Shown: in pieces, positions 1 through 64,000 of the stretch | How positions within the stretch are numbered: position 1 is the first letter of the stretch | How the letters are laid out: each line of letters starts with the position of its first letter | Source: Flavobacterium glycines | Lineage (GTDB): Bacteria; Bacteroidota; Bacteroidia; Flavobacteriales; Flavobacteriaceae | Direction of reading: 5' to 3' | DNA length: 64,000 nucleotides | NCBI RefSeq assembly: GCF_900100165.1 | Contig: NZ_FNEO01000004.1 | Location: 62,001 to 126,000 of the forward strand | Notes under the pieces: model-generated | What the model was told of the DNA's origin: nothing | What the model saw: the letters and a program-made list of their open reading frames with translations, nothing else | The model's database searches: none | Made by a program: the position numbers and the translations under genes

Positions 1-13
1 GTAATTGAATACT

Positions 14-865
14 CTATAATTTAAAAATGATATTTTTTACAACTTTCTTATACAAATACTTATACATCCTATAAATACTCATCCTTATTATACTTACTTC
101 TTTCTTATCATTAATACGTAGTGTTCTAACCACTTGATTATCTATTTTTGTTTCAAATTCTTCATTTAAAACCAACACTTTACTCTTACTTTCGTAAAAC
201 CTTACTATAATTGATAAAATACTTTGATCGTGCCTATGGTATGAAAAACCATCAACTTGTTCCTTTTTTTCATTTTCAAAAACATCAGCCACAATTGAAG
301 GAAAATATAACATGGAATTCAACCACTCATTCACCAGGTTTATGCTATCTTCTGTCTTTTTTAAAAGAAAAAAACCTGCAATAACTTTAGTCTTTTCAAT
401 CCACTGTTCATCACAACTAAATAGATTTTCAAAATGTTGTATTGCACTTTTTTTTGCCCAATATTTTAACTTAGGACTATTATTGAAAGTAGTATCAAAC
501 TTTGACCATCCGTAATCAACATTTTCTCTATACTGAAAAAAAACACAATCTTCATTATTTAAAAAGCTTATATATTTTTTCCATTGTTCAGATTCAAATA
601 ATGTATTACCTGCATCCGAATATATTATTACATCACCCATCTGTGCTTGATCTAATATTTTTTTCACCACAAATGGTTTCCATAGCCAATACCCTCCTCC
701 TTTAGAAGTTGAAAACAAAGGTGAACTCTTTATATACAGAGGCAAATCTTTTTCGGAAAAACTGATAACTTCATCAAAAATTTCAATTTTATGAGCTTCT
801 TTAACAATTCTTTTTACAGAATATTTAAATTTATCATTCCCGTATGTAACAAAATAAATTTTCAT
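14..865 (-). CDS. Predicted glycosyltransferase of unrecognised family
   Basis: A 283-residue soluble protein with no signal peptide. It carries a WLWKP segment near residue 60, an acidic Y-S-D-A-G motif near residue 83 that could be a GT-A type metal/nucleotide-sugar site, and an H-R-H-D-Q-S stretch near residue 210 of the kind seen late in several GT-A enzymes. The family cannot be named from sequence alone. Its ATG overlaps the TGA of the upstream wzt gene in an ATGA arrangement, so it is translationally coupled to the exporter and probably decorates or builds the exported polysaccharide. That role is inferred from context. The TAG stop lies 14 bases from the window edge. Confidence 0.6.
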   Translation of the reverse strand: MKIYFVTYGNDKFKYSVKRIVKEAHKIEIFDEVISFSEKDLPLYIKSSPLFSTSKGGGYWLWKPFVVKKILDQAQMGDVIIYSDAGNTLFESEQWKKYISFLNNEDCVFFQYRENVDYGWSKFDTTFNNSPKLKYWAKKSAIQHFENLFSCDEQWIEKTKVIAGFFLLKKTEDSINLVNEWLNSMLYFPSIVADVFENEKKEQVDGFSYHRHDQSILSIIVRFYESKSKVLVLNEEFETKIDNQVVRTLRINDKKEVSIIRMSIYRMYKYLYKKVVKNIIFKL

Positions 866-2118
866 TTTAAAAACATAAAACCTGATTTTTCTATCTCAAA
901 CGACCAACTGTTTTTCATTTTAAAACCATCAAATGACACTAAAATATTTTCCTTAGTCTCTAAAAAAGTTTCCAATCCAGGATGTGTCAAATATATTTTC
1001 ATGAAAACATCCCCTTTATTGATGTTCTCAGGAAATTGTATTTTTTTCTCTATTAAAAAACTTCCTTTTGAATATTTAGGAGGCATACCTGAAAAATGAC
1101 TTGGACTATAAAAAGCCAAAGGATTATCGTATTTATCAAAAAATCGAGCTTCTAAATCAAAACTGATTTCTTCGCGTATAAATCCCGTTACTTGAATAAA
1201 CAGTAAATTTGAATCTGCATTTAATTTTATTTCACAAGAATTAGAATTATTAATTTTAATATCCTTAATCTGTATATTACTATTGTTTATAGAACACATA
1301 TCTAAAATGAGAGCGTTTTTCGAGTCATAATCATTGATGTAACGAGAAAGACAACTATCAATCTTACCCTCAAAAACAACTCCACCATTTTCCAAAACTA
1401 TCCCTCTCGTACACAAACTCTTTACCGCCGCCATATTATGACTCACAAACAAAACAGTCCTGCCTTGGCCTTTGGAAATATCCTGCATTTTGCCAATGGC
1501 TTTTTTTTGAAACTCGGCATCGCCTACGGCTAAAACCTCATCGACAATAAGTATTTCAGGTTCTAAAAATGCGGCTACAGCAAAAGCCAGGCGCACATAC
1601 ATGCCGCTGCTATAGCGTTTTACCGGAGTATCAATGTAACGCTCGCAGCCCGAAAATTCGATAATTTCATCGAGCTTGGAAGCGATTTCTTTTTTGGTCA
1701 TACCTAATATTGCCCCGTTCAAGAAAATATTCTCACGGCCCGTCATTTCACCATTAAAACCGGTACCCACTTCCAGTAAAGAAGCCACACGGCCTCCAAA
1801 TTTTACACTGCCTGTTGTAGGTGCAGTCACCCGGGACAAAATTTTCAACAAGGTGGATTTTCCTGCTCCGTTTTTCCCAATAATACCTACTACCTCCCCT
1901 TTGGCTATTTCAAAATTGATATCCTGTAACGCCCAAACGTAATCACTTTCTCCTTTTGTCGAGCGATCATTTGTTTCTCCAATTTTCAAATAAGGGTCTT
2001 CCTTACCTCTAATAGCATGCCACCAACGGTTTAAGTCGTGCTTTAAAGTCCCTGTACCTACTTGTCCCAGTCGGTATTGCTTGGAGATATTTTCGGCTTT
2101 TAAAATTATATCTTTCAT
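862..2118 (-). CDS. wzt: Polysaccharide ABC exporter, ATP-binding subunit (Wzt-like)
   Basis: Nucleotide-binding subunit of an ABC-2 exporter that moves lipid-linked polysaccharide across the inner membrane. The N-terminal half is an ABC domain with Walker A GKNGAGKS (residues about 81-88), signature YSSGM and Walker B ILIVDE. The last roughly 150 residues form an extra beta-rich region like the Wzt C-terminal domain, which in known systems binds the modified glycan end. I chose the ATG at 2118. A longer in-frame reading from 2178 would add 20 residues, but these are encoded by a CCCTTTAGGG-type hairpin and heptamer repeats, so they are probably not native. Partner permease lies upstream at 2296-3165. 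Confidence 0.88.
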   Translation of the reverse strand: MKDIILKAENISKQYRLGQVGTGTLKHDLNRWWHAIRGKEDPYLKIGETNDRSTKGESDYVWALQDINFEIAKGEVVGIIGKNGAGKSTLLKILSRVTAPTTGSVKFGGRVASLLEVGTGFNGEMTGRENIFLNGAILGMTKKEIASKLDEIIEFSGCERYIDTPVKRYSSGMYVRLAFAVAAFLEPEILIVDEVLAVGDAEFQKKAIGKMQDISKGQGRTVLFVSHNMAAVKSLCTRGIVLENGGVVFEGKIDSCLSRYINDYDSKNALILDMCSINNSNIQIKDIKINNSNSCEIKLNADSNLLFIQVTGFIREEISFDLEARFFDKYDNPLAFYSPSHFSGMPPKYSKGSFLIEKKIQFPENINKGDVFMKIYLTHPGLETFLETKENILVSFDGFKMKNSWSFEIEKSGFMFLK

Positions 2119-2120
2119 TT

Positions 2121-2147
2121 TGAGTTGTGAGTTGTCAGTTGTCAGTT
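2121..2147. repeat. Heptamer repeat array (3 units)
   Basis: Three units of the type GTTGTSA (reverse strand AACTSAC) directly before the preferred wzt start. They stay open in the wzt frame and would encode T-T-D-N-S-Q-L if translation began at 2178. Confidence 0.8.
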
Positions 2148-2160
2148 GTTTGCTAGAAAT

Positions 2161-2201
2161 TTCTTTTTCCTTCCCCATCCTTAAAGGGTGGAAAAAAGAA
2201 A
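2161..2201 (-). repeat. CCCTTTAaGG-core hairpin element, inverted copy
   Basis: Arms TTCTTTTTCC and GGAAAAAAGAA flank a core that on the minus strand reads CCCTTTAAGGATGGGGAA. This is the core of the 85-bp array at 3272-3704, in the opposite orientation and with different arms. The ATG inside the core is the alternative, less likely wzt start. Confidence 0.65.
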
Positions 2202-2245
2202 TGGAACATTTTTATTTTTTCAAGATTTATTTTTTTTAGTTCTTT

Positions 2246-2287
2246 AAATTTTCGGCTCCCTTTAGGGCTGGGGCAAAACGAAAATTT
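2246..2287 (+). repeat. CCCTTTAGGG-core hairpin element
   Basis: Arms AAATTTTCG and CGAAAATTT enclose the core GGCTCCCTTTAGGG, then a GGGG run. It is nearly identical to the hairpin half of the 85-bp array unit further along. It sits between wzm and wzt and ends 9 bases before the wzm stop. Confidence 0.75.
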
Positions 2288-2295
2288 AGGACAAA

Positions 2296-3165
2296 CTACA
2301 CCGTATCTATAAAATTTTTCTCCGTTCGATTAAACAATAAAACACCTGTAATAAATATACAAAAAGTTAAAACCAAAGTATATAACATTCCTCCAACTGG
2401 AAATTCACCTACTCCTAACAACATATAACGAGTAGTTTCGATAATATAAGCCAAAGGATTGTATTGAATAATCCAGGCATATTCAGGAATTTTTTCTTCA
2501 ATTAATGCCATCGGATAAATAACCGCCGAAACATACATAAGCAACTGTACCCCAAAACCAATCAGATAACTAAAATCCCTGTATTTAGTCACCATGGAGG
2601 AAATAATCATTCCTAATCCTAACCCTAAAACCCCCATTAAAACTATTGAAAACGGAAAAAAGAGAGTCGTCCAATTAAAACTTAAAGGAGCTCCTTTCCA
2701 ATAAAAATAAACGTAAAAAACAAAGAATACAAACAATTGGATTCCAAATTTCAGTAAATTAGAAATCACAGTAGTTAAGGGAGCAATAATTCTGGGAAAA
2801 TAAACTTTCCCAAAAATACCGGCATTGGACACAAAGGTATTGGATGTGCCGGTAAAACAGGCGGTGAAATAATTCCAAACGGTAATACTAGCCAAATTAA
2901 AAAGAAATGATGGAACCTTACCGGTACTGATTCCGGCCAAATTATTAAACACAATAGTAAAAGTTATCGATGTAAATAAAGGCTGAATTAAATACCACAA
3001 TGGCCCTAAAACGGTTTGTTTATAAACGGTAACAATATCCCTCTTTACAAAAAGTATCAGCAAATCCCGATATTGCCAGACTTCTTTCAAATTCAATGAA
3101 AAGAATTTGTTTTTAGGTGTTATTTCAAACAACCAATCCTTTTCGTATTTATCTCTTTGATTCAT
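2296..3165 (-). CDS. wzm: Polysaccharide ABC exporter, permease subunit (Wzm-like)
   Basis: A 289-residue integral membrane protein of the ABC-2 permease family, with about six predicted transmembrane segments and a short cytoplasmic N-terminus. Features seen in the family are the DLLILFVKRDI coupling-type segment before the first membrane helix and the conserved TVLGPLW motif near residue 50. It should form the channel with the Wzt-like ATPase encoded next. The gap to wzt holds two repeat hairpins, so the pair is not tightly overlapped. Upstream lies the large repeat field 3272-3924, and no clear promoter motif is seen for this gene. Confidence 0.87.
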   Translation of the reverse strand: MNQRDKYEKDWLFEITPKNKFFSLNLKEVWQYRDLLILFVKRDIVTVYKQTVLGPLWYLIQPLFTSITFTIVFNNLAGISTGKVPSFLFNLASITVWNYFTACFTGTSNTFVSNAGIFGKVYFPRIIAPLTTVISNLLKFGIQLFVFFVFYVYFYWKGAPLSFNWTTLFFPFSIVLMGVLGLGLGMIISSMVTKYRDFSYLIGFGVQLLMYVSAVIYPMALIEEKIPEYAWIIQYNPLAYIIETTRYMLLGVGEFPVGGMLYTLVLTFCIFITGVLLFNRTEKNFIDTV

Positions 3166-3271
3166 TTAAACTAAAAATAACTGCTAAGCGTAAATATACT
3201 ATCCAATTTTCAGTCAAAACAAAAATAACCGACTACTAACACAAAAACGAGGTGAAAAAACTTGTTTTAAG

Positions 3272-3704
3272 CGAAAATTCCTGTTTATTGAAATTGAGGC
3301 ACTCATTGTTAATCCTAACATTCCAATTTTCGGCTCCCTTTAGAGATGGGGAAAAACGAAAATTCCTGTTTATTGAAATTGAGGCACTCATTGTTAATCA
3401 TGACATTCCAATTTTCGGCTCCCTTTAGGGATGGGGAAAAACGAAAATTCCTGTTTATTGAAATTAAGACATTCATTGTTAATCCTGACGTCCAATTTTC
3501 GGCTCCCTTTAGGGATGGGGAAAAACGAAAATTCCTGTTTATTGAAATTAAGACATTAATTGTTAATCCTAACATTCCAATTTTCGGCTCCCCTTAGGGA
3601 TGGGGAAAAACGAAAATTCCTGTTTATTGAAATTAAGACATTAATTGTTAATCATGACATTCCAATTTTCGGCTCCCTTTAGGGATGGGGAAAAACGAAA
3701 ATTG
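3272..3704. repeat. Tandem array of five 84-85 bp units with hairpins
   Basis: Units begin with CGAAAATTCC at 3272, 3357, 3442, 3526 and 3611, and a sixth CGAAAATT starts at 3696. Spacings are 85, 85, 84, 85 and 85 bp. Each unit has a linker (CTGTTTATTGAAATT and onward) plus a hairpin whose arms AATTTTCG and CGAAAATT surround GGCTCCCTTTAGGGATGGGG. Copies differ by a few substitutions, so the array is not brand new. The unit length is not a multiple of three; reading frames across it are by-products. Confidence 0.92.
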
Positions 3705-3754
3705 GTGGGTTAGCTGTTGTCAGTTCTGAATAATGCAATAAACTCACAACTCAC

Positions 3755-3802
3755 CGTCATCCTGAGCTAAGCCTGTCCTCAGCTCGACGAAGAATCGAAG
3801 AA
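3755..3802. repeat. GTCATCCTGAGC-type dispersed repeat inside heptamer array
   Basis: A segment beginning CGTCATCCTGAGC and ending GAAGAATCGAAG interrupts heptamers at 3741-3754 and 3806-3917. It belongs to the same broad class as the CACCCTGAGCCTGTCGAAGG element inside the glycosyltransferase gene at 16967-17098. Confidence 0.6.
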
Positions 3803-3805
3803 CAC

Positions 3806-3917
3806 AACTCATAACTCATAACTCATAACTCATAACTCACAACCCACAACCCACAACTCACAACTCATAACTCATAACTCATAACTCACAACTCATAACT
3901 CATAACTCACAACCGAC
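3806..3917. repeat. Heptamer repeat array, 16 uninterrupted units
   Basis: Exactly 112 bases made of 16 seven-base units: AACTCAT, AACTCAC, AACCCAC and AACCGAC. Two more AACTCAC units lie at 3741-3754. This is the longest heptamer array in the window, ending 31 bases before the phosphatase start codon. Confidence 0.95.
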
Positions 3918-3936
3918 AACTTCCAAATTCTTTCCC

Positions 3937-3944
3937 TATCTTTG
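3937..3944 (+). promoter_or_regulatory. Possible -7 promoter element
   Basis: TATCTTTG matches the Bacteroidota -7 consensus TAnnTTTG perfectly and ends four bases before the phosphatase ATG. No TTG -33 element is seen at 17-23 bases. If used, the mRNA would be nearly leaderless. Confidence 0.4.
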
Positions 3945-3948
3945 CCTT

Positions 3949-4686
3949 ATGTTTACATTATTTAAATCCAAACCGATTCTGAAGGATCTTATTCCTGATA
4001 ATCATATTGATATTCATTCTCATTTATTACCTGGAATTGACGATGGGGCTAAAACCTTTGAGGACAGCTTACGTCTTACCCAAGCCTTAAAAAACTTTGG
4101 CATAAAGCAATTTATTACCACGCCACATATCATTCAGCATATTTGGGAAAACACACATGACCAGATTATTGCTAATAAGAACAATACAGTTGAAGCACTT
4201 CGTAAAAGCAATATTAATGTTCCTTTTAAGGCAGCTGCCGAATATTTAATGGACGATCAATTTGTTCGTTTATTTCAATCGAATGATTTATTGACCCTGA
4301 AAGATAATTATGTATTGGTGGAGATGTCGTATATCAATGCACCTATCCAGCTATATTCAATTCTATTCGACTTAAGAGTAGCAGGTTACACCCCTGTTCT
4401 TGCCCATCCGGAACGCTATTTATTTTATCATAAAAATTTTTCAGAATACGACAAACTTAAAAAAGCGGGTTGCCTGTTTCAACTCAACCTGTTAGCTGTA
4501 GTAGGCTATTACGGAGATAATATTGCTAAAATAGCTGAAAGTTTACTACAAAAAGGCATGTATGATTTTGTGGGTTCCGATGTGCATCACAACAATCATA
4601 TTACCGCTTTTGAACAAAAACTAAAAATTAAAGACATCAATCCTCTTAAGGAAATTATTGCCAACAATCAGTTTTTTAAGTTCTAG
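3949..4686 (+). CDS. PHP-family protein-tyrosine phosphatase (CpsB/CapC/YwqE type)
   Basis: A 245-residue cytoplasmic metal-dependent phosphatase that would reverse tyrosine phosphorylation of the Wzc-like kinases. The PHP signature D-I-H-S-H-L-L-P-G lies at residues 21-29, followed by the D-D-G-A-K motif. Further ligand candidates are the TPH near residue 65, the A-H-P-E-R motif near residue 155 and a G-S-D-V-H-H motif near residue 205. It is the only plus-strand gene in the first 46 kb and is separated from its likely substrates (10812-13163 and 42444-44903). Upstream lies a heptamer array; downstream is a convergent repeat-rich gap. Confidence 0.88.
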   Translation: MFTLFKSKPILKDLIPDNHIDIHSHLLPGIDDGAKTFEDSLRLTQALKNFGIKQFITTPHIIQHIWENTHDQIIANKNNTVEALRKSNINVPFKAAAEYLMDDQFVRLFQSNDLLTLKDNYVLVEMSYINAPIQLYSILFDLRVAGYTPVLAHPERYLFYHKNFSEYDKLKKAGCLFQLNLLAVVGYYGDNIAKIAESLLQKGMYDFVGSDVHHNNHITAFEQKLKIKDINPLKEIIANNQFFKF

Positions 4687-5095
4687 TTTTTTAGCCACAA
4701 ATTACACCAATTATTTTTATAATCTTTGGAGTTCAACTTTTGTGACTTATTTGGTTGAATATTTTACCGCAAATTCGCAGATTATTATTATAATCTTTTT
4801 ACCACATAAGTCATATAAGTTTCTTTTAATTTACATCACTTAATATAACTTATTTAACAGTACATATAAGACAACATATAACGCAAATTATTTTTATAAT
4901 TGCTATGTTCAAAACTCAGTGAACTTTGCGAAAAACTTTGCGCTCTTTGCTGTTAAATAAAAAACAGTAAGATCTAAATTAAATAACCATTAAGGCATTA
5001 AGATTAGTTGTTAAATATAGAAAACTAAATACCTTAATTACTTAATGGTTTTAAACTTTAAAAACGCAGTTATATTACTGCCTTGTGATTAAATC
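4687..5095. other. Convergent intergenic region of degenerate dispersed repeats
   Basis: A 409-bp gap between convergent genes, without a credible ORF. It strings together several repeat-like pieces: AGCCACAAATTACACC near 4692, ACCGCAAATTCGCAG near 4766, ACCACATAAGTCATATAAG near 4801, and an ACTTTGCG-AAAA-ACTTTGCG piece at 4923-4942. An inverted repeat follows, with AACCATTAAG at 4985 matched by CTTAATGGTT ending at 5050. Its arms could serve as a transcription stop for either flank, but no T-tract makes this convincing. Confidence 0.55.
4985..5050. repeat. Imperfect inverted repeat with ACCATTAAGG arms
   Basis: Left arm AACCATTAAGGCATTAAG and right arm CTTAATTACTTAATGGTT pair with two mismatches around a loop of about 30 bases. 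It lies 46 bases from the end of the dehydratase gene. Confidence 0.55.
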
Positions 5096-7063
5096 TTATT
5101 TATCCAATACCTCGTAAGTGGAATTCATACTTTTGAATTCAGGTACTATTTTCTTCATTTTAGCTACGATAGCTTCTTTTTTATGAAAATTGGCAATGGT
5201 TATGAGTTCCTCAATTTCATCATGTAAAATTTCAAACTCTTCCTGGATTTCTTCGGCAATCATAATTTTGTGGTGGTGCGTAGGAATTGTTTTCGAAGTA
5301 TCATTCAACAATTCTTCATATAATTTTTCACCCGGGCGTAAACCTACAATCTTGATTTTGATATCTTCATCAGGTACGAAACCTGCCAATTTGATCATTT
5401 TTCGGGCCAAATCAATAATCTTAACCGGTTTACCCATATCGAAAATATAAATCTCGCCACCTTTACCCATAGCTCCAGCTTCCAGAACAAGTTGACAAGC
5501 TTCAGGAATCGTCATAAAATAGCGGATGATATCAGGATGCGTAATCGTTATTGGTCCACCCTCAGCAATTTGTCTAGTGAACAATGGCACTACTGAACCA
5601 TTAGATCCTAACACATTACCAAAACGGGTGGTAATAAACTTAGTACTTTTGGCATTTCTGTCAACATTAGATTTTAACTGTAGCGACTGAACGTATTTTT
5701 CGGCAATTCGCTTACTGGCCCCCATCACATTACTCGGATTCACCGCCTTATCGGTAGATACCATTACAAAACTTTTAACCTTGTATTTACAAGATAAATC
5801 GGCTATATTTTTAGTTCCATCCACGTTAGTTAAGATAGCCTGAGAAGGATTGGCTTCCATTAATGGGACATGCTTATAAGCGGCTGCATGATATACTACT
5901 TCGGGCATATAATCGTTAAAAACCCTGTTCATTGCATCCCTATTTCTAATATCAGCCACAACAGTCACAATAGTCACCTCTGTATTTAAAGCAGACAATT
6001 CCAGACATAAATGATGCAAAGGAGTTTCAGCCTGATCCAGAGCAATTATCTTTTTAGGATGAAAAAGCAGCACCTGTCTCACAATTTCACTACCAATAGA
6101 ACCTGCGGCTCCTGTAATCAAAACCGTTTTGTCTTTTAATTGTTTGGAAATAGATTTTCCGTCTAAAACAATCGGTTTTCTGTCTAACAAATCTTCAATT
6201 TGTAAATTTTTTACTTTTTGAGAAATCTCTTTTTGGTTTTCCCAGTCGGTAATTAAAGGAACGATATATACTTTGTAATTAAATTCCAAACATTGTTCTA
6301 CTATTAGCAATCGTTCTTCTTTAGACAAACTCTTATCAGCAATAATTACCCCTTCAGCACCTACAGAGCGCATCAGAGTAGGCAATTTTTTCTTTTGGAT
6401 TAAAATAGGCAAATCCATCATTCTTTTGGATGAATTTTGACTGTTTCTATCTACGAAACCAACAATTTTAAATCGGGTAGGTTTTTCTAACTTTAAAGCA
6501 TTGGCCACAGCAAGCGCATTTGCATCGGTTCCATAAATTACTGTACGTGGCAAATTGACATTGTTTCTTTCTGAAAAAAACTGTTCGAATACCTGTTTTA
6601 CTACAACACGATACAAAAACAATCCACAAAAAGACAGCACCATATTCATAAAAAGTGCCGTATTCAAGTAAATTTTGAATCCATAGAAATACTGAAATAC
6701 CGTATTTACAATAACAAAAAAAACTAAAACCGAAATTTGAGAAAACAATAACTTAATAGCATCTGTATAAGAAGAATGCCTTATAATTCCAGCATAAGTT
6801 CTAAAAATCCAAAAGAAGAAAACATTAACTCCCAATATCAAACAGATATAAGGTGCTTTATTCTCAAAACCGATATAATGTAAACCTATACCGTTTATAA
6901 TAAGCTTCGTAAAGAAAAAACTTGCTATAAGCACAATTAAATCTATACCCAAAACAATCCATCTGGGCAGATAACTTAAATTACGTATATTAAGAATTAA
7001 ATTTTCGCCAGAAAAAACGTTTAATATCAATCTTCTTAGCTCTCGTTTAGTATAGTTACTCAA
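5096..7063 (-). CDS. UDP-GlcNAc 4,6-dehydratase, membrane-bound (FlaA1/PglF/WbpM/CapD family)
   Basis: A 655-residue enzyme with four N-terminal membrane helices (about residues 32-156), a first Rossmann-like domain, and a C-terminal SDR domain with NAD motif GAAGSIG (about 318-324). The catalytic region S-T-D-K-A-V...M-G-A-S-K (about 436-451) has Met where classical SDRs have Tyr, as is normal for this family. It makes the 4-keto-6-deoxy intermediate for 2,4-diamino sugars, consistent with the aminotransferase and acetyltransferase at 14031-15926. The start is TTG: an in-frame TAA lies five codons upstream and no ATG intervenes. A good promoter is present at 7095-7124. Confidence 0.88.
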   Translation of the reverse strand: MSNYTKRELRRLILNVFSGENLILNIRNLSYLPRWIVLGIDLIVLIASFFFTKLIINGIGLHYIGFENKAPYICLILGVNVFFFWIFRTYAGIIRHSSYTDAIKLLFSQISVLVFFVIVNTVFQYFYGFKIYLNTALFMNMVLSFCGLFLYRVVVKQVFEQFFSERNNVNLPRTVIYGTDANALAVANALKLEKPTRFKIVGFVDRNSQNSSKRMMDLPILIQKKKLPTLMRSVGAEGVIIADKSLSKEERLLIVEQCLEFNYKVYIVPLITDWENQKEISQKVKNLQIEDLLDRKPIVLDGKSISKQLKDKTVLITGAAGSIGSEIVRQVLLFHPKKIIALDQAETPLHHLCLELSALNTEVTIVTVVADIRNRDAMNRVFNDYMPEVVYHAAAYKHVPLMEANPSQAILTNVDGTKNIADLSCKYKVKSFVMVSTDKAVNPSNVMGASKRIAEKYVQSLQLKSNVDRNAKSTKFITTRFGNVLGSNGSVVPLFTRQIAEGGPITITHPDIIRYFMTIPEACQLVLEAGAMGKGGEIYIFDMGKPVKIIDLARKMIKLAGFVPDEDIKIKIVGLRPGEKLYEELLNDTSKTIPTHHHKIMIAEEIQEEFEILHDEIEELITIANFHKKEAIVAKMKKIVPEFKSMNSTYEVLDK

Positions 7064-7094
7064 GATAAATTCTTTTTACACTGTTAATTAACAT

Positions 7095-7124
7095 CAAAAG
7101 TATAACATAAAAATGTTTTACAAA
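7095..7124 (-). promoter_or_regulatory. Promoter for the dehydratase gene
   Basis: On the minus strand TTTG (7121-7124), an 18-base spacer, then TACTTTTG (7095-7102). This fits the Bacteroidota TTTG/TTG-N17-23-TAnnTTTG pattern. The predicted leader is about 30 bases. Confidence 0.6.
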
Positions 7125-7219
7125 CATGAAACCGAATAAAATTCAATTTACAGAAAACAATTAACTATATAATTCGTTTCTCAACAAAACAAACTCACAA
7201 TCAAACTGATGCAAAAACC

Positions 7220-8089
7220 TTAAAATTTATGTTTTAACAATCCCAACAAATATTCACCATAACCTGATTTTTTCAAAGGTTCTGCCAAAGCTTGCAATTG
7301 TTCATCAGAAATAAAACTTTGTCGCCAGGCTATTTCTTCAATACAGCCTACTTTCAATCCCTGACGTTCTTCTATAACCTGAACAAATTGCCCGGCCTGC
7401 ATCAGACTGTTAAAAGTTCCGGTATCCAGCCAGGCTGTACCTCTGCTCAGGATACCCACTTTTAACCTCCCTTGTTCCAAATAAGCCTTATTCACATCGG
7501 TTATTTCATATTCACCTCTGGCACTGGGCTGAATACTTTTAGCAATGGCTACTACCGAATTATCATAAAAATACAATCCCGGCACTGCATAATTAGATTT
7601 CGGCTGCAGTGGTTTCTCTTCAATAGAAATGGCTTTCAAATCTTTATCAAACTCGACTACTCCATAACGTTCAGGATCCGAAACATGATAAGCAAAAACC
7701 ACTCCTCCATCAGGATTCGTATTCGATTGCAACAATTCATCCATATTAGAACCAAAGAAAATATTATCCCCTAAAACCAACGCAACACTATCCTCCCCAA
7801 TAAATTCTTCCCCAATGACAAAAGCCTGAGCCAATCCATTAGGTATTGCCTGTTCCGCATAACTAAATTGACAGCCTATGGCTGAGCCATCACCCAATAA
7901 CTTTTTAAAATTAGGCAAATCATGAGGCGTCGAAATAATCAATACCTCATTAATCCCTGCCGTCATTAAGGTAGACAAAGGATAATAAATCATGGGTTTA
8001 TCATAAACCGGCATCATTTGCTTACTCATAGCTAAAGTTAGCGGATGCAATCTGGTTCCTGAACCTCCTGCTAGTATAATTCCTTTCAT
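7220..8089 (-). CDS. rmlA: Glucose-1-phosphate thymidylyltransferase
   Basis: First enzyme of dTDP-L-rhamnose synthesis, joining glucose-1-phosphate and dTTP. Its 289 residues match the usual RmlA length. The nucleotidyltransferase signature [11 protein letters not shown] lies at residues 8-18, a metal-site region L-V-L-G-D-N at about 106-111, and the E-K-P motif near residue 160. It is the last gene of the order rmlC-rmlD-rmlB-rmlA as transcribed, the four enzymes that turn glucose-1-phosphate into dTDP-L-rhamnose. dTDP-glucose and its 4-keto product also feed the VioA-like enzyme at 30103-31185. The 83-bp gap to rmlB contains heptamers. Confidence 0.96.
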
Positions 8090-8097
8090 TTTTTACA

Positions 8098-8155
8098 GTT
8101 ATGGGTTGTGAGTTATGGATTGTGAGTTAAAAACTGACAACCGACAACTGACAAC
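8098..8155. repeat. Inverted pair of heptamer arrays
   Basis: Four units of the GTTATGG/GTTGTGA type (8098-8125) face three units AACTGAC, AACCGAC, AACTGAC (8132-8152). The two arms are nearly complementary, so the transcript could fold into a long imperfect hairpin between rmlB and rmlA. Confidence 0.8.
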
Positions 8156-8172
8156 ATTATTAAATACAAATT

Positions 8173-9219
8173 TTAAGAATACTGTTTATCATAATAAGAA
8201 GCATATTCTCCTGATGTCACATTATCCAGCCAAGTCTGATTTTCCATATACCAATTGACTGTTTTTTCTAAGCCTTGCTCAAAAGTAACAGATGGTTTCC
8301 AGCCTAATTCTTTATTAATTTTGGTGGCATCAATAGCATAACGCAAATCATGTCCGGGACGGTCTTTAACATAGGTAATTAATTGCTCGGAAGTTCCGGC
8401 TGCTCTGCCCAATTTTTCGTCCATGATGTTGCAAAGCAATTTCACCAAATCAATATTTTGCCATTCGTTAAAACCTCCAATATTGTAAGTATCATGATTT
8501 TTGCCTTCGTGAAAAACCAAATCAATCGCTACTGCATGATCTTCCACAAAAAGCCAATCGCGTGTATACTTCCCGTCACCATAAACAGGCAATGCTTTAT
8601 TATTGATAATATTATTGATAAATAAAGGAATCAGTTTTTCCGGAAAATGATTTGGGCCATAATTATTAGAACAGTTTGTCAGAACGTAAGGCAAACCATA
8701 AGTTTCACCATAAGCACGAACAAAATGATCGGAACTGGCTTTCGATGCTGAATAAGGCGAATTAGGATCATAAGCAGTAGTTTCAGTAAATAATCCTTCA
8801 GCTCCTAAACTTCCATAAACCTCATCGGTACTAATATGATAAAAACGTTTGCCTTCAAAATTTTCGTTCCAAATTGTTTTGGCTGCATTTAATAAATTCA
8901 CTGTCCCAATTACATTGGTTTTTACAAACGCCATAGGATCAGTGATAGAACGATCAACATGCGATTCCGCTGCCAAATGCAATACCCCATCAAATTGATG
9001 CTCTGCAAATAATGTATTAATAAAATCCGCATCTGTAATATCACCTTTGATAAAAGTATAATTGGGCTGTTTTTCAATATCAACAATATTTTCAAGATTA
9101 CCTGCATAAGTCAAAGCATCCAGATTAAAAATCTGATATTCCGGATACCTATTTACAAAACGTCTTACTACATGCGAACCTATAAAACCGGCTCCACCGG
9201 TGATAAGTATTTTTTTCAT
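8173..9219 (-). CDS. rmlB: dTDP-glucose 4,6-dehydratase
   Basis: A 348-residue extended SDR that converts dTDP-glucose to dTDP-4-keto-6-deoxyglucose. The NAD motif GGAGFIGSH is at residues 7-15. The catalytic S-T-D-E-V-Y-G (near 130) and Y-S-A-S-K (near 160) motifs are intact, as is the T-N-C-S-N-N-Y-G-P-N-H-F-P substrate loop typical of RmlB. The product is the branch point for rhamnose (via RmlC and RmlD) and, probably, for dTDP-4-amino-quinovose via the VioA-like aminotransferase elsewhere in this locus. The start is the ATG in the usual MKKILITGG context. Confidence 0.96.
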   Translation of the reverse strand: MKKILITGGAGFIGSHVVRRFVNRYPEYQIFNLDALTYAGNLENIVDIEKQPNYTFIKGDITDADFINTLFAEHQFDGVLHLAAESHVDRSITDPMAFVKTNVIGTVNLLNAAKTIWNENFEGKRFYHISTDEVYGSLGAEGLFTETTAYDPNSPYSASKASSDHFVRAYGETYGLPYVLTNCSNNYGPNHFPEKLIPLFINNIINNKALPVYGDGKYTRDWLFVEDHAVAIDLVFHEGKNHDTYNIGGFNEWQNIDLVKLLCNIMDEKLGRAAGTSEQLITYVKDRPGHDLRYAIDATKINKELGWKPSVTFEQGLEKTVNWYMENQTWLDNVTSGEYASYYDKQYS

Positions 9220-9288
9220 TTTTATTTTTATTTAAACACAAAGTGTGTTAAGCACTTCAATCCCAAAGTATCGAAAAAGAATGACATA

Positions 9289-9325
9289 CACTTATAACTT
9301 ATAAGTTATAACTTATAACTTATAA
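9289..9325. repeat. Heptamer repeat array (AACTTAT type)
   Basis: Units AACTTAT, AAGTTAT, AACTTAT, AACTTAT lie at 9296-9323, with a partial unit before them. The array runs into the rmlD stop codon; the last unit supplies the TAA and one Leu codon. Confidence 0.8.
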
Positions 9326-10168
9326 CAGTCTCATGCACTTTTTCAAACTCACCTTATAGTCCGGAACAATTACTCCAAAAGTAGTTTTGATTTTTGTTTT
9401 ATCCAACAAAGAATAAGCCGGACGTTTAGCAGGAGTAGGATATGCTGATGACGGAATACCGTTAATTTCACAATCAAAACCTCCAATTTCTTTAATAGCC
9501 AGAGCAAACTCGTACCAACTTATTTCTCCTTCATTCGAAAAATTATAAATTCCCGATTGCCAATTCGAATGATTGATAATAGTTAGTATTGCTTTTGCTA
9601 AATCGGCGGCATATGTTGGACTTCCTACTTGATCATTAACCACGTTCAAATTGTCTCTTTCCTGCATCAATCGGGACATGGTTTTTACGAAATTATTCCC
9701 AAAACTGGAATACACCCATGAAGTACGAATAATAATCCCATCAGGATTATTTTGCATACAGGCTTTCTCACCTGCTAATTTGGTAACACCATAAACGTTT
9801 ATTGGAGCCGTTGAAGCCTCTTCTGTTAAAGGAATTGCTGAATTACCATCAAAAACATAATCCGTTGAAATATGAATTAGTTTACAATCATTCTCAAAAC
9901 TCCATTTCGCCATAATAGCCACAGCCTGATGATTCAACACATCCGACAATTCATATTCGGACTCTGCTTTATCCACAGCGGTATGAGCAGCACAATTAAT
10001 AATTATATCGGGGTTTATTTTTGAAATTGTATCGGCTAAATTTTTCAAATCACACAAATCCAGTTCCTGATAATCAGTAAAAACCCACTCAAAATTAGTC
10101 CCCGTAGATAAGACTCTCAATTCTGACCCCAATTGTCCATTGGCTCCCGTTACTAGTATTTTTTTCAT
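9320..10168 (-). CDS. rmlD: dTDP-4-dehydrorhamnose reductase
   Basis: Final NADPH-dependent step to dTDP-L-rhamnose. The N-terminal TGANGQLGSE motif binds cofactor, STDYVFDG lies near residue 100, and Y-G-V-T-K supplies the catalytic Tyr and Lys. I start at the ATG at 10168 (MKKILVTGANG), one base past the rmlC stop codon; an earlier in-frame ATG at 10189 would add seven residues and overlap rmlC. The 3' end merges with a heptamer array, so its last codon and stop may be repeat-derived, but the protein length (about 282 residues) is normal. Confidence 0.94.
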   Translation of the reverse strand: MKKILVTGANGQLGSELRVLSTGTNFEWVFTDYQELDLCDLKNLADTISKINPDIIINCAAHTAVDKAESEYELSDVLNHQAVAIMAKWSFENDCKLIHISTDYVFDGNSAIPLTEEASTAPINVYGVTKLAGEKACMQNNPDGIIIRTSWVYSSFGNNFVKTMSRLMQERDNLNVVNDQVGSPTYAADLAKAILTIINHSNWQSGIYNFSNEGEISWYEFALAIKEIGGFDCEINGIPSSAYPTPAKRPAYSLLDKTKIKTTFGVIVPDYKVSLKKCMRLL

Positions 10169-10169
10169 A

Positions 10170-10721
10170 TTACTCAAATGAAAAATCAATATCCTTAAAA
10201 TAAGGCAAAATCAAATCTTTTTCCGAAACAATCACTTCATTATAATCAATTTTCCAATCGATATTTAAGATAGAATCATCATAACGAATCCCTCTTTCAC
10301 TTTCTTTGTGATACACCTGATCTACTTTATACAAAACAGAAGCGGTTGCACTCAAAACCGAAAATCCATGGGCAAAACCATGCGGAATCATCAATTGTTT
10401 TTTATTTTCAGCACTTAAAACAACTGAAAAATACTGTCCATAAGTTGGCGAACTTTTTCTCAAATCCACCGCTACATCCAGAATTTCGCCTTCAAGAACA
10501 CGAACTAATTTAGCCTGAGCAAAAGGATTAGTCTGTAAATGCAAACCACGAATTACTCCTCTTTTAGAAAAAGACTGATTGTCCTGAATGAAATTATAAA
10601 TTATTCCATTTTCTCTGAATTTAGCCTCATTATAGGCTTCAAAGAAATAGCCTCTTTCATCATTAAACACAACAGGATTAATAATTATTAAATCGTTAAT
10701 GGGGGTTTTTTCAATTTCCAC
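10170..10721 (-). CDS. rmlC: dTDP-4-dehydrorhamnose 3,5-epimerase
   Basis: A 183-residue cupin-fold epimerase acting on dTDP-4-keto-6-deoxyglucose. The D-E-R-G-Y-F-F-E motif is near residue 20, the catalytic His is in R-G-L-H-L-Q (near residue 60), and IPHGFAHGF lies near residue 115. The start is GTG at 10721, giving the expected VEIEKTPI beginning; no ATG suits the family length. It opens the rhamnose gene set right after the terminator of the wza-wzc unit (10740-10790), so it probably has its own promoter, which I could not pick out. Confidence 0.94.
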   Translation of the reverse strand: MEIEKTPINDLIIINPVVFNDERGYFFEAYNEAKFRENGIIYNFIQDNQSFSKRGVIRGLHLQTNPFAQAKLVRVLEGEILDVAVDLRKSSPTYGQYFSVVLSAENKKQLMIPHGFAHGFSVLSATASVLYKVDQVYHKESERGIRYDDSILNIDWKIDYNEVIVSEKDLILPYFKDIDFSFE

Positions 10722-10739
10722 TATTAGAATATTTTTAAA

Positions 10740-10790
10740 TAAAAAGCATCAAAATTTTATAAAATTAAACTTTATAAACTTTTAATGCTT
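10740..10790 (-). terminator. Terminator after wzc (first copy)
   Basis: The minus-strand transcript forms a long imperfect hairpin, AAGCATTAAAA pairing with TTTTGATGCTT plus inner TTTATAAA pairing, followed by TTTTTATTT. It lies 22 bases after the wzc stop. Confidence 0.7.
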
Positions 10791-10811
10791 CTTCAATATT
10801 AGGTGACAAAA

Positions 10812-13163
10812 TTAAATTTTCAATGTTCTTTTATACCATGGTTTATTTTCTACTTTTACTCCGTAGCCGTAACCATAACCATAGCCTTTAGTAGAATCGG
10901 TATCATTTAACAACATACACATATTAGGCAATTTTTGATCACGATGCAAATTATTAGGTATATCCAACATTCGTTTTTCTAAGAAATTAGCACGGGCAAC
11001 ATAGATAAAAGTATCGGCGTGTTTAGCAATTAACAAAGTATCCGTTACTAAACTTACAGGAGCCGTATCCACAATAATATAATCGTATTGTTTTTTTACA
11101 GTCTCAAAAAACGAATCGACTTTTTTACTCATCAATAATTCAGCCGGATTAGGCGGAATAACACCTGCCGGAAGAATATGAAAATCTTCATAGCCTTTTT
11201 GCTTTATAATTAAATCATCCAAATTTAAATCTTTAGAAGATAAATAATTGGTAAAACCTCTATCCGGTAAAGTTAGATACTCATCTAATTTTGGATTTCT
11301 AATATCCATACCGACCAACAATACTCTCTTTCCTGAAAGCGCAAAAGTAGCAGCTAAATTTACCGAAACAAAAGTCTTTCCTTCTTTTGGAAAGGTTGAA
11401 GTTAAGAAAATAGTTTTGGCTATTCCATCGGGCACCTTACTTAACATAAATTCGAGATTGGTTCGAATGATTCGTAAGGCTTCGGCAGAACTCGTTCTGC
11501 TTTCGGCTTGCATAATAGACGACGCATCCTCAGAAGTAGGCACATCACCAATAAATGGAATTTGTGTCCGCCCTTCTAAATCCAAACGACTTTTGATTTT
11601 AGTATCTAAGAAATCAATTAAGAAAATAATCCCAATAGGAATTAACAAACCTAACAATAAAGCCCCTAAAAAAACCACGCTTCTTCTTACAGTAACAGGA
11701 CCTGTTGATAAGGCTTCATCAATCACTTTCGCATTAGGCTCAGTTGATGATAGTGCCAATGCTGTTTCTTCTCTTTTTTGTAATAAATACAAATACAATT
11801 CTTCTTTTACTTTTTGCTGACGCTCAATCTCTCTAAATTGACGCTCCTGAGAAGGTATTTTCTGAATCTTCCCATTAAAAAGATTTTCATTAGCCTCAAT
11901 ATCTTTCTTTTGAATTTGCAGCATGGCTTTACTTTTTCCTAAACTGGATAAAAGTGTCGATTTCAAACTTGATAATTCCTGATCAATCTTTACTACTGTT
12001 GGATTAGTTTCACTAGCTGACTTTAACAATCTGCTTCTTTCTAAAACCAAGTCATTATAAGAACCTATCAAAGCAGATGCATCACCTTCAAGATCTGAAA
12101 GTAAATTAGCCGGTAATAAATTTTCATTAGAACTTTTTCTCACGTAATCAACAATGGAGTTCAAAACATTCAATTGCACCTGCAAATCAACAGCTTTCTT
12201 ATTATATTCCGTTGATCCGGCAACATACAATCCTACTTCTGTTTCTAAATCAGTTAATTTATTATTAACCTTAAACCTTTCAACATCCTGCTCTACTCCT
12301 GATAACTCTTTACTAATTAACGCTAAACGATTGGACACAAAAACAGAGGTGTTTTTAGAAATGAACTCTTTGTCCGCAACTGCATTTTGGTTGTAGGCTT
12401 GAACCAGACAATCCAAAAACTTTTCAGCCTTTTTTTCTACTCCATCAACAATACTCAACACTACAACATTACTCCCCTTAACCAAAGGTTCAACTACTAA
12501 TCTCCCTCTATAACCTGCCGCTACAGCTTTTAAAGGACTGACAACAATAGACAATGAACCCAGACTAGCTTCTTTAGCATGACTTGATTTGGTAATAATC
12601 AAATCGCCATACTTCGTTTTAATAGCCTCTCCGTATCTAAACTGTCTTTTCCCTGCTATCAATCCATTTTCTTCAGCCAAGGTAAAGGTTCCTGAAGGAT
12701 TATCCGAAAAATCAAACTTCATATATTGCTCATCAAAATCGGGCGTTTGATTAATAAAATGAACTACAATAGGAGATTGTTCTTCAAAAAGTTCCAAATC
12801 TAAAACCTTCCCTTTGGTAATTATTGCAACATTGAAATTTAACTTTTTAACTACAGCTTCTGACAAGCTTCTTGATTTCATTATTTCAATCTCGTCATCA
12901 ACATTTCTGGTTCCTGTATTAAAACCAAGATCTGAAAAGGCAGCTGCTTCAGAAAGTCGCCCTCCTTTTTTAGTATCTTTCATTAAAATTTTAGTCGAAG
13001 CATTATATACGGGAACTGTATATCTTAATTTCAGAAAAGCCAAAACAAGACAAATAAGCACACTTAACACAACCCATTTCCAATGTGCTAAATACTTATT
13101 AATCTCTGCTTTTAAATCAAAATCAGATCCAAAATCTTCCCCCTGCATGTTATTATTCTCCAT
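10812..13163 (-). CDS. wzc: Wzc-like polysaccharide co-polymerase and tyrosine autokinase (first copy)
   Basis: A 783-residue inner-membrane protein that controls chain length and export. An N-terminal Wzz domain has a membrane helix near residues 32-50, followed by a long periplasmic coiled-coil region and a second helix near residues 500-520. The cytoplasmic BY-kinase domain has Walker A F-P-K-E-G-K-T (about 585-592), Walker A' V-G-M-D-I-R-N-P-K and Walker B Y-I-I-V-D-T-A-P. The C-terminus holds the Gly-Tyr run GYGYGYGYG, the likely autophosphorylation site. Only three bases separate it from the upstream wza-like gene. A second copy lies at 42444-44903. Confidence 0.92.
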   Translation of the reverse strand: MENNNMQGEDFGSDFDLKAEINKYLAHWKWVVLSVLICLVLAFLKLRYTVPVYNASTKILMKDTKKGGRLSEAAAFSDLGFNTGTRNVDDEIEIMKSRSLSEAVVKKLNFNVAIITKGKVLDLELFEEQSPIVVHFINQTPDFDEQYMKFDFSDNPSGTFTLAEENGLIAGKRQFRYGEAIKTKYGDLIITKSSHAKEASLGSLSIVVSPLKAVAAGYRGRLVVEPLVKGSNVVVLSIVDGVEKKAEKFLDCLVQAYNQNAVADKEFISKNTSVFVSNRLALISKELSGVEQDVERFKVNNKLTDLETEVGLYVAGSTEYNKKAVDLQVQLNVLNSIVDYVRKSSNENLLPANLLSDLEGDASALIGSYNDLVLERSRLLKSASETNPTVVKIDQELSSLKSTLLSSLGKSKAMLQIQKKDIEANENLFNGKIQKIPSQERQFREIERQQKVKEELYLYLLQKREETALALSSTEPNAKVIDEALSTGPVTVRRSVVFLGALLLGLLIPIGIIFLIDFLDTKIKSRLDLEGRTQIPFIGDVPTSEDASSIMQAESRTSSAEALRIIRTNLEFMLSKVPDGIAKTIFLTSTFPKEGKTFVSVNLAATFALSGKRVLLVGMDIRNPKLDEYLTLPDRGFTNYLSSKDLNLDDLIIKQKGYEDFHILPAGVIPPNPAELLMSKKVDSFFETVKKQYDYIIVDTAPVSLVTDTLLIAKHADTFIYVARANFLEKRMLDIPNNLHRDQKLPNMCMLLNDTDSTKGYGYGYGYGVKVENKPWYKRTLKI

Positions 13164-13166
13164 AAA

Positions 13167-13946
13167 TTATTTTGCAATTACTAATAGAAATGAAACGAAA
13201 GTAACCAATAAAGAACTGATTGTTGTAACTAAAGTAACATCAGGACTAATCGTTCTGTTTTTAGGCTCTACGTATATCACATCATTTTGAGCCAAATAAT
13301 AATACGGAGAATTAATAAAATCGGACTTTGTTACGTCCACCCTAAAAAAAGATTTTACCCCATCAATTTCTCTTATCACTAAGATATTCTTTCTATTGGC
13401 AGTAGTCTTTAAATCCCCTGCCTGAGTTAATGCTTCAATTAAAGTGATTCGGTCAGATTGAACTTTTATAATACTTGCTCCATTGACTTCTCCTTGTACA
13501 GCTACTTTAAAATTCTGAATCCGAACCGTTATTATAGGATCTTTAATATAGGCTCCCAGTTTTTTTTGAAAAAGCGCCAATACTTCTGTTCGGGTTAAAC
13601 CTCCTAATTTTAATTTTCCCAATTCAGGAAAATTAATATAACCATCAGCATCAACTAAATAATCATTAATTACTGATTTATTTCCTCCAACCTGACCCTG
13701 ACCTTCATTTCCAACAACATTTACGGGATTCAAATTAAATGGTGCTGTAACTTTAGGATCTTCGGCTGATATATTAATCTGTAACAAATCATCGGGTTGA
13801 ATTCGTATTTCATAGGAATTCAATTTAGCGGAAGCCATACTATCAATATTCTGATAATAAAGTATGTTTTTTTTAGGAGTACAGGAAAAAAACAAGAGCA
13901 TCAAAAAGAAAAAAACAGCACTTTTCGATAAACAGAAATACTTCAT
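13167..13946 (-). CDS. wza: Wza-like polysaccharide export lipoprotein (first copy)
   Basis: A 259-residue outer-membrane export lipoprotein. A hydrophobic signal ends in LFFSC with Cys22 as the predicted lipidation site. A Poly_export domain follows (I-Q-P-D-D-L-L-Q-I-N-I near residue 50) and then SLBB-type domains. A hydrophobic C-terminal stretch (last 25 residues) may be a membrane anchor; the protein is shorter than E. coli Wza, as is usual in Bacteroidota. It is transcribed with the wzc gene that follows; the promoter at 13967-14000 fits the consensus well. Confidence 0.9.
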   Translation of the reverse strand: MKYFCLSKSAVFFFLMLLFFSCTPKKNILYYQNIDSMASAKLNSYEIRIQPDDLLQINISAEDPKVTAPFNLNPVNVVGNEGQGQVGGNKSVINDYLVDADGYINFPELGKLKLGGLTRTEVLALFQKKLGAYIKDPIITVRIQNFKVAVQGEVNGASIIKVQSDRITLIEALTQAGDLKTTANRKNILVIREIDGVKSFFRVDVTKSDFINSPYYYLAQNDVIYVEPKNRTISPDVTLVTTISSLLVTFVSFLLVIAK

Positions 13947-13966
13947 ATAATTATTATTTTTTGCGG

Positions 13967-14000
13967 CAAATATAAGAAATTAGCCGTGCAGGCTTAACAA
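13967..14000 (-). promoter_or_regulatory. Promoter for wza-wzc (first copy)
   Basis: Minus strand: TTG (13998-14000), 23-base spacer, TATATTTG (13967-13974), about 20 bases before the wza ATG. The spacer contains AAGCC-TGCAC-GGCT, a short near-palindrome that could be an operator or a weak stop for the upstream aminotransferase gene. Confidence 0.6.
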
Positions 14001-14030
14001 TACACCAACAAATATTTTGTAAAATTATCA

Positions 14031-15173
14031 CTACAGCTTAAGCAATTCTAAAAAAACCTTTTTAATTCTTAGCCTGTCTTCATCAGTTAAATTAGACCCA
14101 GATGGTAAACACAAGCCGCTTTCAAACAGATTTTGAGCTACATTTTTGCCGTAATAGGAATAATTTTCAAAAACAGGCTGCAAATGCATCGGTTTCCACA
14201 AAGGTCGGGATTCAATATTTTCTTTTTCTAAAGCCAATCGGATTTTTTCAGATGTAATTCCGTTTGTTTTGGCTGAATCAACTACAATAGCTGTCAACCA
14301 ATGATTTGAAACATAATCCGTATTAGGTGCATCAAAAACTGTAATTCCTTCGATATCCTGAAACAATTCTTTGTAAAAATCGTTCATCTTTCGACGCAAA
14401 GTGACATGGGCATCCAATACTTCCATTTGTCCTCTACCAATACCCGCACAAATATTACTCATGCGGTAATTGTATCCCACTTCCGAATGTTGGTAATGAG
14501 CTGCGTTATCCCTTGCCTGGGTAGCTAAAAAAACGGCTTTATCTTTTAATTCCTTAGTTGGGGTTACAATAGCTCCACCTCCTGAAGTAGTGATGATTTT
14601 GTTCCCATTAAAAGACAAAACTCCGATAGTTCCAAAAGTACCGCATTGCTGTCCTTTATAAGTACTCCCTAAGGCTTCAGCACTGTCTTCTAAGATCGGA
14701 ATTTGATATTTTTCGGCAATGGCTTTGATTTCATCCACTTTAAATGGCATTCCGTATAAATGCACAGCAATAATTGCCTTCGGTTTTTTACCTTTGTTTA
14801 TGCTGTCTAAAATGGCCTCTTCTAAGACTAAGGGACATAAATTCCAGGTATCTTCTTCGCTATCCACAAAAACAGGAGCCGCCCCCAGATACAAAATAGG
14901 ATTTGCCGAAGCCGAAAACGTCATCGACTGACAAATCACGGCATCGCCGGCCTGAACGCCTAACAAAACCAATCCCAAATGAATGGCCGCTGTTCCGGAA
15001 CTCAAAGCCCCTACATGAACCGTACTACCTAAATATTTTTCTAAATCGGCTTCAAATCCGTTTACATTAGGCCCAAGTGGCGCAACCCAGTTTGTCTCAA
15101 AAGCTTCATTGACATAGTTGCGTTCACTGCCTCCCATATGAGGTGAAGAAAGCCATATTTTTGAGTTATTCAT
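14031..15173 (-). CDS. DegT/DnrJ/EryC1 sugar aminotransferase (PglE-like)
   Basis: A 380-residue PLP-dependent aminotransferase. The PLP-binding Lys is in S-F-N-G-N-K near residue 187, preceded by the E-D-S-A-E-A-L-G-S motif. It would add an amino group at C4 of the UDP-4-keto-6-deoxy sugar made by the FlaA1/PglF-type dehydratase at 5096-7063. The adjacent acetyltransferase and initiating transferase match a PglC-PglD-PglE type order, so the likely product is UDP-4-amino-4,6-dideoxy-GlcNAc. The exact sugar stereochemistry cannot be read from sequence. Confidence 0.85.
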   Translation of the reverse strand: MNNSKIWLSSPHMGGSERNYVNEAFETNWVAPLGPNVNGFEADLEKYLGSTVHVGALSSGTAAIHLGLVLLGVQAGDAVICQSMTFSASANPILYLGAAPVFVDSEEDTWNLCPLVLEEAILDSINKGKKPKAIIAVHLYGMPFKVDEIKAIAEKYQIPILEDSAEALGSTYKGQQCGTFGTIGVLSFNGNKIITTSGGGAIVTPTKELKDKAVFLATQARDNAAHYQHSEVGYNYRMSNICAGIGRGQMEVLDAHVTLRRKMNDFYKELFQDIEGITVFDAPNTDYVSNHWLTAIVVDSAKTNGITSEKIRLALEKENIESRPLWKPMHLQPVFENYSYYGKNVAQNLFESGLCLPSGSNLTDEDRLRIKKVFLELLKL

Positions 15174-15237
15174 TTATAAAGTGATTTCGTTTATTTTTCA
15201 TAGAAGTTTTTTTTATTTTCAGCTTTGAGTCTGTTTC

Positions 15238-15292
15238 AAATTCATCAAAATAATACCCTTTAGGGATAGCAAAAATTGATTTTGATGAATTT
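15238..15292. repeat. CCCTTTAGGG-core hairpin with distinct arms
   Basis: Perfect 14-base arms AAATTCATCAAAAT (15238-15251) and ATTTTGATGAATTT (15279-15292) enclose ACCCTTTAGGGAT. The core matches the other hairpins in the window but the arms are unrelated in sequence. It lies between the aminotransferase and acetyltransferase genes. Confidence 0.8.
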
Positions 15293-15308
15293 TAAATAGA
15301 TTCTTGAC

Positions 15309-15926
15309 TTATATACTTTTTTTACTCTTTATAATTCTACCAGGGTTTCCAACCACCACAGCATAATCAGGTACATCCTTAATAATTACGGCACCCGCTC
15401 CAATAGTAGTCCATTTACCAATTTTAATTCCCTGAATTACTTTGGCCCCAATTCCCACATGAGTTCCTTCACCAATAATTACTCCACCTGCTAATGACAC
15501 ATTAGGCGAAAGATGAACATAATCCTCCAAGACACAGTCGTGTTCCACCACAGCAGCAGTATTAATAATACAATGCTCCCCTACTATGGCATCAACATTT
15601 ACAATTGCTCCCGGCATCAGTACTGTCCCTGTTCCTATTTTAGAAAAGCCCGAAACGATTGCTTTTGGATGAATGGCCCGATAAAAATCACCACCAATTC
15701 TTTGAACTATTTGCTGGCGTATTGCATTATCTCCAATAGCAATAATACATTTTTGATGCTTTTGCAGAATAAAATTTTCAGAATGAACAACTTGTATTCC
15801 CAATAATATTTGCGTTTTAGGATTGTCATCAATAATAGCAGTAATAATTTTCTGATTGGATTGTAAAATATCTACAACTACTTTACAATGTCCGCTTGCA
15901 CCAAATAAAATAATTTCAGTTTCCAT
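15309..15926 (-). CDS. Sugar O/N-acetyltransferase, NeuD/PglD family
   Basis: About 205 residues: an N-terminal Rossmann-like domain opening with I-I-L-F-G-A-S-G-H, then a left-handed beta-helix of hexapeptide repeats. The catalytic His candidate is in V-E-H-D-C near residue 130. It would acetylate the C4 amino group made by the neighbouring PglE-like enzyme, giving a UDP-2,4-diacetamido-trideoxy sugar. I start at the ATG at 15926 (METEIILFG), 11 bases inside the end of the sugar transferase gene; an upstream in-frame start at 15950 adds eight residues unlike the family. Confidence 0.85.
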   Translation of the reverse strand: METEIILFGASGHCKVVVDILQSNQKIITAIIDDNPKTQILLGIQVVHSENFILQKHQKCIIAIGDNAIRQQIVQRIGGDFYRAIHPKAIVSGFSKIGTGTVLMPGAIVNVDAIVGEHCIINTAAVVEHDCVLEDYVHLSPNVSLAGGVIIGEGTHVGIGAKVIQGIKIGKWTTIGAGAVIIKDVPDYAVVVGNPGRIIKSKKSI

Positions 15927-16518
15927 TAAATGGTTCAATTGTAGCAGCATCGGCTGCGTTAATCCCTTCTCTTTTTACTACTTTCAAAATGGTTTTGAAT
16001 AGAATTTTAAAATCCAAAACAAATGAAATATGATCTACATACCAAACATCCAATTCGAATTTTCTATCCCAGGAAATTGCATTACGCCCATTAACCTGTG
16101 CCCAGCCCGTAATTCCTGGCTTCACTTCATGACGCCTATTTTGAAAATCAGAATAAAGGTGTAGGTATTGCGGTAATAATGGTCTTGGCCCTATCAAACT
16201 CATATCCCCTTTGATAACATTGATTAATTGCGGAATCTCATCTAAAGAAGTTTTACGAACAAAAGAACCTATTTTAGTCAAACGCTCAGCATCCGGCAAC
16301 ATCTTTCCGTTTGCATCTTTTTTGTCGTTCATAGTCTTAAATTTGACAATCTTAAAAATCTTCCCATGCAATCCAGGTCGCAACTGAAAGAAAAAAGGCT
16401 TACCCTGATTAGCAAAAAACAAACCAATGGTAACTAACAAAAATAATGGACTTAGCATAACAAATCCTATCATTGATGCTGTAAAATCCAATAAGCGTTT
16501 AAAAAATAATTTATACAC
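15916..16518 (-). CDS. Initiating undecaprenyl-phosphate sugar-1-phosphate transferase (PglC-like)
   Basis: A 200-residue bacterial sugar transferase that loads the first sugar on undecaprenyl phosphate at the inner membrane. A hydrophobic re-entrant helix occupies about residues 12-35, followed by F-K-T-M, then the D-E-I-P-Q-L and G-P-R-P-L-L motifs near residues 107-128. Length fits the minimal PglC type, not the long WbaP/WcaJ type. The start is GTG at 16518, overlapping the upstream glycosyltransferase stop by eight bases. With the genes on either side it forms an assembly unit for a diamino-sugar-primed glycan. Confidence 0.9.
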   Translation of the reverse strand: MYKLFFKRLLDFTASMIGFVMLSPLFLLVTIGLFFANQGKPFFFQLRPGLHGKIFKIVKFKTMNDKKDANGKMLPDAERLTKIGSFVRKTSLDEIPQLINVIKGDMSLIGPRPLLPQYLHLYSDFQNRRHEVKPGITGWAQVNGRNAISWDRKFELDVWYVDHISFVLDFKILFKTILKVVKREGINAADAATIEPFNGN

Positions 16519-17785
16519 TTTTTTCTAATTTTTTATATTCATTCAATATCCCTTCCCATACTACTTTTTGCTCATAACGGGAAACAATCATTGGTCTTGC
16601 ATTCATTTGTAATTGCGAATAAAATTGTGAATCCTTCATTATTTTATTCATTGCTTCCAAAAGTGAATTTGAATTTTTAACAGAAATGATAATTCCGTTG
16701 TCTCCATCAACAATAATTTCATTAGAACCATTAATATCTGTCACAATAGCTGGCAATCCCATGGCACCTGCCTGCAAAACGACATTCGGAAATCCTTCCC
16801 GATAACTTGGAAAAACGAGACAATCAGAAATGGAAAAATAGGAGCGGACGTCTTTTTGGAATCCAACTGAAATAATATTGGGATTGTTCTCTATTTCTTT
16901 TAAGGTTTCAGTTTGTAAGGGATCTAATTCAGTTTCCAGAGGACCTACTAAGAGGAGTTTTAAATTAGACCCTTCGACAGGCTCAGGGTGACAGTGAGCT
17001 GTCGGTTGTGAGTTGTCAGTTGTGATTTGTCGGTTATTCACAACTATGCTCTCGTTCTCAACTACGCTCTGGTTCTCGACTGCGCTCGAACTGACAACTA
17101 AATGCTTAAAAGCATTCACCAATTCGTTTATTCCTTTATCCCCCACTAAGCGACCAACAAAAATAAAAACAAAATCATTTTCGCCAATACACAACTCTTT
17201 TTTTAAGGCTTGTTGCTCCTGAACAGATACTTTCTCTTTTGAAAAATAAGCTGTATCAATTCCGTTGACATTGCCATTAGCTATTACTTTCAAGGGTTTG
17301 GAAGTAATTTTGTACTGTATCAAATCATTTTTGACTCCGTGTCCTTCGGGATAAATATGTGTAGCACAACAACACAAAACCTTATCCATCAGAATCAATA
17401 TTTTTTGTAACAAACCGGTTTTAGAAGGAAAAATCAACCCTGTAAAAGTATGTATACGAACAGGAACACCAGCCATTTTTCCCGCTATCATAGACAACAA
17501 TCCTGCTTTTGGAGTTATCGAATGAACTATTTGTGGTTTTTCTTTTTTGAACAAAAGATACAATTTCCACAAAGACAGCAAGTCTTTTAGCGGACTAATA
17601 TTGCGTTGCATTTGCAACGGAACAGTTCTTACTTGCTCTCGTTCGGCTAACCTCTTTAAATGTTCATCGTCACCAGAAACTGCCACCACTTCAAAATGCC
17701 CGCTCAAAAAAGCCAGTTGTCCTTTGAGCAAGAAATCTAAGGACATCGCTACAGTAGAGGTGCGAATGAGTTTAGGTTGCAGCAT
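16511..17785 (-). CDS. Family 4 glycosyltransferase with in-frame repeat insertion
   Basis: About 424 residues with GT-B fold: N-terminal acceptor domain (I-V-H-S-I-T-P-K-A-G near residue 90) and donor domain with F-V-G-R-L-V-G-D-K-G (209-218) and the E-x7-E type P-S-Y-R-E-G-F-P-N-V motif. Between AFKHL and NLKLLLVGP (residues about 230-273) sits an extra segment encoded by repetitive DNA: three hexapeptides S-x-V-x-N-x, a heptamer-coded T-T-D-N-S-Q stretch and H-P-E-P-V-E-G. It falls in a surface position between secondary elements, so the enzyme may still work. Start chosen at ATG 17785; a TTG at 17806 is the alternative. Confidence 0.88.
   Translation of the reverse strand: MLQPKLIRTSTVAMSLDFLLKGQLAFLSGHFEVVAVSGDDEHLKRLAEREQVRTVPLQMQRNISPLKDLLSLWKLYLLFKKEKPQIVHSITPKAGLLSMIAGKMAGVPVRIHTFTGLIFPSKTGLLQKILILMDKVLCCCATHIYPEGHGVKNDLIQYKITSKPLKVIANGNVNGIDTAYFSKEKVSVQEQQALKKELCIGENDFVFIFVGRLVGDKGINELVNAFKHLVVSSSAVENQSVVENESIVVNNRQITTDNSQPTAHCHPEPVEGSNLKLLLVGPLETELDPLQTETLKEIENNPNIISVGFQKDVRSYFSISDCLVFPSYREGFPNVVLQAGAMGLPAIVTDINGSNEIIVDGDNGIIISVKNSNSLLEAMNKIMKDSQFYSQLQMNARPMIVSRYEQKVVWEGILNEYKKLEKSV
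16967..17098. repeat. Composite repeat insertion within a glycosyltransferase gene
   Basis: 132 bases, a multiple of three. Read on the minus strand it starts with a GTTGTCAG piece, then three 18-bp units (starting GAGCGCAGTCGAGAACCA), then about five heptamers such as AACTGAC and AACTCAC, then CACCCTGAGCCTGTCGAAGG. It keeps the frame open across the coding sequence. Confidence 0.85.
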
Positions 17786-18878
17786 ATACTCTTTGGTATA
17801 ATTCAATATGTTTTTGAATCATATTCTGAATATCATATTGAGCAGCTCTATTCTGACATGCTTCAACAGTTCGTTCATACAAGGTCTTATCCTCTAAAAG
17901 TTCCTGAATTCGTTCTGCCAATTCCTTAGCATTGCCTAATTCAAATAAAACTCCTGCCCCCCCTACAACTTCCGACAAACCTGGAACATCAGACGCAACA
18001 AAAGGTTTTCCTGATGCCATCCCTTCAATAGAAGAAAGTGATAAACCTTCATATTTAGAAGACAATACTATAATATCAGCTGTTTTTAATAATCGAGGAA
18101 TATCCATACGCTGACCTAGAAATACAACTCTTTTATCAAAACCTAATTCAATAACATGATTTTCGCAGTTTTTCAATTCATCACCTTCTCCTACCAAAAC
18201 CACATAATAATTTTCAGGAAGATATTGTAAAGCCTTTACTAATGTCATTTGGTCTTTTCCTTTTCTAAATGCAGAAACTTGTAATATAATTTTCTGTTCT
18301 TGAGTTAATATAGGATGAATTTCTTCTTTATTTCTTGATTTTGCATTCTGAATCATTTCAATATTTACTCCATTATAAATAATTTCTATCGTATTAAATT
18401 GTTTCAAATAGTTATCATAAATATTTTTAATTTCCTCTGTAATACATACTAATTTTTTATATTTAGTATATATCCAAGATTCAAGAGGCTTAAAAATTCT
18501 ATTATTGATTCTTCTATTAGATGTACTATGCTCTGTAAAAATCAATTTACATCTATTTTTAAGAGAAATATTAGCCAAAACAGTAAAATACTGTGCTGGA
18601 AACAAATGTACATGAGCAATATCATAATCTTTAAGATATTTTCTTAATTTTAAAATGTTTCTCGGTGAATAAATATCTTTATAATTCAAAGAATGATTTA
18701 AGACAATCACTTTACAACAATTCAAATCCATTAAGGCTTTTGTAAAAGGATGATTATTTTCCCAAAAAAGCAATAAATCCATTTCAACACCTTCTTTTCG
18801 GTATAAAGGAATAGTGTCTAACAATAATTTTTCAGCACCTCCAGTTCCTAAGGAATTAATAATTTGAAGTACTCGCAT
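17772..18878 (-). CDS. Family 4 glycosyltransferase
   Basis: A 368-residue GT-B enzyme. The N-terminal I-N-S-L-G-T-G-G-A-E-K-L-L motif (residues 8-20) is typical of GT4, and the donor domain has S-K-Y-E-G-L-S-L-S-S-I-E-G-M (E-x7-E near residues 280-290). It should add one sugar to the undecaprenyl-linked repeat unit on the cytoplasmic face. It overlaps the next gene by 14 bases with the start chosen there, and abuts the GT2 gene upstream, indicating one operon. Donor and linkage are not predictable from sequence. Confidence 0.88.
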   Translation of the reverse strand: MRVLQIINSLGTGGAEKLLLDTIPLYRKEGVEMDLLLFWENNHPFTKALMDLNCCKVIVLNHSLNYKDIYSPRNILKLRKYLKDYDIAHVHLFPAQYFTVLANISLKNRCKLIFTEHSTSNRRINNRIFKPLESWIYTKYKKLVCITEEIKNIYDNYLKQFNTIEIIYNGVNIEMIQNAKSRNKEEIHPILTQEQKIILQVSAFRKGKDQMTLVKALQYLPENYYVVLVGEGDELKNCENHVIELGFDKRVVFLGQRMDIPRLLKTADIIVLSSKYEGLSLSSIEGMASGKPFVASDVPGLSEVVGGAGVLFELGNAKELAERIQELLEDKTLYERTVEACQNRAAQYDIQNMIQKHIELYQRVYAAT

Positions 18879-19754
18879 TTATCTGGTTTTATAACGTATA
18901 TAAAGATTTAAAAGAACCCCTACAGGCATGGCTGTAAAAACTAAAACTGGTTTATCGGTTTTATAAAGCCAAGATAGTTCTTTTGCAAAGAATGCAGACG
19001 ATACCAAATGTATCGCATTTTTAAACCGTTCTTTAAAAGTTTTACCATATTTAATCCTACTAACTCTGGAAAAAGCAAAGCCATTAGGGTGTTTTCTGTA
19101 CTGTTTTAAAATATTCATTGAAGAACCATCTGCCTGATATTCTACAATGCACAACACTTCATTTACCGGTTTTAAATCATAATCCTGATCAATTAACAAA
19201 TACAAATAATCCAAAGGTACAAACCGCTCGTTCTCATAAAGAGGATACTTAGGATATTTTTTTACTATTGCTGTGCGATACACAATTTTTTTATCTCCTT
19301 TAACCTGATGTATAGAGTATAATTCATTCAGTTTGACTGCTGTTAAATTTTCCGGAATGACAGTCCCTATAATTTCACCTTCTTTATTTGTGTCAAGCCC
19401 TAAAATTCCAGCATAATTTTCTTCTAAATTTGCACATGCCTGCAAAATAACAGCAACTGCATTATCCGGCATAAAATCATCCGAATCGATACACACATTA
19501 AACTCAGTTTGAATATTTTCGTAAGCTGTATTATGTGCCCCATGCATCCCCTGATTCTCTTGATAAATATATTCAATATGAATTTCATTTTCCTGTTGCC
19601 AGCTAGCCACTAAAGTTCTGGTTTCATCCATTGAACCATCATCAATAATCAACCATTCAAAATCTTGTGAGGTCTGATTACAAAGGCTTTTATACAATTG
19701 AGGTAATAAATAAGCCCTATTGTAAGAAGGGGTAAAAACAGTTAAACTTTTCAT
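18879..19754 (-). CDS. Family 2 glycosyltransferase
   Basis: A 291-residue GT-A enzyme. F-T-P-S-Y-N-R opens the nucleotide-binding fold, D-D-G-S lies at residue 39-42 and the metal-binding C-I-D-S-D-D motif near residue 93. No membrane helices are obvious apart from a hydrophobic stretch near the C-terminus. Zero-base spacing to the genes on both sides shows tight operon packing. It likely adds one residue of the oligosaccharide unit; the sugar is unknown. Confidence 0.87.
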   Translation of the reverse strand: MKSLTVFTPSYNRAYLLPQLYKSLCNQTSQDFEWLIIDDGSMDETRTLVASWQQENEIHIEYIYQENQGMHGAHNTAYENIQTEFNVCIDSDDFMPDNAVAVILQACANLEENYAGILGLDTNKEGEIIGTVIPENLTAVKLNELYSIHQVKGDKKIVYRTAIVKKYPKYPLYENERFVPLDYLYLLIDQDYDLKPVNEVLCIVEYQADGSSMNILKQYRKHPNGFAFSRVSRIKYGKTFKERFKNAIHLVSSAFFAKELSWLYKTDKPVLVFTAMPVGVLLNLYIRYKTR

Positions 19755-20840
19755 TTAGCCAAGTACTACATTCATAAAAAAAGTAAATCCAAAATAAGCC
19801 AACAACACTAATCCTAAAACCTGATGTTGTTTCTTCAATTGAATTTTAGTTAAAAAGGGATAAACGATAACTATTCCCATCATAAACCAGGATAAATAGG
19901 CAAAACGATTGGAGAAATTGGCTCTAATTACCAAAATCCAAAAAGCATTAGCTGCCAGATAAACACAAACCAATCGGTTGTAAGTTGGATCTATAAATTT
20001 CTTTTTAAATATAAAAAAGTAGGCTGCATATACTGCCGAAGCACTATACATCAAAAAATCCCAACGAAAGCCCGTACTCGAAAACGAATCATTATTCACA
20101 TTCCCATCAGTAAGATAACTTACTCGTTCATCTGCCATTAAGCCTGCAAAAAGCCCTTCCCAAAAACCTCCCGAAACTAATGACAAAGGAATACATAACA
20201 ACCAGCCATAAAAATATTTCTTAGAATTATTATAGAAGTAGGTCAAACTCAATGCCACAGTGGGAATCACAATCGATTTATGAAAACCAAACGCTATTAC
20301 AACAAACAAAATTTTAAAAGCCATTTTATCTCTTGATAAAGCGTATAAAAAAAGAGATGTCGCTATTCCGTTTCGAATTCCATTCGTTCCAAATGACCAA
20401 AAAGAAAAGGAAGTTATTAGAGCTAAAAAAGCATAAAAACTGTAATTCTTAAACCATTTTCTACAAGCACTCCACAGGGGTAAAACATATAACAATGTAC
20501 AAAACAAAAAATACATCTGAATATTCATTAAAGAAGAACATAACTTTGTAAATGAATTAAAAATAATATCTCCATTAAAATCAGGTGACTCCCCCCTTTG
20601 ATATCTTTCAAAAAATTGTGCATAAGTACCCATATCTCCAAAAACCCAACTTAATGGTCTTAATCCCATATAGACTAAAGTGAATACCAGAATTAAAACC
20701 TCAAAAGTTTTATTTGTTTTAATGCTCCTTGAATCTGTAAGAGGAACTAAATTAGATCGTAAAAAAACAACGAGTACTATAAACAATAAAAAATAGTAAT
20801 ATAACGAACTGTAAAAAAGAGCCGGAATAAATTCAAACAT
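19755..20840 (-). CDS. EpsG-family membrane protein, probable Wzy-type polymerase
   Basis: A 361-residue polytopic protein with about ten predicted membrane helices. The loop following the second or third helix carries the R-P-L-S-W-V-F-G-D-M-G-T-Y stretch typical of the EpsG family, which is annotated as polysaccharide polymerase-like. It is the only Wzy candidate in the window, so it probably joins lipid-linked repeat units on the periplasmic face. It sits amid glycosyltransferase genes with spacings of 0-4 bases. The role is inferred from fold class and context. Confidence 0.78.
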   Translation of the reverse strand: MFEFIPALFYSSLYYYFLLFIVLVVFLRSNLVPLTDSRSIKTNKTFEVLILVFTLVYMGLRPLSWVFGDMGTYAQFFERYQRGESPDFNGDIIFNSFTKLCSSLMNIQMYFLFCTLLYVLPLWSACRKWFKNYSFYAFLALITSFSFWSFGTNGIRNGIATSLFLYALSRDKMAFKILFVVIAFGFHKSIVIPTVALSLTYFYNNSKKYFYGWLLCIPLSLVSGGFWEGLFAGLMADERVSYLTDGNVNNDSFSSTGFRWDFLMYSASAVYAAYFFIFKKKFIDPTYNRLVCVYLAANAFWILVIRANFSNRFAYLSWFMMGIVIVYPFLTKIQLKKQHQVLGLVLLAYFGFTFFMNVVLG

Positions 20841-20844
20841 AATC

Positions 20845-21954
20845 TTAAGAATTCAATAAATTAATCCAACGTTGCATCACGACGGAAGTGGAGAATCTTT
20901 CACTATTTACTTTTGCGGCTAATCCAAAAGCTGTTCTTCGATTTTCTTTCTGTATTAAAACTAAAATTTTTTCAGCTAAATCTTTTATATTTTGATTTTC
21001 TGCCAATAATCCATCTTCTCCATTTGTGATAATATTACGAGGGCCATTAGGACAATCGAAAGAAACGATAGGTAAGCCTACGGACAATGCTTCTAATAAA
21101 ACCATTGGAAAACATTCTGTTTGAGAACTCATAGTATAGATACTATAATCCATAAATGTTTCTGTCATATTGGAAGAACTTCCCTTAAAAAAAATGACTT
21201 TTTCCAAATGATTTTCTTTAATTATCTCTTCTAACTGCTTTTGAGTATCTAAATAATCTTCGCCATAAAAATGCAATTCCCATTCGGGAGCTATTGCATG
21301 CACTACTTTCCATGCTTCTATCAATTTTTCAAAACCTTTTACAGGGGCAATTCTGCCAGCCGCAACCACTTTTTTATTCATCAAATTTGCTGTTACTTTT
21401 GGGATGGTTACAGGATTAGGAATTACCACTGCATTATCACTTTTGTAACAAGAAACTTCGTCCTGATTTAAAACCACTAAATAATCGTATTTTGATTCCA
21501 CCCAATCATTCAATTGATAGTATTTCTTTTTAAAAAAAGAAGTCGTTCGATTTCTTAATTGCGATTCAAAATAACGGGAGGAATGAAATTCTTTTATTTT
21601 TTTAGCTTTCTTATATAAAAAGGGAACAAAATAAGTATCAAAACCAAAATTAGATACAATAACAACATCGGGCTGTAGTGTATAAAAAAAACGATTTAAT
21701 TGATAAATATGATTGAGTACTTTCTTTAAATTAACCCACGAGAAATAACTCTTCTCTCTATTATAATTAATTCCCAAATCTACCGTCTGTATTTTTTTAC
21801 TTAAAGGATAGCAGGGACTTTTTTCCTTTTGTTGATTAGTTAAAACAATAACTTCATACCCACAGACATCAGCAAAATAATTGGCTTTTTCAGCCAACAC
21901 TTTTTCTATACCTCCATGAAGATAAATTTGATCAGTAGAAAAAACTATCTTCAT
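20845..21954 (-). CDS. Family 4 glycosyltransferase
   Basis: A 369-residue GT-B enzyme with Y-L-H-G-G-I-E-K-V-L near residue 12 and a donor-domain motif with S-S-Q-T-E-C-F-P-M-V-L-L-E-A-L. The C-terminal part (S-F-D-C-P-N-G-P-R-N-I-I) is close to the same region of the next gene upstream (21954-23027), suggesting both came from a duplication. It overlaps that gene by one base (TAATG arrangement). Acts in assembly of the repeat unit; donor sugar unknown. Confidence 0.88.
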   Translation of the reverse strand: MKIVFSTDQIYLHGGIEKVLAEKANYFADVCGYEVIVLTNQQKEKSPCYPLSKKIQTVDLGINYNREKSYFSWVNLKKVLNHIYQLNRFFYTLQPDVVIVSNFGFDTYFVPFLYKKAKKIKEFHSSRYFESQLRNRTTSFFKKKYYQLNDWVESKYDYLVVLNQDEVSCYKSDNAVVIPNPVTIPKVTANLMNKKVVAAGRIAPVKGFEKLIEAWKVVHAIAPEWELHFYGEDYLDTQKQLEEIIKENHLEKVIFFKGSSSNMTETFMDYSIYTMSSQTECFPMVLLEALSVGLPIVSFDCPNGPRNIITNGEDGLLAENQNIKDLAEKILVLIQKENRRTAFGLAAKVNSERFSTSVVMQRWINLLNS

Positions 21955-23027
21955 TACATCAATGATTTAAATAAGGCATCCCATTGTTTCATAATGGAAC
22001 TAATATCAAAACGCTGTACATTTTGAAATGCTTTTTTTCCCATTTCTAAACGCAACTCGGGATTTACAATCAAATCCTTTAGTGCATTAGTAAATTTTTG
22101 TACATTTTGATTTTCTATTAAAAAACCGTCTTCCTTATTCAATATAATATCCCTGGGACCGGATGGACAATCAAAAGAAACACATGGAAGACCACAAGCC
22201 ATAGCTTCTATTAATACCATCCCAAATCCTTCGGATCTGGAAGGCAACACCATAATAGACGTCTTTAAATATTTCTCTTTGATATCAATCACAGGATTAA
22301 AAAAACTTACTGAATCAGATACAACTAATTCTTCAGCTAACTTCACAAATTGTTGTTCTGAATCTATTTTTCCATAAATTGTCAGCTCCCAATCCGGATG
22401 CAGAACAGAAACTTCTTTCCATACCTTCAATAATATATCATAGCCTTTATTGTAAGAATGGGATCCAACTGCTATCACTTTTTTTTGATCTAATGGATTG
22501 CCTGACTGGGGTTCAAAACTCAGAGGATTGGAAATTACAACAATATTATTTCCTTTCCATTCTTTTGTATTAGAAGCTGTTAATACAACAAATTTTGCGA
22601 ATTTTTTAACTTGAAATTGCATCAAAATTCGAATTAATTTCCCTTTGATGGAATTATGCGTGTTTAAATTAATAGAAGCATGTCGTTCGTAAATTATTGG
22701 AATCAGAGTTTTTAGCATTTTAGGAACAAAAAAACCTTTTAATCCATCATCACAAACTGAAATCACATCAGGCTGCAATTCTTTAACAATTTGCTGAATC
22801 CCTTTTTTATACGCCAATAAATATTGAATAAAATTTCCCTGAACAGGAATACTATATGTTTTTATTTTATCCGAAAAACTGTAAAAAGTTTTTTTATCAT
22901 TATCATTAAGACAAAGAATACTAACATCATAGGCATAATTCTCTGCTAAATAAGAAGCTTTAACCGAAAGTACCCGTTCTAAGCCTCCTGCACCATTAAT
23001 CCCGTTTGTGATATAAAGCAGTTTCAT
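21954..23027 (-). CDS. Family 4 glycosyltransferase
   Basis: A 357-residue GT-B enzyme. The N-terminus has G-I-N-G-A-G-G-L-E-R-V-L and the donor domain has S-R-S-E-G-F-G-M-V-L-I-E-A-M, followed by S-F-D-C-P-S-G-P-R-D-I-I, which is shared with the neighbour at 20845-21954. It overlaps the upstream acyltransferase by four bases (ATGA). It would transfer a sugar to the growing lipid-linked unit. The specificity cannot be read from the sequence. Confidence 0.88.
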   Translation of the reverse strand: MKLLYITNGINGAGGLERVLSVKASYLAENYAYDVSILCLNDNDKKTFYSFSDKIKTYSIPVQGNFIQYLLAYKKGIQQIVKELQPDVISVCDDGLKGFFVPKMLKTLIPIIYERHASINLNTHNSIKGKLIRILMQFQVKKFAKFVVLTASNTKEWKGNNIVVISNPLSFEPQSGNPLDQKKVIAVGSHSYNKGYDILLKVWKEVSVLHPDWELTIYGKIDSEQQFVKLAEELVVSDSVSFFNPVIDIKEKYLKTSIMVLPSRSEGFGMVLIEAMACGLPCVSFDCPSGPRDIILNKEDGFLIENQNVQKFTNALKDLIVNPELRLEMGKKAFQNVQRFDISSIMKQWDALFKSLM

Positions 23028-23986
23028 CTTAATTTATTAATAATAGGTTGCTCTAAATATTTATAAACTAAAAAACTCAATCCAATACAAAAAATTGCTA
23101 TCAATACTATTGATGCAAAATGCGGCATACCATAACGGATTAAATTATAAATCAAAATATAGCCTATGGTTTGATGTAACAAATATAATGGATACGAAAT
23201 TTCACCAAAAAAAATAAAAATACGATTATTTAAAAATGATAATTTTTGATATATCAAAAGATAAAAAACTAAAACAAATAAAGAGGTGAAACAAAATACT
23301 TCGACACTATCTCTTACGAAGAGAACACTTACTAATGCTAATAGAATAAAAATATGCGGATATAACTGCTTCTTATTTTTGTATAACAAATTAAACATTA
23401 TTCCGATAATAAAAAAAACACCAAATTTAAGATTCAATAGTACGTCAATTAATGATGGCCGCAATAGAACTACATACATTAAAACTAACCATACTAATAC
23501 TACCAGAAAAATATCTTTAATTATTTTTAATCTCCAAAAAAAAATCATCATTGCATAAAAACATAATTCAGGCAACAAAGACCAATAGGAGCCGTCAATA
23601 TTCTTAACATGGAAAAAACCTTGAAACATTAAGATATTAAAAACTTTATCTTTCAAAGAAAAATCGAATTGTGCTGTATTATCAAACAACATAACTATCA
23701 AAGTAATCAACAAACAGATCCAATAAGTTGGATACAATCTTAGAAAACGTTTATAAACAAATTGCCTTACACTATTAATTCGATCTAAGGACATAAATAT
23801 TACAAAACCACTAATCATAAAAAACAATTCTACTCCATGATGTCCAAATTGAAAATCAAAAATTGAACTAAAATTATAATGAAGGCTAGCTCTAAAAAAA
23901 CTTGTATAATGATAAAGCATAACACTCAATGCTGCAATCCCTCTTAAAGATTCCAGCTCTGGAATTCTATTTAAATTATTATTCAT
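23024..23986 (-). CDS. Acyltransferase-3 family membrane protein
   Basis: A 320-residue protein with about ten membrane helices. The N-terminal L-R-G-I-A-A-L-S-V-M-L-Y-H motif (residues 14-26) contains the Arg and His typical of the family, which O-acylates surface sugars such as O-antigen. It overlaps genes on both sides. It is one of three such enzymes in 3.3 kb, so the polysaccharide may carry several acyl groups. The acyl donor and the site are unknown. Confidence 0.85.
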   Translation of the reverse strand: MNNNLNRIPELESLRGIAALSVMLYHYTSFFRASLHYNFSSIFDFQFGHHGVELFFMISGFVIFMSLDRINSVRQFVYKRFLRLYPTYWICLLITLIVMLFDNTAQFDFSLKDKVFNILMFQGFFHVKNIDGSYWSLLPELCFYAMMIFFWRLKIIKDIFLVVLVWLVLMYVVLLRPSLIDVLLNLKFGVFFIIGIMFNLLYKNKKQLYPHIFILLALVSVLFVRDSVEVFCFTSLFVLVFYLLIYQKLSFLNNRIFIFFGEISYPLYLLHQTIGYILIYNLIRYGMPHFASIVLIAIFCIGLSFLVYKYLEQPIINKLR

Positions 23987-25010
23987 TCCAAAGTCTTGAA
24001 TTATAATCCAGAATTTTATTAATCACAACAGAACTACCAATACAACAAAAAACTAATAACAAAAATATAGGCAATACATACTTAGTACTATAGATAAATG
24101 ATTTAAAAAATATCATATAAAAAAACATATGAACTAGCCAAATATTAGTCGAGTGAGGGGTAAAAAAATCGAGTATTCTATTTAAAATTGGTTTTAATTC
24201 TAATTGTAGAAATAAGAACAAAAATATAATTCCAGTGAACGGAGCAATTATAAAATTGGGCACTATTCCATGTAATACAATTAGCATAATTGTTCCACCT
24301 ATAAAAAGTAAATTCTTATTATTTATAAGATTAATAAGCTGGCTAATTTTATTATTCCAAGAAAACCGTAAAGCAAAAGCACCCAGCATAAATTGAAACA
24401 ATGTACAAATATACAACACCACTTGTGTTTGAATGTGATTAGCTACATTATTGTTATAAATTGGAACTTTATAAATTCTAAAATAAAAACCAATAACATA
24501 TAACACAAAAAGTGATATTAGAAAAAGATATGGATTTATTGTATCAAAAAGTCGAAACCAGAAATGGGACGTTAACACAAACAAAACATAGATTGTAAAA
24601 AACCACCAGGCTCCATTATAGGAAGTAACTACAGCTGATAAATTTCCTAAAAGCTTTATGATAGAACCCGGATAATTTTCTTCCCCTAATAAAAACCCTA
24701 AACCAACAGGAAACAAAAATATGATAATCCAATAATTCAAATACATTTTTTTCAAACGCCTAAGATTATCTTTTCTATAAATTGTTTGATTTTGCAGGTA
24801 TTTAAAATACAAACCGTAACCACTGACAAAAGCAAAAATAGGTACACAGGCATCACAAAACAACGAAACATAATAAATTAAAGGCTTTGAACCGATGTAT
24901 AGCAAGGGGGCGAACAATCCTTCATAATCCAGGCTATTGAATAAATGAAGACACAGCATCATTAAAATGGCGATAGATTTCAAATGATTGGATTGCTGAA
25001 TCGAAATCAT
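23979..25010 (-). CDS. Acyltransferase-3 family membrane protein
   Basis: A 343-residue polytopic protein with about ten helices. It begins H-L-K-S-I-A-I-L-M-M-L-C-L-H, in which the family His is kept but the R-G/A pattern of the motif is altered to K-S. This resembles the subset related to OatA-like or membrane acyltransferase proteins of capsule loci. It overlaps the next acyltransferase by eight bases and the preceding GT4 gene by four. A function in polysaccharide O-acylation is inferred. Confidence 0.78.
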   Translation of the reverse strand: MISIQQSNHLKSIAILMMLCLHLFNSLDYEGLFAPLLYIGSKPLIYYVSLFCDACVPIFAFVSGYGLYFKYLQNQTIYRKDNLRRLKKMYLNYWIIIFLFPVGLGFLLGEENYPGSIIKLLGNLSAVVTSYNGAWWFFTIYVLFVLTSHFWFRLFDTINPYLFLISLFVLYVIGFYFRIYKVPIYNNNVANHIQTQVVLYICTLFQFMLGAFALRFSWNNKISQLINLINNKNLLFIGGTIMLIVLHGIVPNFIIAPFTGIIFLFLFLQLELKPILNRILDFFTPHSTNIWLVHMFFYMIFFKSFIYSTKYVLPIFLLLVFCCIGSSVVINKILDYNSRLWNE

Positions 25011-26158
25011 ATTTTAATTAACCCATTAAACTTCTTAAGCGAATCTTCTTTATCAGTATTTTTTTTATCCGCCAAATTTGCAACAATACGCTTCTTAAAA
25101 CCTTCATCATCTATGTATTTAATAATAGATTGAGCTATTGATTCTGCATTCATTTCACAAATAAGACCTGTTTCATTATTTTTTAATAATGAATGGGCTG
25201 TTGAGAAATTAGTCGTAACAATAGGCTTGCATAATATAGAGGCCTCGATAACCGTCAAACTTAATCCTTCAAAAAGAGATGTTTGAACATAAATATCACA
25301 AGTTCGGATATATGGGTAAGGGTTCGACTTAAAACCCTTTAAAATAAAATTATTTTCTAATTTTTCAGTTCTTATCAATTGTTCTAAAAATGAACGTTCT
25401 CCTCCTTCTCCAATTACATACCACTTTATTTTTTTTCCTTTATCAACCAATATTTTACAAGCATCAATGGCTAAATGAAGTCCTTTTTCTTTTGATAAAC
25501 GACAAACAGTTAAAATAGTAATCTCATCATCCTGTTTAATAAATCCAATTTCTTCAAAACTTCGTTTTTTAATTAAATCATCATCTGTAATATCTTTTAT
25601 AACATCTAAATTCATACTTACTCCTACTGATTGCATTGCATCAATAAAAGAACATTTACTTTGTTCAGATACCGCTATAATTTTATCAAATATTAGATAT
25701 TTATCAAGATCATATTCAGGTCTAAAACCAGCTTTAGTATAATCTGTATTCAACCATGTTATTTTTTTCGATGCTTTTAATTTTTCTGCAACGAAATAAG
25801 TAGAAAATCCTTGGCTATATGCTATTGCAATTCCGTATTCTTCGCTAAAAACTTGAATAGAAGATTTGAAACTAGACCAAAACATTTGTGCTGAGTGAAG
25901 TTTTTCCTTTGTAAATTTACGTTGTAGCAAAAAAGAAATTCGGGCTTTCATTTTTGAAACAAAAGACATTTTTGAAACAAAATCAAAATACACAACATTA
26001 ACCTGCTTTGGCAGGAACTGTTCAAAATTACCGCCTTTTTTAATCAGAATCAAATCCACTTTACATATACTGTAATCCAAATTGTTTAGTAAAGTAACTA
26101 AACTTTTTTCAGCGCCACCACAATCTAAAGATTCTATAACAAATACTATTGAAATCAT
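25007..26158 (-). CDS. Family 4 glycosyltransferase
   Basis: A 383-residue GT-B enzyme: E-S-L-D-C-G-G-A-E-K-S-L near residues 8-19 and V-C-R-L-S-K-E-K-G-L-H in the donor domain, then T-S-L-F-E-G-L-S-L-T-V-I-E-A-S. The sequence is related to the GT4 at 27337-28503 (same Y-P-Y-I/Y-A-Y-L-R-x-C-D and V-Q-T-S-L region). A 76-bp gap precedes it, the first break in the tight gene packing. It likely adds a sugar to the repeat unit. Confidence 0.87.
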   Translation of the reverse strand: MISIVFVIESLDCGGAEKSLVTLLNNLDYSICKVDLILIKKGGNFEQFLPKQVNVVYFDFVSKMSFVSKMKARISFLLQRKFTKEKLHSAQMFWSSFKSSIQVFSEEYGIAIAYSQGFSTYFVAEKLKASKKITWLNTDYTKAGFRPEYDLDKYLIFDKIIAVSEQSKCSFIDAMQSVGVSMNLDVIKDITDDDLIKKRSFEEIGFIKQDDEITILTVCRLSKEKGLHLAIDACKILVDKGKKIKWYVIGEGGERSFLEQLIRTEKLENNFILKGFKSNPYPYIRTCDIYVQTSLFEGLSLTVIEASILCKPIVTTNFSTAHSLLKNNETGLICEMNAESIAQSIIKYIDDEGFKKRIVANLADKKNTDKEDSLKKFNGLIKI

Positions 26159-26234
26159 ATTTGAATTGAGGATTTTATAAAACTATTACTATTAGAATCC
26201 AATGAAAAATATATTACTTACAAAAACACTCATT

Positions 26235-27272
26235 TTATCCGGATATAAGATGACCGTAAGGTATCTTATTAATCAAAAAGGTCACTATTAATGACATTAT
26301 AATACACAATATACTTATCAAAGGAATAGCTATAATTGGATTTGTAATTGAATAATTTAAATCCAAGCTATCTAAAAAACTTAGCATTAATACATGCGAT
26401 AAATAAATCCCATAACTATGTTTGCTTACTGTATTGACTACTAATTGTAACTTAGTTTTTTGAAAAGAATAACTCTTAAAAAACAAAAACACCCCAATAG
26501 CTTCTATTATAACATTAGGAGATAAATAATCATAAAAAGCTTGATAAAACACCCCTTGTTGCATTGTTTTTAAAACAGTAGCTATCATTGTAAAACCAAA
26601 GCCTACGATAAATAACAAAATAGATAACTTTACTGTTTTTTGACTATTAAATTTATAGGCTAAATAATACCCTAATACAGGATAGCCTATAAAACCTGAA
26701 AAATAAGTTAAATCTATATTAGGAATAAACCTTGATAAATATGGATGCTTTAAAAACATCACAAAAAACCAAAAAACAATAAAACATCTAATTTCTTTTT
26801 CACTCGAATTTAATATCCACTTATTTAGTATTGGCAAAAACAAATATATTCCAATAATCATATACACATACCACAAGTGATATGATGCTCCATCTTTAAA
26901 TTGTAAATAAACAAATTTAACACACTCCAGAAGACTCAAATCTGTTTCTATATTATATTTCAAAGCTAAACTATAAACAACATATATAGAACTCCAAAAC
27001 AAAAAGGGTAATAATATTCTAAGAAATCTCTTTTTAAAAAAACTTTCAATCTCTATAGGCTTCGACAACAGTAAAGCTCCTGTAAGCATTAAAAATATGG
27101 GGACACAAAATCGAACTAGACTGTCAAAAAAATTTCCAATTTGCCAGTCATTAACTTTTATTGTTCCATAATTATATAATATCGGAAAAGCTACATGCAA
27201 AACAATAACTGATAATGTAGCCAATGCTCTTAGATTATTCATCCAAGCTATTTCTAAATGGTTTCTTTTCAT
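26235..27272 (-). CDS. Acyltransferase-3 family membrane protein (OafA/WecH-like)
   Basis: A 345-residue protein with about ten membrane helices. N-L-R-A-L-A-T-L-S-V-I-V-L-H (residues 13-26) carries the family Arg and His. It resembles the O-acetyltransferase subgroup that includes WecH and OafA. It stands between two related GT4 genes, with gaps of 76 and 64 bases, so it may have joined the cluster separately. Expected to acylate the polysaccharide or its lipid-linked precursor. Confidence 0.83.
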   Translation of the reverse strand: MKRNHLEIAWMNNLRALATLSVIVLHVAFPILYNYGTIKVNDWQIGNFFDSLVRFCVPIFLMLTGALLLSKPIEIESFFKKRFLRILLPFLFWSSIYVVYSLALKYNIETDLSLLECVKFVYLQFKDGASYHLWYVYMIIGIYLFLPILNKWILNSSEKEIRCFIVFWFFVMFLKHPYLSRFIPNIDLTYFSGFIGYPVLGYYLAYKFNSQKTVKLSILLFIVGFGFTMIATVLKTMQQGVFYQAFYDYLSPNVIIEAIGVFLFFKSYSFQKTKLQLVVNTVSKHSYGIYLSHVLMLSFLDSLDLNYSITNPIIAIPLISILCIIMSLIVTFLINKIPYGHLISG

Positions 27273-27336
27273 CGTTAATTAATAATCCTTATCTCTAATT
27301 AACAATCTTGACTATTGACTTTTTGTATCCACTTTG

Positions 27337-28503
27337 TCATAATATTTTTTTAATTTCAACTGTTGTATCCTCAGCTAATAAAGCTCTTGAACATCTATTC
27401 CTTAATTCAATATCTGATAGCATTTCTCTAATTCCGTCATACAAACCATCTGTTGAAATAGCTACAATCAAACCATCTTCCTTGTCAATAATCAAATTAG
27501 ATGCGCTGGCAACATTGGTAGTCACTACAGCCCTGTCAAACATTTTAGCCTCATGAATAGTCAGACAATACCCCTCATGCAAAGAGGTTTGAACGTATAC
27601 ATCACAATCTCTTAAATAAGCATAAGGATTTAATTGTGCCCCTAAAAGAACCATTTTACTTCCGATTTTCAACAATTCAATTTGGGACTCCAAAACAGAC
27701 TTTAAATCACCGTCCCCGATAACATACCATCTAAAATCAAAACCGTCTTTATCCAAACGTCTCACTACTTCAGGAATCATATCCTGACCTTTTTCTTTAG
27801 AAAGTCGACCTAGAGTGACTATACGCAAACCGGTAAACCCATCTGTAAAACTTTCTCCCTGAAACGCCTTAATCACTAAATCCTGCTTGCTAACTATATT
27901 TCGAAAAACAGTTGACTTGTCTTTAAATTGAGGAAAAACTTGATCAAAAATTATTTTTGCATTCTCAGAAACACAAAATATTTTATTAAAAGCAGAATAA
28001 TATTTATTTCCAAAATTAGTATTTAATAATACCTCACGAATATCAAAATGAATCCACTGATATTTTTTAGGAGCTTCAATATGTTTTAAAACAAAATAAG
28101 AAATAAAATCAGAAGGCCCTGCAAAAGCAATAGCCACATCAGCACTATAATTCGATTTATACCCTTCTAATGCGGCTATATAGTTATAATACCAGGATTT
28201 TGAAATTTTTACTTTTGCATATCTCAAAATAGTATTCAAAGCATTCCATAGCTGTCCGTATTTTATTTGTATTTTGGCTAAAGCTAAGGGAGGATCAAAA
28301 ATAACCGTCTTTATACTTTCAAAAACATTTAAAATCTCAACATCAACCCAAGATGGAATTTCTTCCCTCAAAACACCTCCATCTTCTAACAGGAGCAAAG
28401 TTATTTTTAAATCTTTATCTGCTAAGGCATTAATAAAAGACAATAGTGCTTTTTCAGTACCTCCCAAATTCATTTTATGGGACATTAAGAGTATATGCTG
28501 CAC
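27337..28503 (-). CDS. Family 4 glycosyltransferase
   Basis: A 388-residue GT-B enzyme with S-H-K-M-N-L-G-G-T-E-K-A-L near the N-terminus, V-T-L-G-R-L-S-K-E-K-G-Q-D in the donor domain and T-S-L-H-E-G-Y-C-L-T-I-H-E-A-K as the E-x7-E region. The start is a GTG at 28503, which gives the normal length before the Gly-Gly-Thr-Glu motif; the next ATG would trim six residues. It is related to the enzyme at 25007-26158. Sugar specificity unknown. Confidence 0.86.
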   Translation of the reverse strand: MQHILLMSHKMNLGGTEKALLSFINALADKDLKITLLLLEDGGVLREEIPSWVDVEILNVFESIKTVIFDPPLALAKIQIKYGQLWNALNTILRYAKVKISKSWYYNYIAALEGYKSNYSADVAIAFAGPSDFISYFVLKHIEAPKKYQWIHFDIREVLLNTNFGNKYYSAFNKIFCVSENAKIIFDQVFPQFKDKSTVFRNIVSKQDLVIKAFQGESFTDGFTGLRIVTLGRLSKEKGQDMIPEVVRRLDKDGFDFRWYVIGDGDLKSVLESQIELLKIGSKMVLLGAQLNPYAYLRDCDVYVQTSLHEGYCLTIHEAKMFDRAVVTTNVASASNLIIDKEDGLIVAISTDGLYDGIREMLSDIELRNRCSRALLAEDTTVEIKKIL

Positions 28504-28542
28504 GATTTTTTATTTAAAAAATTAGTTTTAACAAACCATTAT

Positions 28543-29469
28543 TTATTGCAACAAATACCTTAAATTCAAAAGTATACTTGTTTTGAAATTATTTAAGCTA
28601 AAAAAATGATTGGGGTTTGAACTTAATAATAGAGTATTGTATCTGAAAATATGATTTAAAGCTGAGATTTTGTATCCTGCTTCACTCAAAGATTTACTTC
28701 TAATCAAATACTGTTCAGCCTTCCATTTTTTTATTTGTTTTATTGCGAATTTGTTTGCTAAAAGACTATAATATTCAATCATATTATCTAAAGAGCTGAT
28801 GCTCATTTCAAACCTCTTATCATCACTGACTTTACTCCAAACTCCTACATCACTAACCCTATAACATGCCCCATTAAAATCAAAATAATGGGTAGCTCCT
28901 AATTGATGTAAACGATATATTAAAAAAGTATCACCATTCTTAGCCTTTTCGAAATAATGATAAAATGTATCATCAAAGGATATATTTCTATACAGCAAGG
29001 TTTGCACAAATGTATCTTTATCTACTTTAGTAGTTTGTTGATTTTGAATTAATACTTCATTTTTTTCATTTACTACATTTCTATCATGGCAACACATTAT
29101 ATAGTTTGGATGCTGCTCCATAAAATCAACTTGTTGTTGCAGTTTAGTAGGCTCTGTCCAATAATCGTCGCCTTCGCATAGGGCAATGTATTTTCCTTTA
29201 GCTTGCCTTAATGTCCAAATAAAATTGGGCATCATTCCTATATTTTTTTCATGTCCTTTGTAGATAATGCTTATGTTCGAAGGAATTGTTTCAGTTTGTA
29301 GAATAGTATCAATTACTTCAGCTGTTTTGTCTGGAGAGCAATCATTAGCAATAATAAGTTCTACTTGAAAATTTACTTTTTGTTCTAAAACTCCCTTTAT
29401 GGCCTGCTTAATAAATTTTTCATGTCCATAAGTTATCATTACCACTGTAACCATCGCATTGCTCATCAT
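28543..29469 (-). CDS. Family 2 glycosyltransferase
   Basis: A 308-residue GT-A enzyme with V-V-M-I-T-Y-G-H-E-K at the start, A-N-D-C-S-P-D near residue 45 and C-E-G-D-D-Y-W as the metal-binding DxD equivalent near residue 97. Such G-D-D-Y-W proteins are common in capsule clusters. Two ATG codons in a row begin the gene, and its start overlaps the stop of the VioB-like gene by four bases. It may use the dTDP-4-acylamino sugar made by the two genes just upstream; this is inference from position. Confidence 0.87.
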   Translation of the reverse strand: MMSNAMVTVVMITYGHEKFIKQAIKGVLEQKVNFQVELIIANDCSPDKTAEVIDTILQTETIPSNISIIYKGHEKNIGMMPNFIWTLRQAKGKYIALCEGDDYWTEPTKLQQQVDFMEQHPNYIMCCHDRNVVNEKNEVLIQNQQTTKVDKDTFVQTLLYRNISFDDTFYHYFEKAKNGDTFLIYRLHQLGATHYFDFNGACYRVSDVGVWSKVSDDKRFEMSISSLDNMIEYYSLLANKFAIKQIKKWKAEQYLIRSKSLSEAGYKISALNHIFRYNTLLLSSNPNHFFSLNNFKTSILLNLRYLLQ

Positions 29470-30098
29470 AAATTTCTTTTAATAACAGCCGGAACTCCGG
29501 CAACCATAACATTTTCAGGAATATTTTCACGAACTACTGCTCCGGCAGCAATAATGGTATTTGATCCAATTTCTACATCCGGAAATATTATAGAACCTGC
29601 TCCTACTTGTACAAAATCACCCAACTTGCATCTCCCCAATAAAGTTACTCCGGGAGACAATTCGCAAAAATTTCCAATTTGTACGTCATGGGTTATTATT
29701 GAATTATAATATATCATTGTACCTATTCCTATTGTTACATCATTACTGATTCTAACGCCTGACAATATATTGCATCCTTGACCAATTTCAACCCCAAAAC
29801 TTCCGATTTCTGCCTGTTTGCTTATTGTAGATTCAAAGTGACCTCCCAATGCTTCAAACTTTTCAAATAATTTAAATCTAAGCTTCGGATTACCTATTCC
29901 TAAAGTGAACTGATTACCGTTTTCTTTAAAGTTTTTTTTTACTTCCGACACGCTTTTCAAAACTCGAAATTTGTTGTAAAGCATTGTTCGATTATCTTGA
30001 CTTATATCATCATAAAAGCTTATTTTTTCATTTGTCCCATTTTGATATATGATTTCCAAAACTTCTTTTGCAAAGCCTTTAGCACCTACAATAAGCAT
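29466..30098 (-). CDS. NeuD/VioB-like sugar acetyltransferase
   Basis: A 210-residue hexapeptide-repeat acetyltransferase with an N-terminal Rossmann-like part (M-L-I-V-G-A-K-G-F-A-K-E-V). Hexapeptide turns run from about residue 90 to 200 and a catalytic His is in I-T-H-D-V. It starts four bases after the VioA-like aminotransferase stop, so the pair should make and acetylate one amino sugar. The likely product is a dTDP-4-acetamido-4,6-dideoxyhexose; the PglD-like gene at 15309-15926 is a separate homologue serving the UDP pathway. Confidence 0.82.
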   Translation of the reverse strand: MLIVGAKGFAKEVLEIIYQNGTNEKISFYDDISQDNRTMLYNKFRVLKSVSEVKKNFKENGNQFTLGIGNPKLRFKLFEKFEALGGHFESTISKQAEIGSFGVEIGQGCNILSGVRISNDVTIGIGTMIYYNSIITHDVQIGNFCELSPGVTLLGRCKLGDFVQVGAGSIIFPDVEIGSNTIIAAGAVVRENIPENVMVAGVPAVIKRNL

Positions 30099-30102
30099 TT
30101 CA

Positions 30103-31185
30103 CTATTTATTTTGAGCGTTGAGTAATAAATTGCAAATCAAATCGACTTCCTCTACTGAGAGATCATAATACAAAGGCAAACATAATACCCTACTTGAAA
30201 TATCTTCTGTAAAAGGTAAAAATTGCTTTTCAACATAAGGCAATGAATCAGATAAGGAAGGATAAAAATACCTTCTTGTAAACACCTCATATGTTTGCAA
30301 GAAATTGTAACACTTTAACATAAATGCTTCTGATTCAAACACAAGTGGATAATAAGCATAATTATTCCTTGAATTTTGGTGCCATTTTGGCTGAACAGCT
30401 TTTAAAGCTTTTAATTTTTCATTATACCGCTCCGAAAGTAATTTCCGCTTTTCACTGATACTATCAATATAAGTAAGATTTGTCAAGCCCATGGCAGCAT
30501 GAAACTCGGAATTTTTACCATTTATACCTAAGGTGGCAAAGGCTTCAGGACCATCAAAACCAAAATTACGGATATAAGCAAGTTCTTTCAACAACGTATC
30601 CTCTTTAGTAATTACTAAGCCACCTTCTATCGAATGATAGAGCTTGGTGGCGTGCAGACTACAAGTAGAGATATCGCCATATTCAAATATGGACTTTCCT
30701 GCGACCTCTACCCCAAAAGCATGAGCAGCATCATAAATAACCTTAAGATTATGTTTCTTAGCAATTTTGTCAATAGCTTCTACATCACAAGGATTTCCAT
30801 AAACATGAGTTGCCAGAATTGCAGATGTATTAGGAGTTATTGCTGCTTCGATTTTAGTTGGGTCAATATTTAAACTCAATGGATCTATATCGACAAAAAC
30901 GGGCTTACAAGCTTCCCATACAATAGAACTGGTGGTGGCTACAAATGAAAATGGAGTTGTAAGTATTTCACCTTTCAAACCCAAAGCTTTGATGGCCATT
31001 TGTATAGCTACGGTGCCATTAGTTACAAACAATAAATTCTTTACTTTCAAAAAATCTTTCAACTTAATTTCTAGATCATTTGATAAGGGTCCCATATTAG
31101 TAAGCCAATTGCGCTGCCAAATGCCTTCTACGTATTGTTGATATGCTTCAATTGGTGGAAGAAATGGTTTGGTAATTAATATCAT
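30103..31185 (-). CDS. DegT/DnrJ aminotransferase, VioA/FdtB-like
   Basis: A 360-residue PLP enzyme. The PLP Lys is in L-H-A-T-K-L-Y-H-S-I-E-G-G near residue 180, a form of the motif seen in aminotransferases that act on dTDP-4-keto-6-deoxyhexoses, whereas the PglE-like gene at 14031-15173 has N-G-N-K. Y-D-A-A-H-A-F-G precedes it. It would use the RmlB product made in this same locus and feed the acetyltransferase that follows. The D-gluco versus D-fuco (C4 epimer) outcome cannot be told from sequence. Confidence 0.83.
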   Translation of the reverse strand: MILITKPFLPPIEAYQQYVEGIWQRNWLTNMGPLSNDLEIKLKDFLKVKNLLFVTNGTVAIQMAIKALGLKGEILTTPFSFVATTSSIVWEACKPVFVDIDPLSLNIDPTKIEAAITPNTSAILATHVYGNPCDVEAIDKIAKKHNLKVIYDAAHAFGVEVAGKSIFEYGDISTCSLHATKLYHSIEGGLVITKEDTLLKELAYIRNFGFDGPEAFATLGINGKNSEFHAAMGLTNLTYIDSISEKRKLLSERYNEKLKALKAVQPKWHQNSRNNYAYYPLVFESEAFMLKCYNFLQTYEVFTRRYFYPSLSDSLPYVEKQFLPFTEDISSRVLCLPLYYDLSVEEVDLICNLLLNAQNK

Positions 31186-31215
31186 AAATAGAAAATAATT
31201 AATTGCTGTACAATA

Positions 31216-32145
31216 TTATTTATTCTTAGGTAAATAATAATTTTTAATAGTTGCTAGTAAAGGAACTAAATATTTAATACTTAATTTTGTTTTACTCAGT
31301 ATAGTTGGTAGTTCTTGTATTAGTTTTCTTTGATTATATACAGTTGACAGATAATATATATATACCATATATCTTGTATATGCCACTGCACTACTGCCTT
31401 CCTTTCCAAGATCTTTATAAACTGCTACTAACTCATCTACTGCTTCAAAGCGTTTTAAATATTCTTTGGGTGTGACAGTATAAGTCTCCTGAGCTTCATG
31501 AATTCGCCAATGGTAAACAGGCTCATTATTCACAATTATATCGCCAGTTGAAATACATTTGAGAAAAGAAAAATAATCGATATCTAATAGATTCCTATTG
31601 TAAATGTTTACACTTTTTGCTTTTTCAGTATTATACAATTGTGAAGCATGAGAAAAGCCATAATCATGTTGAATATTTGCTAAATAATCTTTATTTTTAA
31701 TCAAATAGGTATGCTCATTCAACATTATTTTTGCTATTCCAGATTCTTCTATTTTTTGAAGCGGGGTATTGCCTTTATAAAAGGCAATTTGCTCCTTATC
31801 AAATTGATTAATGCTGGTTATCGCATTTGCCACGAAATTATTATTTACCAAATAATCATCTCCATCTAAGTTCATAAACCACTCCCCTTTAGCCAAATTA
31901 AAAAGAGTAGCACGATAGTTAGCTACCCTCCCTAAATTTGTCTCATTCCTATGAATAAGGACTTTGGGATTATCCTTGTAGTCAGCCAAAAATTCAAAAA
32001 TATCATAGTCTGGAGAACAATCATCTGCAACAATAATCTGTAAATTATCATAAGTCTGGGCTAAAGCTGAATCTAGTGCGCCCTTAATAAATCTTTGCTG
32101 ATTATATGTCGGAATTTGGATAGATACAAGTGGATTAGTGCTCAT
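31216..32145 (-). CDS. Family 2 glycosyltransferase
   Basis: A 309-residue GT-A enzyme: I-Q-I-P-T-Y-N-Q at the start, A-D-D-C-S-P-D near residue 40 and N-L-D-G-D-D-Y near residue 95. It is the first gene of the block that runs from here to the DegT gene at 14031 with few gaps. Upstream lies a 550-bp AT-rich non-coding stretch with no recognisable -7 element, so its promoter is unknown. It probably adds a sugar to the repeat unit. Confidence 0.87.
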   Translation of the reverse strand: MSTNPLVSIQIPTYNQQRFIKGALDSALAQTYDNLQIIVADDCSPDYDIFEFLADYKDNPKVLIHRNETNLGRVANYRATLFNLAKGEWFMNLDGDDYLVNNNFVANAITSINQFDKEQIAFYKGNTPLQKIEESGIAKIMLNEHTYLIKNKDYLANIQHDYGFSHASQLYNTEKAKSVNIYNRNLLDIDYFSFLKCISTGDIIVNNEPVYHWRIHEAQETYTVTPKEYLKRFEAVDELVAVYKDLGKEGSSAVAYTRYMVYIYYLSTVYNQRKLIQELPTILSKTKLSIKYLVPLLATIKNYYLPKNK

Positions 32146-32695
32146 GAAATCGTACTTAAGGTATTTTATAAAGATTTAAATTATTATTTTTTAAAATTGT
32201 AAATCTAATTATTAATATTTAAGAGAGCTTCTTAAAACAAATTATTGTTTAAAACGGCTCAATGTCTAAACAGAATTATTGATACTTAATAACTAACTGT
32301 TTTAACAAACATTTTACTGAAAAATTAGAATCTTTGCCTAAATTACTACAATTCAAAAAAAGCATCAATTAATCAATGAATAAATTTCGTAATTATCGCA
32401 AAATTCCCTTTAAAAACAAGTGTTTATTTAAAAGCTAATTTCTGTCTCAAAACAAGTTGATTTAGTTTTCCACTAATTTTGGCGAAGAACCAAAAATTAT
32501 TTTACTAAACAAAATGGTTTATCCTAATAATTTAGTATAATTCCATCGTGATAATTAGGTACTAATATATAATTTAAAAAAAATGTTTAGTAAATGATAA
32601 AACAATCTGGTTCTCAAAATAGGTAAGTCCCATGAAACAAATTAATTATACGAACATATATTAAGTCACTTATAATAATAAATCCAATATTAATT
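32146..32695. other. AT-rich non-coding stretch
   Basis: About 550 bases with no open frame of note, no clear -7 motif for the GT2 gene, no hairpin terminator and none of the repeat families found elsewhere. It may hold decayed sequence; I see nothing more specific. Confidence 0.6.
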
Positions 32696-33304
32696 TCATT
32701 TTAGAGATTCAGCAATAAATTCATCAATATCATTAGATAAAATTAACAGCTTTTTTCTTTTTATTTCTTCAATAGGCCAATCCCACCAAGCAATCTCTAA
32801 TAAACTTTTAATTTGTTCACTTTTGAATCTATATCGTATAATTTTAGCTGGGTTACCGCCAACGATAGCATAATCTGGTATGTCTTTTGTCACAATGCTA
32901 CCTGCACCAATGACAGCTCCATTACCTATATTCACACCTGATAAGATAGTGACGTTATTGCCTATCCACACATCATTACCTATAAATACATCTCCCTTCG
33001 AATTATTATCTTTTTTTAAAGTAATCATATCCTGATTCAAACCTGAAAATGGATATGTTGTTACCCAATCTGTTTGATGTTCTCCTCCAAGTAAAATCGA
33101 AACATTACCACCTATTGAACAGTAATTGCCTATCGTCAATATTGTTTCTTGACTCCAATCATATATATATGGTGTCCCATAAGTCCCAACACCAATCTTA
33201 TATTTTTCATACCGTGGATTTTCCTTCATGTATATATTTGAAGATGTGGTATTCGACTCAACTCCCAATATTTTCCTTAGTAATCTTTTTAAAAATTCAA
33301 CCAT
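32696..33304 (-). CDS. CatB/Vat-type hexapeptide O-acetyltransferase
   Basis: A 202-residue xenobiotic/sugar acetyltransferase-type protein. The left-handed beta-helix spans about residues 50-170, with I-G-N-D-V-W-I-G and V-G-G-N-P-A-K at its end. The family acts on hydroxyl groups of sugars or small molecules; here a polysaccharide substrate is most likely. It is bracketed by 550 and 435 bases of non-coding AT-rich DNA, unlike the tight packing around it, so it may be a separate acquisition. It starts at ATG 33304. Confidence 0.84.
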   Translation of the reverse strand: MVEFLKRLLRKILGVESNTTSSNIYMKENPRYEKYKIGVGTYGTPYIYDWSQETILTIGNYCSIGGNVSILLGGEHQTDWVTTYPFSGLNQDMITLKKDNNSKGDVFIGNDVWIGNNVTILSGVNIGNGAVIGAGSIVTKDIPDYAIVGGNPAKIIRYRFKSEQIKSLLEIAWWDWPIEEIKRKKLLILSNDIDEFIAESLK

Positions 33305-33739
33305 TATCTATTAATTTGTCGTTTAAAATTTTTCTATCGCTCATAAAGTTTAAGTAAATTTTTATTGCTAATATTAATTTACATGTTTCAATCTTTTGTT
33401 TTGTTTAATTAAAAAAATATCACTTCTTTAACATACTATGTTTTAATAAAATCTAACATATAAGTAATTGGAACGATTTGTTGTAATATTATTAAAATGA
33501 ATCGACTGTATGTCATTCAATTGGATAAATGGATTTGTCAAAAAACAAAAAACGACATTATATCGGTTTCACTATTTATCTAACTTTGTATACATAAATA
33601 TTTATGTGACGATAAAGTGTTAAAATGTAATTTATGAAATAAATTTAGAAGCGAGACATATTAAAGTTTAGTAAAAGTATTTTTATTGATGCAAATTGAG
33701 TTCGCCCTAAAAAAGCTCTTTCCACATAACTAGATAATT
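33305..33739. other. AT-rich non-coding stretch with orphan plus-strand motif and palindrome
   Basis: 435 bases without a gene. The plus strand carries TAACTTTG (33581-33588), a perfect TAnnTTTG, four bases before the perfect 16-base palindrome ACATAAATATTTATGT (33592-33607). No plus-strand gene follows, so the motif may be chance or mark a small or antisense RNA. Confidence 0.4.
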
Positions 33740-35539
33740 TTACATTCCTTGCAAAACGGTCAAATTCTTAAAATAATTAGACTTTTGTTTAAGTGATTCA
33801 AAATTACCCGAAGCAACTATTCTCCCCTCTTCTAATAGGTAAATTACATCCGCATTTTTAACCGTTGATAAGCGATGGGCTATAGAAATTATGGTTACTT
33901 TACCTTGAAGATATTCAATGCTATCCTTAATTTCTTTTTCCGTTTGTGAATCTAATGCCGAAGTGGCTTCATCCATAATTAAAATATCTATATCACGATA
34001 AAGCTCACGGGCTATTGAAATACGCTGTTTTTGACCACCACTTAAATTCAAACCATTATTCCCTAAAACTTCATTATAGCCATTAGGTAATCCGTTTATA
34101 AATTTATCTATACTGCTTAATTTTATAGCATTCAAAAATTGCTCTATATTTTCTGCTGTTCTTTCTGCCCAAAAGGTAACATTGTCAAAAATATCAGCAT
34201 TAAAAATAGTGGTATCCTGAGAAATATAACCTATACGAGAGCGATAGGACTGTAAACTAATTTCGTTTAACGGAATAGAATTAACCAAAATAGCTCCTTG
34301 ATCTACTTTTAACAAAGCTGCAATAATATTGACCAGTGTGGTTTTTCCGGAACCAGTTTCACCAATAAATGCTATCGACTTATTTTTAACAATTTTTAAA
34401 TCAATCCCTTTTATTACCTGTATATCACCATAGGACAAATGAAGATCCGAAAGTTGAATTTCGTCTATTTTTTCTACATTTATGATACCTGTATCTATTT
34501 CTTTGTGTTGAATTAAATATTTTTCGAAATCACGCATATTTTCCATGGAACCAATACTAGCTAAATAAGTATTCCATGAAATTTGTAATGACATGATGTA
34601 TGCCATAGCACGATAAAACAGAACTAATATTATTAAGATAGCCGATAATGATGATTTGAACACCAATAATTGAACCCCAATAACAGCACAGACCACCAAA
34701 ATCATAATAGGCTCACGTATAGAAGTGGTTAATCCTAATAACTTCCCCCCGCGAATCGAATTATCAATCGCTAAATCTAAAACACTAAGCATACGGCAAT
34801 TAAACAATTCATTACGTTGAGTGGCTTTTAAGTATTTAAAATTATTCACGGATTGAATGACCAAACTGGAATATTCATGGGCATACTTTGTGTTCTCTCT
34901 GGATAAATTCTCGATATGCTTATAAAAAAATCGATAAATCAAATTAGAAAGCACTCCTCCTATAACAACCAGCAGAGAAAATTTCCAATCCATAAAAAAA
35001 GCAAAACCTAAATATACAAATACAACCATGGCATTTTTAATGGTCTCGATATAAGACCTACAAGCATTAACCACATTATTAGCCTCTCCCGTTAATGTAT
35101 TTTGCAAACGTCCAATATCCGAAGAAACAAATTCAGAAAATTTTAATGAACTTAAACCTAGGGTATTTTGAACACGTATTTTTTTAACAAAAGTTTCAAG
35201 ATTTACGGCTTGATAGGCCATTGTAAAATAAGTAAATAAGGCTTTCAAACTAAATAGTAACATAATTAACAATAACATGGTAATTATATTCATTGGAAGA
35301 TGCAAAAACTGAAATAAAGCACTAGTATATTCTATTAATCTGCCATTAGCGCCCTCTGTATTTGTATTCCCATCGGCTATTTGTAATAATGGAATAAACA
35401 TGGTTAATCCAAAACCATCCATTAAAACATAAAGAAAATTGAAAACTAATAAGATAAAAATTTTATTCCCAATATACTTATAGAAATAATATAAGGTGTC
35501 AAATTTTTTAACTATAAATATTTTAATCTTGTTCAACAT
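33740..35539 (-). CDS. ABC transporter, fused permease and ATPase (MsbA/PglK-like)
   Basis: A 599-residue half-transporter that likely flips a lipid-linked oligosaccharide or exports a lipid. Six membrane helices lie within about residues 20-320. The ATPase domain has Walker A G-E-T-G-S-G-K-T (near 390), Q-loop, signature L-S-G-G-Q-K-Q-R and Walker B I-L-I-M-D-E-A-T-S. A homodimer is expected. In a locus with a polymerase candidate and no MOP-type Wzx visible, it is the best candidate flippase, as with PglK; this is inference. Confidence 0.85.
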   Translation of the reverse strand: MLNKIKIFIVKKFDTLYYFYKYIGNKIFILLVFNFLYVLMDGFGLTMFIPLLQIADGNTNTEGANGRLIEYTSALFQFLHLPMNIITMLLLIMLLFSLKALFTYFTMAYQAVNLETFVKKIRVQNTLGLSSLKFSEFVSSDIGRLQNTLTGEANNVVNACRSYIETIKNAMVVFVYLGFAFFMDWKFSLLVVIGGVLSNLIYRFFYKHIENLSRENTKYAHEYSSLVIQSVNNFKYLKATQRNELFNCRMLSVLDLAIDNSIRGGKLLGLTTSIREPIMILVVCAVIGVQLLVFKSSLSAILIILVLFYRAMAYIMSLQISWNTYLASIGSMENMRDFEKYLIQHKEIDTGIINVEKIDEIQLSDLHLSYGDIQVIKGIDLKIVKNKSIAFIGETGSGKTTLVNIIAALLKVDQGAILVNSIPLNEISLQSYRSRIGYISQDTTIFNADIFDNVTFWAERTAENIEQFLNAIKLSSIDKFINGLPNGYNEVLGNNGLNLSGGQKQRISIARELYRDIDILIMDEATSALDSQTEKEIKDSIEYLQGKVTIISIAHRLSTVKNADVIYLLEEGRIVASGNFESLKQKSNYFKNLTVLQGM

Positions 35540-35591
35540 CTTGATTTTATATTGTCAAATAGCTTTTTGTATATTTTTTCAACACCTCCTT

Positions 35592-36599
35592 TTACTCCAG
35601 CAACTCCGGTTTCTCTACTTCCAACTCATTATACAAATCCTTCACATCCTGCGAATATTCTTTTTGCAAAACCAGATTAGCATTCTCTGTAGCTACCAAA
35701 ATAGTATTTTTCATGCCTATAAAAGCCGTGAAATTTTGAACACCTATTACCATATTGCCGTTTTCATCCACAGGATGCCCTTTAGCCAATAAATAATCAT
35801 AAACGGATTCAAAAGAACCTAAATCAGACCATAAAAACTGCGAATGGATTACTTTGATTTTCTTAGAGCGTTCCATCACCGCATAATCGACACTAATTGC
35901 AGGAATCTCCATAGACAATTCCAAATCTAACTTACCGTTGTCATTATGATCCCAAACTTTTTTAGATTTTTTATAAATCTTAGGCTGAAAATGCTTTAAT
36001 TCTTCTAACAAAACTCCTGCCTTAAAACAAAACATTCCGGAATTCCATAAGAAATTTTTCTTAGCCAAAAATCCTTTAGCAGTCACCAAATTGGGTTTTT
36101 CTCTAAAGGATACAACATTTTCGCCTTTAGCCTCAATGTAACCATAACCCGTCTCTGGTTTAGTAGGTACAATTCCAAAAGTCACAATATTGCCTTCTCC
36201 CGCTTTTTTAATAGCATCTGCTACAGCAATATCATATAAATCTTTCTTTTCGATAATATGATCCATTGGAGTTACAATCAAAATATCCTCCGGATCAGCT
36301 GCAAATGCTGCAAAAGCAATAGCCGCTGCAGTATTACGGGGTGTCGCTTCAACGATATCTAAATAAGGGATATTTTTCTTTTCTAAAATAGCTCTGCTCA
36401 AATCGCAATTATCTATATTCCCTACCACAATTACCTTATCAACGATATCCTGATTACGATCAACCGTCAATTCAAACAAAGACTTGCCATCAAAAATTTC
36501 TAAATATTGTTTGGGTCTGCTCTTACGAGACAAAGGCCACAAACGACTTCCTACACCACCGGTAAGGATTACATGTATAATGTTATGTTTTTTTTCCAT
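35592..36599 (-). CDS. manC: Mannose-1-phosphate guanylyltransferase
   Basis: A 335-residue GDP-mannose pyrophosphorylase without the C-terminal phosphomannose isomerase domain of bifunctional ManC. G-G-V-G-S-R-L-W-P-L-S-R (about residues 14-25) and F-R-E-K-P (about 175) are the signature motifs. It supplies GDP-mannose for the polysaccharide. The gene follows the wecC-like dehydrogenase across a 327-bp repeat-rich gap. Confidence 0.92.
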   Translation of the reverse strand: MEKKHNIIHVILTGGVGSRLWPLSRKSRPKQYLEIFDGKSLFELTVDRNQDIVDKVIVVGNIDNCDLSRAILEKKNIPYLDIVEATPRNTAAAIAFAAFAADPEDILIVTPMDHIIEKKDLYDIAVADAIKKAGEGNIVTFGIVPTKPETGYGYIEAKGENVVSFREKPNLVTAKGFLAKKNFLWNSGMFCFKAGVLLEELKHFQPKIYKKSKKVWDHNDNGKLDLELSMEIPAISVDYAVMERSKKIKVIHSQFLWSDLGSFESVYDYLLAKGHPVDENGNMVIGVQNFTAFIGMKNTILVATENANLVLQKEYSQDVKDLYNELEVEKPELLE

Positions 36600-36602
36600 A
36601 TT

Positions 36603-36641
36603 AACTGTTATCAGTTATCGGTTGTCTATCATCGGTTGTTA
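36603..36641. repeat. Heptamer repeat array (degenerate)
   Basis: On the minus strand: AACCGAT, GATAGAC, AACCGAT, AACTGAT, AACAGTT. It starts three bases upstream of the manC ATG. Confidence 0.7.
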
Positions 36642-36696
36642 AAAATAGAAGCCGATTAAAAACAATTTTTCTATATCTTATTTATTTTCAATTTTT

Positions 36697-36916
36697 ACAC
36701 CTCCCTAACCCTCCTCAAGGAGGGAATTCGCAATGTATTATCGGGACATAGTAGTTTCTTTAGAGAAGTTAGAAGTATGTTCATTTCTTTAAATCACACA
36801 AACCTTAAAAAATTTTCTTTTCAAACTCACATTAAACAACAAAACTTACACAATAGAGTAAATTTATTCTTTACTACCCAAACGAATTCCCCTCTTAAGA
36901 GGGGGTAGGGGTGTGT
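36697..36916. repeat. MITE-like inverted repeat element
   Basis: Left end ACACCTCCCTAACCCTCC...GGGAATTCG (36697-36730) and right end CGAATTCCCCTC...GGGTAGGGGTGT (36882-36914) are inverted copies, about 34 bases each, around roughly 150 bp. Each arm also folds on itself (CCTCC-TCAAGG-AGG and CCCTC-TTAAGA-GGG). The element fills the gap between the dehydrogenase and manC and could act as a transcription brake. No target duplication is clear. Confidence 0.75.
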
Positions 36917-36926
36917 TCTTTTTCAA

Positions 36927-38219
36927 CTATAATCGTCCATCTACAGCTTCTCTCAAAACCCCTTTTACATCATATAAAATACTACTTTCATTTTGAAGCT
37001 TTGAATAATCTAAATTTAAAAATTCTTGATGTGCCACTCCTAAAACAATTGCATCAAACTTATGCTTAAACGTTGGAACTGAAAGACATTCTAAACCATA
37101 TTCAAGCTTAACTTCTTCTGGGTTTGCTAAAGGATCACACAAGGTGATTGCAATTCCGTACTCTTTTAAGGCGCTGATTACATCTATAATTTTTGTATTA
37201 CGAACATCCGGACAATTCTCTTTAAAAGTAATTCCTAACATCAACAGAGAAGCTCCGTTAACAGAAATTCCTTTTTTAATCATTAATTTAACTATTTGAG
37301 AAGCCACGTATTCCCCCATACTGTCATTCAGGCGCCGTCCTGCTAAAATAATTTCAGGATGATAACCTAATTCCTGTGCTTTTTGAGCCAAATAATACGG
37401 ATCAACCCCTATACAGTGTCCTCCCACTAATCCGGGTTTAAAAGGCAAAAAATTCCATTTGGTTGCGGCAGCCTCTAAAACAGCTTGAGTGTCAATATTC
37501 ATTAGATTGAATATTTTGGACAATTCATTCACAAAAGCAATATTAATATCACGTTGTGAATTTTCAATAACTTTCGCGGCTTCAGCTACTTTTATAGATG
37601 GAGCCAAATGTGTTCCGGCGGTAATTACAGAGCTGTATAATGCATCTACTTTTTGACCAATTTCTGGAGTAGAACCAGCGGTTACTTTTAGGATTTTATC
37701 TACGGTATGTTCTTTATCTCCCGGATTAATACGCTCAGGAGAATAACCCGCAAAAAAATCAACATTAAATCGTAATCCCGAAATACGTTCTAAAACCGGC
37801 ACACATTCGTCCTCAGTCACTCCGGGATAAACAGTAGATTCATAAATGACAATATCACCTTTTTTTAAAACCTTAGCTACCGTTTCACTGGCTTTGTATA
37901 ATGGCGTCAAATCAGGACGATTGTTTTTATCAACAGGAGTTGGAACAGTTATTATAAAATAATTACAGTCAGCAATAGCTTCCAATTGATTACTGCAATA
38001 CAATCCTTTTTGGTTTTGAATTTTATCTTTGGAAATTAATACCGATTTTAAAACAGACTCGTCTACTTCAAATGTAGTATCAATTCCAGTATTTAAAGCA
38101 TCGATTCTCTTTTGATTAATATCAAAACCAACAACTGTATATTGAGTAGCAAATAACCTGGCTAATGGCAAACCTACATAGCCCAAACCAACTACTGCAA
38201 TTTTAGAATTATAATTCAT
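36927..38219 (-). CDS. UDP-N-acetyl-hexosamine dehydrogenase (TviB/WbpO/WecC type)
   Basis: A 430-residue nucleotide-sugar dehydrogenase: an N-terminal NAD domain with V-G-L-G-Y-V-G-L-P-L (residues 10-19), a catalytic Cys in V-G-G-H-C-I-G-V-D-P near residue 265, and a C-terminal UDP-binding domain. The overall form is that of the Vi-antigen TviB and WbpO, which oxidise UDP-GalNAc or UDP-GlcNAc to uronic acids. With the WbpP/TviC-like epimerase at 41117-42100 the pathway UDP-GlcNAc to UDP-GalNAcA would be complete. It follows upxY with a terminator, a promoter motif and a structured leader between. Confidence 0.9.
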   Translation of the reverse strand: MNYNSKIAVVGLGYVGLPLARLFATQYTVVGFDINQKRIDALNTGIDTTFEVDESVLKSVLISKDKIQNQKGLYCSNQLEAIADCNYFIITVPTPVDKNNRPDLTPLYKASETVAKVLKKGDIVIYESTVYPGVTEDECVPVLERISGLRFNVDFFAGYSPERINPGDKEHTVDKILKVTAGSTPEIGQKVDALYSSVITAGTHLAPSIKVAEAAKVIENSQRDINIAFVNELSKIFNLMNIDTQAVLEAAATKWNFLPFKPGLVGGHCIGVDPYYLAQKAQELGYHPEIILAGRRLNDSMGEYVASQIVKLMIKKGISVNGASLLMLGITFKENCPDVRNTKIIDVISALKEYGIAITLCDPLANPEEVKLEYGLECLSVPTFKHKFDAIVLGVAHQEFLNLDYSKLQNESSILYDVKGVLREAVDGRL

Positions 38220-38248
38220 TGATTTTTATTTATTTATAAAAACTTAAT

Positions 38249-38279
38249 GAGTTTCACCAACGCTTCGCGGTTCCAACTC
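38249..38279 (-). promoter_or_regulatory. Structured leader with ops-like CGCGAAGCG hairpin
   Basis: On the minus strand the outer stem GAGTT/AACTC encloses GGAACCGCGAAGCGTTGG, in which CGC-GAA-GCG forms a short hairpin. The inner AGCGT and its hairpin shape resemble the E. coli ops element GGCGGTAGCGTG read by RfaH, a NusG paralogue related to UpxY. The similarity is short; the role is inferred. Confidence 0.35.
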
Positions 38280-38314
38280 ACATAAAACGAGTCAGAAACC
38301 TAATTTTTCGTTCG

Positions 38315-38322
38315 CAAATATA
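38315..38322 (-). promoter_or_regulatory. -7 promoter element for the dehydrogenase operon
   Basis: TATATTTG on the minus strand matches TAnnTTTG, about 96 bases before the dehydrogenase ATG. No TTG lies at the expected distance upstream. Confidence 0.45.
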
Positions 38323-38503
38323 ACTACAATCAACCGAAATTCCTGTATGAAAATGCATCTTAATACTTTATTAAAAAATAAAAAAAGAAATAAAATGTAA
38401 CCCTCTAACTTTCAACGTTCCATAACACCAATTCGAAAAAAAACTTTGACCGCTTAAAAAAATAATAAAAAACAGATTAACCGTATTTTAGAAAATCATT
38501 TAA

Positions 38504-38547
38504 CAAAAAAAGCGTTTGAATTTTCCTCTATAAAAATCCAAACGCTT
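38504..38547 (-). terminator. Terminator after upxY
   Basis: The minus-strand transcript has AAGCGTTTGGATTTT, an eight-base loop, then AAAATTCAAACGCTT followed by a run of seven T (38504-38510). A strong intrinsic terminator, 34 bases after the upxY stop. Confidence 0.88.
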
Positions 38548-38580
38548 ACTAAAAATTAAAATCCCGTAAAAATTCATCGA

Positions 38581-39054
38581 CTATGTTTGCCTAAGTTTCA
38601 TTTTCAAAACACACCCCATGGACTCCAAAAGAAGTACATAATTATCATTCCTGTTCACTTCTCTTACAACAGCCTCATGAGACTTGAAAGGACCGGATTC
38701 CAGAACAACCTTATCACCCACTTGCAGGCTGCTAACCGAAATTTCATATTGATCCGGAGCAGAAAGCCATTTTTTTATAGTATCAATTTCTTCATCACGT
38801 ACAATAGCCGGTTTCCCTAACCAAAAAAGATAACGTACAACACCTGACGACTGAAAAACAAGATTCCTGTCAGCTTCGTTCAAACGAACAAAAACATAAG
38901 AATTAAACAACGGAACTTCTACTTTCTTCTTTCTATCCGACCATTGACGCACTTGAGTAACCAAAGGAGAATAACAATCTATTCCCTTTTGTAGCAATTG
39001 CTCCGCCACCTTCTTCTCCCACTTTGGTTTTGTATATACCACATACCAATTCAT
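38581..39054 (-). CDS. UpxY-family transcription antiterminator (NusG paralogue)
   Basis: A 157-residue NusG-like protein. The NGN domain (residues about 1-105) has M-N-W-Y-V-V-Y-T-K-P-K-W-E-K at the start and R-Y-L-F-W-L-G near residue 90. The C-terminal KOW domain has V-G-D-K-V-V-L-E-S-G-P-F. Such proteins let RNA polymerase read through long capsule operons; in Bacteroides they act on the leader of their own locus. Here the gene stands just before a terminator and the leader of the large operon 38219-14031, which makes that operon the likely target. Confidence 0.9.
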   Translation of the reverse strand: MNWYVVYTKPKWEKKVAEQLLQKGIDCYSPLVTQVRQWSDRKKKVEVPLFNSYVFVRLNEADRNLVFQSSGVVRYLFWLGKPAIVRDEEIDTIKKWLSAPDQYEISVSSLQVGDKVVLESGPFKSHEAVVREVNRNDNYVLLLESMGCVLKMKLRQT

Positions 39055-39098
39055 TCCTCTATTTTTGAGATAATTACATTATTTATTTTAGGCTTACC

Positions 39099-39130
39099 AA
39101 CTGACAACCCACAACTGACAACTAACAACA
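39099..39130. repeat. Heptamer repeat array (4 units)
   Basis: AACTGAC, AACCCAC, AACTGAC, AACTAAC in a row, ending eight bases before the ugd stop codon and upstream of upxY. Confidence 0.85.
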
Positions 39131-39137
39131 GTCACCC

Positions 39138-40529
39138 CTAAGAACCAATCGCCTGATAAACAAAACCTATTTTTTCCAATTCAGCAGCATTTAATATATT
39201 TCTTCCATCAAATACAAAAGCCGGTTTTTGCATAGCATCGTATATTTTTTGCCAATCGTAAGTAACAAACTCATCCCATTCCGTAAGTATCGCTACTGCA
39301 TGAGCTCCTTCACAGGCTTTATAAGGGTTTTCAAATGATACAATGCTTTCCGCATTCTTATCGGCTGTTCTTGTTTGTAAATAATCCAAATCAGCTAATA
39401 CTTTTTTATAGGACACTTTAGGATCATAAACAGCAATCTTTGCATTTTCATTAATCAAATCATCTGCTACATAAATTGCAGCAGATTCTCTGGTATCGTT
39501 GGTGTCTTTTTTAAAAGCCCAGCCTAAAAAAGCAATCTTTTTATCTGAAACTGTATTATAAAGTGTTTTTACAATATTACTTGAAAAGCGTCTTTTTTGG
39601 TGGTCATTCATAATGATTACCTGCTCCCAATAATCAGCTACCTCATTTAGCCCATAGGATTTTGCTATATACACTAAATTCAGTATGTCTTTTTGGAAAC
39701 AGGAACCTCCAAAACCTACCGAAGCTTTAAGAAATTTAGGCCCGATTCGGCTGTCCATTCCAATGGCTCTCGCCACTTCATTTACATCTGCACCGGTTTT
39801 TTCACAAAGTTCAGACATCGCATTAATAGAAGAAATTCTTTGTGCTAAAAAAGCATTAGCTGTCAATTTTGACAATTCCGAAGACCATACATTAGTGGTT
39901 AAAATTTTACCCACAGCAACCCAATTCGCATAAACATCCACCAACGCCTGAATGGCTTTTTGTCCTTCTTCAGTAGTATCTCCTCCAATTAAAATTCGAT
40001 CCGGATGTAACAAATCCTGAACGGCTGTTCCTTCAGCTAAAAACTCAGGATTGGAAAGAATTTGGAATTTCACACCATTTCCTGTATTATCCAAAATACT
40101 CTTAATTGCTTCTGCTGTTCGGACCGGCAAAGTCGATTTTTCTACTACAATTTTATTACTTGTAGAAACTCGGGCAATTTGTCTGGCACACAACTCAATA
40201 TACTTTAAATCGGCCGCCATTCCTTTACCTTTTCCGTAGGTTTTTGTTGGCGTATTTACCGAGATGAAAATCATCTCTGCTTCATCGATGGCTTTATCCA
40301 CTTCTGTAGAAAAGAATAAATTGCGTCCTCTTGCTTCCTTCACTATTTCAGAAAGTCCCGGCTCATAAATTGGAATATTATTAACATCTTCATCATTCCA
40401 GGTTGCAATTCTTTCTTCATTCAAATCCACTACAGTTACCTGTATCTGTGGACATTTTTGTGCTATAATTGCCATTGTAGGACCTCCAACATAGCCCGCA
40501 CCAATGCAACAAATTTTTGTAATTTTCAT
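39138..40529 (-). CDS. ugd: UDP-glucose 6-dehydrogenase
   Basis: A 463-residue enzyme of the longer, animal-type UGDH class rather than the short bacterial form. NAD motif G-A-G-Y-V-G-G-P-T (about residues 10-18), [10 protein letters not shown] near 135, and the catalytic Cys in [10 protein letters not shown] near 275. It makes UDP-glucuronate, a precursor for an acidic polysaccharide. It is transcribed upstream of upxY and flanked on both sides by heptamer arrays. Confidence 0.94.
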
Positions 40530-40534
40530 TTATT

Positions 40535-40618
40535 CTGTTTTTTGTTTTTTGTTTTCTGTTTTCTGTTATCGTTATCTACTAACTGACAACTAACAACCGA
40601 CAACAGATGACAGACAAC
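40535..40618. repeat. Heptamer repeats of two types
   Basis: First a run of seven-base units of the TGTTTTT/TGTTTTC type (40538-40575), then AACTGAC, AACTAAC, AACCGAC, AACAGAT, GACAGAC (about 40580-40614). The array fills the gap between the four-helix-bundle gene and ugd. Confidence 0.75.
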
Positions 40619-40622
40619 ATAT

Positions 40623-40991
40623 TTATATTTTCCAATGTTCTTCTACGTACTTCAGGAAAGAAAAAATTTTAGCTCCCAAAGCATCATATTTTTCATAGAG
40701 CACTTTCATATCATCAGCCAAATAAGGATACAAATTGACTATTTTTTCAATATGATTAAGTGTTTCTAAATTACTTGCATGAGAGTAAACCAAAAATTTA
40801 ATAAAATCATTTTTATACCTTCTACGCCCATAACCCTCTACAATGTTTGTTACGACAGAATCAGAAGACCTTCTAAGCTGACTTCCTAACTCATATAATT
40901 CATATTTTGGCAATTGCAATGACAAAGTATGTCTTTTATAAAACAATTCCATTCCGATGGTATAAATATCCAGATCCTTATAACTTTTCAA
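40623..40991 (-). CDS. Four-helix-bundle protein of the S23/intervening-sequence family
   Basis: A 122-residue all-helical protein related to proteins encoded in 23S rRNA intervening sequences and found as stand-alone genes in many Bacteroidota. K-S-Y-K-D-L-D-I-Y at the start, Q-L-R-R-S-S-D-S-V-V-T-N-I-V-E-G near residue 38 and S-H-A-S-N-L-E-T near residue 72 are family hallmarks. The start is TTG at 40991: an in-frame TAG lies three codons upstream and no ATG fits. It is flanked by heptamer arrays on both sides and has no obvious role in sugar metabolism. Confidence 0.85.
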   Translation of the reverse strand: MKSYKDLDIYTIGMELFYKRHTLSLQLPKYELYELGSQLRRSSDSVVTNIVEGYGRRRYKNDFIKFLVYSHASNLETLNHIEKIVNLYPYLADDMKVLYEKYDALGAKIFSFLKYVEEHWKI

Positions 40992-41035
40992 CTGCTTCTA
41001 AGTTTAATGATAATAATATTGCTTTTCAAACTATC

Positions 41036-41112
41036 AACTCACAACCCACAACTGACAACCCACAACCGAGAACTGACAACCGAGAACTGACAACCGAGAA
41101 CTGACAACTGAC
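41036..41112. repeat. Heptamer repeat array, 11 units
   Basis: Exactly 77 bases: AACTCAC, AACCCAC, AACTGAC, AACCCAC, then AACCGAG alternating with AACTGAC, ending AACTGAC, AACTGAC. It ends four bases before the epimerase stop codon. Confidence 0.95.
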
Positions 41113-41116
41113 AACT

Positions 41117-42100
41117 CTATCTCAAATTCTCCCAATACCAATCTACCGCTATCTTCAATCCTTCCTGCAAAGAATATTTTGGCTCATACGCTAACAATTC
41201 TTTCGCTTTATCGATACTTGCTAATGAGTGCGGAATATCACCTGCTCTGTTAGGACCGTGAATCACTCCTACATTAGCAATTTCAGAATCATAATTACTC
41301 AGATATTCTTTTAAATAAGCAACCAAATCGTTCAGGGTATTCCTGTCTCCATAAGCGGTGTTATAAACGGTGTTTACCGCCTCCTTTTTATCTGTAGCTA
41401 TCGCCAATTCATTCATTTGAATCACATTGTCGATATAAGTAAAATCACGGGAATAATTCCCCTCTCCGTTAATTGTAATGTCCTCATGTTGCATCAACTG
41501 CATGACAAATTTTGGAATTACTGCAGCATAGGCGCCATTAGGATCTTGCTTTCTTCCAAAAACATTAAAATAACGCAAACCGATGGTTTCAATTCCGTAA
41601 GTCTTACTAAAAATTTCAGCGTATAATTCGTTTACAAATTTGGTAATAGCATAAGGCGAAAGTGGCTTCCCAATAACATCTTCCACTTTTGGCAATCCCA
41701 CCGAATCCCCATAAGTCGAAGAACTGGCTGCATACACAAAACGTTTCACTTTAGCCTCTGTGGCTGCTTGCAGCATATTCAAAAACCCCGAAACATTGAC
41801 ATCATTCGTCGTAACAGGATCTTTTATAGAACGCGGAACCGAACCCAAAGCGGCCTGATGCAGTACATAATCGACTCCTTCAACAGCTTTTTTACAATCC
41901 TCCAAATTTCGAATATCTCCTTCAATCAAAGTAAAATCAGGATTAGAAATACAAGCTGTTAAATTATGACGGTGACCAGTAGCAAAATTATCCAGACAAA
42001 TCACTTTATTTCCTTTGCTTAAAAAATATTCGCAAAGATTTGACCCGATAAAACCGGCTCCTCCTGTTATTAAAATAGTATAATTGGTTATTTCTCGCAT
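41117..42100 (-). CDS. UDP-N-acetylglucosamine 4-epimerase (WbpP/TviC type)
   Basis: A 327-residue extended SDR: NAD motif G-G-A-G-F-I-G-S near residue 13, S-S-S-T-Y-G-D near 125 and catalytic Y-A-I-T-K near 150. The sequence has the WbpP-like L-R-Y-F-N-V-F-G-R-K-Q-D-P-N-G-A-Y-A-A-V-I-P run, which favours N-acetylated substrates over GalE. It would convert UDP-GlcNAc to UDP-GalNAc for the TviB/WbpO-like dehydrogenase. It is 3' of wzc (second copy) across a 343-bp gap. Confidence 0.9.
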   Translation of the reverse strand: MREITNYTILITGGAGFIGSNLCEYFLSKGNKVICLDNFATGHRHNLTACISNPDFTLIEGDIRNLEDCKKAVEGVDYVLHQAALGSVPRSIKDPVTTNDVNVSGFLNMLQAATEAKVKRFVYAASSSTYGDSVGLPKVEDVIGKPLSPYAITKFVNELYAEIFSKTYGIETIGLRYFNVFGRKQDPNGAYAAVIPKFVMQLMQHEDITINGEGNYSRDFTYIDNVIQMNELAIATDKKEAVNTVYNTAYGDRNTLNDLVAYLKEYLSNYDSEIANVGVIHGPNRAGDIPHSLASIDKAKELLAYEPKYSLQEGLKIAVDWYWENLR

Positions 42101-42443
42101 TTTTTTATTTAAAAATTAGCTACTGAGCATGTTTATTTTTTTTCAAAAAAATCATTGGCAAAATTATCAAAAAGTAAGTTCGATGAGTAATTTTATTCAA
42201 CTTTAAACAAAAACGTGATTCTTCCCTAACTCCAACTGTCCTTAACTTCCGGAGTCGAGTGTCAAATGTTTGAAGAATGCGTAAAAAGAAAAGCTGTTTG
42301 AGTCCCGACACTTCGGGACGAGTTCTTTTCTTTTAGCATTCGAAAACTAATTTGACCGACGAGGAAGAGCAAGACTTGATTTTTTTGTTTCTTTTTTGAT
42401 CAAGCAAAAAAGAAAATTCCTTTTTCATACAATTCTAAACACC
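42101..42443. other. Repeat-like non-coding element between wzc and the epimerase gene
   Basis: 343 bases with no credible gene. It has the perfect hairpin GTCCCGA-CACT-TCGGGAC (42302-42319), and near 42375-42415 two overlapping pairings: CTTGAT with ATCAAG, and TTTCTTTTTTG with CAAAAAAGAAA. The overall look is of a dispersed flavobacterial repeat, possibly carrying an RNA structure; it is not one of the heptamer or CCCTTTAGGG families. Confidence 0.5.
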
Positions 42444-44903
42444 CTACGCTTTTCTAATCTTTTTAAGTATTTTTTGGATCAATCCTTTCGGTTTTTCCTC
42501 ATCATGATAACCGTTCGAATATTCTCCATAGCCGTACCCATAGCCATAGCCGTACCCATAAGCAGAACCATATTTTGCTTTATTTTCAAAACCGTTTAAA
42601 ATAATACTCACATTATTCATTTCTCCACGTTTAACCCTGTTGTTTAAAAGAGGAATCATTTCTTTTTTGGTAATATTCTGCCTTACTATATACAAAGTCA
42701 CATCAGCATACTGACCTAATTCCAGGGAATCAGAAACTAATCCAACCGGAGGGGTATCCAAAATAATATAATCATATTCCTTTTTCAATTCTTCCATTAA
42801 ATCCGCCATAGCTTCGCCAATAATTAATTCGGAAGGATTTGGCGGAACAGGTCCGGAAAGAACTACATCCAGAAAAGGAATTTGAGTGTGATTAATTATA
42901 TCCTTTAAACTTTTCTGCTTAATCAAATAATTAACAACCCCAAGATCATTAGACAAATTGAATTCTTCAGCCAATTTGGGTTTTCTCAAATCCAAACCAA
43001 CAATTACTGTTTTCTTTTCGCTTAAAGCAAAAACGGTAGCGATATTTATCGAACAAAAAGTTTTCCCCTCACCACTAATAGACGAAGTAATCATCAACGT
43101 TTTCCCTCCTTCAACATGTTGTTTTTTATACAAAAACTGCAAAGAAGAACGTATAGCTCTGAAAGATTCAGACAAAGCCGATTTAGGTTTCTCAAATACA
43201 GCCAACTCACCTTTATCTTTATAAACGCCCAACACTCCAAGTAAGGGAATTTGAGTTTGTTTACTTACATCTTCCGCTTTTTGAATCGAATTATTGATAA
43301 AAAAGAGGATAAATATAAACACCAAAGGAATAGTGAATCCAAGAAAAACGGCCAACACATAATTAACCGATGTTTTAGGACCTATCAAACCTCCCCCAAC
43401 ATCTTTTGCCGGATCTATAAAATGAATATCTGATAAATTAGCTGCTTTAACAATATTGGCTTCGCTTCTTTTTTGAAGAAAAGTGCTGTAAATATTATCA
43501 CTTAAATCATATTTCCTTTGTATTTTAATCAATTCCTGCTGATCTTCAGGCAATTGCCTGATATTACCCTCGGCCTGATTGATTTTACTATTTACCAATC
43601 CTAAATCAAATTGTAAAGCCGATTTTGCGGAAGCTATATTCTCTAACAAAACACTTTTAACAGCTTCCATCTGACTATCAAATTCTCTAAAAATCTTATC
43701 GCTTTTTACAGCATAGGCCATTTCTGAACGTTGGGTAGAAAGTGCAATCAGCTTAGAAATATTGGCTACAATATTCGGATCATCAATTCCTGCCACCGAT
43801 GGTGCCGGAAGCTTAGAATAATCAACGCTGTTTTTCAAATACGCTTTAAGCGAATTATAGTAAGAAATCTTTCTCGCAATAGCATCTTTTTCTATATCAT
43901 ATTGTGAAATCTTTTCTGAGAACTTGGCTCCTCCGTCTTCTAAATTGGAAACATTTTTTCCTATTTTGAAAGATTTCAATTCTTCTCCGGCTGTTTTTAA
44001 TTGTGATTCCATTGCCACCAAAGTACTGTCAATAAAACCTATTGTATTAGTAGCAAATTGATTTTTGCTGTCTAATTGTCTCTTGATAAGCATTTTTACA
44101 GTCGAATTGAGGTATTCAACCATTCTGGCTTTATTAGTCCCCTGTAATCTTAAAGTTAAAATAGAAGCTCCCTTTTCATCCGGCGTTACACCAACTCCTT
44201 TATAACGGGATACTGTCCCGTTGAAATCATTAAATCGAACAAAATATTCTCTCCCTTTGTAAAAACCCGGATTATCATTTATGAATAATTTCCAATGTAA
44301 AAAAGGCAAAGAAACCTGCTCTCCTACCCTATATTTTTTAACAAAATCTCCCATTTCCACATTTGCAGAACCATAGGAATTATCCAAATAGTTAATTAAT
44401 GAAACCGAATTACTTTGAAACGGAATTTTAATTTGATATTCTGATTCCGTTAGAAAAGTAATACTAATCAAGTTTCCTGCTAACTGAGCCTTATCTTTAT
44501 CGATACTCACATAAAATGGAACAGCACCATAGGCATCGACCATATTGTACTCTTTTTGCTCTAAATAATCAATATAGAACTGTAATTTATCCACCACTAA
44601 TTCATTATGAGAACGGGATTGTAAAGTAGTAGAAACAGTTTGCATTTGATCAGAAACGCCTCCCCAGTTAAAAGTCAGACTGGTATTAGAGGTAAACAAG
44701 GGATTACTTTCTTCCTTAATAGAAATCAAAGTTTCCATTTCGTAAATTTTTTCCTTACGAATATTTACCTGATAGGCAATGGTTACAGCAATAATCAAAC
44801 TTACCAAAAACAATTTCCAATAGCTCAATATCTTAATTAATAAGCCTTTGAAATCAAAACTAACTTGGTTTTCAAAAATGGAAAAGTCTTTTATATCTAA
44901 CAT
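42444..44903 (-). CDS. wzc: Wzc-like polysaccharide co-polymerase and tyrosine autokinase (second copy)
   Basis: An 819-residue homologue of the gene at 10812-13163 but clearly diverged. Wzz-type N-terminus with a membrane helix near residues 30-50, long coiled-coil periplasmic part, second helix near 525-545, then the BY-kinase domain: Walker A S-G-E-G-K-T (about 607-612), Walker A' V-G-L-D-L-R-K-P-K, Walker B Y-I-I-L-D-T-P-P. The tail has the longer run AYGYGYGYGYGYGEY before a basic end. It follows its wza partner by 16 bases. Confidence 0.92.
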   Translation of the reverse strand: MLDIKDFSIFENQVSFDFKGLLIKILSYWKLFLVSLIIAVTIAYQVNIRKEKIYEMETLISIKEESNPLFTSNTSLTFNWGGVSDQMQTVSTTLQSRSHNELVVDKLQFYIDYLEQKEYNMVDAYGAVPFYVSIDKDKAQLAGNLISITFLTESEYQIKIPFQSNSVSLINYLDNSYGSANVEMGDFVKKYRVGEQVSLPFLHWKLFINDNPGFYKGREYFVRFNDFNGTVSRYKGVGVTPDEKGASILTLRLQGTNKARMVEYLNSTVKMLIKRQLDSKNQFATNTIGFIDSTLVAMESQLKTAGEELKSFKIGKNVSNLEDGGAKFSEKISQYDIEKDAIARKISYYNSLKAYLKNSVDYSKLPAPSVAGIDDPNIVANISKLIALSTQRSEMAYAVKSDKIFREFDSQMEAVKSVLLENIASAKSALQFDLGLVNSKINQAEGNIRQLPEDQQELIKIQRKYDLSDNIYSTFLQKRSEANIVKAANLSDIHFIDPAKDVGGGLIGPKTSVNYVLAVFLGFTIPLVFIFILFFINNSIQKAEDVSKQTQIPLLGVLGVYKDKGELAVFEKPKSALSESFRAIRSSLQFLYKKQHVEGGKTLMITSSISGEGKTFCSINIATVFALSEKKTVIVGLDLRKPKLAEEFNLSNDLGVVNYLIKQKSLKDIINHTQIPFLDVVLSGPVPPNPSELIIGEAMADLMEELKKEYDYIILDTPPVGLVSDSLELGQYADVTLYIVRQNITKKEMIPLLNNRVKRGEMNNVSIILNGFENKAKYGSAYGYGYGYGYGYGEYSNGYHDEEKPKGLIQKILKKIRKA

Positions 44904-44919
44904 TTTTTCGAAATGTGTT

Positions 44920-45708
44920 TTATCTCTTTAATAATAGTAAAACAGTAGTCCCTAACGATAGTAATGTTAATATCGTTCCTAAAGATTCTATCCCTGTTTT
45001 TCCTGTTCCCCAGGTTTTTTGCTTTAAGGGCTTCACATAAATATAATCATTGGGCTGCAAATAATAATACGGTGAATTGATCACATTACTATCAGTCAAA
45101 TCAATATCATGCATTTCATTTCCTGTTGGTGTTTTTCTAATAATAGTAACCGCCTTTCTGTTTCCTAAAAGTGTAATATCACCCGAATTAGCTATAGCTT
45201 CCATAATATTTACATGCTCCTGAAACAAAGTTTTTGTCCCTGTACTTCCTACTTCCCCATTTATCGTATAACGAAAACCGGCTAACTTTACTATGACAAA
45301 AATATTGGCTTCCTTCTTGAAATATTCAGCTAATAATTGTTTTTCAATACGTTGTCTGACTTCATCCAGAGTATAACCAATAACATTTAACTCTCCCAAA
45401 ATAGGCATTCTGATATTTCCATGATCATCAACCGTAAAACCATTAAAATACAAACCCGCTTCAGACTTAGCCAATTCGCCCTGATTTGTAGTACTAAAAA
45501 TCTCAACTAGTTTAGAATCATTCGCTTTGATGCTAATACTCAAAACATCATTGATTTGTAATCGATACGGTTTAGATTGTACAGCCGAAATGGAAGTTTC
45601 GGCGGTTGTTTCATTTTTATTTTGCAAATAAACCAAGTCATGTGTCGAAATACAGGAAGTAAACAACACACAAACACTTAGCAATAAACCAAATAGATAT
45701 TTACCCAT
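44920..45708 (-). CDS. wza: Wza-like polysaccharide export lipoprotein (second copy)
   Basis: A 262-residue outer-membrane lipoprotein with signal peptide ending LFTSC (Cys19). The Poly_export domain starts near residue 45 (Y-R-L-Q-I-N-D-V-L-S-I-S-I), followed by an SLBB domain and a short hydrophobic C-terminus. It opens the high-coordinate end of the polysaccharide locus. The -7 motif TATATTTG at 45726-45733 lies about 18 bases before its ATG. Confidence 0.9.
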   Translation of the reverse strand: MGKYLFGLLLSVCVLFTSCISTHDLVYLQNKNETTAETSISAVQSKPYRLQINDVLSISIKANDSKLVEIFSTTNQGELAKSEAGLYFNGFTVDDHGNIRMPILGELNVIGYTLDEVRQRIEKQLLAEYFKKEANIFVIVKLAGFRYTINGEVGSTGTKTLFQEHVNIMEAIANSGDITLLGNRKAVTIIRKTPTGNEMHDIDLTDSNVINSPYYYLQPNDYIYVKPLKQKTWGTGKTGIESLGTILTLLSLGTTVLLLLKR

Positions 45709-45725
45709 TTTATTATTTTAGACAA

Positions 45726-45733
45726 CAAATATA
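45726..45733 (-). promoter_or_regulatory. -7 promoter element for wza (second copy)
   Basis: TATATTTG on the minus strand, perfect TAnnTTTG; no TTG at 17-23 bases. Confidence 0.5.
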
Positions 45734-45775
45734 GCTTTTCATTTACGATATTAAAAGCCTCAGTATACAAACCTA

Positions 45776-46396
45776 TTAATTATTTTTTATTGCCTTTTCA
45801 AATGGCAAACGCTGCAAAATACTTCTTCCCAAAGTCACTTCGTCAGCATATTCTAATTCGTCTCCCACAGCAATTCCACGTGCAATCGTGGAAATTATAA
45901 TATCCGAATCGGAAATCTGTTTATAAATATAAAAATTAGTAGTATCCCCTTCCATTGTAGAACTCAATGCAAAAATAACCTCAGTCAATTTTCCTGATCT
46001 CACTTTTTCAACCAAACTGGCTATCTTTAACTGACTTGGTCCAACTCCGTCAATTGGCGAAATTTTCCCTCCCAAAACATGATAAATCCCTTTAAACTGC
46101 CCCGTATTTTCAATCGCCATCACATCGCGAATATCCTCAACAACACATACTATTTGATGATTCCTGTTAGTATTGCTGCATATTTCACAAATTGCCGTAT
46201 CCGAAATATTATGACAACTTTCGCAAAACTTAATATCCTCACGCATATTAACCAATGCCTGAGTTAAAAAACCAGTTTGTTCTTTAGGCTGTTTTAACAA
46301 ATGCAACACAAGTCGCAAAGCCGTTCTTTTTCCAATTCCGGGCAATTGCGAAATCTCATTTACTGCTTTCTCTAATAATTTTGAAGAAAATTCCAT
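45776..46396 (-). CDS. recR: Recombination mediator protein RecR
   Basis: About 206 residues; loads RecA with RecF and RecO during gap repair. The helix-hairpin-helix region L-P-G-I-G-K-R-T-A lies near residue 17, the zinc finger C-x2-C...C-x2-C near residues 57-72, and the Toprim domain (V-V-E-D-I-R-D) follows. I use the ATG at 46396 ([11 protein letters not shown]), which matches the usual RecR start. A longer frame to 46486 adds 30 residues, and the TACATTTG promoter element at 46402-46409 lies inside that extension. Confidence 0.93.
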
Positions 46397-46401
46397 AGTT
46401 G

Positions 46402-46409
46402 CAAATGTA
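46402..46409 (-). promoter_or_regulatory. -7 promoter element for recR
   Basis: TACATTTG on the minus strand, six bases before the chosen ATG. If active the recR transcript has almost no leader. Confidence 0.45.
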
Positions 46410-46538
46410 ACAATTTGTTTATTGAAATAATTGATTATTCGAAAATGCATTTTAAAATTCGAACACTTTTTAAATTCAAATTTCACTACCGAATTTGTTG
46501 CCTAAAAAATCGTAATTTGCTGGTATAAAATCAAGGAA

Positions 46539-48047
46539 ATGACGCCAGCCACAATACTATCTCTCATCATTATTTATTTTGGAATCCTATTCATAATCGC
46601 TCATTTTACCAGTAAAAACAACAGCGGAAATGATGCTTTTTTTAAGGCGAATAAAAATTCCAAATGGTATCTGGTAGCTTTTGGAATGATTGGAACCGCC
46701 TTATCCGGAGTAACATTTATTTCTGTTCCCGGGGAAGTAGGCTCACCTAACGGAGAGCAATTCAAATATTTCCAATTTGTTTTAGGCAACGCCATAGGTT
46801 TCATAATTGTTGCCAAAGTGTTGTTGCCTTTATATTACAGAATGAACCTCACCTCAATTTACAGCTACATCGAACACCGACTTGGTTTTTATTCCTACAA
46901 AACAGCAGCCGGCATTTTTTTAATAAGCCGGACTATCGGCTCAGCCTTTAGATTGTATTTAGTTGTTATCGTCCTGCAACGTTTTGTATTTGATTATTAC
47001 CAAATCCCTTTTGCAATCACAGTACTTATTTCATTGACTTTAATCTTTGCCTACACCTATCGCGGTGGTCTAAAAACAATCATCATTACCGATACTCTGC
47101 AAACTTTCTTCCTGGTCACCTCAGTTCTGCTAACCATTTATTTTATATGCCAAAGTTTAAATCTGAACTTTTTTCAGGCTTTCGAAACTGTGAAAAACAG
47201 CAATTATTCTAAAACTTTTTTCTTTGACGATTTCCTGTCTAATAAATTTCATTTTGTCAAACAAATTCTGGGCGGTATGTTTGTTACCATCGCTATGGTA
47301 GGTTTAGACCAGGATTTAATGCAAAAAAACCTAAGTTGTTCCAATATTGGCGAAGCCCAAAAAAACATGTTTACCTTTACCGGAATTTTTGTCATCATCA
47401 ATCTTTTCTTTTTGAGTGTTGGCGCCTTACTTTATATTTATGCAGCAAAAAACAATATAGAAATCCCGAAAGATTTAATCACCGGAAAACCCAGAACCGA
47501 TTTACTTTTTCCCGAAATCGCTTTTCATCACCTGAGCATTATTCCATCGGTAATTTTTTTACTGGGATTAACCGCTGCTACTTTCGCCACAACTGATTCG
47601 GCATTAACAGCACTCACAACCTCTTTTTGTGTTGATTTTTTAGGAATGGATAAAACGGAAAATTTACACAAACCTAACATCATCAAAACAAGACATCTAA
47701 CTCATCTTGGTTTTTCCTTCTTAATGTTTCTGGTAATTGTATTTTTCAATTCCATCAACGACAGTTCGGTAGTTGGGATGATTTTCAGAGTCGCTTCTTA
47801 TACTTACGGCCCTTTATTAGGTTTGTATTGTTTTGGATTATTTTTAAAATCAAAAACCGTAAAAGACCATTACATTCCTTTTATCTGTTTAATTTCACCT
47901 GCCATCACTTTTTTTATCAGCGAAAATTCCAAGGATTTTTTAATGGGTTATGTTTTTGACAATGAATTAATCATTATCAACGGACTAATTACATTCCTTG
48001 GGCTTTTGTTTATAAGTAAACCGGCTAGCCAGACGAACCGTTTTTAA
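46539..48047 (+). CDS. Sodium:solute symporter family protein
   Basis: A 502-residue transporter with about 13 membrane helices, the SSS (LeuT-fold) family. F-G-M-I-G-T-A-L-S-G-V-T-F near residue 50 and the A-T-T-D-S-A-L-T-A-L-T-T sodium-site region near residue 350 are the main signatures. Substrate cannot be predicted. It is divergent from recR, with a weak possible promoter (TTTG and TAATTTG about 35-50 bases upstream), and ends in a bidirectional hairpin terminator. Confidence 0.9.
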   Translation: MTPATILSLIIIYFGILFIIAHFTSKNNSGNDAFFKANKNSKWYLVAFGMIGTALSGVTFISVPGEVGSPNGEQFKYFQFVLGNAIGFIIVAKVLLPLYYRMNLTSIYSYIEHRLGFYSYKTAAGIFLISRTIGSAFRLYLVVIVLQRFVFDYYQIPFAITVLISLTLIFAYTYRGGLKTIIITDTLQTFFLVTSVLLTIYFICQSLNLNFFQAFETVKNSNYSKTFFFDDFLSNKFHFVKQILGGMFVTIAMVGLDQDLMQKNLSCSNIGEAQKNMFTFTGIFVIINLFFLSVGALLYIYAAKNNIEIPKDLITGKPRTDLLFPEIAFHHLSIIPSVIFLLGLTAATFATTDSALTALTTSFCVDFLGMDKTENLHKPNIIKTRHLTHLGFSFLMFLVIVFFNSINDSSVVGMIFRVASYTYGPLLGLYCFGLFLKSKTVKDHYIPFICLISPAITFFISENSKDFLMGYVFDNELIIINGLITFLGLLFISKPASQTNRF

Positions 48048-48052
48048 ACAAA

Positions 48053-48081
48053 AAACCATTTTACCCAGAGCAAAATGGTTT
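48053..48081. terminator. Bidirectional terminator hairpin
   Basis: AAACCATTTT and AAAATGGTTT pair around ACCCAGAGC, with A-rich and T-rich flanks. It separates the convergent symporter and CoA-binding genes. Confidence 0.8.
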
Positions 48082-48101
48082 CAGTTTTATTTTTCAATTC
48101 T

Positions 48102-48467
48102 TTAATATTGATTCGTTGCCAATAACACCAAAGTACAAGCAACTTCAAATGCTATGTTATTCAATTCCAAAAGCTGGTACAGCTGCGGATTTTCGGTTCC
48201 CGGATTGAAAATAACGCGCTTTGGCTTTGCCTCAATAATATAATTATAATAATCCCGTTGATTTCTCGGATTCAAATACAAGGTAACCGTATCAATATTT
48301 TTTAGAGGAATGGCTTTGTTATGAATTTTCACTCCGGCTACTTCTCCTACATCATGACCTATAGCAATCACCGAATGTCCTTTATCCACAAGCGACAAAA
48401 TTGCCTGATGCGCATATCGAAACGATTTTGCTGAAGCGCCTAATACTAAAGTTTTTTTATTTTTCAT
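48102..48467 (-). CDS. CoA-binding domain protein
   Basis: A 121-residue single-domain Rossmann protein of the CoA_binding_2 (YccU-like) type. The N-terminal T-L-V-L-G-A-S-A-K-S-F-R-Y-A motif and the V-I-F-N-P-G-T-E-N motif near residue 90 are conserved. Members bind CoA or a related nucleotide; their cellular role is not well known. It lies 38 bases 3' of the ctlX gene and may be cotranscribed with it. Confidence 0.82.
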   Translation of the reverse strand: MKNKKTLVLGASAKSFRYAHQAILSLVDKGHSVIAIGHDVGEVAGVKIHNKAIPLKNIDTVTLYLNPRNQRDYYNYIIEAKPKRVIFNPGTENPQLYQLLELNNIAFEVACTLVLLATNQY

Positions 48468-48505
48468 TTATTTTTTTATTTAATCAAATGCATCTGAAAC
48501 AACAT

Positions 48506-49441
48506 CTAGTCACGAGGCAGGAAAATCTCCGCCATCATACATCGGGCGCTGCCACCTCCACAGCTTTCAATAGTTTTTAAATTAGCACTCAAAATAGTCC
48601 CATATTTTTCCAACTGTACTTTTTGCGCAGCACTCAACGACTCAAAAGCAGTTGTACTCATCACAATATATCTCTTATCATTAGCTCCCGAAAGCTCCAG
48701 CACATTTCCGGCAAAATGCTCCACTTGTTTCTCACTAATTAAAACCAACTCTTTTCCACTGGCTCTTAAATTGTCTAAAACCATTTTACGTTCTTTTTTA
48801 TCTTCAATCATATCGGCGCAAATTATCGCAAAATGCTCTCCAACACTCATCATCACATTGGTATGATAAACTAATTGTTGTTTCTCATCGACCGTATGGA
48901 AAGCTTCAAAAATGACCGGGGCATAATCAAAATCTTCGCAGAACTCAATAAAAAGTTCCTCATTAGCTCTTGGAGACAAAGCACAATAAGCAATTAAATT
49001 CACCCTATCCAAAACGACACTACCGGTGCCTTCAAGGAAAATCCCCTCTTCTTCAGCCGAAGTAAAATCAACTACATTCTCAATTACAAAATCCTTCTCT
49101 TCTAAAATATCTAAAATATCCTCACGACGTTCATTTCTCCTATTCTCTGCAAACATAGGATACAAAACCACATCACCATTATCGTGAAACGAAATCCAGT
49201 TATTTGGAAAAATACTATCCGGTGTATCGGTTTCTGGTGTATCATCCACCACAACCACTTCAACTCCCACCTCCTGAAGCTGACTTACCAGAGCATCAAA
49301 TTCCTGTTGTGCTTTAGCATTTATTGCAGAAGGCAACATGCCCTTTAATTCTTTTTGGAAATGATTATTTTCTATTGTTTGCTCGTTCATCCGAAAAGCC
49401 ACCGGACGAATCATTAAAACCGAATTACTTACTTGCTTCAT
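48506..49441 (-). CDS. ctlX: Amidinotransferase-superfamily hydrolase, CtlX-like
   Basis: A 311-residue member of the guanidino-group modifying enzymes (arginine deiminase, dimethylarginine hydrolase). Motifs: M-I-R-P near residue 10, D-S-I-F-P-N-N-W near 75 with the catalytic acid, L-E-G-T-G-S near 138, H-T-N-V-M-M near 185 with the catalytic His, and C-G-G-G-S-A-R-C near 297 with the nucleophile Cys. Close flavobacterial proteins are annotated as citrulline utilisation hydrolase CtlX. It probably acts on citrulline or arginine-type substrates. Confidence 0.82.
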   Translation of the reverse strand: MKQVSNSVLMIRPVAFRMNEQTIENNHFQKELKGMLPSAINAKAQQEFDALVSQLQEVGVEVVVVDDTPETDTPDSIFPNNWISFHDNGDVVLYPMFAENRRNERREDILDILEEKDFVIENVVDFTSAEEEGIFLEGTGSVVLDRVNLIAYCALSPRANEELFIEFCEDFDYAPVIFEAFHTVDEKQQLVYHTNVMMSVGEHFAIICADMIEDKKERKMVLDNLRASGKELVLISEKQVEHFAGNVLELSGANDKRYIVMSTTAFESLSAAQKVQLEKYGTILSANLKTIESCGGGSARCMMAEIFLPRD

Positions 49442-49477
49442 AAATTAAAATCGTATTAATTGCTTTTTCTCAAAGAT

Positions 49478-49506
49478 AAAAAAAGCTCCACGGTTAAGTG
49501 AAGCTT
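49478..49506 (-). terminator. Terminator after gltA
   Basis: The minus-strand transcript forms AAGCTTCAC-TTAACC-GTGGAGCTT followed by a T-run (49478-49484). Confidence 0.82.
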
Positions 49507-49527
49507 CTTCGATTTATTGTTTCTTAA

Positions 49528-50805
49528 TTATTGAGGTCTTTTGAACTCTCTTAATGGCGAACCAGTGTATATTTGTCTTGGTCTTCCAATTGGTTCTTTG
49601 TTTTCACGCATTTCTTTCCATTGCGCAATCCAACCCGGTAATCTTCCGATAGCAAACATTACTGTAAACATATCTGTAGGAATCCCTAAAGCTCTGTAAA
49701 TAATTCCAGAATAGAAATCTACGTTTGGATATAAATTTCTTGCTTTGAAATATTCATCTTCTAAAGCTGCTGCCTCTAATCTTTTAGCAATATCCAAAAT
49801 TGGATCATCTACACCTAAAGTTCCTAAAACTTCGTTAGCTGCTTTTTTAATGATTTTAGCACGTGGATCGAAGTTTTTGTAAACTCTGTGTCCGAATCCC
49901 ATTAAACGGAATGGATCGTTTTTATCTTTAGCTTTAGCCAAATACTTTTCCGTATCTCCACCATTTTGGTGAATCTCTTCTAGCATTTCAAGAACCGCCT
50001 GGTTAGCACCTCCGTGTAAAGGTCCCCATAAAGCAGAAACTCCTGCAGAGATAGAAGCAAATAAACCTGCGTGAGAAGAACCTACCATTCTTACTGTAGA
50101 AGTAGAACAGTTTTGCTCGTGATCAGCATGTAAAATAAATAATTTATCAAGAGCTTCAGTTACAACAGGGCTTAATTTATAAGGCTCAGTTGGCAACTCA
50201 AACATCAATCTCATAAAGTTTTCTACGTATCCTTTTGTATTATCATAATAATTCAAAGGATATCCCATCGATTTTCTGTAAGTCCATGTCGCAATAACAA
50301 GGAATTTACCCATAGTTTTACAAACTGCCTGGTATAATTCTTTTTCATTTTCAACATTAACTGATTTAGGATTGAAAGCAGTCAAAGCACTTGTCAAAGC
50401 AGCTAAAACTCCCATTGGATGAGCAGTTCTTGGGAATCCGTCAATGATTCCTTTCATCTCCTCGTTTACTAAGCTATGTTTTCTAATATCTGTTTCAAAT
50501 TGTTCTAACTGAGCAGCTGTTGGTAATTCTCCAAAAATTAAAAGATAAGAAACTTCTAAAAAATTAGCCTGATCAGCTAAATCTTCAATTGCGTATCCTC
50601 TGTAACGTAAAATCCCTAATTCACCATCCAAGAAAGTAATTTCACTAGTGCAAGAACCTGAATTTTTATAACCTGGATCAATAGTTATTGCTCCTGTTAA
50701 ATCTCTTAATTTGTTAATATTGATAGCTTCTTCGTTTTCACTTCCTACGAAAATAGGAAACTCATACTTCTTACCATCAATTTCTAATATTGCTGTTTTT
50801 GACAT
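49528..50805 (-). CDS. gltA: Citrate synthase
   Basis: A 425-residue type II (hexameric, Gram-negative-type) citrate synthase that condenses oxaloacetate and acetyl-CoA. Catalytic residues are visible: His in C-S-T-S-T-V-R-M-V-G-S-S-H-A and in W-G-P-L-H-G-G-A-N (near 275), His in G-F-G-H-R-V-Y-K (near 315) and Asp in N-V-D-F-Y-S-G (near 370). It has its own promoter motif and terminator, so it forms a single-gene unit between eno and ctlX. Confidence 0.96.
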   Translation of the reverse strand: MSKTAILEIDGKKYEFPIFVGSENEEAININKLRDLTGAITIDPGYKNSGSCTSEITFLDGELGILRYRGYAIEDLADQANFLEVSYLLIFGELPTAAQLEQFETDIRKHSLVNEEMKGIIDGFPRTAHPMGVLAALTSALTAFNPKSVNVENEKELYQAVCKTMGKFLVIATWTYRKSMGYPLNYYDNTKGYVENFMRLMFELPTEPYKLSPVVTEALDKLFILHADHEQNCSTSTVRMVGSSHAGLFASISAGVSALWGPLHGGANQAVLEMLEEIHQNGGDTEKYLAKAKDKNDPFRLMGFGHRVYKNFDPRAKIIKKAANEVLGTLGVDDPILDIAKRLEAAALEDEYFKARNLYPNVDFYSGIIYRALGIPTDMFTVMFAIGRLPGWIAQWKEMRENKEPIGRPRQIYTGSPLREFKRPQ

Positions 50806-50842
50806 AATAATTTGAAATAAATCTTTACACTTAATAATGTAC

Positions 50843-50850
50843 CAAATCTA
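50843..50850 (-). promoter_or_regulatory. -7 promoter element for gltA
   Basis: TAGATTTG on the minus strand matches TAnnTTTG, about 38 bases before the ATG; no clear -33 TTG. Confidence 0.5.
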
Positions 50851-50903
50851 AGGATAATAACCTTAATTAAAAAGGGGAAAAAGCAGTGATATTGTTAAAT
50901 TTC

Positions 50904-50939
50904 AAAAAAAAAGCCATTCATTTTAAATGAACGGCTTTT
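50904..50939 (-). terminator. Terminator after eno
   Basis: Minus-strand hairpin AAAAGCCGTTCATTT / AAATGAATGGCTTTT with following T-run (50904-50910). It lies 22 bases past the eno stop. Confidence 0.88.
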
Positions 50940-50961
50940 AAAAAATAACAATCTGCTATTC

Positions 50962-52266
<1,305 letters not shown>

Positions 52267-52281
52267 TTAAATTTTCGGATA

Positions 52282-52289
52282 CAAATATA
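52282..52289 (-). promoter_or_regulatory. -7 promoter element for eno
   Basis: TATATTTG on the minus strand, 27 bases before the ATG; perfect TAnnTTTG. Confidence 0.55.
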
Positions 52290-52414
52290 TTCTAAGTTTT
52301 TTAAACATTGTACTAATTTTTTCAATCTTATCAACGAAAACGTTATAAATTATTTTTTTTAAACATAATTTAAAACAAAATTTACAAATTAAAAAAATAA
52401 CAAAAATCTAAAGC

Positions 52415-52450
52415 AAAAAAATAGGCTAAACATAAAATGCTTAGCCTATT
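52415..52450 (-). terminator. Terminator after carA
   Basis: Minus-strand hairpin AATAGGCTAAGCAT / ATGTTTAGCCTATT followed by TTTTTTT (52415-52421). Confidence 0.9.
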
Positions 52451-52471
52451 AAAAATTGATATGATAAAAAT

Positions 52472-53572
52472 TTACTTTTTCAAATTTGCCACAAACTGAT
52501 CAAACAAATAAGAAGAATCGTGTGGACCAGGACTTGCTTCAGGGTGATATTGTACTGAAAAACAGTTTTTATTTTTCATTCTCATACCCGCAACAGTTCC
52601 GTCATTTAAATGCAGATGCGTAATTTCCATTTCCGGATTAGCTTCCAACTCTTCTCTGTTAACAGCAAAACCATGATTTTGAGAAGTAATTTCCCCTTTT
52701 CCTGTAATCAAATTAGAAACCGGATGATTAATTCCTCGGTGACCATTAAACATTTTATATGTAGAAATTCCATTAGCCAAACCAATTACCTGATGACCTA
52801 AACAGATACCGAATAAAGGTTTATCATTTGCCAAAATCTCTTTAGCCACAGCAATTGCACTATCCAAAGGCTCCGGATCCCCAGGTCCATTTGAAAGAAA
52901 GAAACCATCAGGATTAAACGAAGCTAAATCAGCATAGGATGCGTCATAAGGAAACACTTTAATATAACAATCTCTTTTAGCCAGATTACGAAGGATATTA
53001 GTTTTAATCCCTAAATCTAGAGCAGAAACTTTATATTTAGCATTTTCATCTCCGTAAAAATAAGGCTCTTTAGTAGAAACTTTAGAAGCCAACTCCAAAC
53101 CTTTCATATCAGGAACCTTAGCCAAAGCTGCTTTCAATTCTTCAATTGGAGTATCATCTGTACAAATCACAGAATTCATTGCTCCATTTTCTCTAATATA
53201 ACTCACCAAAGCACGAGTATCAACATCAGAAATACAGATTAAATTATGTTTTTTAAAATAATCTTCTAAACTTCCTGAAGCTCCTTCTCTGGAATAGTTA
53301 AAACTGAAATTTTTACAAACCAAACCAGCAATTTTAATTCCGTTTGATTCTACTTCCTCGTCACTAACACCATAATTACCAATATGTGTGTTAGTTGCCA
53401 CCATAATCTGTCCGAAATAAGATGGATCAGTAAAAATTTCTTGATAACCGGTCATTCCAGTATTAAAGCAAACTTCACCAAAAGTGGTTCCGCTGATTCC
53501 GATAGATTTTCCGTGGAATATAGTTCCATCGCTTAGTAACAGGATGGCGCTTTTTCGTGTTGTGTATTTCAT
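52472..53572 (-). CDS. carA: Carbamoyl-phosphate synthase small subunit
   Basis: A 366-residue glutamine amidotransferase subunit that feeds ammonia to CarB for arginine and pyrimidine synthesis. The class I GATase catalytic Cys is in G-I-C-L-G-H-Q near residue 250 and the His/Glu dyad in Q-Y-H-P-E-A near 342. The N-terminal domain has G-M-T-G-Y-Q-E-I. carB is not in this window; carA stands alone between the ribosomal block and eno, with its own promoter and terminator. Confidence 0.96.
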   Translation of the reverse strand: MKYTTRKSAILLLSDGTIFHGKSIGISGTTFGEVCFNTGMTGYQEIFTDPSYFGQIMVATNTHIGNYGVSDEEVESNGIKIAGLVCKNFSFNYSREGASGSLEDYFKKHNLICISDVDTRALVSYIRENGAMNSVICTDDTPIEELKAALAKVPDMKGLELASKVSTKEPYFYGDENAKYKVSALDLGIKTNILRNLAKRDCYIKVFPYDASYADLASFNPDGFFLSNGPGDPEPLDSAIAVAKEILANDKPLFGICLGHQVIGLANGISTYKMFNGHRGINHPVSNLITGKGEITSQNHGFAVNREELEANPEMEITHLHLNDGTVAGMRMKNKNCFSVQYHPEASPGPHDSSYLFDQFVANLKK

Positions 53573-53590
53573 TTGTTGTTAAATATGGTG

Positions 53591-53621
53591 CAAATTTAAT
53601 TCATTAAAGCAGTGAAAGCAA
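53591..53621 (-). promoter_or_regulatory. Promoter for carA
   Basis: Minus strand TTG (53619-53621), 20-base spacer, TAAATTTG (53591-53598), 18 bases before the ATG. Good match to TTG-N17-23-TAnnTTTG. Confidence 0.65.
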
Positions 53622-53691
53622 CAATTTTAAAAATTATTTTAAAGCTCAAAATAAGCTCATTCACCAGCCTGTTTTTATGTAATAAAAAATC

Positions 53692-53728
53692 AAAAAAAAA
53701 GGATAAACTAAATAAATAGCTTATCCTT
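53692..53728 (-). terminator. Terminator of the alpha ribosomal operon (after rplQ)
   Basis: Minus-strand hairpin AAGGATAAGCTA / TAGTTTATCCTT with a nine-T tail (53692-53700), 27 bases after the rplQ stop. Confidence 0.88.
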
Positions 53729-53755
53729 GATTTTATTGAATGATTATCTTCATAA

Positions 53756-54250
53756 TTATTCAGCAGCTTCAGCAGTTGTATCAGTTTCAGCAGCTGGAGC
53801 TTCAGTTGCAGGAGCATCCTCAGCTTTTTTAGCTTTACCACCACGACGGCTTTTTGCTTTTTTAACTTCTTTTTTACCTCCGTTGTAAAGTTCGTTAAAA
53901 TCTACTAATTCGATCATTGCCATATCAGCATTATCTCCTAAACGATTTCCAACTTTAATGATACGAGTGTATCCTCCCGGACGGTCACCAACTTTAGCAG
54001 CTACATCTCTGAACAAATCAGTTACAGCATATTTACTACGTAAGTTAGCAAAAACGATACGACGATTGTGAGTCGTATCATTTTTAGATTTTGTTATAAG
54101 CGGTTCAACAAATTGTTTAAGCGCTTTTGCTTTAGCAACAGTAGTGTTAATACGTTTGTGCTCGATAAGAGAACAAGCCATATTAGCTAACATAGATTTT
54201 CTATGTGCAGTCTGTCTGCTTAAGTGATTGATTTTTTTTCCGTGTCTCAT
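53756..54250 (-). CDS. rplQ: 50S ribosomal protein L17
   Basis: 164 residues. The first 120 match L17 ([12 protein letters not shown], then H-R-K-S-M-L-A-N-M); E. coli L17 is 127 long. The extra tail is basic ([10 protein letters not shown]) then acidic and Ala/Thr-rich, a common feature in Bacteroidota. Last gene of the alpha block. Upstream, between rpoA and rplQ, lies a 12-bp stem hairpin (54268-54308). Confidence 0.97.
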
Positions 54251-54267
54251 GACCTATTTTTTTTAAC

Positions 54268-54308
54268 CTTCATCTTGCTCAATCCGCTTTGGAGAGCAAA
54301 CTATGAAG
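54268..54308 (-). promoter_or_regulatory. Strong hairpin between rpoA and rplQ
   Basis: On the minus strand CTTCAT and ATGAAG pair outside, TTGCTC and GAGCAA inside, with a 13-base loop and small internal loop. No T-run follows, so it is not a simple terminator; it could be an RNA processing or protein-binding site. Confidence 0.5.
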
Positions 54309-54311
54309 TAA

Positions 54312-55304
54312 TTATTCTTTATCTAATTTGTATTTCGTTAAATCCATTCCGAAAGTCAAATTCTTAACTGCTACAAGTTCATCTAGCTCTGTTAAAGATT
54401 TTTTACCGAAATTACGGAATTTCATTAAGTCATTTTTATTGAACGATACTAAATCACCAAGTGTATCAACTTCAGCCGCTTTCAAACAATTTAAGGCTCT
54501 CACAGATAAATCCATATCAACAAGCTTAGTTTTAAGCAATTGTCTCATATGTAACGATTCTTCATCGTAAGATTCTGTTTGCGCAATTTCATCAGCCTCA
54601 AGTGTAATTCTTTCGTCAGAGAACAACATGAAATGGTGAATTAGAACTTTAGCAGCTTCAGTTAGTGCATCTTTTGGATTAATAGAACCATCAGTTTTAA
54701 TTTCGAAAACTAATTTTTCATAATCTGTTTTTTGCTCCACACGGAAGTTTTCAATAGCATATTTTACATTTTTTACCGGAGTAAAAATAGAATCTGTAAA
54801 AATGGTTCCAATTGCAGCATTCTGTTTTTTGTTCTCTTCAGCAGGAACATATCCTCTACCTTTCTCGATTGTTAAATCAAGGTTTAATTTGATTCTTGAA
54901 TCCAAATTACAGATAACAAGTTCTGGATTCAAAACTTGGAAACCTGAAATAAATTTTTGGAAATCACCAGCTGTTAATTGATCTTTACCAGTAACTGAAA
55001 TAGAAACTGATTCGTTATCAATATCTTCAATTTGACGTTTGAAACGTACTTGTTTTAGATTAAGGATGATTTCAGTAACATCCTCAACAACTCCTGAAAT
55101 AGTAGAAAACTCATGATCTACACCTTCTATGCGAACAGATGTAATTGCATAACCTTCCAATGCTGAAAGCAAAACTCTTCTAAGTGCATTACCAACAGTC
55201 AATCCATAACCAGGTTCCAAAGGTCTAAATTCAAATTTACCTTCAAAATCGGTTGAATCGATCATGATAACTTTATCGGGCTTTTGAAAATTAAATATTG
55301 CCAT
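54312..55304 (-). CDS. rpoA: RNA polymerase alpha subunit
   Basis: A 330-residue subunit. The N-terminal dimerisation domain (about 1-230) has [10 protein letters not shown] near residue 40. The C-terminal domain (about 255-325) has the two helix-hairpin-helix turns S-V-R-A-L-N-C-L-K and F-R-N-F-G-K-K-S-L. Normal length and position between rpsD and rplQ. Confidence 0.98.
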
Positions 55305-55325
55305 AAATTTCGACTAAGTCAATTA

Positions 55326-55931
55326 TTATTTGTTGTACAACTCTACGATTAATTGTTCTTTAATGTTTTCTGGAATTTGGATTCTAGCAGGTACAGCTAC
55401 GAAAGTACCTTCTTTAGTATCGTTGTTCCAAGTAATCCATTCATAAACTTGACTTGAATTAGATAAAGAACGTTCGATAGCTTCTAAAGATTTAGATTTT
55501 TCACGAACAGCAACTTTATCACCAGGCTTAAGGTGGTAAGAAGGAATATTTACAACTTCACCATTAACAGTAATGTGTCTGTGAGATACTAATTGTCTTG
55601 CACCTCTTCTAGATGGAGCAACCCCCATTCTAAACACTACGTTATCCAATCTTGCTTCACATAATTGTAAAAGAACCTCACCAGTAACACCTTTAGTAGC
55701 TGATGCTTTTTTAAATAAACCTCTGAATTGTTTTTCTAAAATTCCATAAGAATATTTAGCTTTTTGCTTCTCCATTAATTGGATTGCATACTCAGATTTT
55801 TTACCTCTTTTTTTAGCCATCCCGTGTTGTCCAGGAGGGTAATTTCTTTTTTCGAAAGATTTGTCATCTCCGAAGATTGCTTCGCCAAATTTACGAGCAA
55901 TTCTAGTTTTAGGACCAGTATATCTTGCCAT
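55326..55931 (-). CDS. rpsD: 30S ribosomal protein S4
   Basis: 201 residues, the cysteine-free S4 form. [16 protein letters not shown] at the start and an S4 RNA-binding domain from about residue 90 ([10 protein letters not shown]). S4 nucleates 16S assembly and in other bacteria represses its own operon. An 88-bp gap upstream holds a stem-loop (55948-55999) that could be a feedback site. Confidence 0.97.
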
Positions 55932-55947
55932 TTCAATGAATTAATTA

Positions 55948-55999
55948 AGGTAGAGATTATGAATTCAGGTCTTATCCTTCGATAATCGTATTTCTACCT
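55948..55999 (-). promoter_or_regulatory. Candidate structured leader upstream of rpsD
   Basis: On the minus strand AGGTAGA and TCTACCT form the outer stem, and TTATC-GAAG-GATAA forms an inner hairpin closed as the stable C(GAAG)G tetraloop. It fills the unusually long rpsK-rpsD gap. Confidence 0.5.
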
Positions 56000-56019
56000 A
56001 GTTATACTTAAATTTAATA

Positions 56020-56403
56020 TTAAACTCTACGTCTCTTTGGAGGACGACAACCGTTATGTGGCATTGGAGTAACGTCGATAATTTCAGTTACTTCGATTCC
56101 ACCGTTATGAATAGAACGGATAGCAGACTCACGTCCGTTTCCTGGTCCTTTTACATAAACTTTAACTTTTTTCAATCCTGCTTCAAGAGCTATTTTACTA
56201 CAGTCTTCTGCGGCCATTTGAGCTGCATATGGAGTGTTCTTTTTAGAACCTCTAAAACCCATTTTACCAGCTGAAGACCAAGAAATAACTTCACCTTTTT
56301 TGTTAGTCAAAGAAATGATGATGTTATTGAAGGTAGCAGAAATATGAGCTTCTCCCGTTGATTCAACGATAACTTTACGTTTTTTTGTAGTTGCTTTAGC
56401 CAT
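56020..56403 (-). CDS. rpsK: 30S ribosomal protein S11
   Basis: 127 residues, a platform protein of the small subunit. A-H-I-S-A-T-F-N-N near residue 19, S-S-A-G-x-M-G-F-R-G-S-K near 44 and the C-terminal [15 protein letters not shown] are canonical. Eight bases separate it from rpsM. Confidence 0.98.
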
Positions 56404-56411
56404 ATTACTTA

Positions 56412-56786
56412 TTATTTAGTTGCTTTTTTCTTGTTAGCAACAGTTTTTCTTTTACCTTTTCTAGTTCTAGAGTTGTTTTTAGTTCTTTGCCCTCTTAAAG
56501 GAAGACCAGATCTGTGACGGATTCCTCTGTAACATCCAATATCCATTAGACGTTTGATGTTCAAAGAAACTTCTGAACGCAATTCTCCTTCAATTTTATA
56601 AGCAGATACTGCCTCACGGATAGCTCCGATTTCGTCATCATTCCAATCTTGAACTTTCTTGTCCTGGCTAACTTGAGCTTTCTCTAAAATCTCAATAGCT
56701 CTACTTTTTCCTAATCCGAAGATATAGGTAAGTGCGATAACACCTCTCTTGTTTTTTGGGATATCTACCCCTGCTATTCTTGCCAT
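56412..56786 (-). CDS. rpsM: 30S ribosomal protein S13
   Basis: 124 residues. Begins [10 protein letters not shown] with Y-I-F-G-L-G near residue 22, and has the C-terminal [14 protein letters not shown] tail that contacts tRNA. First gene after rpmJ, two bases downstream. Confidence 0.98.
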
Positions 56787-56788
56787 AA

Positions 56789-56905
56789 TTATCCTTGTCT
56801 TTGTTTAAATCTAGGATTTTTTTTGTTTATTACGTATAATCTTCCTTTTCTACGTACGATAATGCACTCGGCACTTCTCTTTTTTACTGATGCTCTTACT
56901 TTCAT
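56789..56905 (-). CDS. rpmJ: 50S ribosomal protein L36 (zinc-independent form)
   Basis: A 38-residue protein between infA and rpsM. It begins [10 protein letters not shown] and ends F-K-Q-R-Q-G, as L36 does. Of the usual zinc ligands Cys11, Cys14, Cys27 and His33, only Cys14 remains (Ser11, Asn27, Phe33), so this is a C-minus version. The TAA stop lies two bases before the rpsM ATG. Confidence 0.96.
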
Positions 56906-56916
56906 TGTGAATATCT

Positions 56917-57132
56917 TTAATATCTATAAGTAATTCTTGCTTTTGACAAATCGTAAGGACTCATTTCCAATTTCACTTTATCACCAGGTAATAATTTGAT
57001 ATAATGCATACGCATCTTTCCTGAAATATGAGCAATTACAACATGTCCATTCTCTAATTCTACACGGAACATCGCATTAGATAATGCTTCAATGATTGAT
57101 CCGTCTTGTTCTATTGCTGATTGTTTTGCCAT
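56917..57132 (-). CDS. infA: Translation initiation factor IF-1
   Basis: 71 residues, single OB-fold. [11 protein letters not shown] at the start, F-R-V-E-L-E-N-G-H near residue 22 and the C-terminal [14 protein letters not shown]. Four bases after the secY stop. Confidence 0.98.
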
Positions 57133-57136
57133 AATA

Positions 57137-58483
57137 TTAAGCTACTGCTTTTCTATTTTTTCCGCTTTTCATTAAACCATCATAATGTTTATTCAACAAG
57201 TATGAATTGATTTGTTGAATTGTGTCAATTGCAACACCTACCATAATAATTAATGAGGTACCTCCAAAAAACATTGCCCAAGATTGTTGAACATCCATAA
57301 GACTTACAACTATGGCTGGGAACACAGCTATTAGAGCAAGAAATAAAGAACCTGGAAAAGTTATTAAAGACATCACTTTGTCAAGAAAATCAGAAGTTTC
57401 AGCTCCAGGTCTTACACCCGGAATAAAACCGCCACTTCTTTTAAGATCATCTGACATTTTATTAGTAGGAACTGTAATTGCAGTATAAAAGTATGTAAAA
57501 ACAATAATCAATAATGCAAATACAAAATTATACCAAAAACCGAACATATTACTAAAAGCACCTACAATAGATTGTGAAGCATCGGACTTTGACAAACCTG
57601 CCAAAGCAGCAGGTATAAACATAATTGCTTGCGCAAAAATGATTGGCATAACTCCAGAAGCGTTAAGCTTCAAAGGAATCCATTGTCTATTTCCACCTAA
57701 CATATCTTGTTCAAAATCACCAGAAGCAGTACGACGAGCATACTGAACTGGTATTTTTCGAATAGCCATAGTTAACAATACACAAGCAATGATAACTAAA
57801 AGCCAAATAATTATTTCAAGTACCAACAACATTGGACCACCATTGTTGTTAGTAACTCTAGTTGTAAATTCTTGAATAAATGCTTGAGGAAATCTTGCCA
57901 AGATACCCACCATAATCAAAAGTGAAATACCATTTCCGATTCCCTTATCAGTTATCTTTTCTCCCAACCACATGGCAAAAATTGTACCTGTAACTAAGAT
58001 AATTACTGAAGAAAATAAGAATTCAAAAGAATCAAAACCTAATAAAAATGCACCTCCTGGTAAAGTTCTGTAAAGATTATAAATATACGTTGGTCCTTGA
58101 ACTAAAGTAATTACAATAGTCAACCAACGAGTAATTTGGTTAATCTTTTTTCTACCACTTTCTCCATCACTTTGTAACTTTTGCAAATAAGGAATAGCAA
58201 TTCCCATAAGCTGTACAACGATAGATGCAGAAATATAAGGCATAATTCCTAAAGCAAAAACTGACGCTTTAGAAAAAGCTCCTCCAGTAAACATATCTAG
58301 GATTGATCCAATACCTTTTTCGGTTTGGCCAGCAAGACTGTTTAATTGTGTAGCGTCAATTCCTGGAAGAGTAACGTGAGCTCCAAAACGATAAACCAAA
58401 AGCAACCCTAATGTTAATAGAATTCTATTTTTTAGTTCCTCGATTTTCCAAACATTACTTAATGATTCAAAAAATTTCTTCAT
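57137..58483 (-). CDS. secY: Preprotein translocase subunit SecY
   Basis: A 448-residue membrane channel of the Sec translocon with ten predicted helices. Conserved features are [12 protein letters not shown] near residue 77 (helix 2) and the [12 protein letters not shown] motif near residue 180. The R-P-G-A-E-T loop near residue 350 is the cytoplasmic C5 region that meets SecA and ribosomes. Sits in the standard place between rplO and infA. Confidence 0.97.
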
Positions 58484-58496
58484 ACTAATTGAAAAA

Positions 58497-58949
58497 TTAT
58501 AGTGTTACAGCCTCTCCACCAGCAGCTTCGATAGCAGCTTTTGCAGTAGCAGTAAATTTGTGAGCAGATACTTTTAATTTAGCTTTCAATTCTCCTCTTC
58601 CTAAAATCTTTACAATCTCATTTTTAGTAGCCAAACGGTTTTCTACATAAACTGTCATATCAACAGCATCAGTCACAATTCCATTATCAACTAATAATTG
58701 AAGCGTATCAAGATTTACACCTTCGTATTCTTTACGATTGATGTTTTTAAAACCAAACTTAGGCACACGTCTTTGAAGTGGCATTTGACCTCCTTCAAAA
58801 CCAATCTTTTTAGAATATCCAGAACGAGATTTAGCTCCTTTGTGCCCACGTGCAGCAGTACCACCTTTTCCAGAACCTTCTCCTCTACCTACTCTTTTAT
58901 TTTGATTGTGCGTTGACCCTTCAGCTGGTTGTAAGTTACTTAAATTCAT
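58497..58949 (-). CDS. rplO: 50S ribosomal protein L15
   Basis: 150 residues. R-V-G-R-G-E-G-S-G-K-G-G-T near residue 20, G-Q-M-P-L-Q-R-R-V-P-K-F-G-F near 55 and a C-terminal sandwich domain with a K-x-S-A-H-K-F-T motif. Twelve bases after rpmD. Confidence 0.98.
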   Translation of the reverse strand: MNLSNLQPAEGSTHNQNKRVGRGEGSGKGGTAARGHKGAKSRSGYSKKIGFEGGQMPLQRRVPKFGFKNINRKEYEGVNLDTLQLLVDNGIVTDAVDMTVYVENRLATKNEIVKILGRGELKAKLKVSAHKFTATAKAAIEAAGGEAVTL

Positions 58950-58961
58950 AACAGTTATTTG

Positions 58962-59144
58962 TTATTTAGCTTCTTCTACAGAAACTAAGTGTTTAACTTT
59001 GTTTATCATCCCAAGGATTGCAGGGTTTGAGTCATGTTCTACAACTTGACCCATTTTACGTAGACCTAAAGCCTCTAATCCTCTTTTTTGATCAAGTGGA
59101 CAGTTGATTTTACTTCTAACTTGTTTTACTAATAATTTAGCCAT
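58962..59144 (-). CDS. rpmD: 50S ribosomal protein L30
   Basis: 60 residues. V-K-Q-V-R-S-K-I-N-C-P followed by G-L-R-K-M-G-Q-V-V-E-H-D as in other L30 proteins. Lies between rpsE and rplO, spaced 11 and 12 bases. Confidence 0.97.
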   Translation of the reverse strand: MAKLLVKQVRSKINCPLDQKRGLEALGLRKMGQVVEHDSNPAILGMINKVKHLVSVEEAK

Positions 59145-59155
59145 AATTTCCTTGA

Positions 59156-59677
59156 TTAACCTTTAAAAACTTTTTCTAAAGATACTCCTCTTTGTTTTGC
59201 AACCGTGTGAGCACTTCTCATTTGTAATAAAGCATCAAAAGTTGCTTTCACTACGTTGTGAGGATTTGATGATCCTTGAGATTTTGACAATACATCGTGA
59301 ATTCCTACTGATTCAAGAACTGAACGTACAGCTCCACCAGCAATAACTCCTGTACCATGAGAAGCAGGAATTAAAAATACACGCGCACCACCAAATTTAC
59401 CTTTTTGTTCGTGAGGAACTGATTGACCATTCAAAGGAATTCTAACTAAGTTTTTCTTAGCATCTTCTACCGCTTTAGCGATTGCTTCAGAAACGTCTTT
59501 AGATTTTCCTAGTCCATGACCAACTACTCCGTTTTCATCACCTACAACTACAATAGCAGAAAAACCAAAAGCTCTACCTCCTTTTGTAACTTTAGTAACA
59601 CGATTTACACTTACCAGACGATCTTTAAGTTCAAGACCACTTGGTTTTACTAATTCTACATTTTTGTATTTAGACAT
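59156..59677 (-). CDS. rpsE: 30S ribosomal protein S5
   Basis: 173 residues with the double-stranded RNA-binding-like N-domain: [10 protein letters not shown] near residue 26, then G-H-G-L-G-K near 53 and [14 protein letters not shown] near 108. Placement and length are standard. Confidence 0.98.
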
Positions 59678-59683
59678 AATATA

Positions 59684-60034
59684 TTAGAATTTAAGTCCAG
59701 CGGCTCTTGCGCCTTCTGCTAATGATTTTATACGACCGTGGTATAAGTATCCTCCTCTATCGAATTTTACTGTTTCAACCCCGGCTTTTAACGCTTTTTC
59801 TGCAACAAGTTTTCCAACTGCAGCAGCAACTTCAACGTTAGTACCTTTTCCTATTTCTTTCTCTCTTGAAGAAGCAGATAATAATGTAACTCCATTTACG
59901 TCATCAATTAATTGAGCATAAATTTCTTTGTTACTTCTAAATACAGATAATCTTGGGCTAGTAGCAGTACCACTTACCGTTTTTCTGATTCTGAATCTGA
60001 TTCTCTGTCTTCTTTCAGGTTTTGTTAATGACAT
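59684..60034 (-). CDS. rplR: 50S ribosomal protein L18
   Basis: 116 residues, binds 5S r[11 protein letters not shown] near residue 10, R-L-S-V-F-R-S-N-K near 28 and the C-terminal [13 protein letters not shown]. Confidence 0.98.
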
Positions 60035-60045
60035 AATCTTATTTT

Positions 60046-60588
60046 TTAAGCTGATTTACCTGCTTTTCTTCTTAATACTTCACCTACAAATTTAACACCT
60101 TTTCCTTTGTACGGCTCTGGCTTACGGAAACCTCTGATTTTCGCAGCAACAGCTCCTAAAAGTTGTTTATCAAATGATGTTAATTTTACAATCGGGTTCT
60201 TACCTTTTTCAGATATAGTTTCAACAATTACTTCTGGAGCAACTTCTAAAACAATATTGTGAGAAAATCCAAGAGCTAAATCTAATTTTTGTCCTTGGTT
60301 AGAAGCTCTATAACCTACCCCTACCAATTCTAAAGATTTTGTAAAGCCATCAGTTACACCAACAATCATATTATTGATTAAAGATCTGTACAAACCGTGT
60401 TTTGCTCTTTGATCCTTGTGATCAGATGATCTTTCTACTAGAATTTGATCACCTTCAACTTTTACAGTTACATCCGAAAACTCCTGTGTTAGTTGACCAT
60501 TTTTTCCTTTTACTGTAATAATACCGTCTTTAACTTCTACAGTTACTCCAGCAGGGATTACAATTGGACTTTTTCCTATTCTTGACAT
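60046..60588 (-). CDS. rplF: 50S ribosomal protein L6
   Basis: 180 residues. M-S-R-I-G-K-S-P-I at the start; two repeated L6 domains; G-V-G-Y-R-A near residue 90 and the C-terminal E-P-Y-K-G-K-G-V signature near 157. Confidence 0.98.
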
Positions 60589-60607
60589 CTTAATAAGTCT
60601 TTTTAAA

Positions 60608-61006
60608 TTAGTATACGTAGCAAATTACTTCACCACCTACATTTAATTGCTTAGCTTTCTTTCCAGTCATCAAACCTTTTGATGTAGAAACAATAGCAAT
60701 ACCCAATCCATTAAGGATTCTAGGAATGTTTGCAGAACTTGAATATTTACGCAAACCTGGCTTACTAATTCTTTGGATATCTTTAATAACTGGCTCTTTA
60801 GTATCTTTATCGTACTTCAAAGCAATTTTGATAGAACCTTGAACTGTGTTCTCTTCAAATTTGTAACTTAAGATATAACCTTGATCAAATAAAATCTTAG
60901 TTATCTCTTTTTTTAGATTAGATGCCGGAATCTCAACAACTTTGTGGTTTGCAGCCACAGCGTTTCTAACTCGCGTTAAATAATCTGCAATAGGATCTGT
61001 ATTCAT
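60608..61006 (-). CDS. rpsH: 30S ribosomal protein S8
   Basis: 132 residues. [13 protein letters not shown] at the start and the C-terminal S-T-S-K-G-L-M-T-G signature. In E. coli S8 represses the spc operon; here a 73-bp upstream gap contains a possible stem (61021-61062). Confidence 0.98.
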
Positions 61007-61020
61007 ATTTATTAATTTGC

Positions 61021-61062
61021 GGTTATGGTTTTCTTTGAGTCTCTCTCATCGAACCTTTAACC
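61021..61062 (-). promoter_or_regulatory. Possible stem-loop upstream of rpsH
   Basis: On the minus strand GGTT-AAA-GGTT and AACC-AT-AACC can pair around a 21-base loop. It lies in the longest gap of the spc block. No -7 motif is seen here. Confidence 0.35.
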
Positions 61063-61079
61063 AATTAAAATTCAATTTG

Positions 61080-61349
61080 TTACCAGCTCGCTTTTTTAAC
61101 CCCTGGTATCAATCCATTATTTGCCATTTCACGGAAAGTTACACGTGAAATACCGAATTGACGCATGTACCCTCTTGGTCTACCTGTCAATTTACAACGA
61201 TTGTGCAAACGAACTGGTGAAGCATTTTTTGGTAATTTTTGCAAACCTACGAAATCGCCAGCTTCTATCAAAGCTTTTCTTTTCTCAGCATACTTTTCTA
61301 CCGTTTTTTCTCTCTTAACCTCGCGGGCTTTCATTGATTCTTTAGCCAT
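61080..61349 (-). CDS. rpsN: 30S ribosomal protein S14 (zinc-independent form)
   Basis: 89 residues, longer than the 61-residue zinc type, and lacking the paired C-x2-C motifs; a single Cys is in [13 protein letters not shown]-terminus [11 protein letters not shown] is canonical. Four bases after rplE. Confidence 0.97.
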
Positions 61350-61352
61350 GTC

Positions 61353-61904
61353 TTAATTCTTTTTAAAAGGTAAACCTAATTCAGCCAATAATGACTTTGC
61401 TTCTTTGTCTGTTTGAGCAGTAGTAACAAAAGTGATATCCATTCCTGAAATTTTGTTCACTTTGTCAATATCAATTTCAGGGAAAATGATTTGCTCTAAA
61501 ACTCCAAGGTTATAGTTTCCTCTACCATCAAAACCTGTAGCTTTGATTCCGTTAAAATCTCTAACACGTGGCAAAGCAGAAGTAATCAATCTATCTAAGA
61601 ATTCATACATTCTTTCTCCACGCAAAGTAACTTTTGCTCCAATAGGCATTCCCTTTCTCAATTTGAAAGACGCAACGTCTTTCTTAGAGATTGTAGAAAC
61701 TGCTTTTTGTCCAGTGATCTTAGTCAATTCCTCAACTGCATAGTCGATTAATTTTTTATCAGATACAGCTGCACCAACTCCACGGCTTAAAACGATTTTT
61801 TCCAATTTAGGAACTTGCATTACGTTTTTGTAACCGAATTCTTCAGTAAGAGCAGAGATTACTCTACTCTTATATTCTTCTTTTAATCTAGGTATATAAG
61901 CCAT
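61353..61904 (-). CDS. rplE: 50S ribosomal protein L5
   Basis: 183 residues, 5S rRNA binding. [14 protein letters not shown] near residue 32, [13 protein letters not shown] near 88 and F-P-E-I-D near 142. Confidence 0.98.
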
Positions 61905-61906
61905 TA

Positions 61907-62221
61907 CTATAGTACTTGATTAGATTTTTTTGAAAATCTTACTTTCTTATCTCCTTCTACTCTTACACCTACTCTAGTTGTTTCCTTAGTTTTAGGATCA
62001 ATTAAAGAGATATTAGAAATTTGAATTGGAGCTTCCTTTTTAACGATTCCTCCTTGAGGATTTTTTGCACTTGGTTTAGTGTGTTTAGACACCAAGTTTA
62101 CACCTTCAACAATCGCTTTGTTTTTCTCACGGTCAACACGTAACACTTTACCTTCAGCACCTTTGTGATCTCCAGCAATTACTCTTACGATGTCACCTGA
62201 TTTTATTTTTAGCTTTATCAT
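61907..62221 (-). CDS. rplX: 50S ribosomal protein L24
   Basis: 104 residues. KOW motif [16 protein letters not shown] near residue 6 and [13 protein letters not shown] near 73. Two bases upstream of rplE. Confidence 0.98.
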
Positions 62222-62232
62222 CTTATAACGAA

Positions 62233-62601
62233 TTAAAGCACTTCTGGTGCTAATGATACAATTTTCATGAATTGTTTTTCACGAAGTTCTCTTGCTACTG
62301 GACCAAAAACACGAGTTCCTCTCATTTCTCCTGCTGCATTCAAAAGAACACAAGCATTATCATCGAAACGAATGTAAGAACCATCAGCTCTTCTCACTTC
62401 TTTTTTGGTACGTACAACAACTGCAGTTGAAACAGCTCCTTTTTTCACGTTTCCGTTTGGAGTTGAATCTTTGATAGATACTACAATTTTATCACCAACA
62501 GAGGCATATCTTCTTTTAGTACCTCCTAAAACACGGATAGTTAAAACTTCTTTAGCTCCAGTGTTATCTGCTACTTTTAGTCTTGATTCTTGTTGTACCA
62601 T
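62233..62601 (-). CDS. rplN: 50S ribosomal protein L14
   Basis: 122 residues. [16 protein letters not shown] at the start and [14 protein letters not shown] near residue 95. Two bases after rpsQ. Confidence 0.98.
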
Positions 62602-62603
62602 AA

Positions 62604-62861
62604 TTATTTAGCTCTTTCTAGGATTTCAACTAATCTCCAACATTTCGACTTACTTAAAGGACGCGTTTCGCTGATTCTTACAGTATCTCCAATGTTACAG
62701 TCATTTGTTTCGTCGTGTGCAACAAATTTCTTTGTTTTCAATACGAACTTACCGTATAATGGGTGTTTTACTTTAGTTACTTGTGCAACAACAATAGATT
62801 TATCCATTTTGTTTGAAGTAACAACCCCAATTCTTTCTTTTCTTAAATTTCTTTTTTCCAT
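62604..62861 (-). CDS. rpsQ: 30S ribosomal protein S17
   Basis: 85 residues from the ATG at 62861 ([12 protein letters not shown]), which fits the family; a longer in-frame reading to 62921 adds 20 residues overlapping rpmC and is unlikely. V-T-S-N-K-M-D-K-S near residue 14 and H-P-L-Y-G-K near 34 are canonical. Confidence 0.97.
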
Positions 62862-62877
62862 CTTTCGCAGATTACAA

Positions 62878-63069
62878 TTATTGCACCTCTCTTTTAGTAA
62901 GCTCAGTAGCCAATCTCGCAACTGTTCTTCTTAAACTTCTAATTTGAAGTGGATTTTCAATTGGAGATATTGCGTGAGCCATTTTTAGGTCAGCATATCT
63001 TTTCTTAGCTTGGCTAAGATTTTCTTGCAACTGTGCTGCAGAAAGATCTTTTATTTCTGATTGTTTCAT
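62878..63069 (-). CDS. rpmC: 50S ribosomal protein L29
   Basis: 63 residues, two-helix hairpin protein at the exit tunnel. [10 protein letters not shown] at the start, then [13 protein letters not shown] and [10 protein letters not shown] near the end. Confidence 0.97.
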
Positions 63070-63081
63070 AATAATATAAGA

Positions 63082-63507
63082 TTATGCTTCGAAATCTCTA
63101 GCAACAACGAATTTTGTTTTTACTGGTAGTTTTTGAGCTGCAAGACGCAATGCTTCTTTAGCAACTGACAATGGAACTCCACCAACTTCAAACATAATTC
63201 TTCCAGGTTTAACAACGGCAGCCCAGTATTCTACTGCTCCCTTTCCTTTACCCATACGTACCTCTAGAGGTTTCTTAGTAATTGGTTTATCTGGAAATAT
63301 TTTAATCCATAATTGTCCCTCTCTCTTCATGTAACGAGTTGCAGCGATACGTGCAGCCTCGATTTGACGTGAAGTAAGAAACATACCATCTTCATGAACA
63401 GATTTAATACCAAACATTCCGTTAGAAAGTTCATGCCCTCTTTGAGAGTTACCTTTCATTCTACCTTTTTGTACCTTACGGTATTTTGTTCTTTTAGGCT
63501 GTAACAT
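63082..63507 (-). CDS. rplP: 50S ribosomal protein L16
   Basis: 141 residues. [11 protein letters not shown] at the start, [11 protein letters not shown] near residue 49, and [12 protein letters not shown] near 84. Eighteen bases after rpsC. Confidence 0.98.
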
Positions 63508-63525
63508 TTTTCTTTAATTTAAAAA

Positions 63526-64000
63526 TTACTTTCTTTTACGAGCGTCTGATTTTCCACCTTTTGAAAAGTTAGATTTTCCACGAGGAGCATCACCACCTTT
63601 ACCACTAGATTGTTTTTTATCCATTCCAGCAAGTGGAGAAAGTTCTCTCTTTCCGTAAACCTCACCTTTCATGATCCACACTTTGATACCCATTCTACCA
63701 TAAGTAGTATGTGCCTCAGCAAGTGCATAATCAATATCAGCTCTGAAAGTTGACAAAGGAATTCTTCCCTCTTTGAAACCTTCTGAACGCGCCATCTCAG
63801 CTCCATTCAAACGACCAGAAATCAAAACTTTGATACCTTCAGCATTCATACGCATAGAAGCAGCAATAGCCATTTTGATTGCACGTCTGTAAGAAATACG
63901 GCTTTCGATTTGACGAGCGATGCTTGTCGCAACTAAATAAGCATCTAACTCAGGTCTTTTAATTTCAAAGATGTTGATTTGAACCTCTTTGTCAGTAACT
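63526..64000 (-). CDS. rpsC: 30S ribosomal protein S3 (5' end beyond window)
   Basis: C-terminal part of S3. The frame is open to the window edge and encodes [13 protein letters not shown] and R-I-S-Y-R-R-A-I-K before the internal Met at 63873, which is not the start. [13 protein letters not shown] and the YGxxGIKVWI-type motif are canonical. The tail is Gly/Lys-rich ([12 protein letters not shown]), as in Bacteroidota. About 158 codons are visible; roughly 90 are missing. Confidence 0.97.

Follow-up and report, generated by a model that had tools for sequence, protein, structure and literature searches.

The analysed stretch of 64,000 nucleotides from Flavobacterium glycines (positions 62001-126000 of contig C6; the window throughout) carries a polysaccharide locus, in which short arrays of tandem seven-base units of the type AACYSAY are found (Table 1). 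The window gene names wzm, wzt, rfbA and rfbB are taken from Pfam matches; the names folD, hisH, sdhB, RsmE, DUF4159 and TerC-like were read by eye from the ORF sequences. A gene for an S23 protein lies between arrays and, with them, between the epimerase and the UDP-sugar dehydrogenase genes. RNA folding predicts that the rfbB-rfbA gap (8090-8172) forms a hairpin with one mismatch per 7 nt (z -3.4), and that the gap downstream of the S23 gene (40530-40622) also folds as a hairpin (z -4.6).

Table 1 Heptamer arrays, associated repeats and the S23 gene in the window
Feature	Position	Strand	Remarks
Array in the wzm-wzt gap (2116-2295)	2120-2147	-	Abuts the start codon of wzt (ABC-transporter ATPase); AACYSAY units at 2127-2147 by pattern search
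Two further AACYSAY units	3741-3754	+	Pattern match
REP-like palindromic insert, 51 nt	3755-3805		Within the main array region; from sequence
Main array, 16 AACYSAY units	3806-3917	+	Upstream of capC (CpsB/CapC, 3949-4686)
Inverted array pair, rfbB-rfbA gap	8101-8152	8101-8114 minus, 8132-8152 plus	
AACTTAT/ATAAGTT heptamer array, rmlD-rfbB gap	9290-9326		From sequence
Three AACYSAY units	17001-17021	-	In frame within the glycosyltransferase ORF 16511-17806
Two AACYSAY units	36610-36623	-	10 nt upstream of the nucleotidyltransferase gene (35592-36599)
Array by the UDP-sugar dehydrogenase gene	39099-39126	+	11 nt past the stop codon (gene 39138-40529, minus); AACYSAY units at 39099-39119 by pattern search
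Downstream side of the S23 element	40533-40608		AACAGAA-type 40533-40567 minus, AACTGAC-type 40581-40608 plus
S23 protein gene	40623-40991	-	PF05635 (23S_rRNA_IVP), four-helix bundle, E 8e-21
Upstream side of the S23 element, array of 11 units	41036-41112	+	4 nt from the stop codon of the epimerase gene (41117-42100); AACYSAY runs at 41036-41063 and 41099-41112

Several of these features had been described in an earlier note on this DNA. Its 16 unbroken copies at 3741-3917 are present, but the unbroken run occupies 3806-3917 only, and the units at 3741-3754 are split off by the 51-nt insert. Runs of at least two AACYSAY units were found at most of the further sites that it listed. The exceptions are 9289-9325, which holds AACTTAT/ATAAGTT and no AACYSAY unit, and 40535-40567, which holds AACAGAA/AACAAAA instead; the units at 17001-17021 are genuine but lie inside the glycosyltransferase ORF rather than between genes. 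The confinement of runs of at least two units to the first 42 kb of the window was borne out.

Other repeats and genes of the locus were also recorded. The repeats in the glycosyltransferase ORF lie in frame between its two domains (about residues 240-285) and are composed of an 18-bp tandem repeat, heptamers and a REP-like palindrome. An 85-bp unit is repeated 5.1 times at 3272-3703 and contains a palindrome around CCCTTTAGGGATGGGG; this motif was counted 3 times and a related one 4 times in the window, with neither present in an 800-kb sample. That sample was placed by hand, with stretches partly shifted off array regions already fetched, and was therefore dropped as a density control and used as the source of ordinary gaps and genes only. 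A NusG-family gene, which we presume to be comparable to the UpxY antiterminators of Bacteroides, lies at 38581-39054 within the polysaccharide locus. A polysaccharide export/kinase-like module (Poly_export and AAA_31/GNVR) occurs twice in the locus, at 10812-13946 and 42444-45708.

Across the 3.94-Mb genome (G000), the three-unit AACYSAY pattern gave 40 overlapping matches, corresponding to 21 distinct arrays, whereas the reversed control pattern gave none. The looser pattern of three AACNNAN units gave 105 matches vs. 11 for its control; the looser arrays analysed below are among the matches listed. Six of the 21 arrays lie in the 64-kb window (1.6% of the genome, P = 8e-7); a reader had picked this window, so the probability does not come from a blind comparison. 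Outside it, 15 arrays are scattered across 3.88 Mb and include those before folD, a TerC-like gene and a DUF4159-like gene. The view of a repeat system belonging to the polysaccharide locus thus holds for the spread of the family over the locus and its enrichment there, but not for locus specificity. Equal density in all intergenic regions, with no variation between strains, had been named as the mark of a neutral background repeat. The densities differ (6 arrays in 64 kb vs. 15 in the other 3.88 Mb), and at the level of sister species, with one genome per species, orthologous gaps differ between G000 and G189. Tandem 7-bp units are mostly intergenic, with six of 45 G000 arrays among the matches listed inside ORF calls. 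The word TAACTGA, in the form AACTGAT, makes up two of the 111 interior units in G000 when unit counting is seeded on AACYSAY pairs, and is used in some other Bacteroidota genomes. The unit statistics demand three of the four fixed positions and so cannot show constraint. In another genome (G017), one array cluster on contig C24 lies among polysaccharide genes, with five of six scanned proteins matching DegT, Wzz, Poly_export/SLBB, nucleotidyltransferase or UDPG dehydrogenase families, and none of the four proteins scanned at a cluster on contig C15 matches those polysaccharide families. The same genome contains five arrays of at least five units, spaced at exactly 100 bp from start to start (L217, 12019-12481), forming a higher-order repeat.

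The arrays have a defined polarity towards gene borders. When the AAC strand is read from left to right, 32 of the 38 scored G000 arrays lie nearer to the right-hand gene border and six show the opposite (p 2.4e-5). The scored arrays have at least two AACYSAY or at least three AACNNAN units and are among the matches listed; arrays inside ORF calls or lacking a neighbour on either side were left out (7/45 in G000, 18/89 elsewhere), a simple ORF caller supplied the borders, and arrays sharing a gap were counted separately. Four other Flavobacterium genomes showed the same but weaker polarity (50 vs. 20, one tie). In agreement with the remark that most arrays abut a start or stop codon, the distance to the border is 15 nt or less for 26/38 on the AAC 3' side and for 1/38 on the other side. 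Where both arms are present, their order is stop codon, GTT units, AAC units, start codon. Base composition as the cause of the polarity explains only part of it, since ordinary gaps have a mild excess of C over G before starts and no G/C difference at stops.

Two explanations bear directly on this polarity. The arrays might be regulatory repeats, those before start codons binding a protein or tuning translation, with persistent hairpins acting as terminators or attenuators and copy number possibly switching expression. In 25 of the 38 arrays a start codon lies on the AAC side, within 15 nt in 16 of them, and MacGregor suggested translational control for the related TAACTGA repeats (PMC4679880). 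However, the arrays face stop codons with the same polarity in the remaining 13 (10 within 15 nt), and we regard the regulatory explanation as quite improbable. Alternatively, the arrays might be scars of end repair, in which the 3' ends at a double-strand break receive G-strand heptamers from a telomerase-like or polymerase activity before they are joined. Such scars alone would yield the observed arm order, with the G-arm left and the C-arm right, in any gap, but selection at the RNA level predicts the same order and the S23 gene is left unexplained; an origin of this kind is extremely improbable.

The S23 gene was followed in related genomes. S23 genes are present in 47 of the 60 genomes of the relatives set, with 11 matches in G000; among the S23 matches listed, six have an internal stop and the rest are open. 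In many of the 63 loci whose flanks were read, short tandem repeats stand on both sides of the gene, and the repeated word differs between elements. After removal of the duplicate loci L018, L102 and L126 before counting, 62 of the 63 loci were scored (one was dropped for a short flank); seven of these represent genera of the order other than Flavobacterium. Each upstream flank was compared, in inverted orientation, with the downstream flank of the same locus; the mean score was 20.3, vs. 10.3 for mismatched partners. Clear inverted flanks, above the 99th percentile, were found at 25 of the 62 S23 loci and at five of 174 ordinary small genes, a control not purged of S23 genes. The other 37 S23 loci are without clear inverted flanks, the S23 locus of the window being among the weak ones (inverted score 12.2, with 14 other partners equally good), and 31/62 have neither inverted nor direct similarity. 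The S23 flanks show excess matches at lags 7 and 14, with lag-7 values of 1.33/1.40 compared with 1.00-1.03 in controls, and strong period 7 was found in 34/124 S23 flanks vs. 3/368 intergenic stretches. The S23 gene is co-directional with both neighbours in 58 of 61 loci of the Flavobacterium order, which is what transcription of an element together with the surrounding operon would lead one to expect. Within G000, two of the nine S23 genes with flanks read (of the 11 matches) adjoin AAC-type arrays.

The explanation that we favour, and hold to be moderately probable, is that the heptamer arrays form the arms of hairpin elements that resemble the intervening sequences (IVS) of 23S rRNA, are associated with S23 and lie in the gaps between genes. 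A full element would consist of a 5' arm of tandem G-containing heptamers, the S23 gene, and a 3' arm of complementary C-containing heptamers. Many copies would be without the S23 gene and reduced to one or both arms, and the elements would sit mostly inside operons. AACYSAY would be a common word in this species, with other words of the same length used in other species and at other sites. The arms may form a stem in the mRNA that is tolerated, or processed there as the 23S rRNA IVS is by RNase III. The S23 protein, a pentamer in a solved relative, may promote the retention or spread of the element, perhaps through binding to its arms. Slippage combined with template switching between the arms may keep the arms alike and change the word; arms that are alike within an element and different between elements fit slippage with copying from arm to arm. 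Mobility, RNA processing and S23 binding are proposed parts of the model, and no transposition, insertion event, RNA product or binding was observed in the sequence comparisons.

The order of events could also be reversed. Heptamer microsatellites might arise in gaps first, with S23 being a mobile gene that lands in arrays and splits them, and direct flank similarity at 12 of the 62 S23 loci, six of them with direct similarity only, agrees with such splitting. Splitting of an array should leave copies in direct orientation, unless S23 mostly lands in hairpin arrays, whereas inverted flanks are twice as common as direct ones (25 vs. 12 of 62). We hold the arrays-first order to be rather unlikely.

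Several refinements of the element explanation were considered and abandoned. A tight coupling between S23 lineage and word is not supported, the correlation between the similarity of S23 proteins and the word being weak (Mantel r 0.125, p 0.011). A hairpin on each side of the S23 gene, which would give solo arrays an origin like that of solo LTRs, occurs in L132 and L275 but is not enriched. A mismatch every 7 nt, as in the window hairpin, is not a general design: it accounts for 2/2 successive distances in the window, 9/26 at the hisH gap and 1/9 at the folD gap, and for 6/107 in S23 arms vs. 4/81 in the control.

Comparison of the same gaps among relatives showed that S23 genes and arrays can alternate at one site. 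The window arrays in the wzm-wzt and rfbB-rfbA gaps are without an S23 gene. In 31 other loci in which the two genes could be located, the wzm-wzt gap holds an S23 gene in nine, measures -1 to 0 nt in six and contains other sequence in 16; by sequence, the S23 genes there form two groups, whose words are of the GTTGTGA and GTGAATA types. The rfbB-rfbA gap in 12 loci holds an S23 gene in two (L154, L172) and an ORF that reads by eye as GxxExxY in five. Genes flanking arrays also flank S23 genes in 7/74 entries vs. 6/632, the seven entries representing five distinct proteins at three gaps, two in the over-sampled capC locus and one beside a G000 S23 gene.

The gap before capC, where the main array lies, was also compared among relatives. 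The capC relatives are nearly all labelled Flavobacterium or Flavobacteriaceae, and a strong period-7 stretch was found in 11 of 80 capC upstream regions vs. 34 of 506 other genes of the same loci. AAC-type arrays account for five of the 80, and others have ACTGATC or AACTTCT words; no S23 gene was found within 1 kb upstream of capC in the 80 relatives. About 20 nt after the main array stands a TAnnTTTG box, which recurs at the capC gap of relatives and which we take to be the Bacteroidota -7 motif. The array is upstream of this box, but nothing ties its copy number to the box, and a reading of the main array as a promoter or phase-variation repeat was set aside.

The hisH, folD, sdhB and DUF4159 gaps of G000 were followed in 30 close homologues each, with gaps under 50 nt dropped (hisH 3/31, DUF4159 13/30). 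At the hisH gap, 26/28 fold with z below -2 and the lag-7 value is 1.63. The words there include AAGTTTC, AAGTCTT, AAGCTTA and AAATCTA, that of G000 is AACAAAC, and two gaps contain C-run/G-run palindromes instead; the ORF preceding hisH is hisB in 24/31 and another ORF otherwise. At the folD gap, 25/30 fold with z below -2, with a lag-7 value of 1.47. The sdhA-sdhB gap contains an S23 gene in four of 30 cases, G000 included, and the other 26 show a lag-7 value of 1.61, a lag-8 value of 1.32 and z below -2 in 19. The sister genome G189, whose SdhB is 99.6% identical, has no S23 gene at this gap but a TAATACT-type array that does not fold (z 0.2). Control co-directional gaps gave z below -2 in 36/80 and a lag-7 value of 1.04. 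The DUF4159 gap behaves differently: arrays are not kept, occurring only in G000, G189 and G005 among the 30, and z is below -2 in 8/17. Of the other 27 gaps, 13 are of 42 nt or less, about nine have GTCAT-type palindromes and the rest other sequence, and the array site looks recent. The word there is of the AAC type in G000 and of the CTAAGGA type in G189 and G005, so that the sisters G000 and G189 differ in word at both the DUF4159 and the sdhB gaps.

These gaps bear on the regulatory explanation as well. As judged by eye, a T run stands behind several of the stems at the folD gap, which may be terminators. However, the word is not conserved at orthologous gaps, and the ordinary co-directional gaps fold less well and are without period 7. 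The gaps also bear on neutral slippage, in which microsatellites survive where their cost is low and S23 simply occupies the same permissive gaps. Heptanucleotides are the most abundant long simple repeats in most surveyed genomes, and polymerase slippage has been proposed for them (Mrazek 2007, via PMC4679880); indels in multiples of 7 between close Cyanothece strains are described in the same source (PMC4679880), and REP-like palindromes share the same gaps here. Neutral slippage does not lead one to expect the polarity at borders, when ordinary gaps lack G/C polarity at stops, nor complementary arms, nor hairpins at orthologous gaps with a changed word, and we regard it as distinctly unlikely.

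The association of S23 genes with periodic flanks extends beyond the genus. In a sample of the phylum with 29 S23 loci (three from Flavobacterium), the own inverted score is 14.7 vs. 9.2, with 11/29 above the 99th percentile, and the lag-7 values are 1.19/1.26, reported without a separate control. From cyanobacterial plasmids, 16 of 41 matched records were taken, mostly from the top of the match list. Their 16 S23 loci gave an own score of 18.1 vs. 10.3 for mismatched partners and lag-7 values of 1.41/1.44, with strong period 7 in 16/32 flanks vs. 3/75 control stretches from two Nostoc plasmids. Taken as groups, the S23 genes of the three samples (Flavobacterium and its order, wider Bacteroidota, cyanobacterial plasmids) are flanked by sequence with period 7 (lag-7 1.19-1.44 vs. 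1.00-1.04 in controls). The words flanking the cyanobacterial plasmid genes include AGTAGGG, AACAGGG, AGGGTGT and AAAAGGG, which we take to resemble the classical heptamer repeats of that phylum. The earlier note had likened the arrays to cyanobacterial heptamer repeats, a likeness that is supported here and given a concrete common factor in the S23 gene.

The wider samples are less favourable in other respects. The direction of the cyanobacterial S23 gene agrees with both neighbours in 10/16 loci, with one in 2/16 and with none in 4/16. This failure of co-direction in part of the cyanobacterial loci, together with the possible terminator role, slightly lowered our confidence in the element explanation. 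In Pseudanabaena (L347), nearly the same word stands in the same direction on both sides of the S23 gene, as a split array would have it. The relatives set, G000 included, suggested a strict dependence of AAC arrays on S23 (21/47 S23-positive vs. 0/13 S23-negative genomes), but this was not upheld in the phylum sample, where the arrays are present in 14/90 S23-positive and 2/28 S23-negative genomes (G146, G161). AAC arrays in genomes without an S23 match again agree with the arrays-first order.

Comparisons with known systems place the elements near the 23S rRNA IVS. In Leptospira and Coxiella, the IVS consists of an S23 ORF between stem-forming terminal inverted repeats, has been termed selfish and is excised from the rRNA by RNase III (PMC4990558). 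Like the IVS, the present elements are small and contain an S23 ORF; terminal inverted repeats around it are clear at 25 loci and not at the other 37 of the 62, and are weak in the window copy. In contrast to the IVS, they lie between protein-coding genes, and their arms are tandem heptamers of changing sequence. The S23 gene of the window occupies the gap between the epimerase and UDP-sugar dehydrogenase genes and not a 23S rRNA helix. With the defining rRNA site lacking in the window copy, the heptamer/S23 elements appear to work like the IVS while falling outside the 23S rRNA IVS family.

The arms in turn have likenesses among known heptamer repeats. Cyanobacterial STRR heptamers were reportedly described by Mazel and colleagues and, to our knowledge, are known as repeats only; here, tandem 7-bp words such as AGTAGGG flank S23 on cyanobacterial plasmids. 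TAACTGA direct repeats have been reported in Beggiatoaceae, cyanobacteria and five Bacteroidetes (PMC4679880). They share with the present arrays the period, the word family, a mostly intergenic location and a frequent position directly before start codons, and in some species they are mixed with other heptamers; they differ in that one inverted repeat is reported in the main genome of that study (PMC4679880). The GGGAATC and GGGGA(C/T)T heptamers of Xanthomonas and Nostoc are intergenic and were studied as G-quadruplex formers, with 70 and 75 close inverted heptamer pairs in two Xanthomonas genomes as a likeness to the arms (PMC4692102); one S23 structure comes from Xanthomonas campestris (PMC4990558). 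A word search showed that S23, four helix and intervening sequence are absent from the main texts of both PMC4679880 and PMC4692102, and among the papers listed in a literature search no title or abstract opening linked heptamer arrays with S23. Heptamer repeats in several phyla and S23 elements in rRNA were already known, and what appears to be new here is their association.

A broader proposal concerns the heptameric repeats that lie between genes in Bacteroidota and cyanobacteria and have gone without an explanation for decades: they would be arms belonging to a single widespread class of selfish hairpins, centred on S23 proteins and inserted between genes. We put it forward tentatively and think it somewhat doubtful. 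Under such a single class, the stem would be kept by selection or by arm-to-arm copying while the word turns over in the time that species take to diverge, and a second branch would comprise the GxxExxY genes (PF13366), whose arms have a period of 9-11. If true, it would join two puzzles, that of heptamers scattered over cyanobacteria, Bacteroidota and a few gammaproteobacteria and that of the role of S23 outside rRNA genes. It would predict the locations of new elements and name a partner protein for binding. The sdhB, hisH and folD gaps would become sites for studying word replacement, in which a hairpin persists as its sequence changes, and such arrays should not be taken readily for phase-variation or promoter repeats.

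Two further sets of loci were recorded. GxxExxY genes (PF13366, L311-L340), of which 25/30 loci were kept and the others dropped for an unclear motif or short flanks, have inverted flanks with an own score of 21.8 vs. 11.8 for mismatched partners and 11/25 above the 99th percentile; excess matches in their flanks are absent at lag 7 and weak at lags 9-11. The S23 gene lies between cas6 and cas4 in Anabaena sp. 90 and Pseudanabaena galeata (L344, L347), and between cas10 and a cmr3-type gene in Picosynechococcus PCC 7003 (L348).
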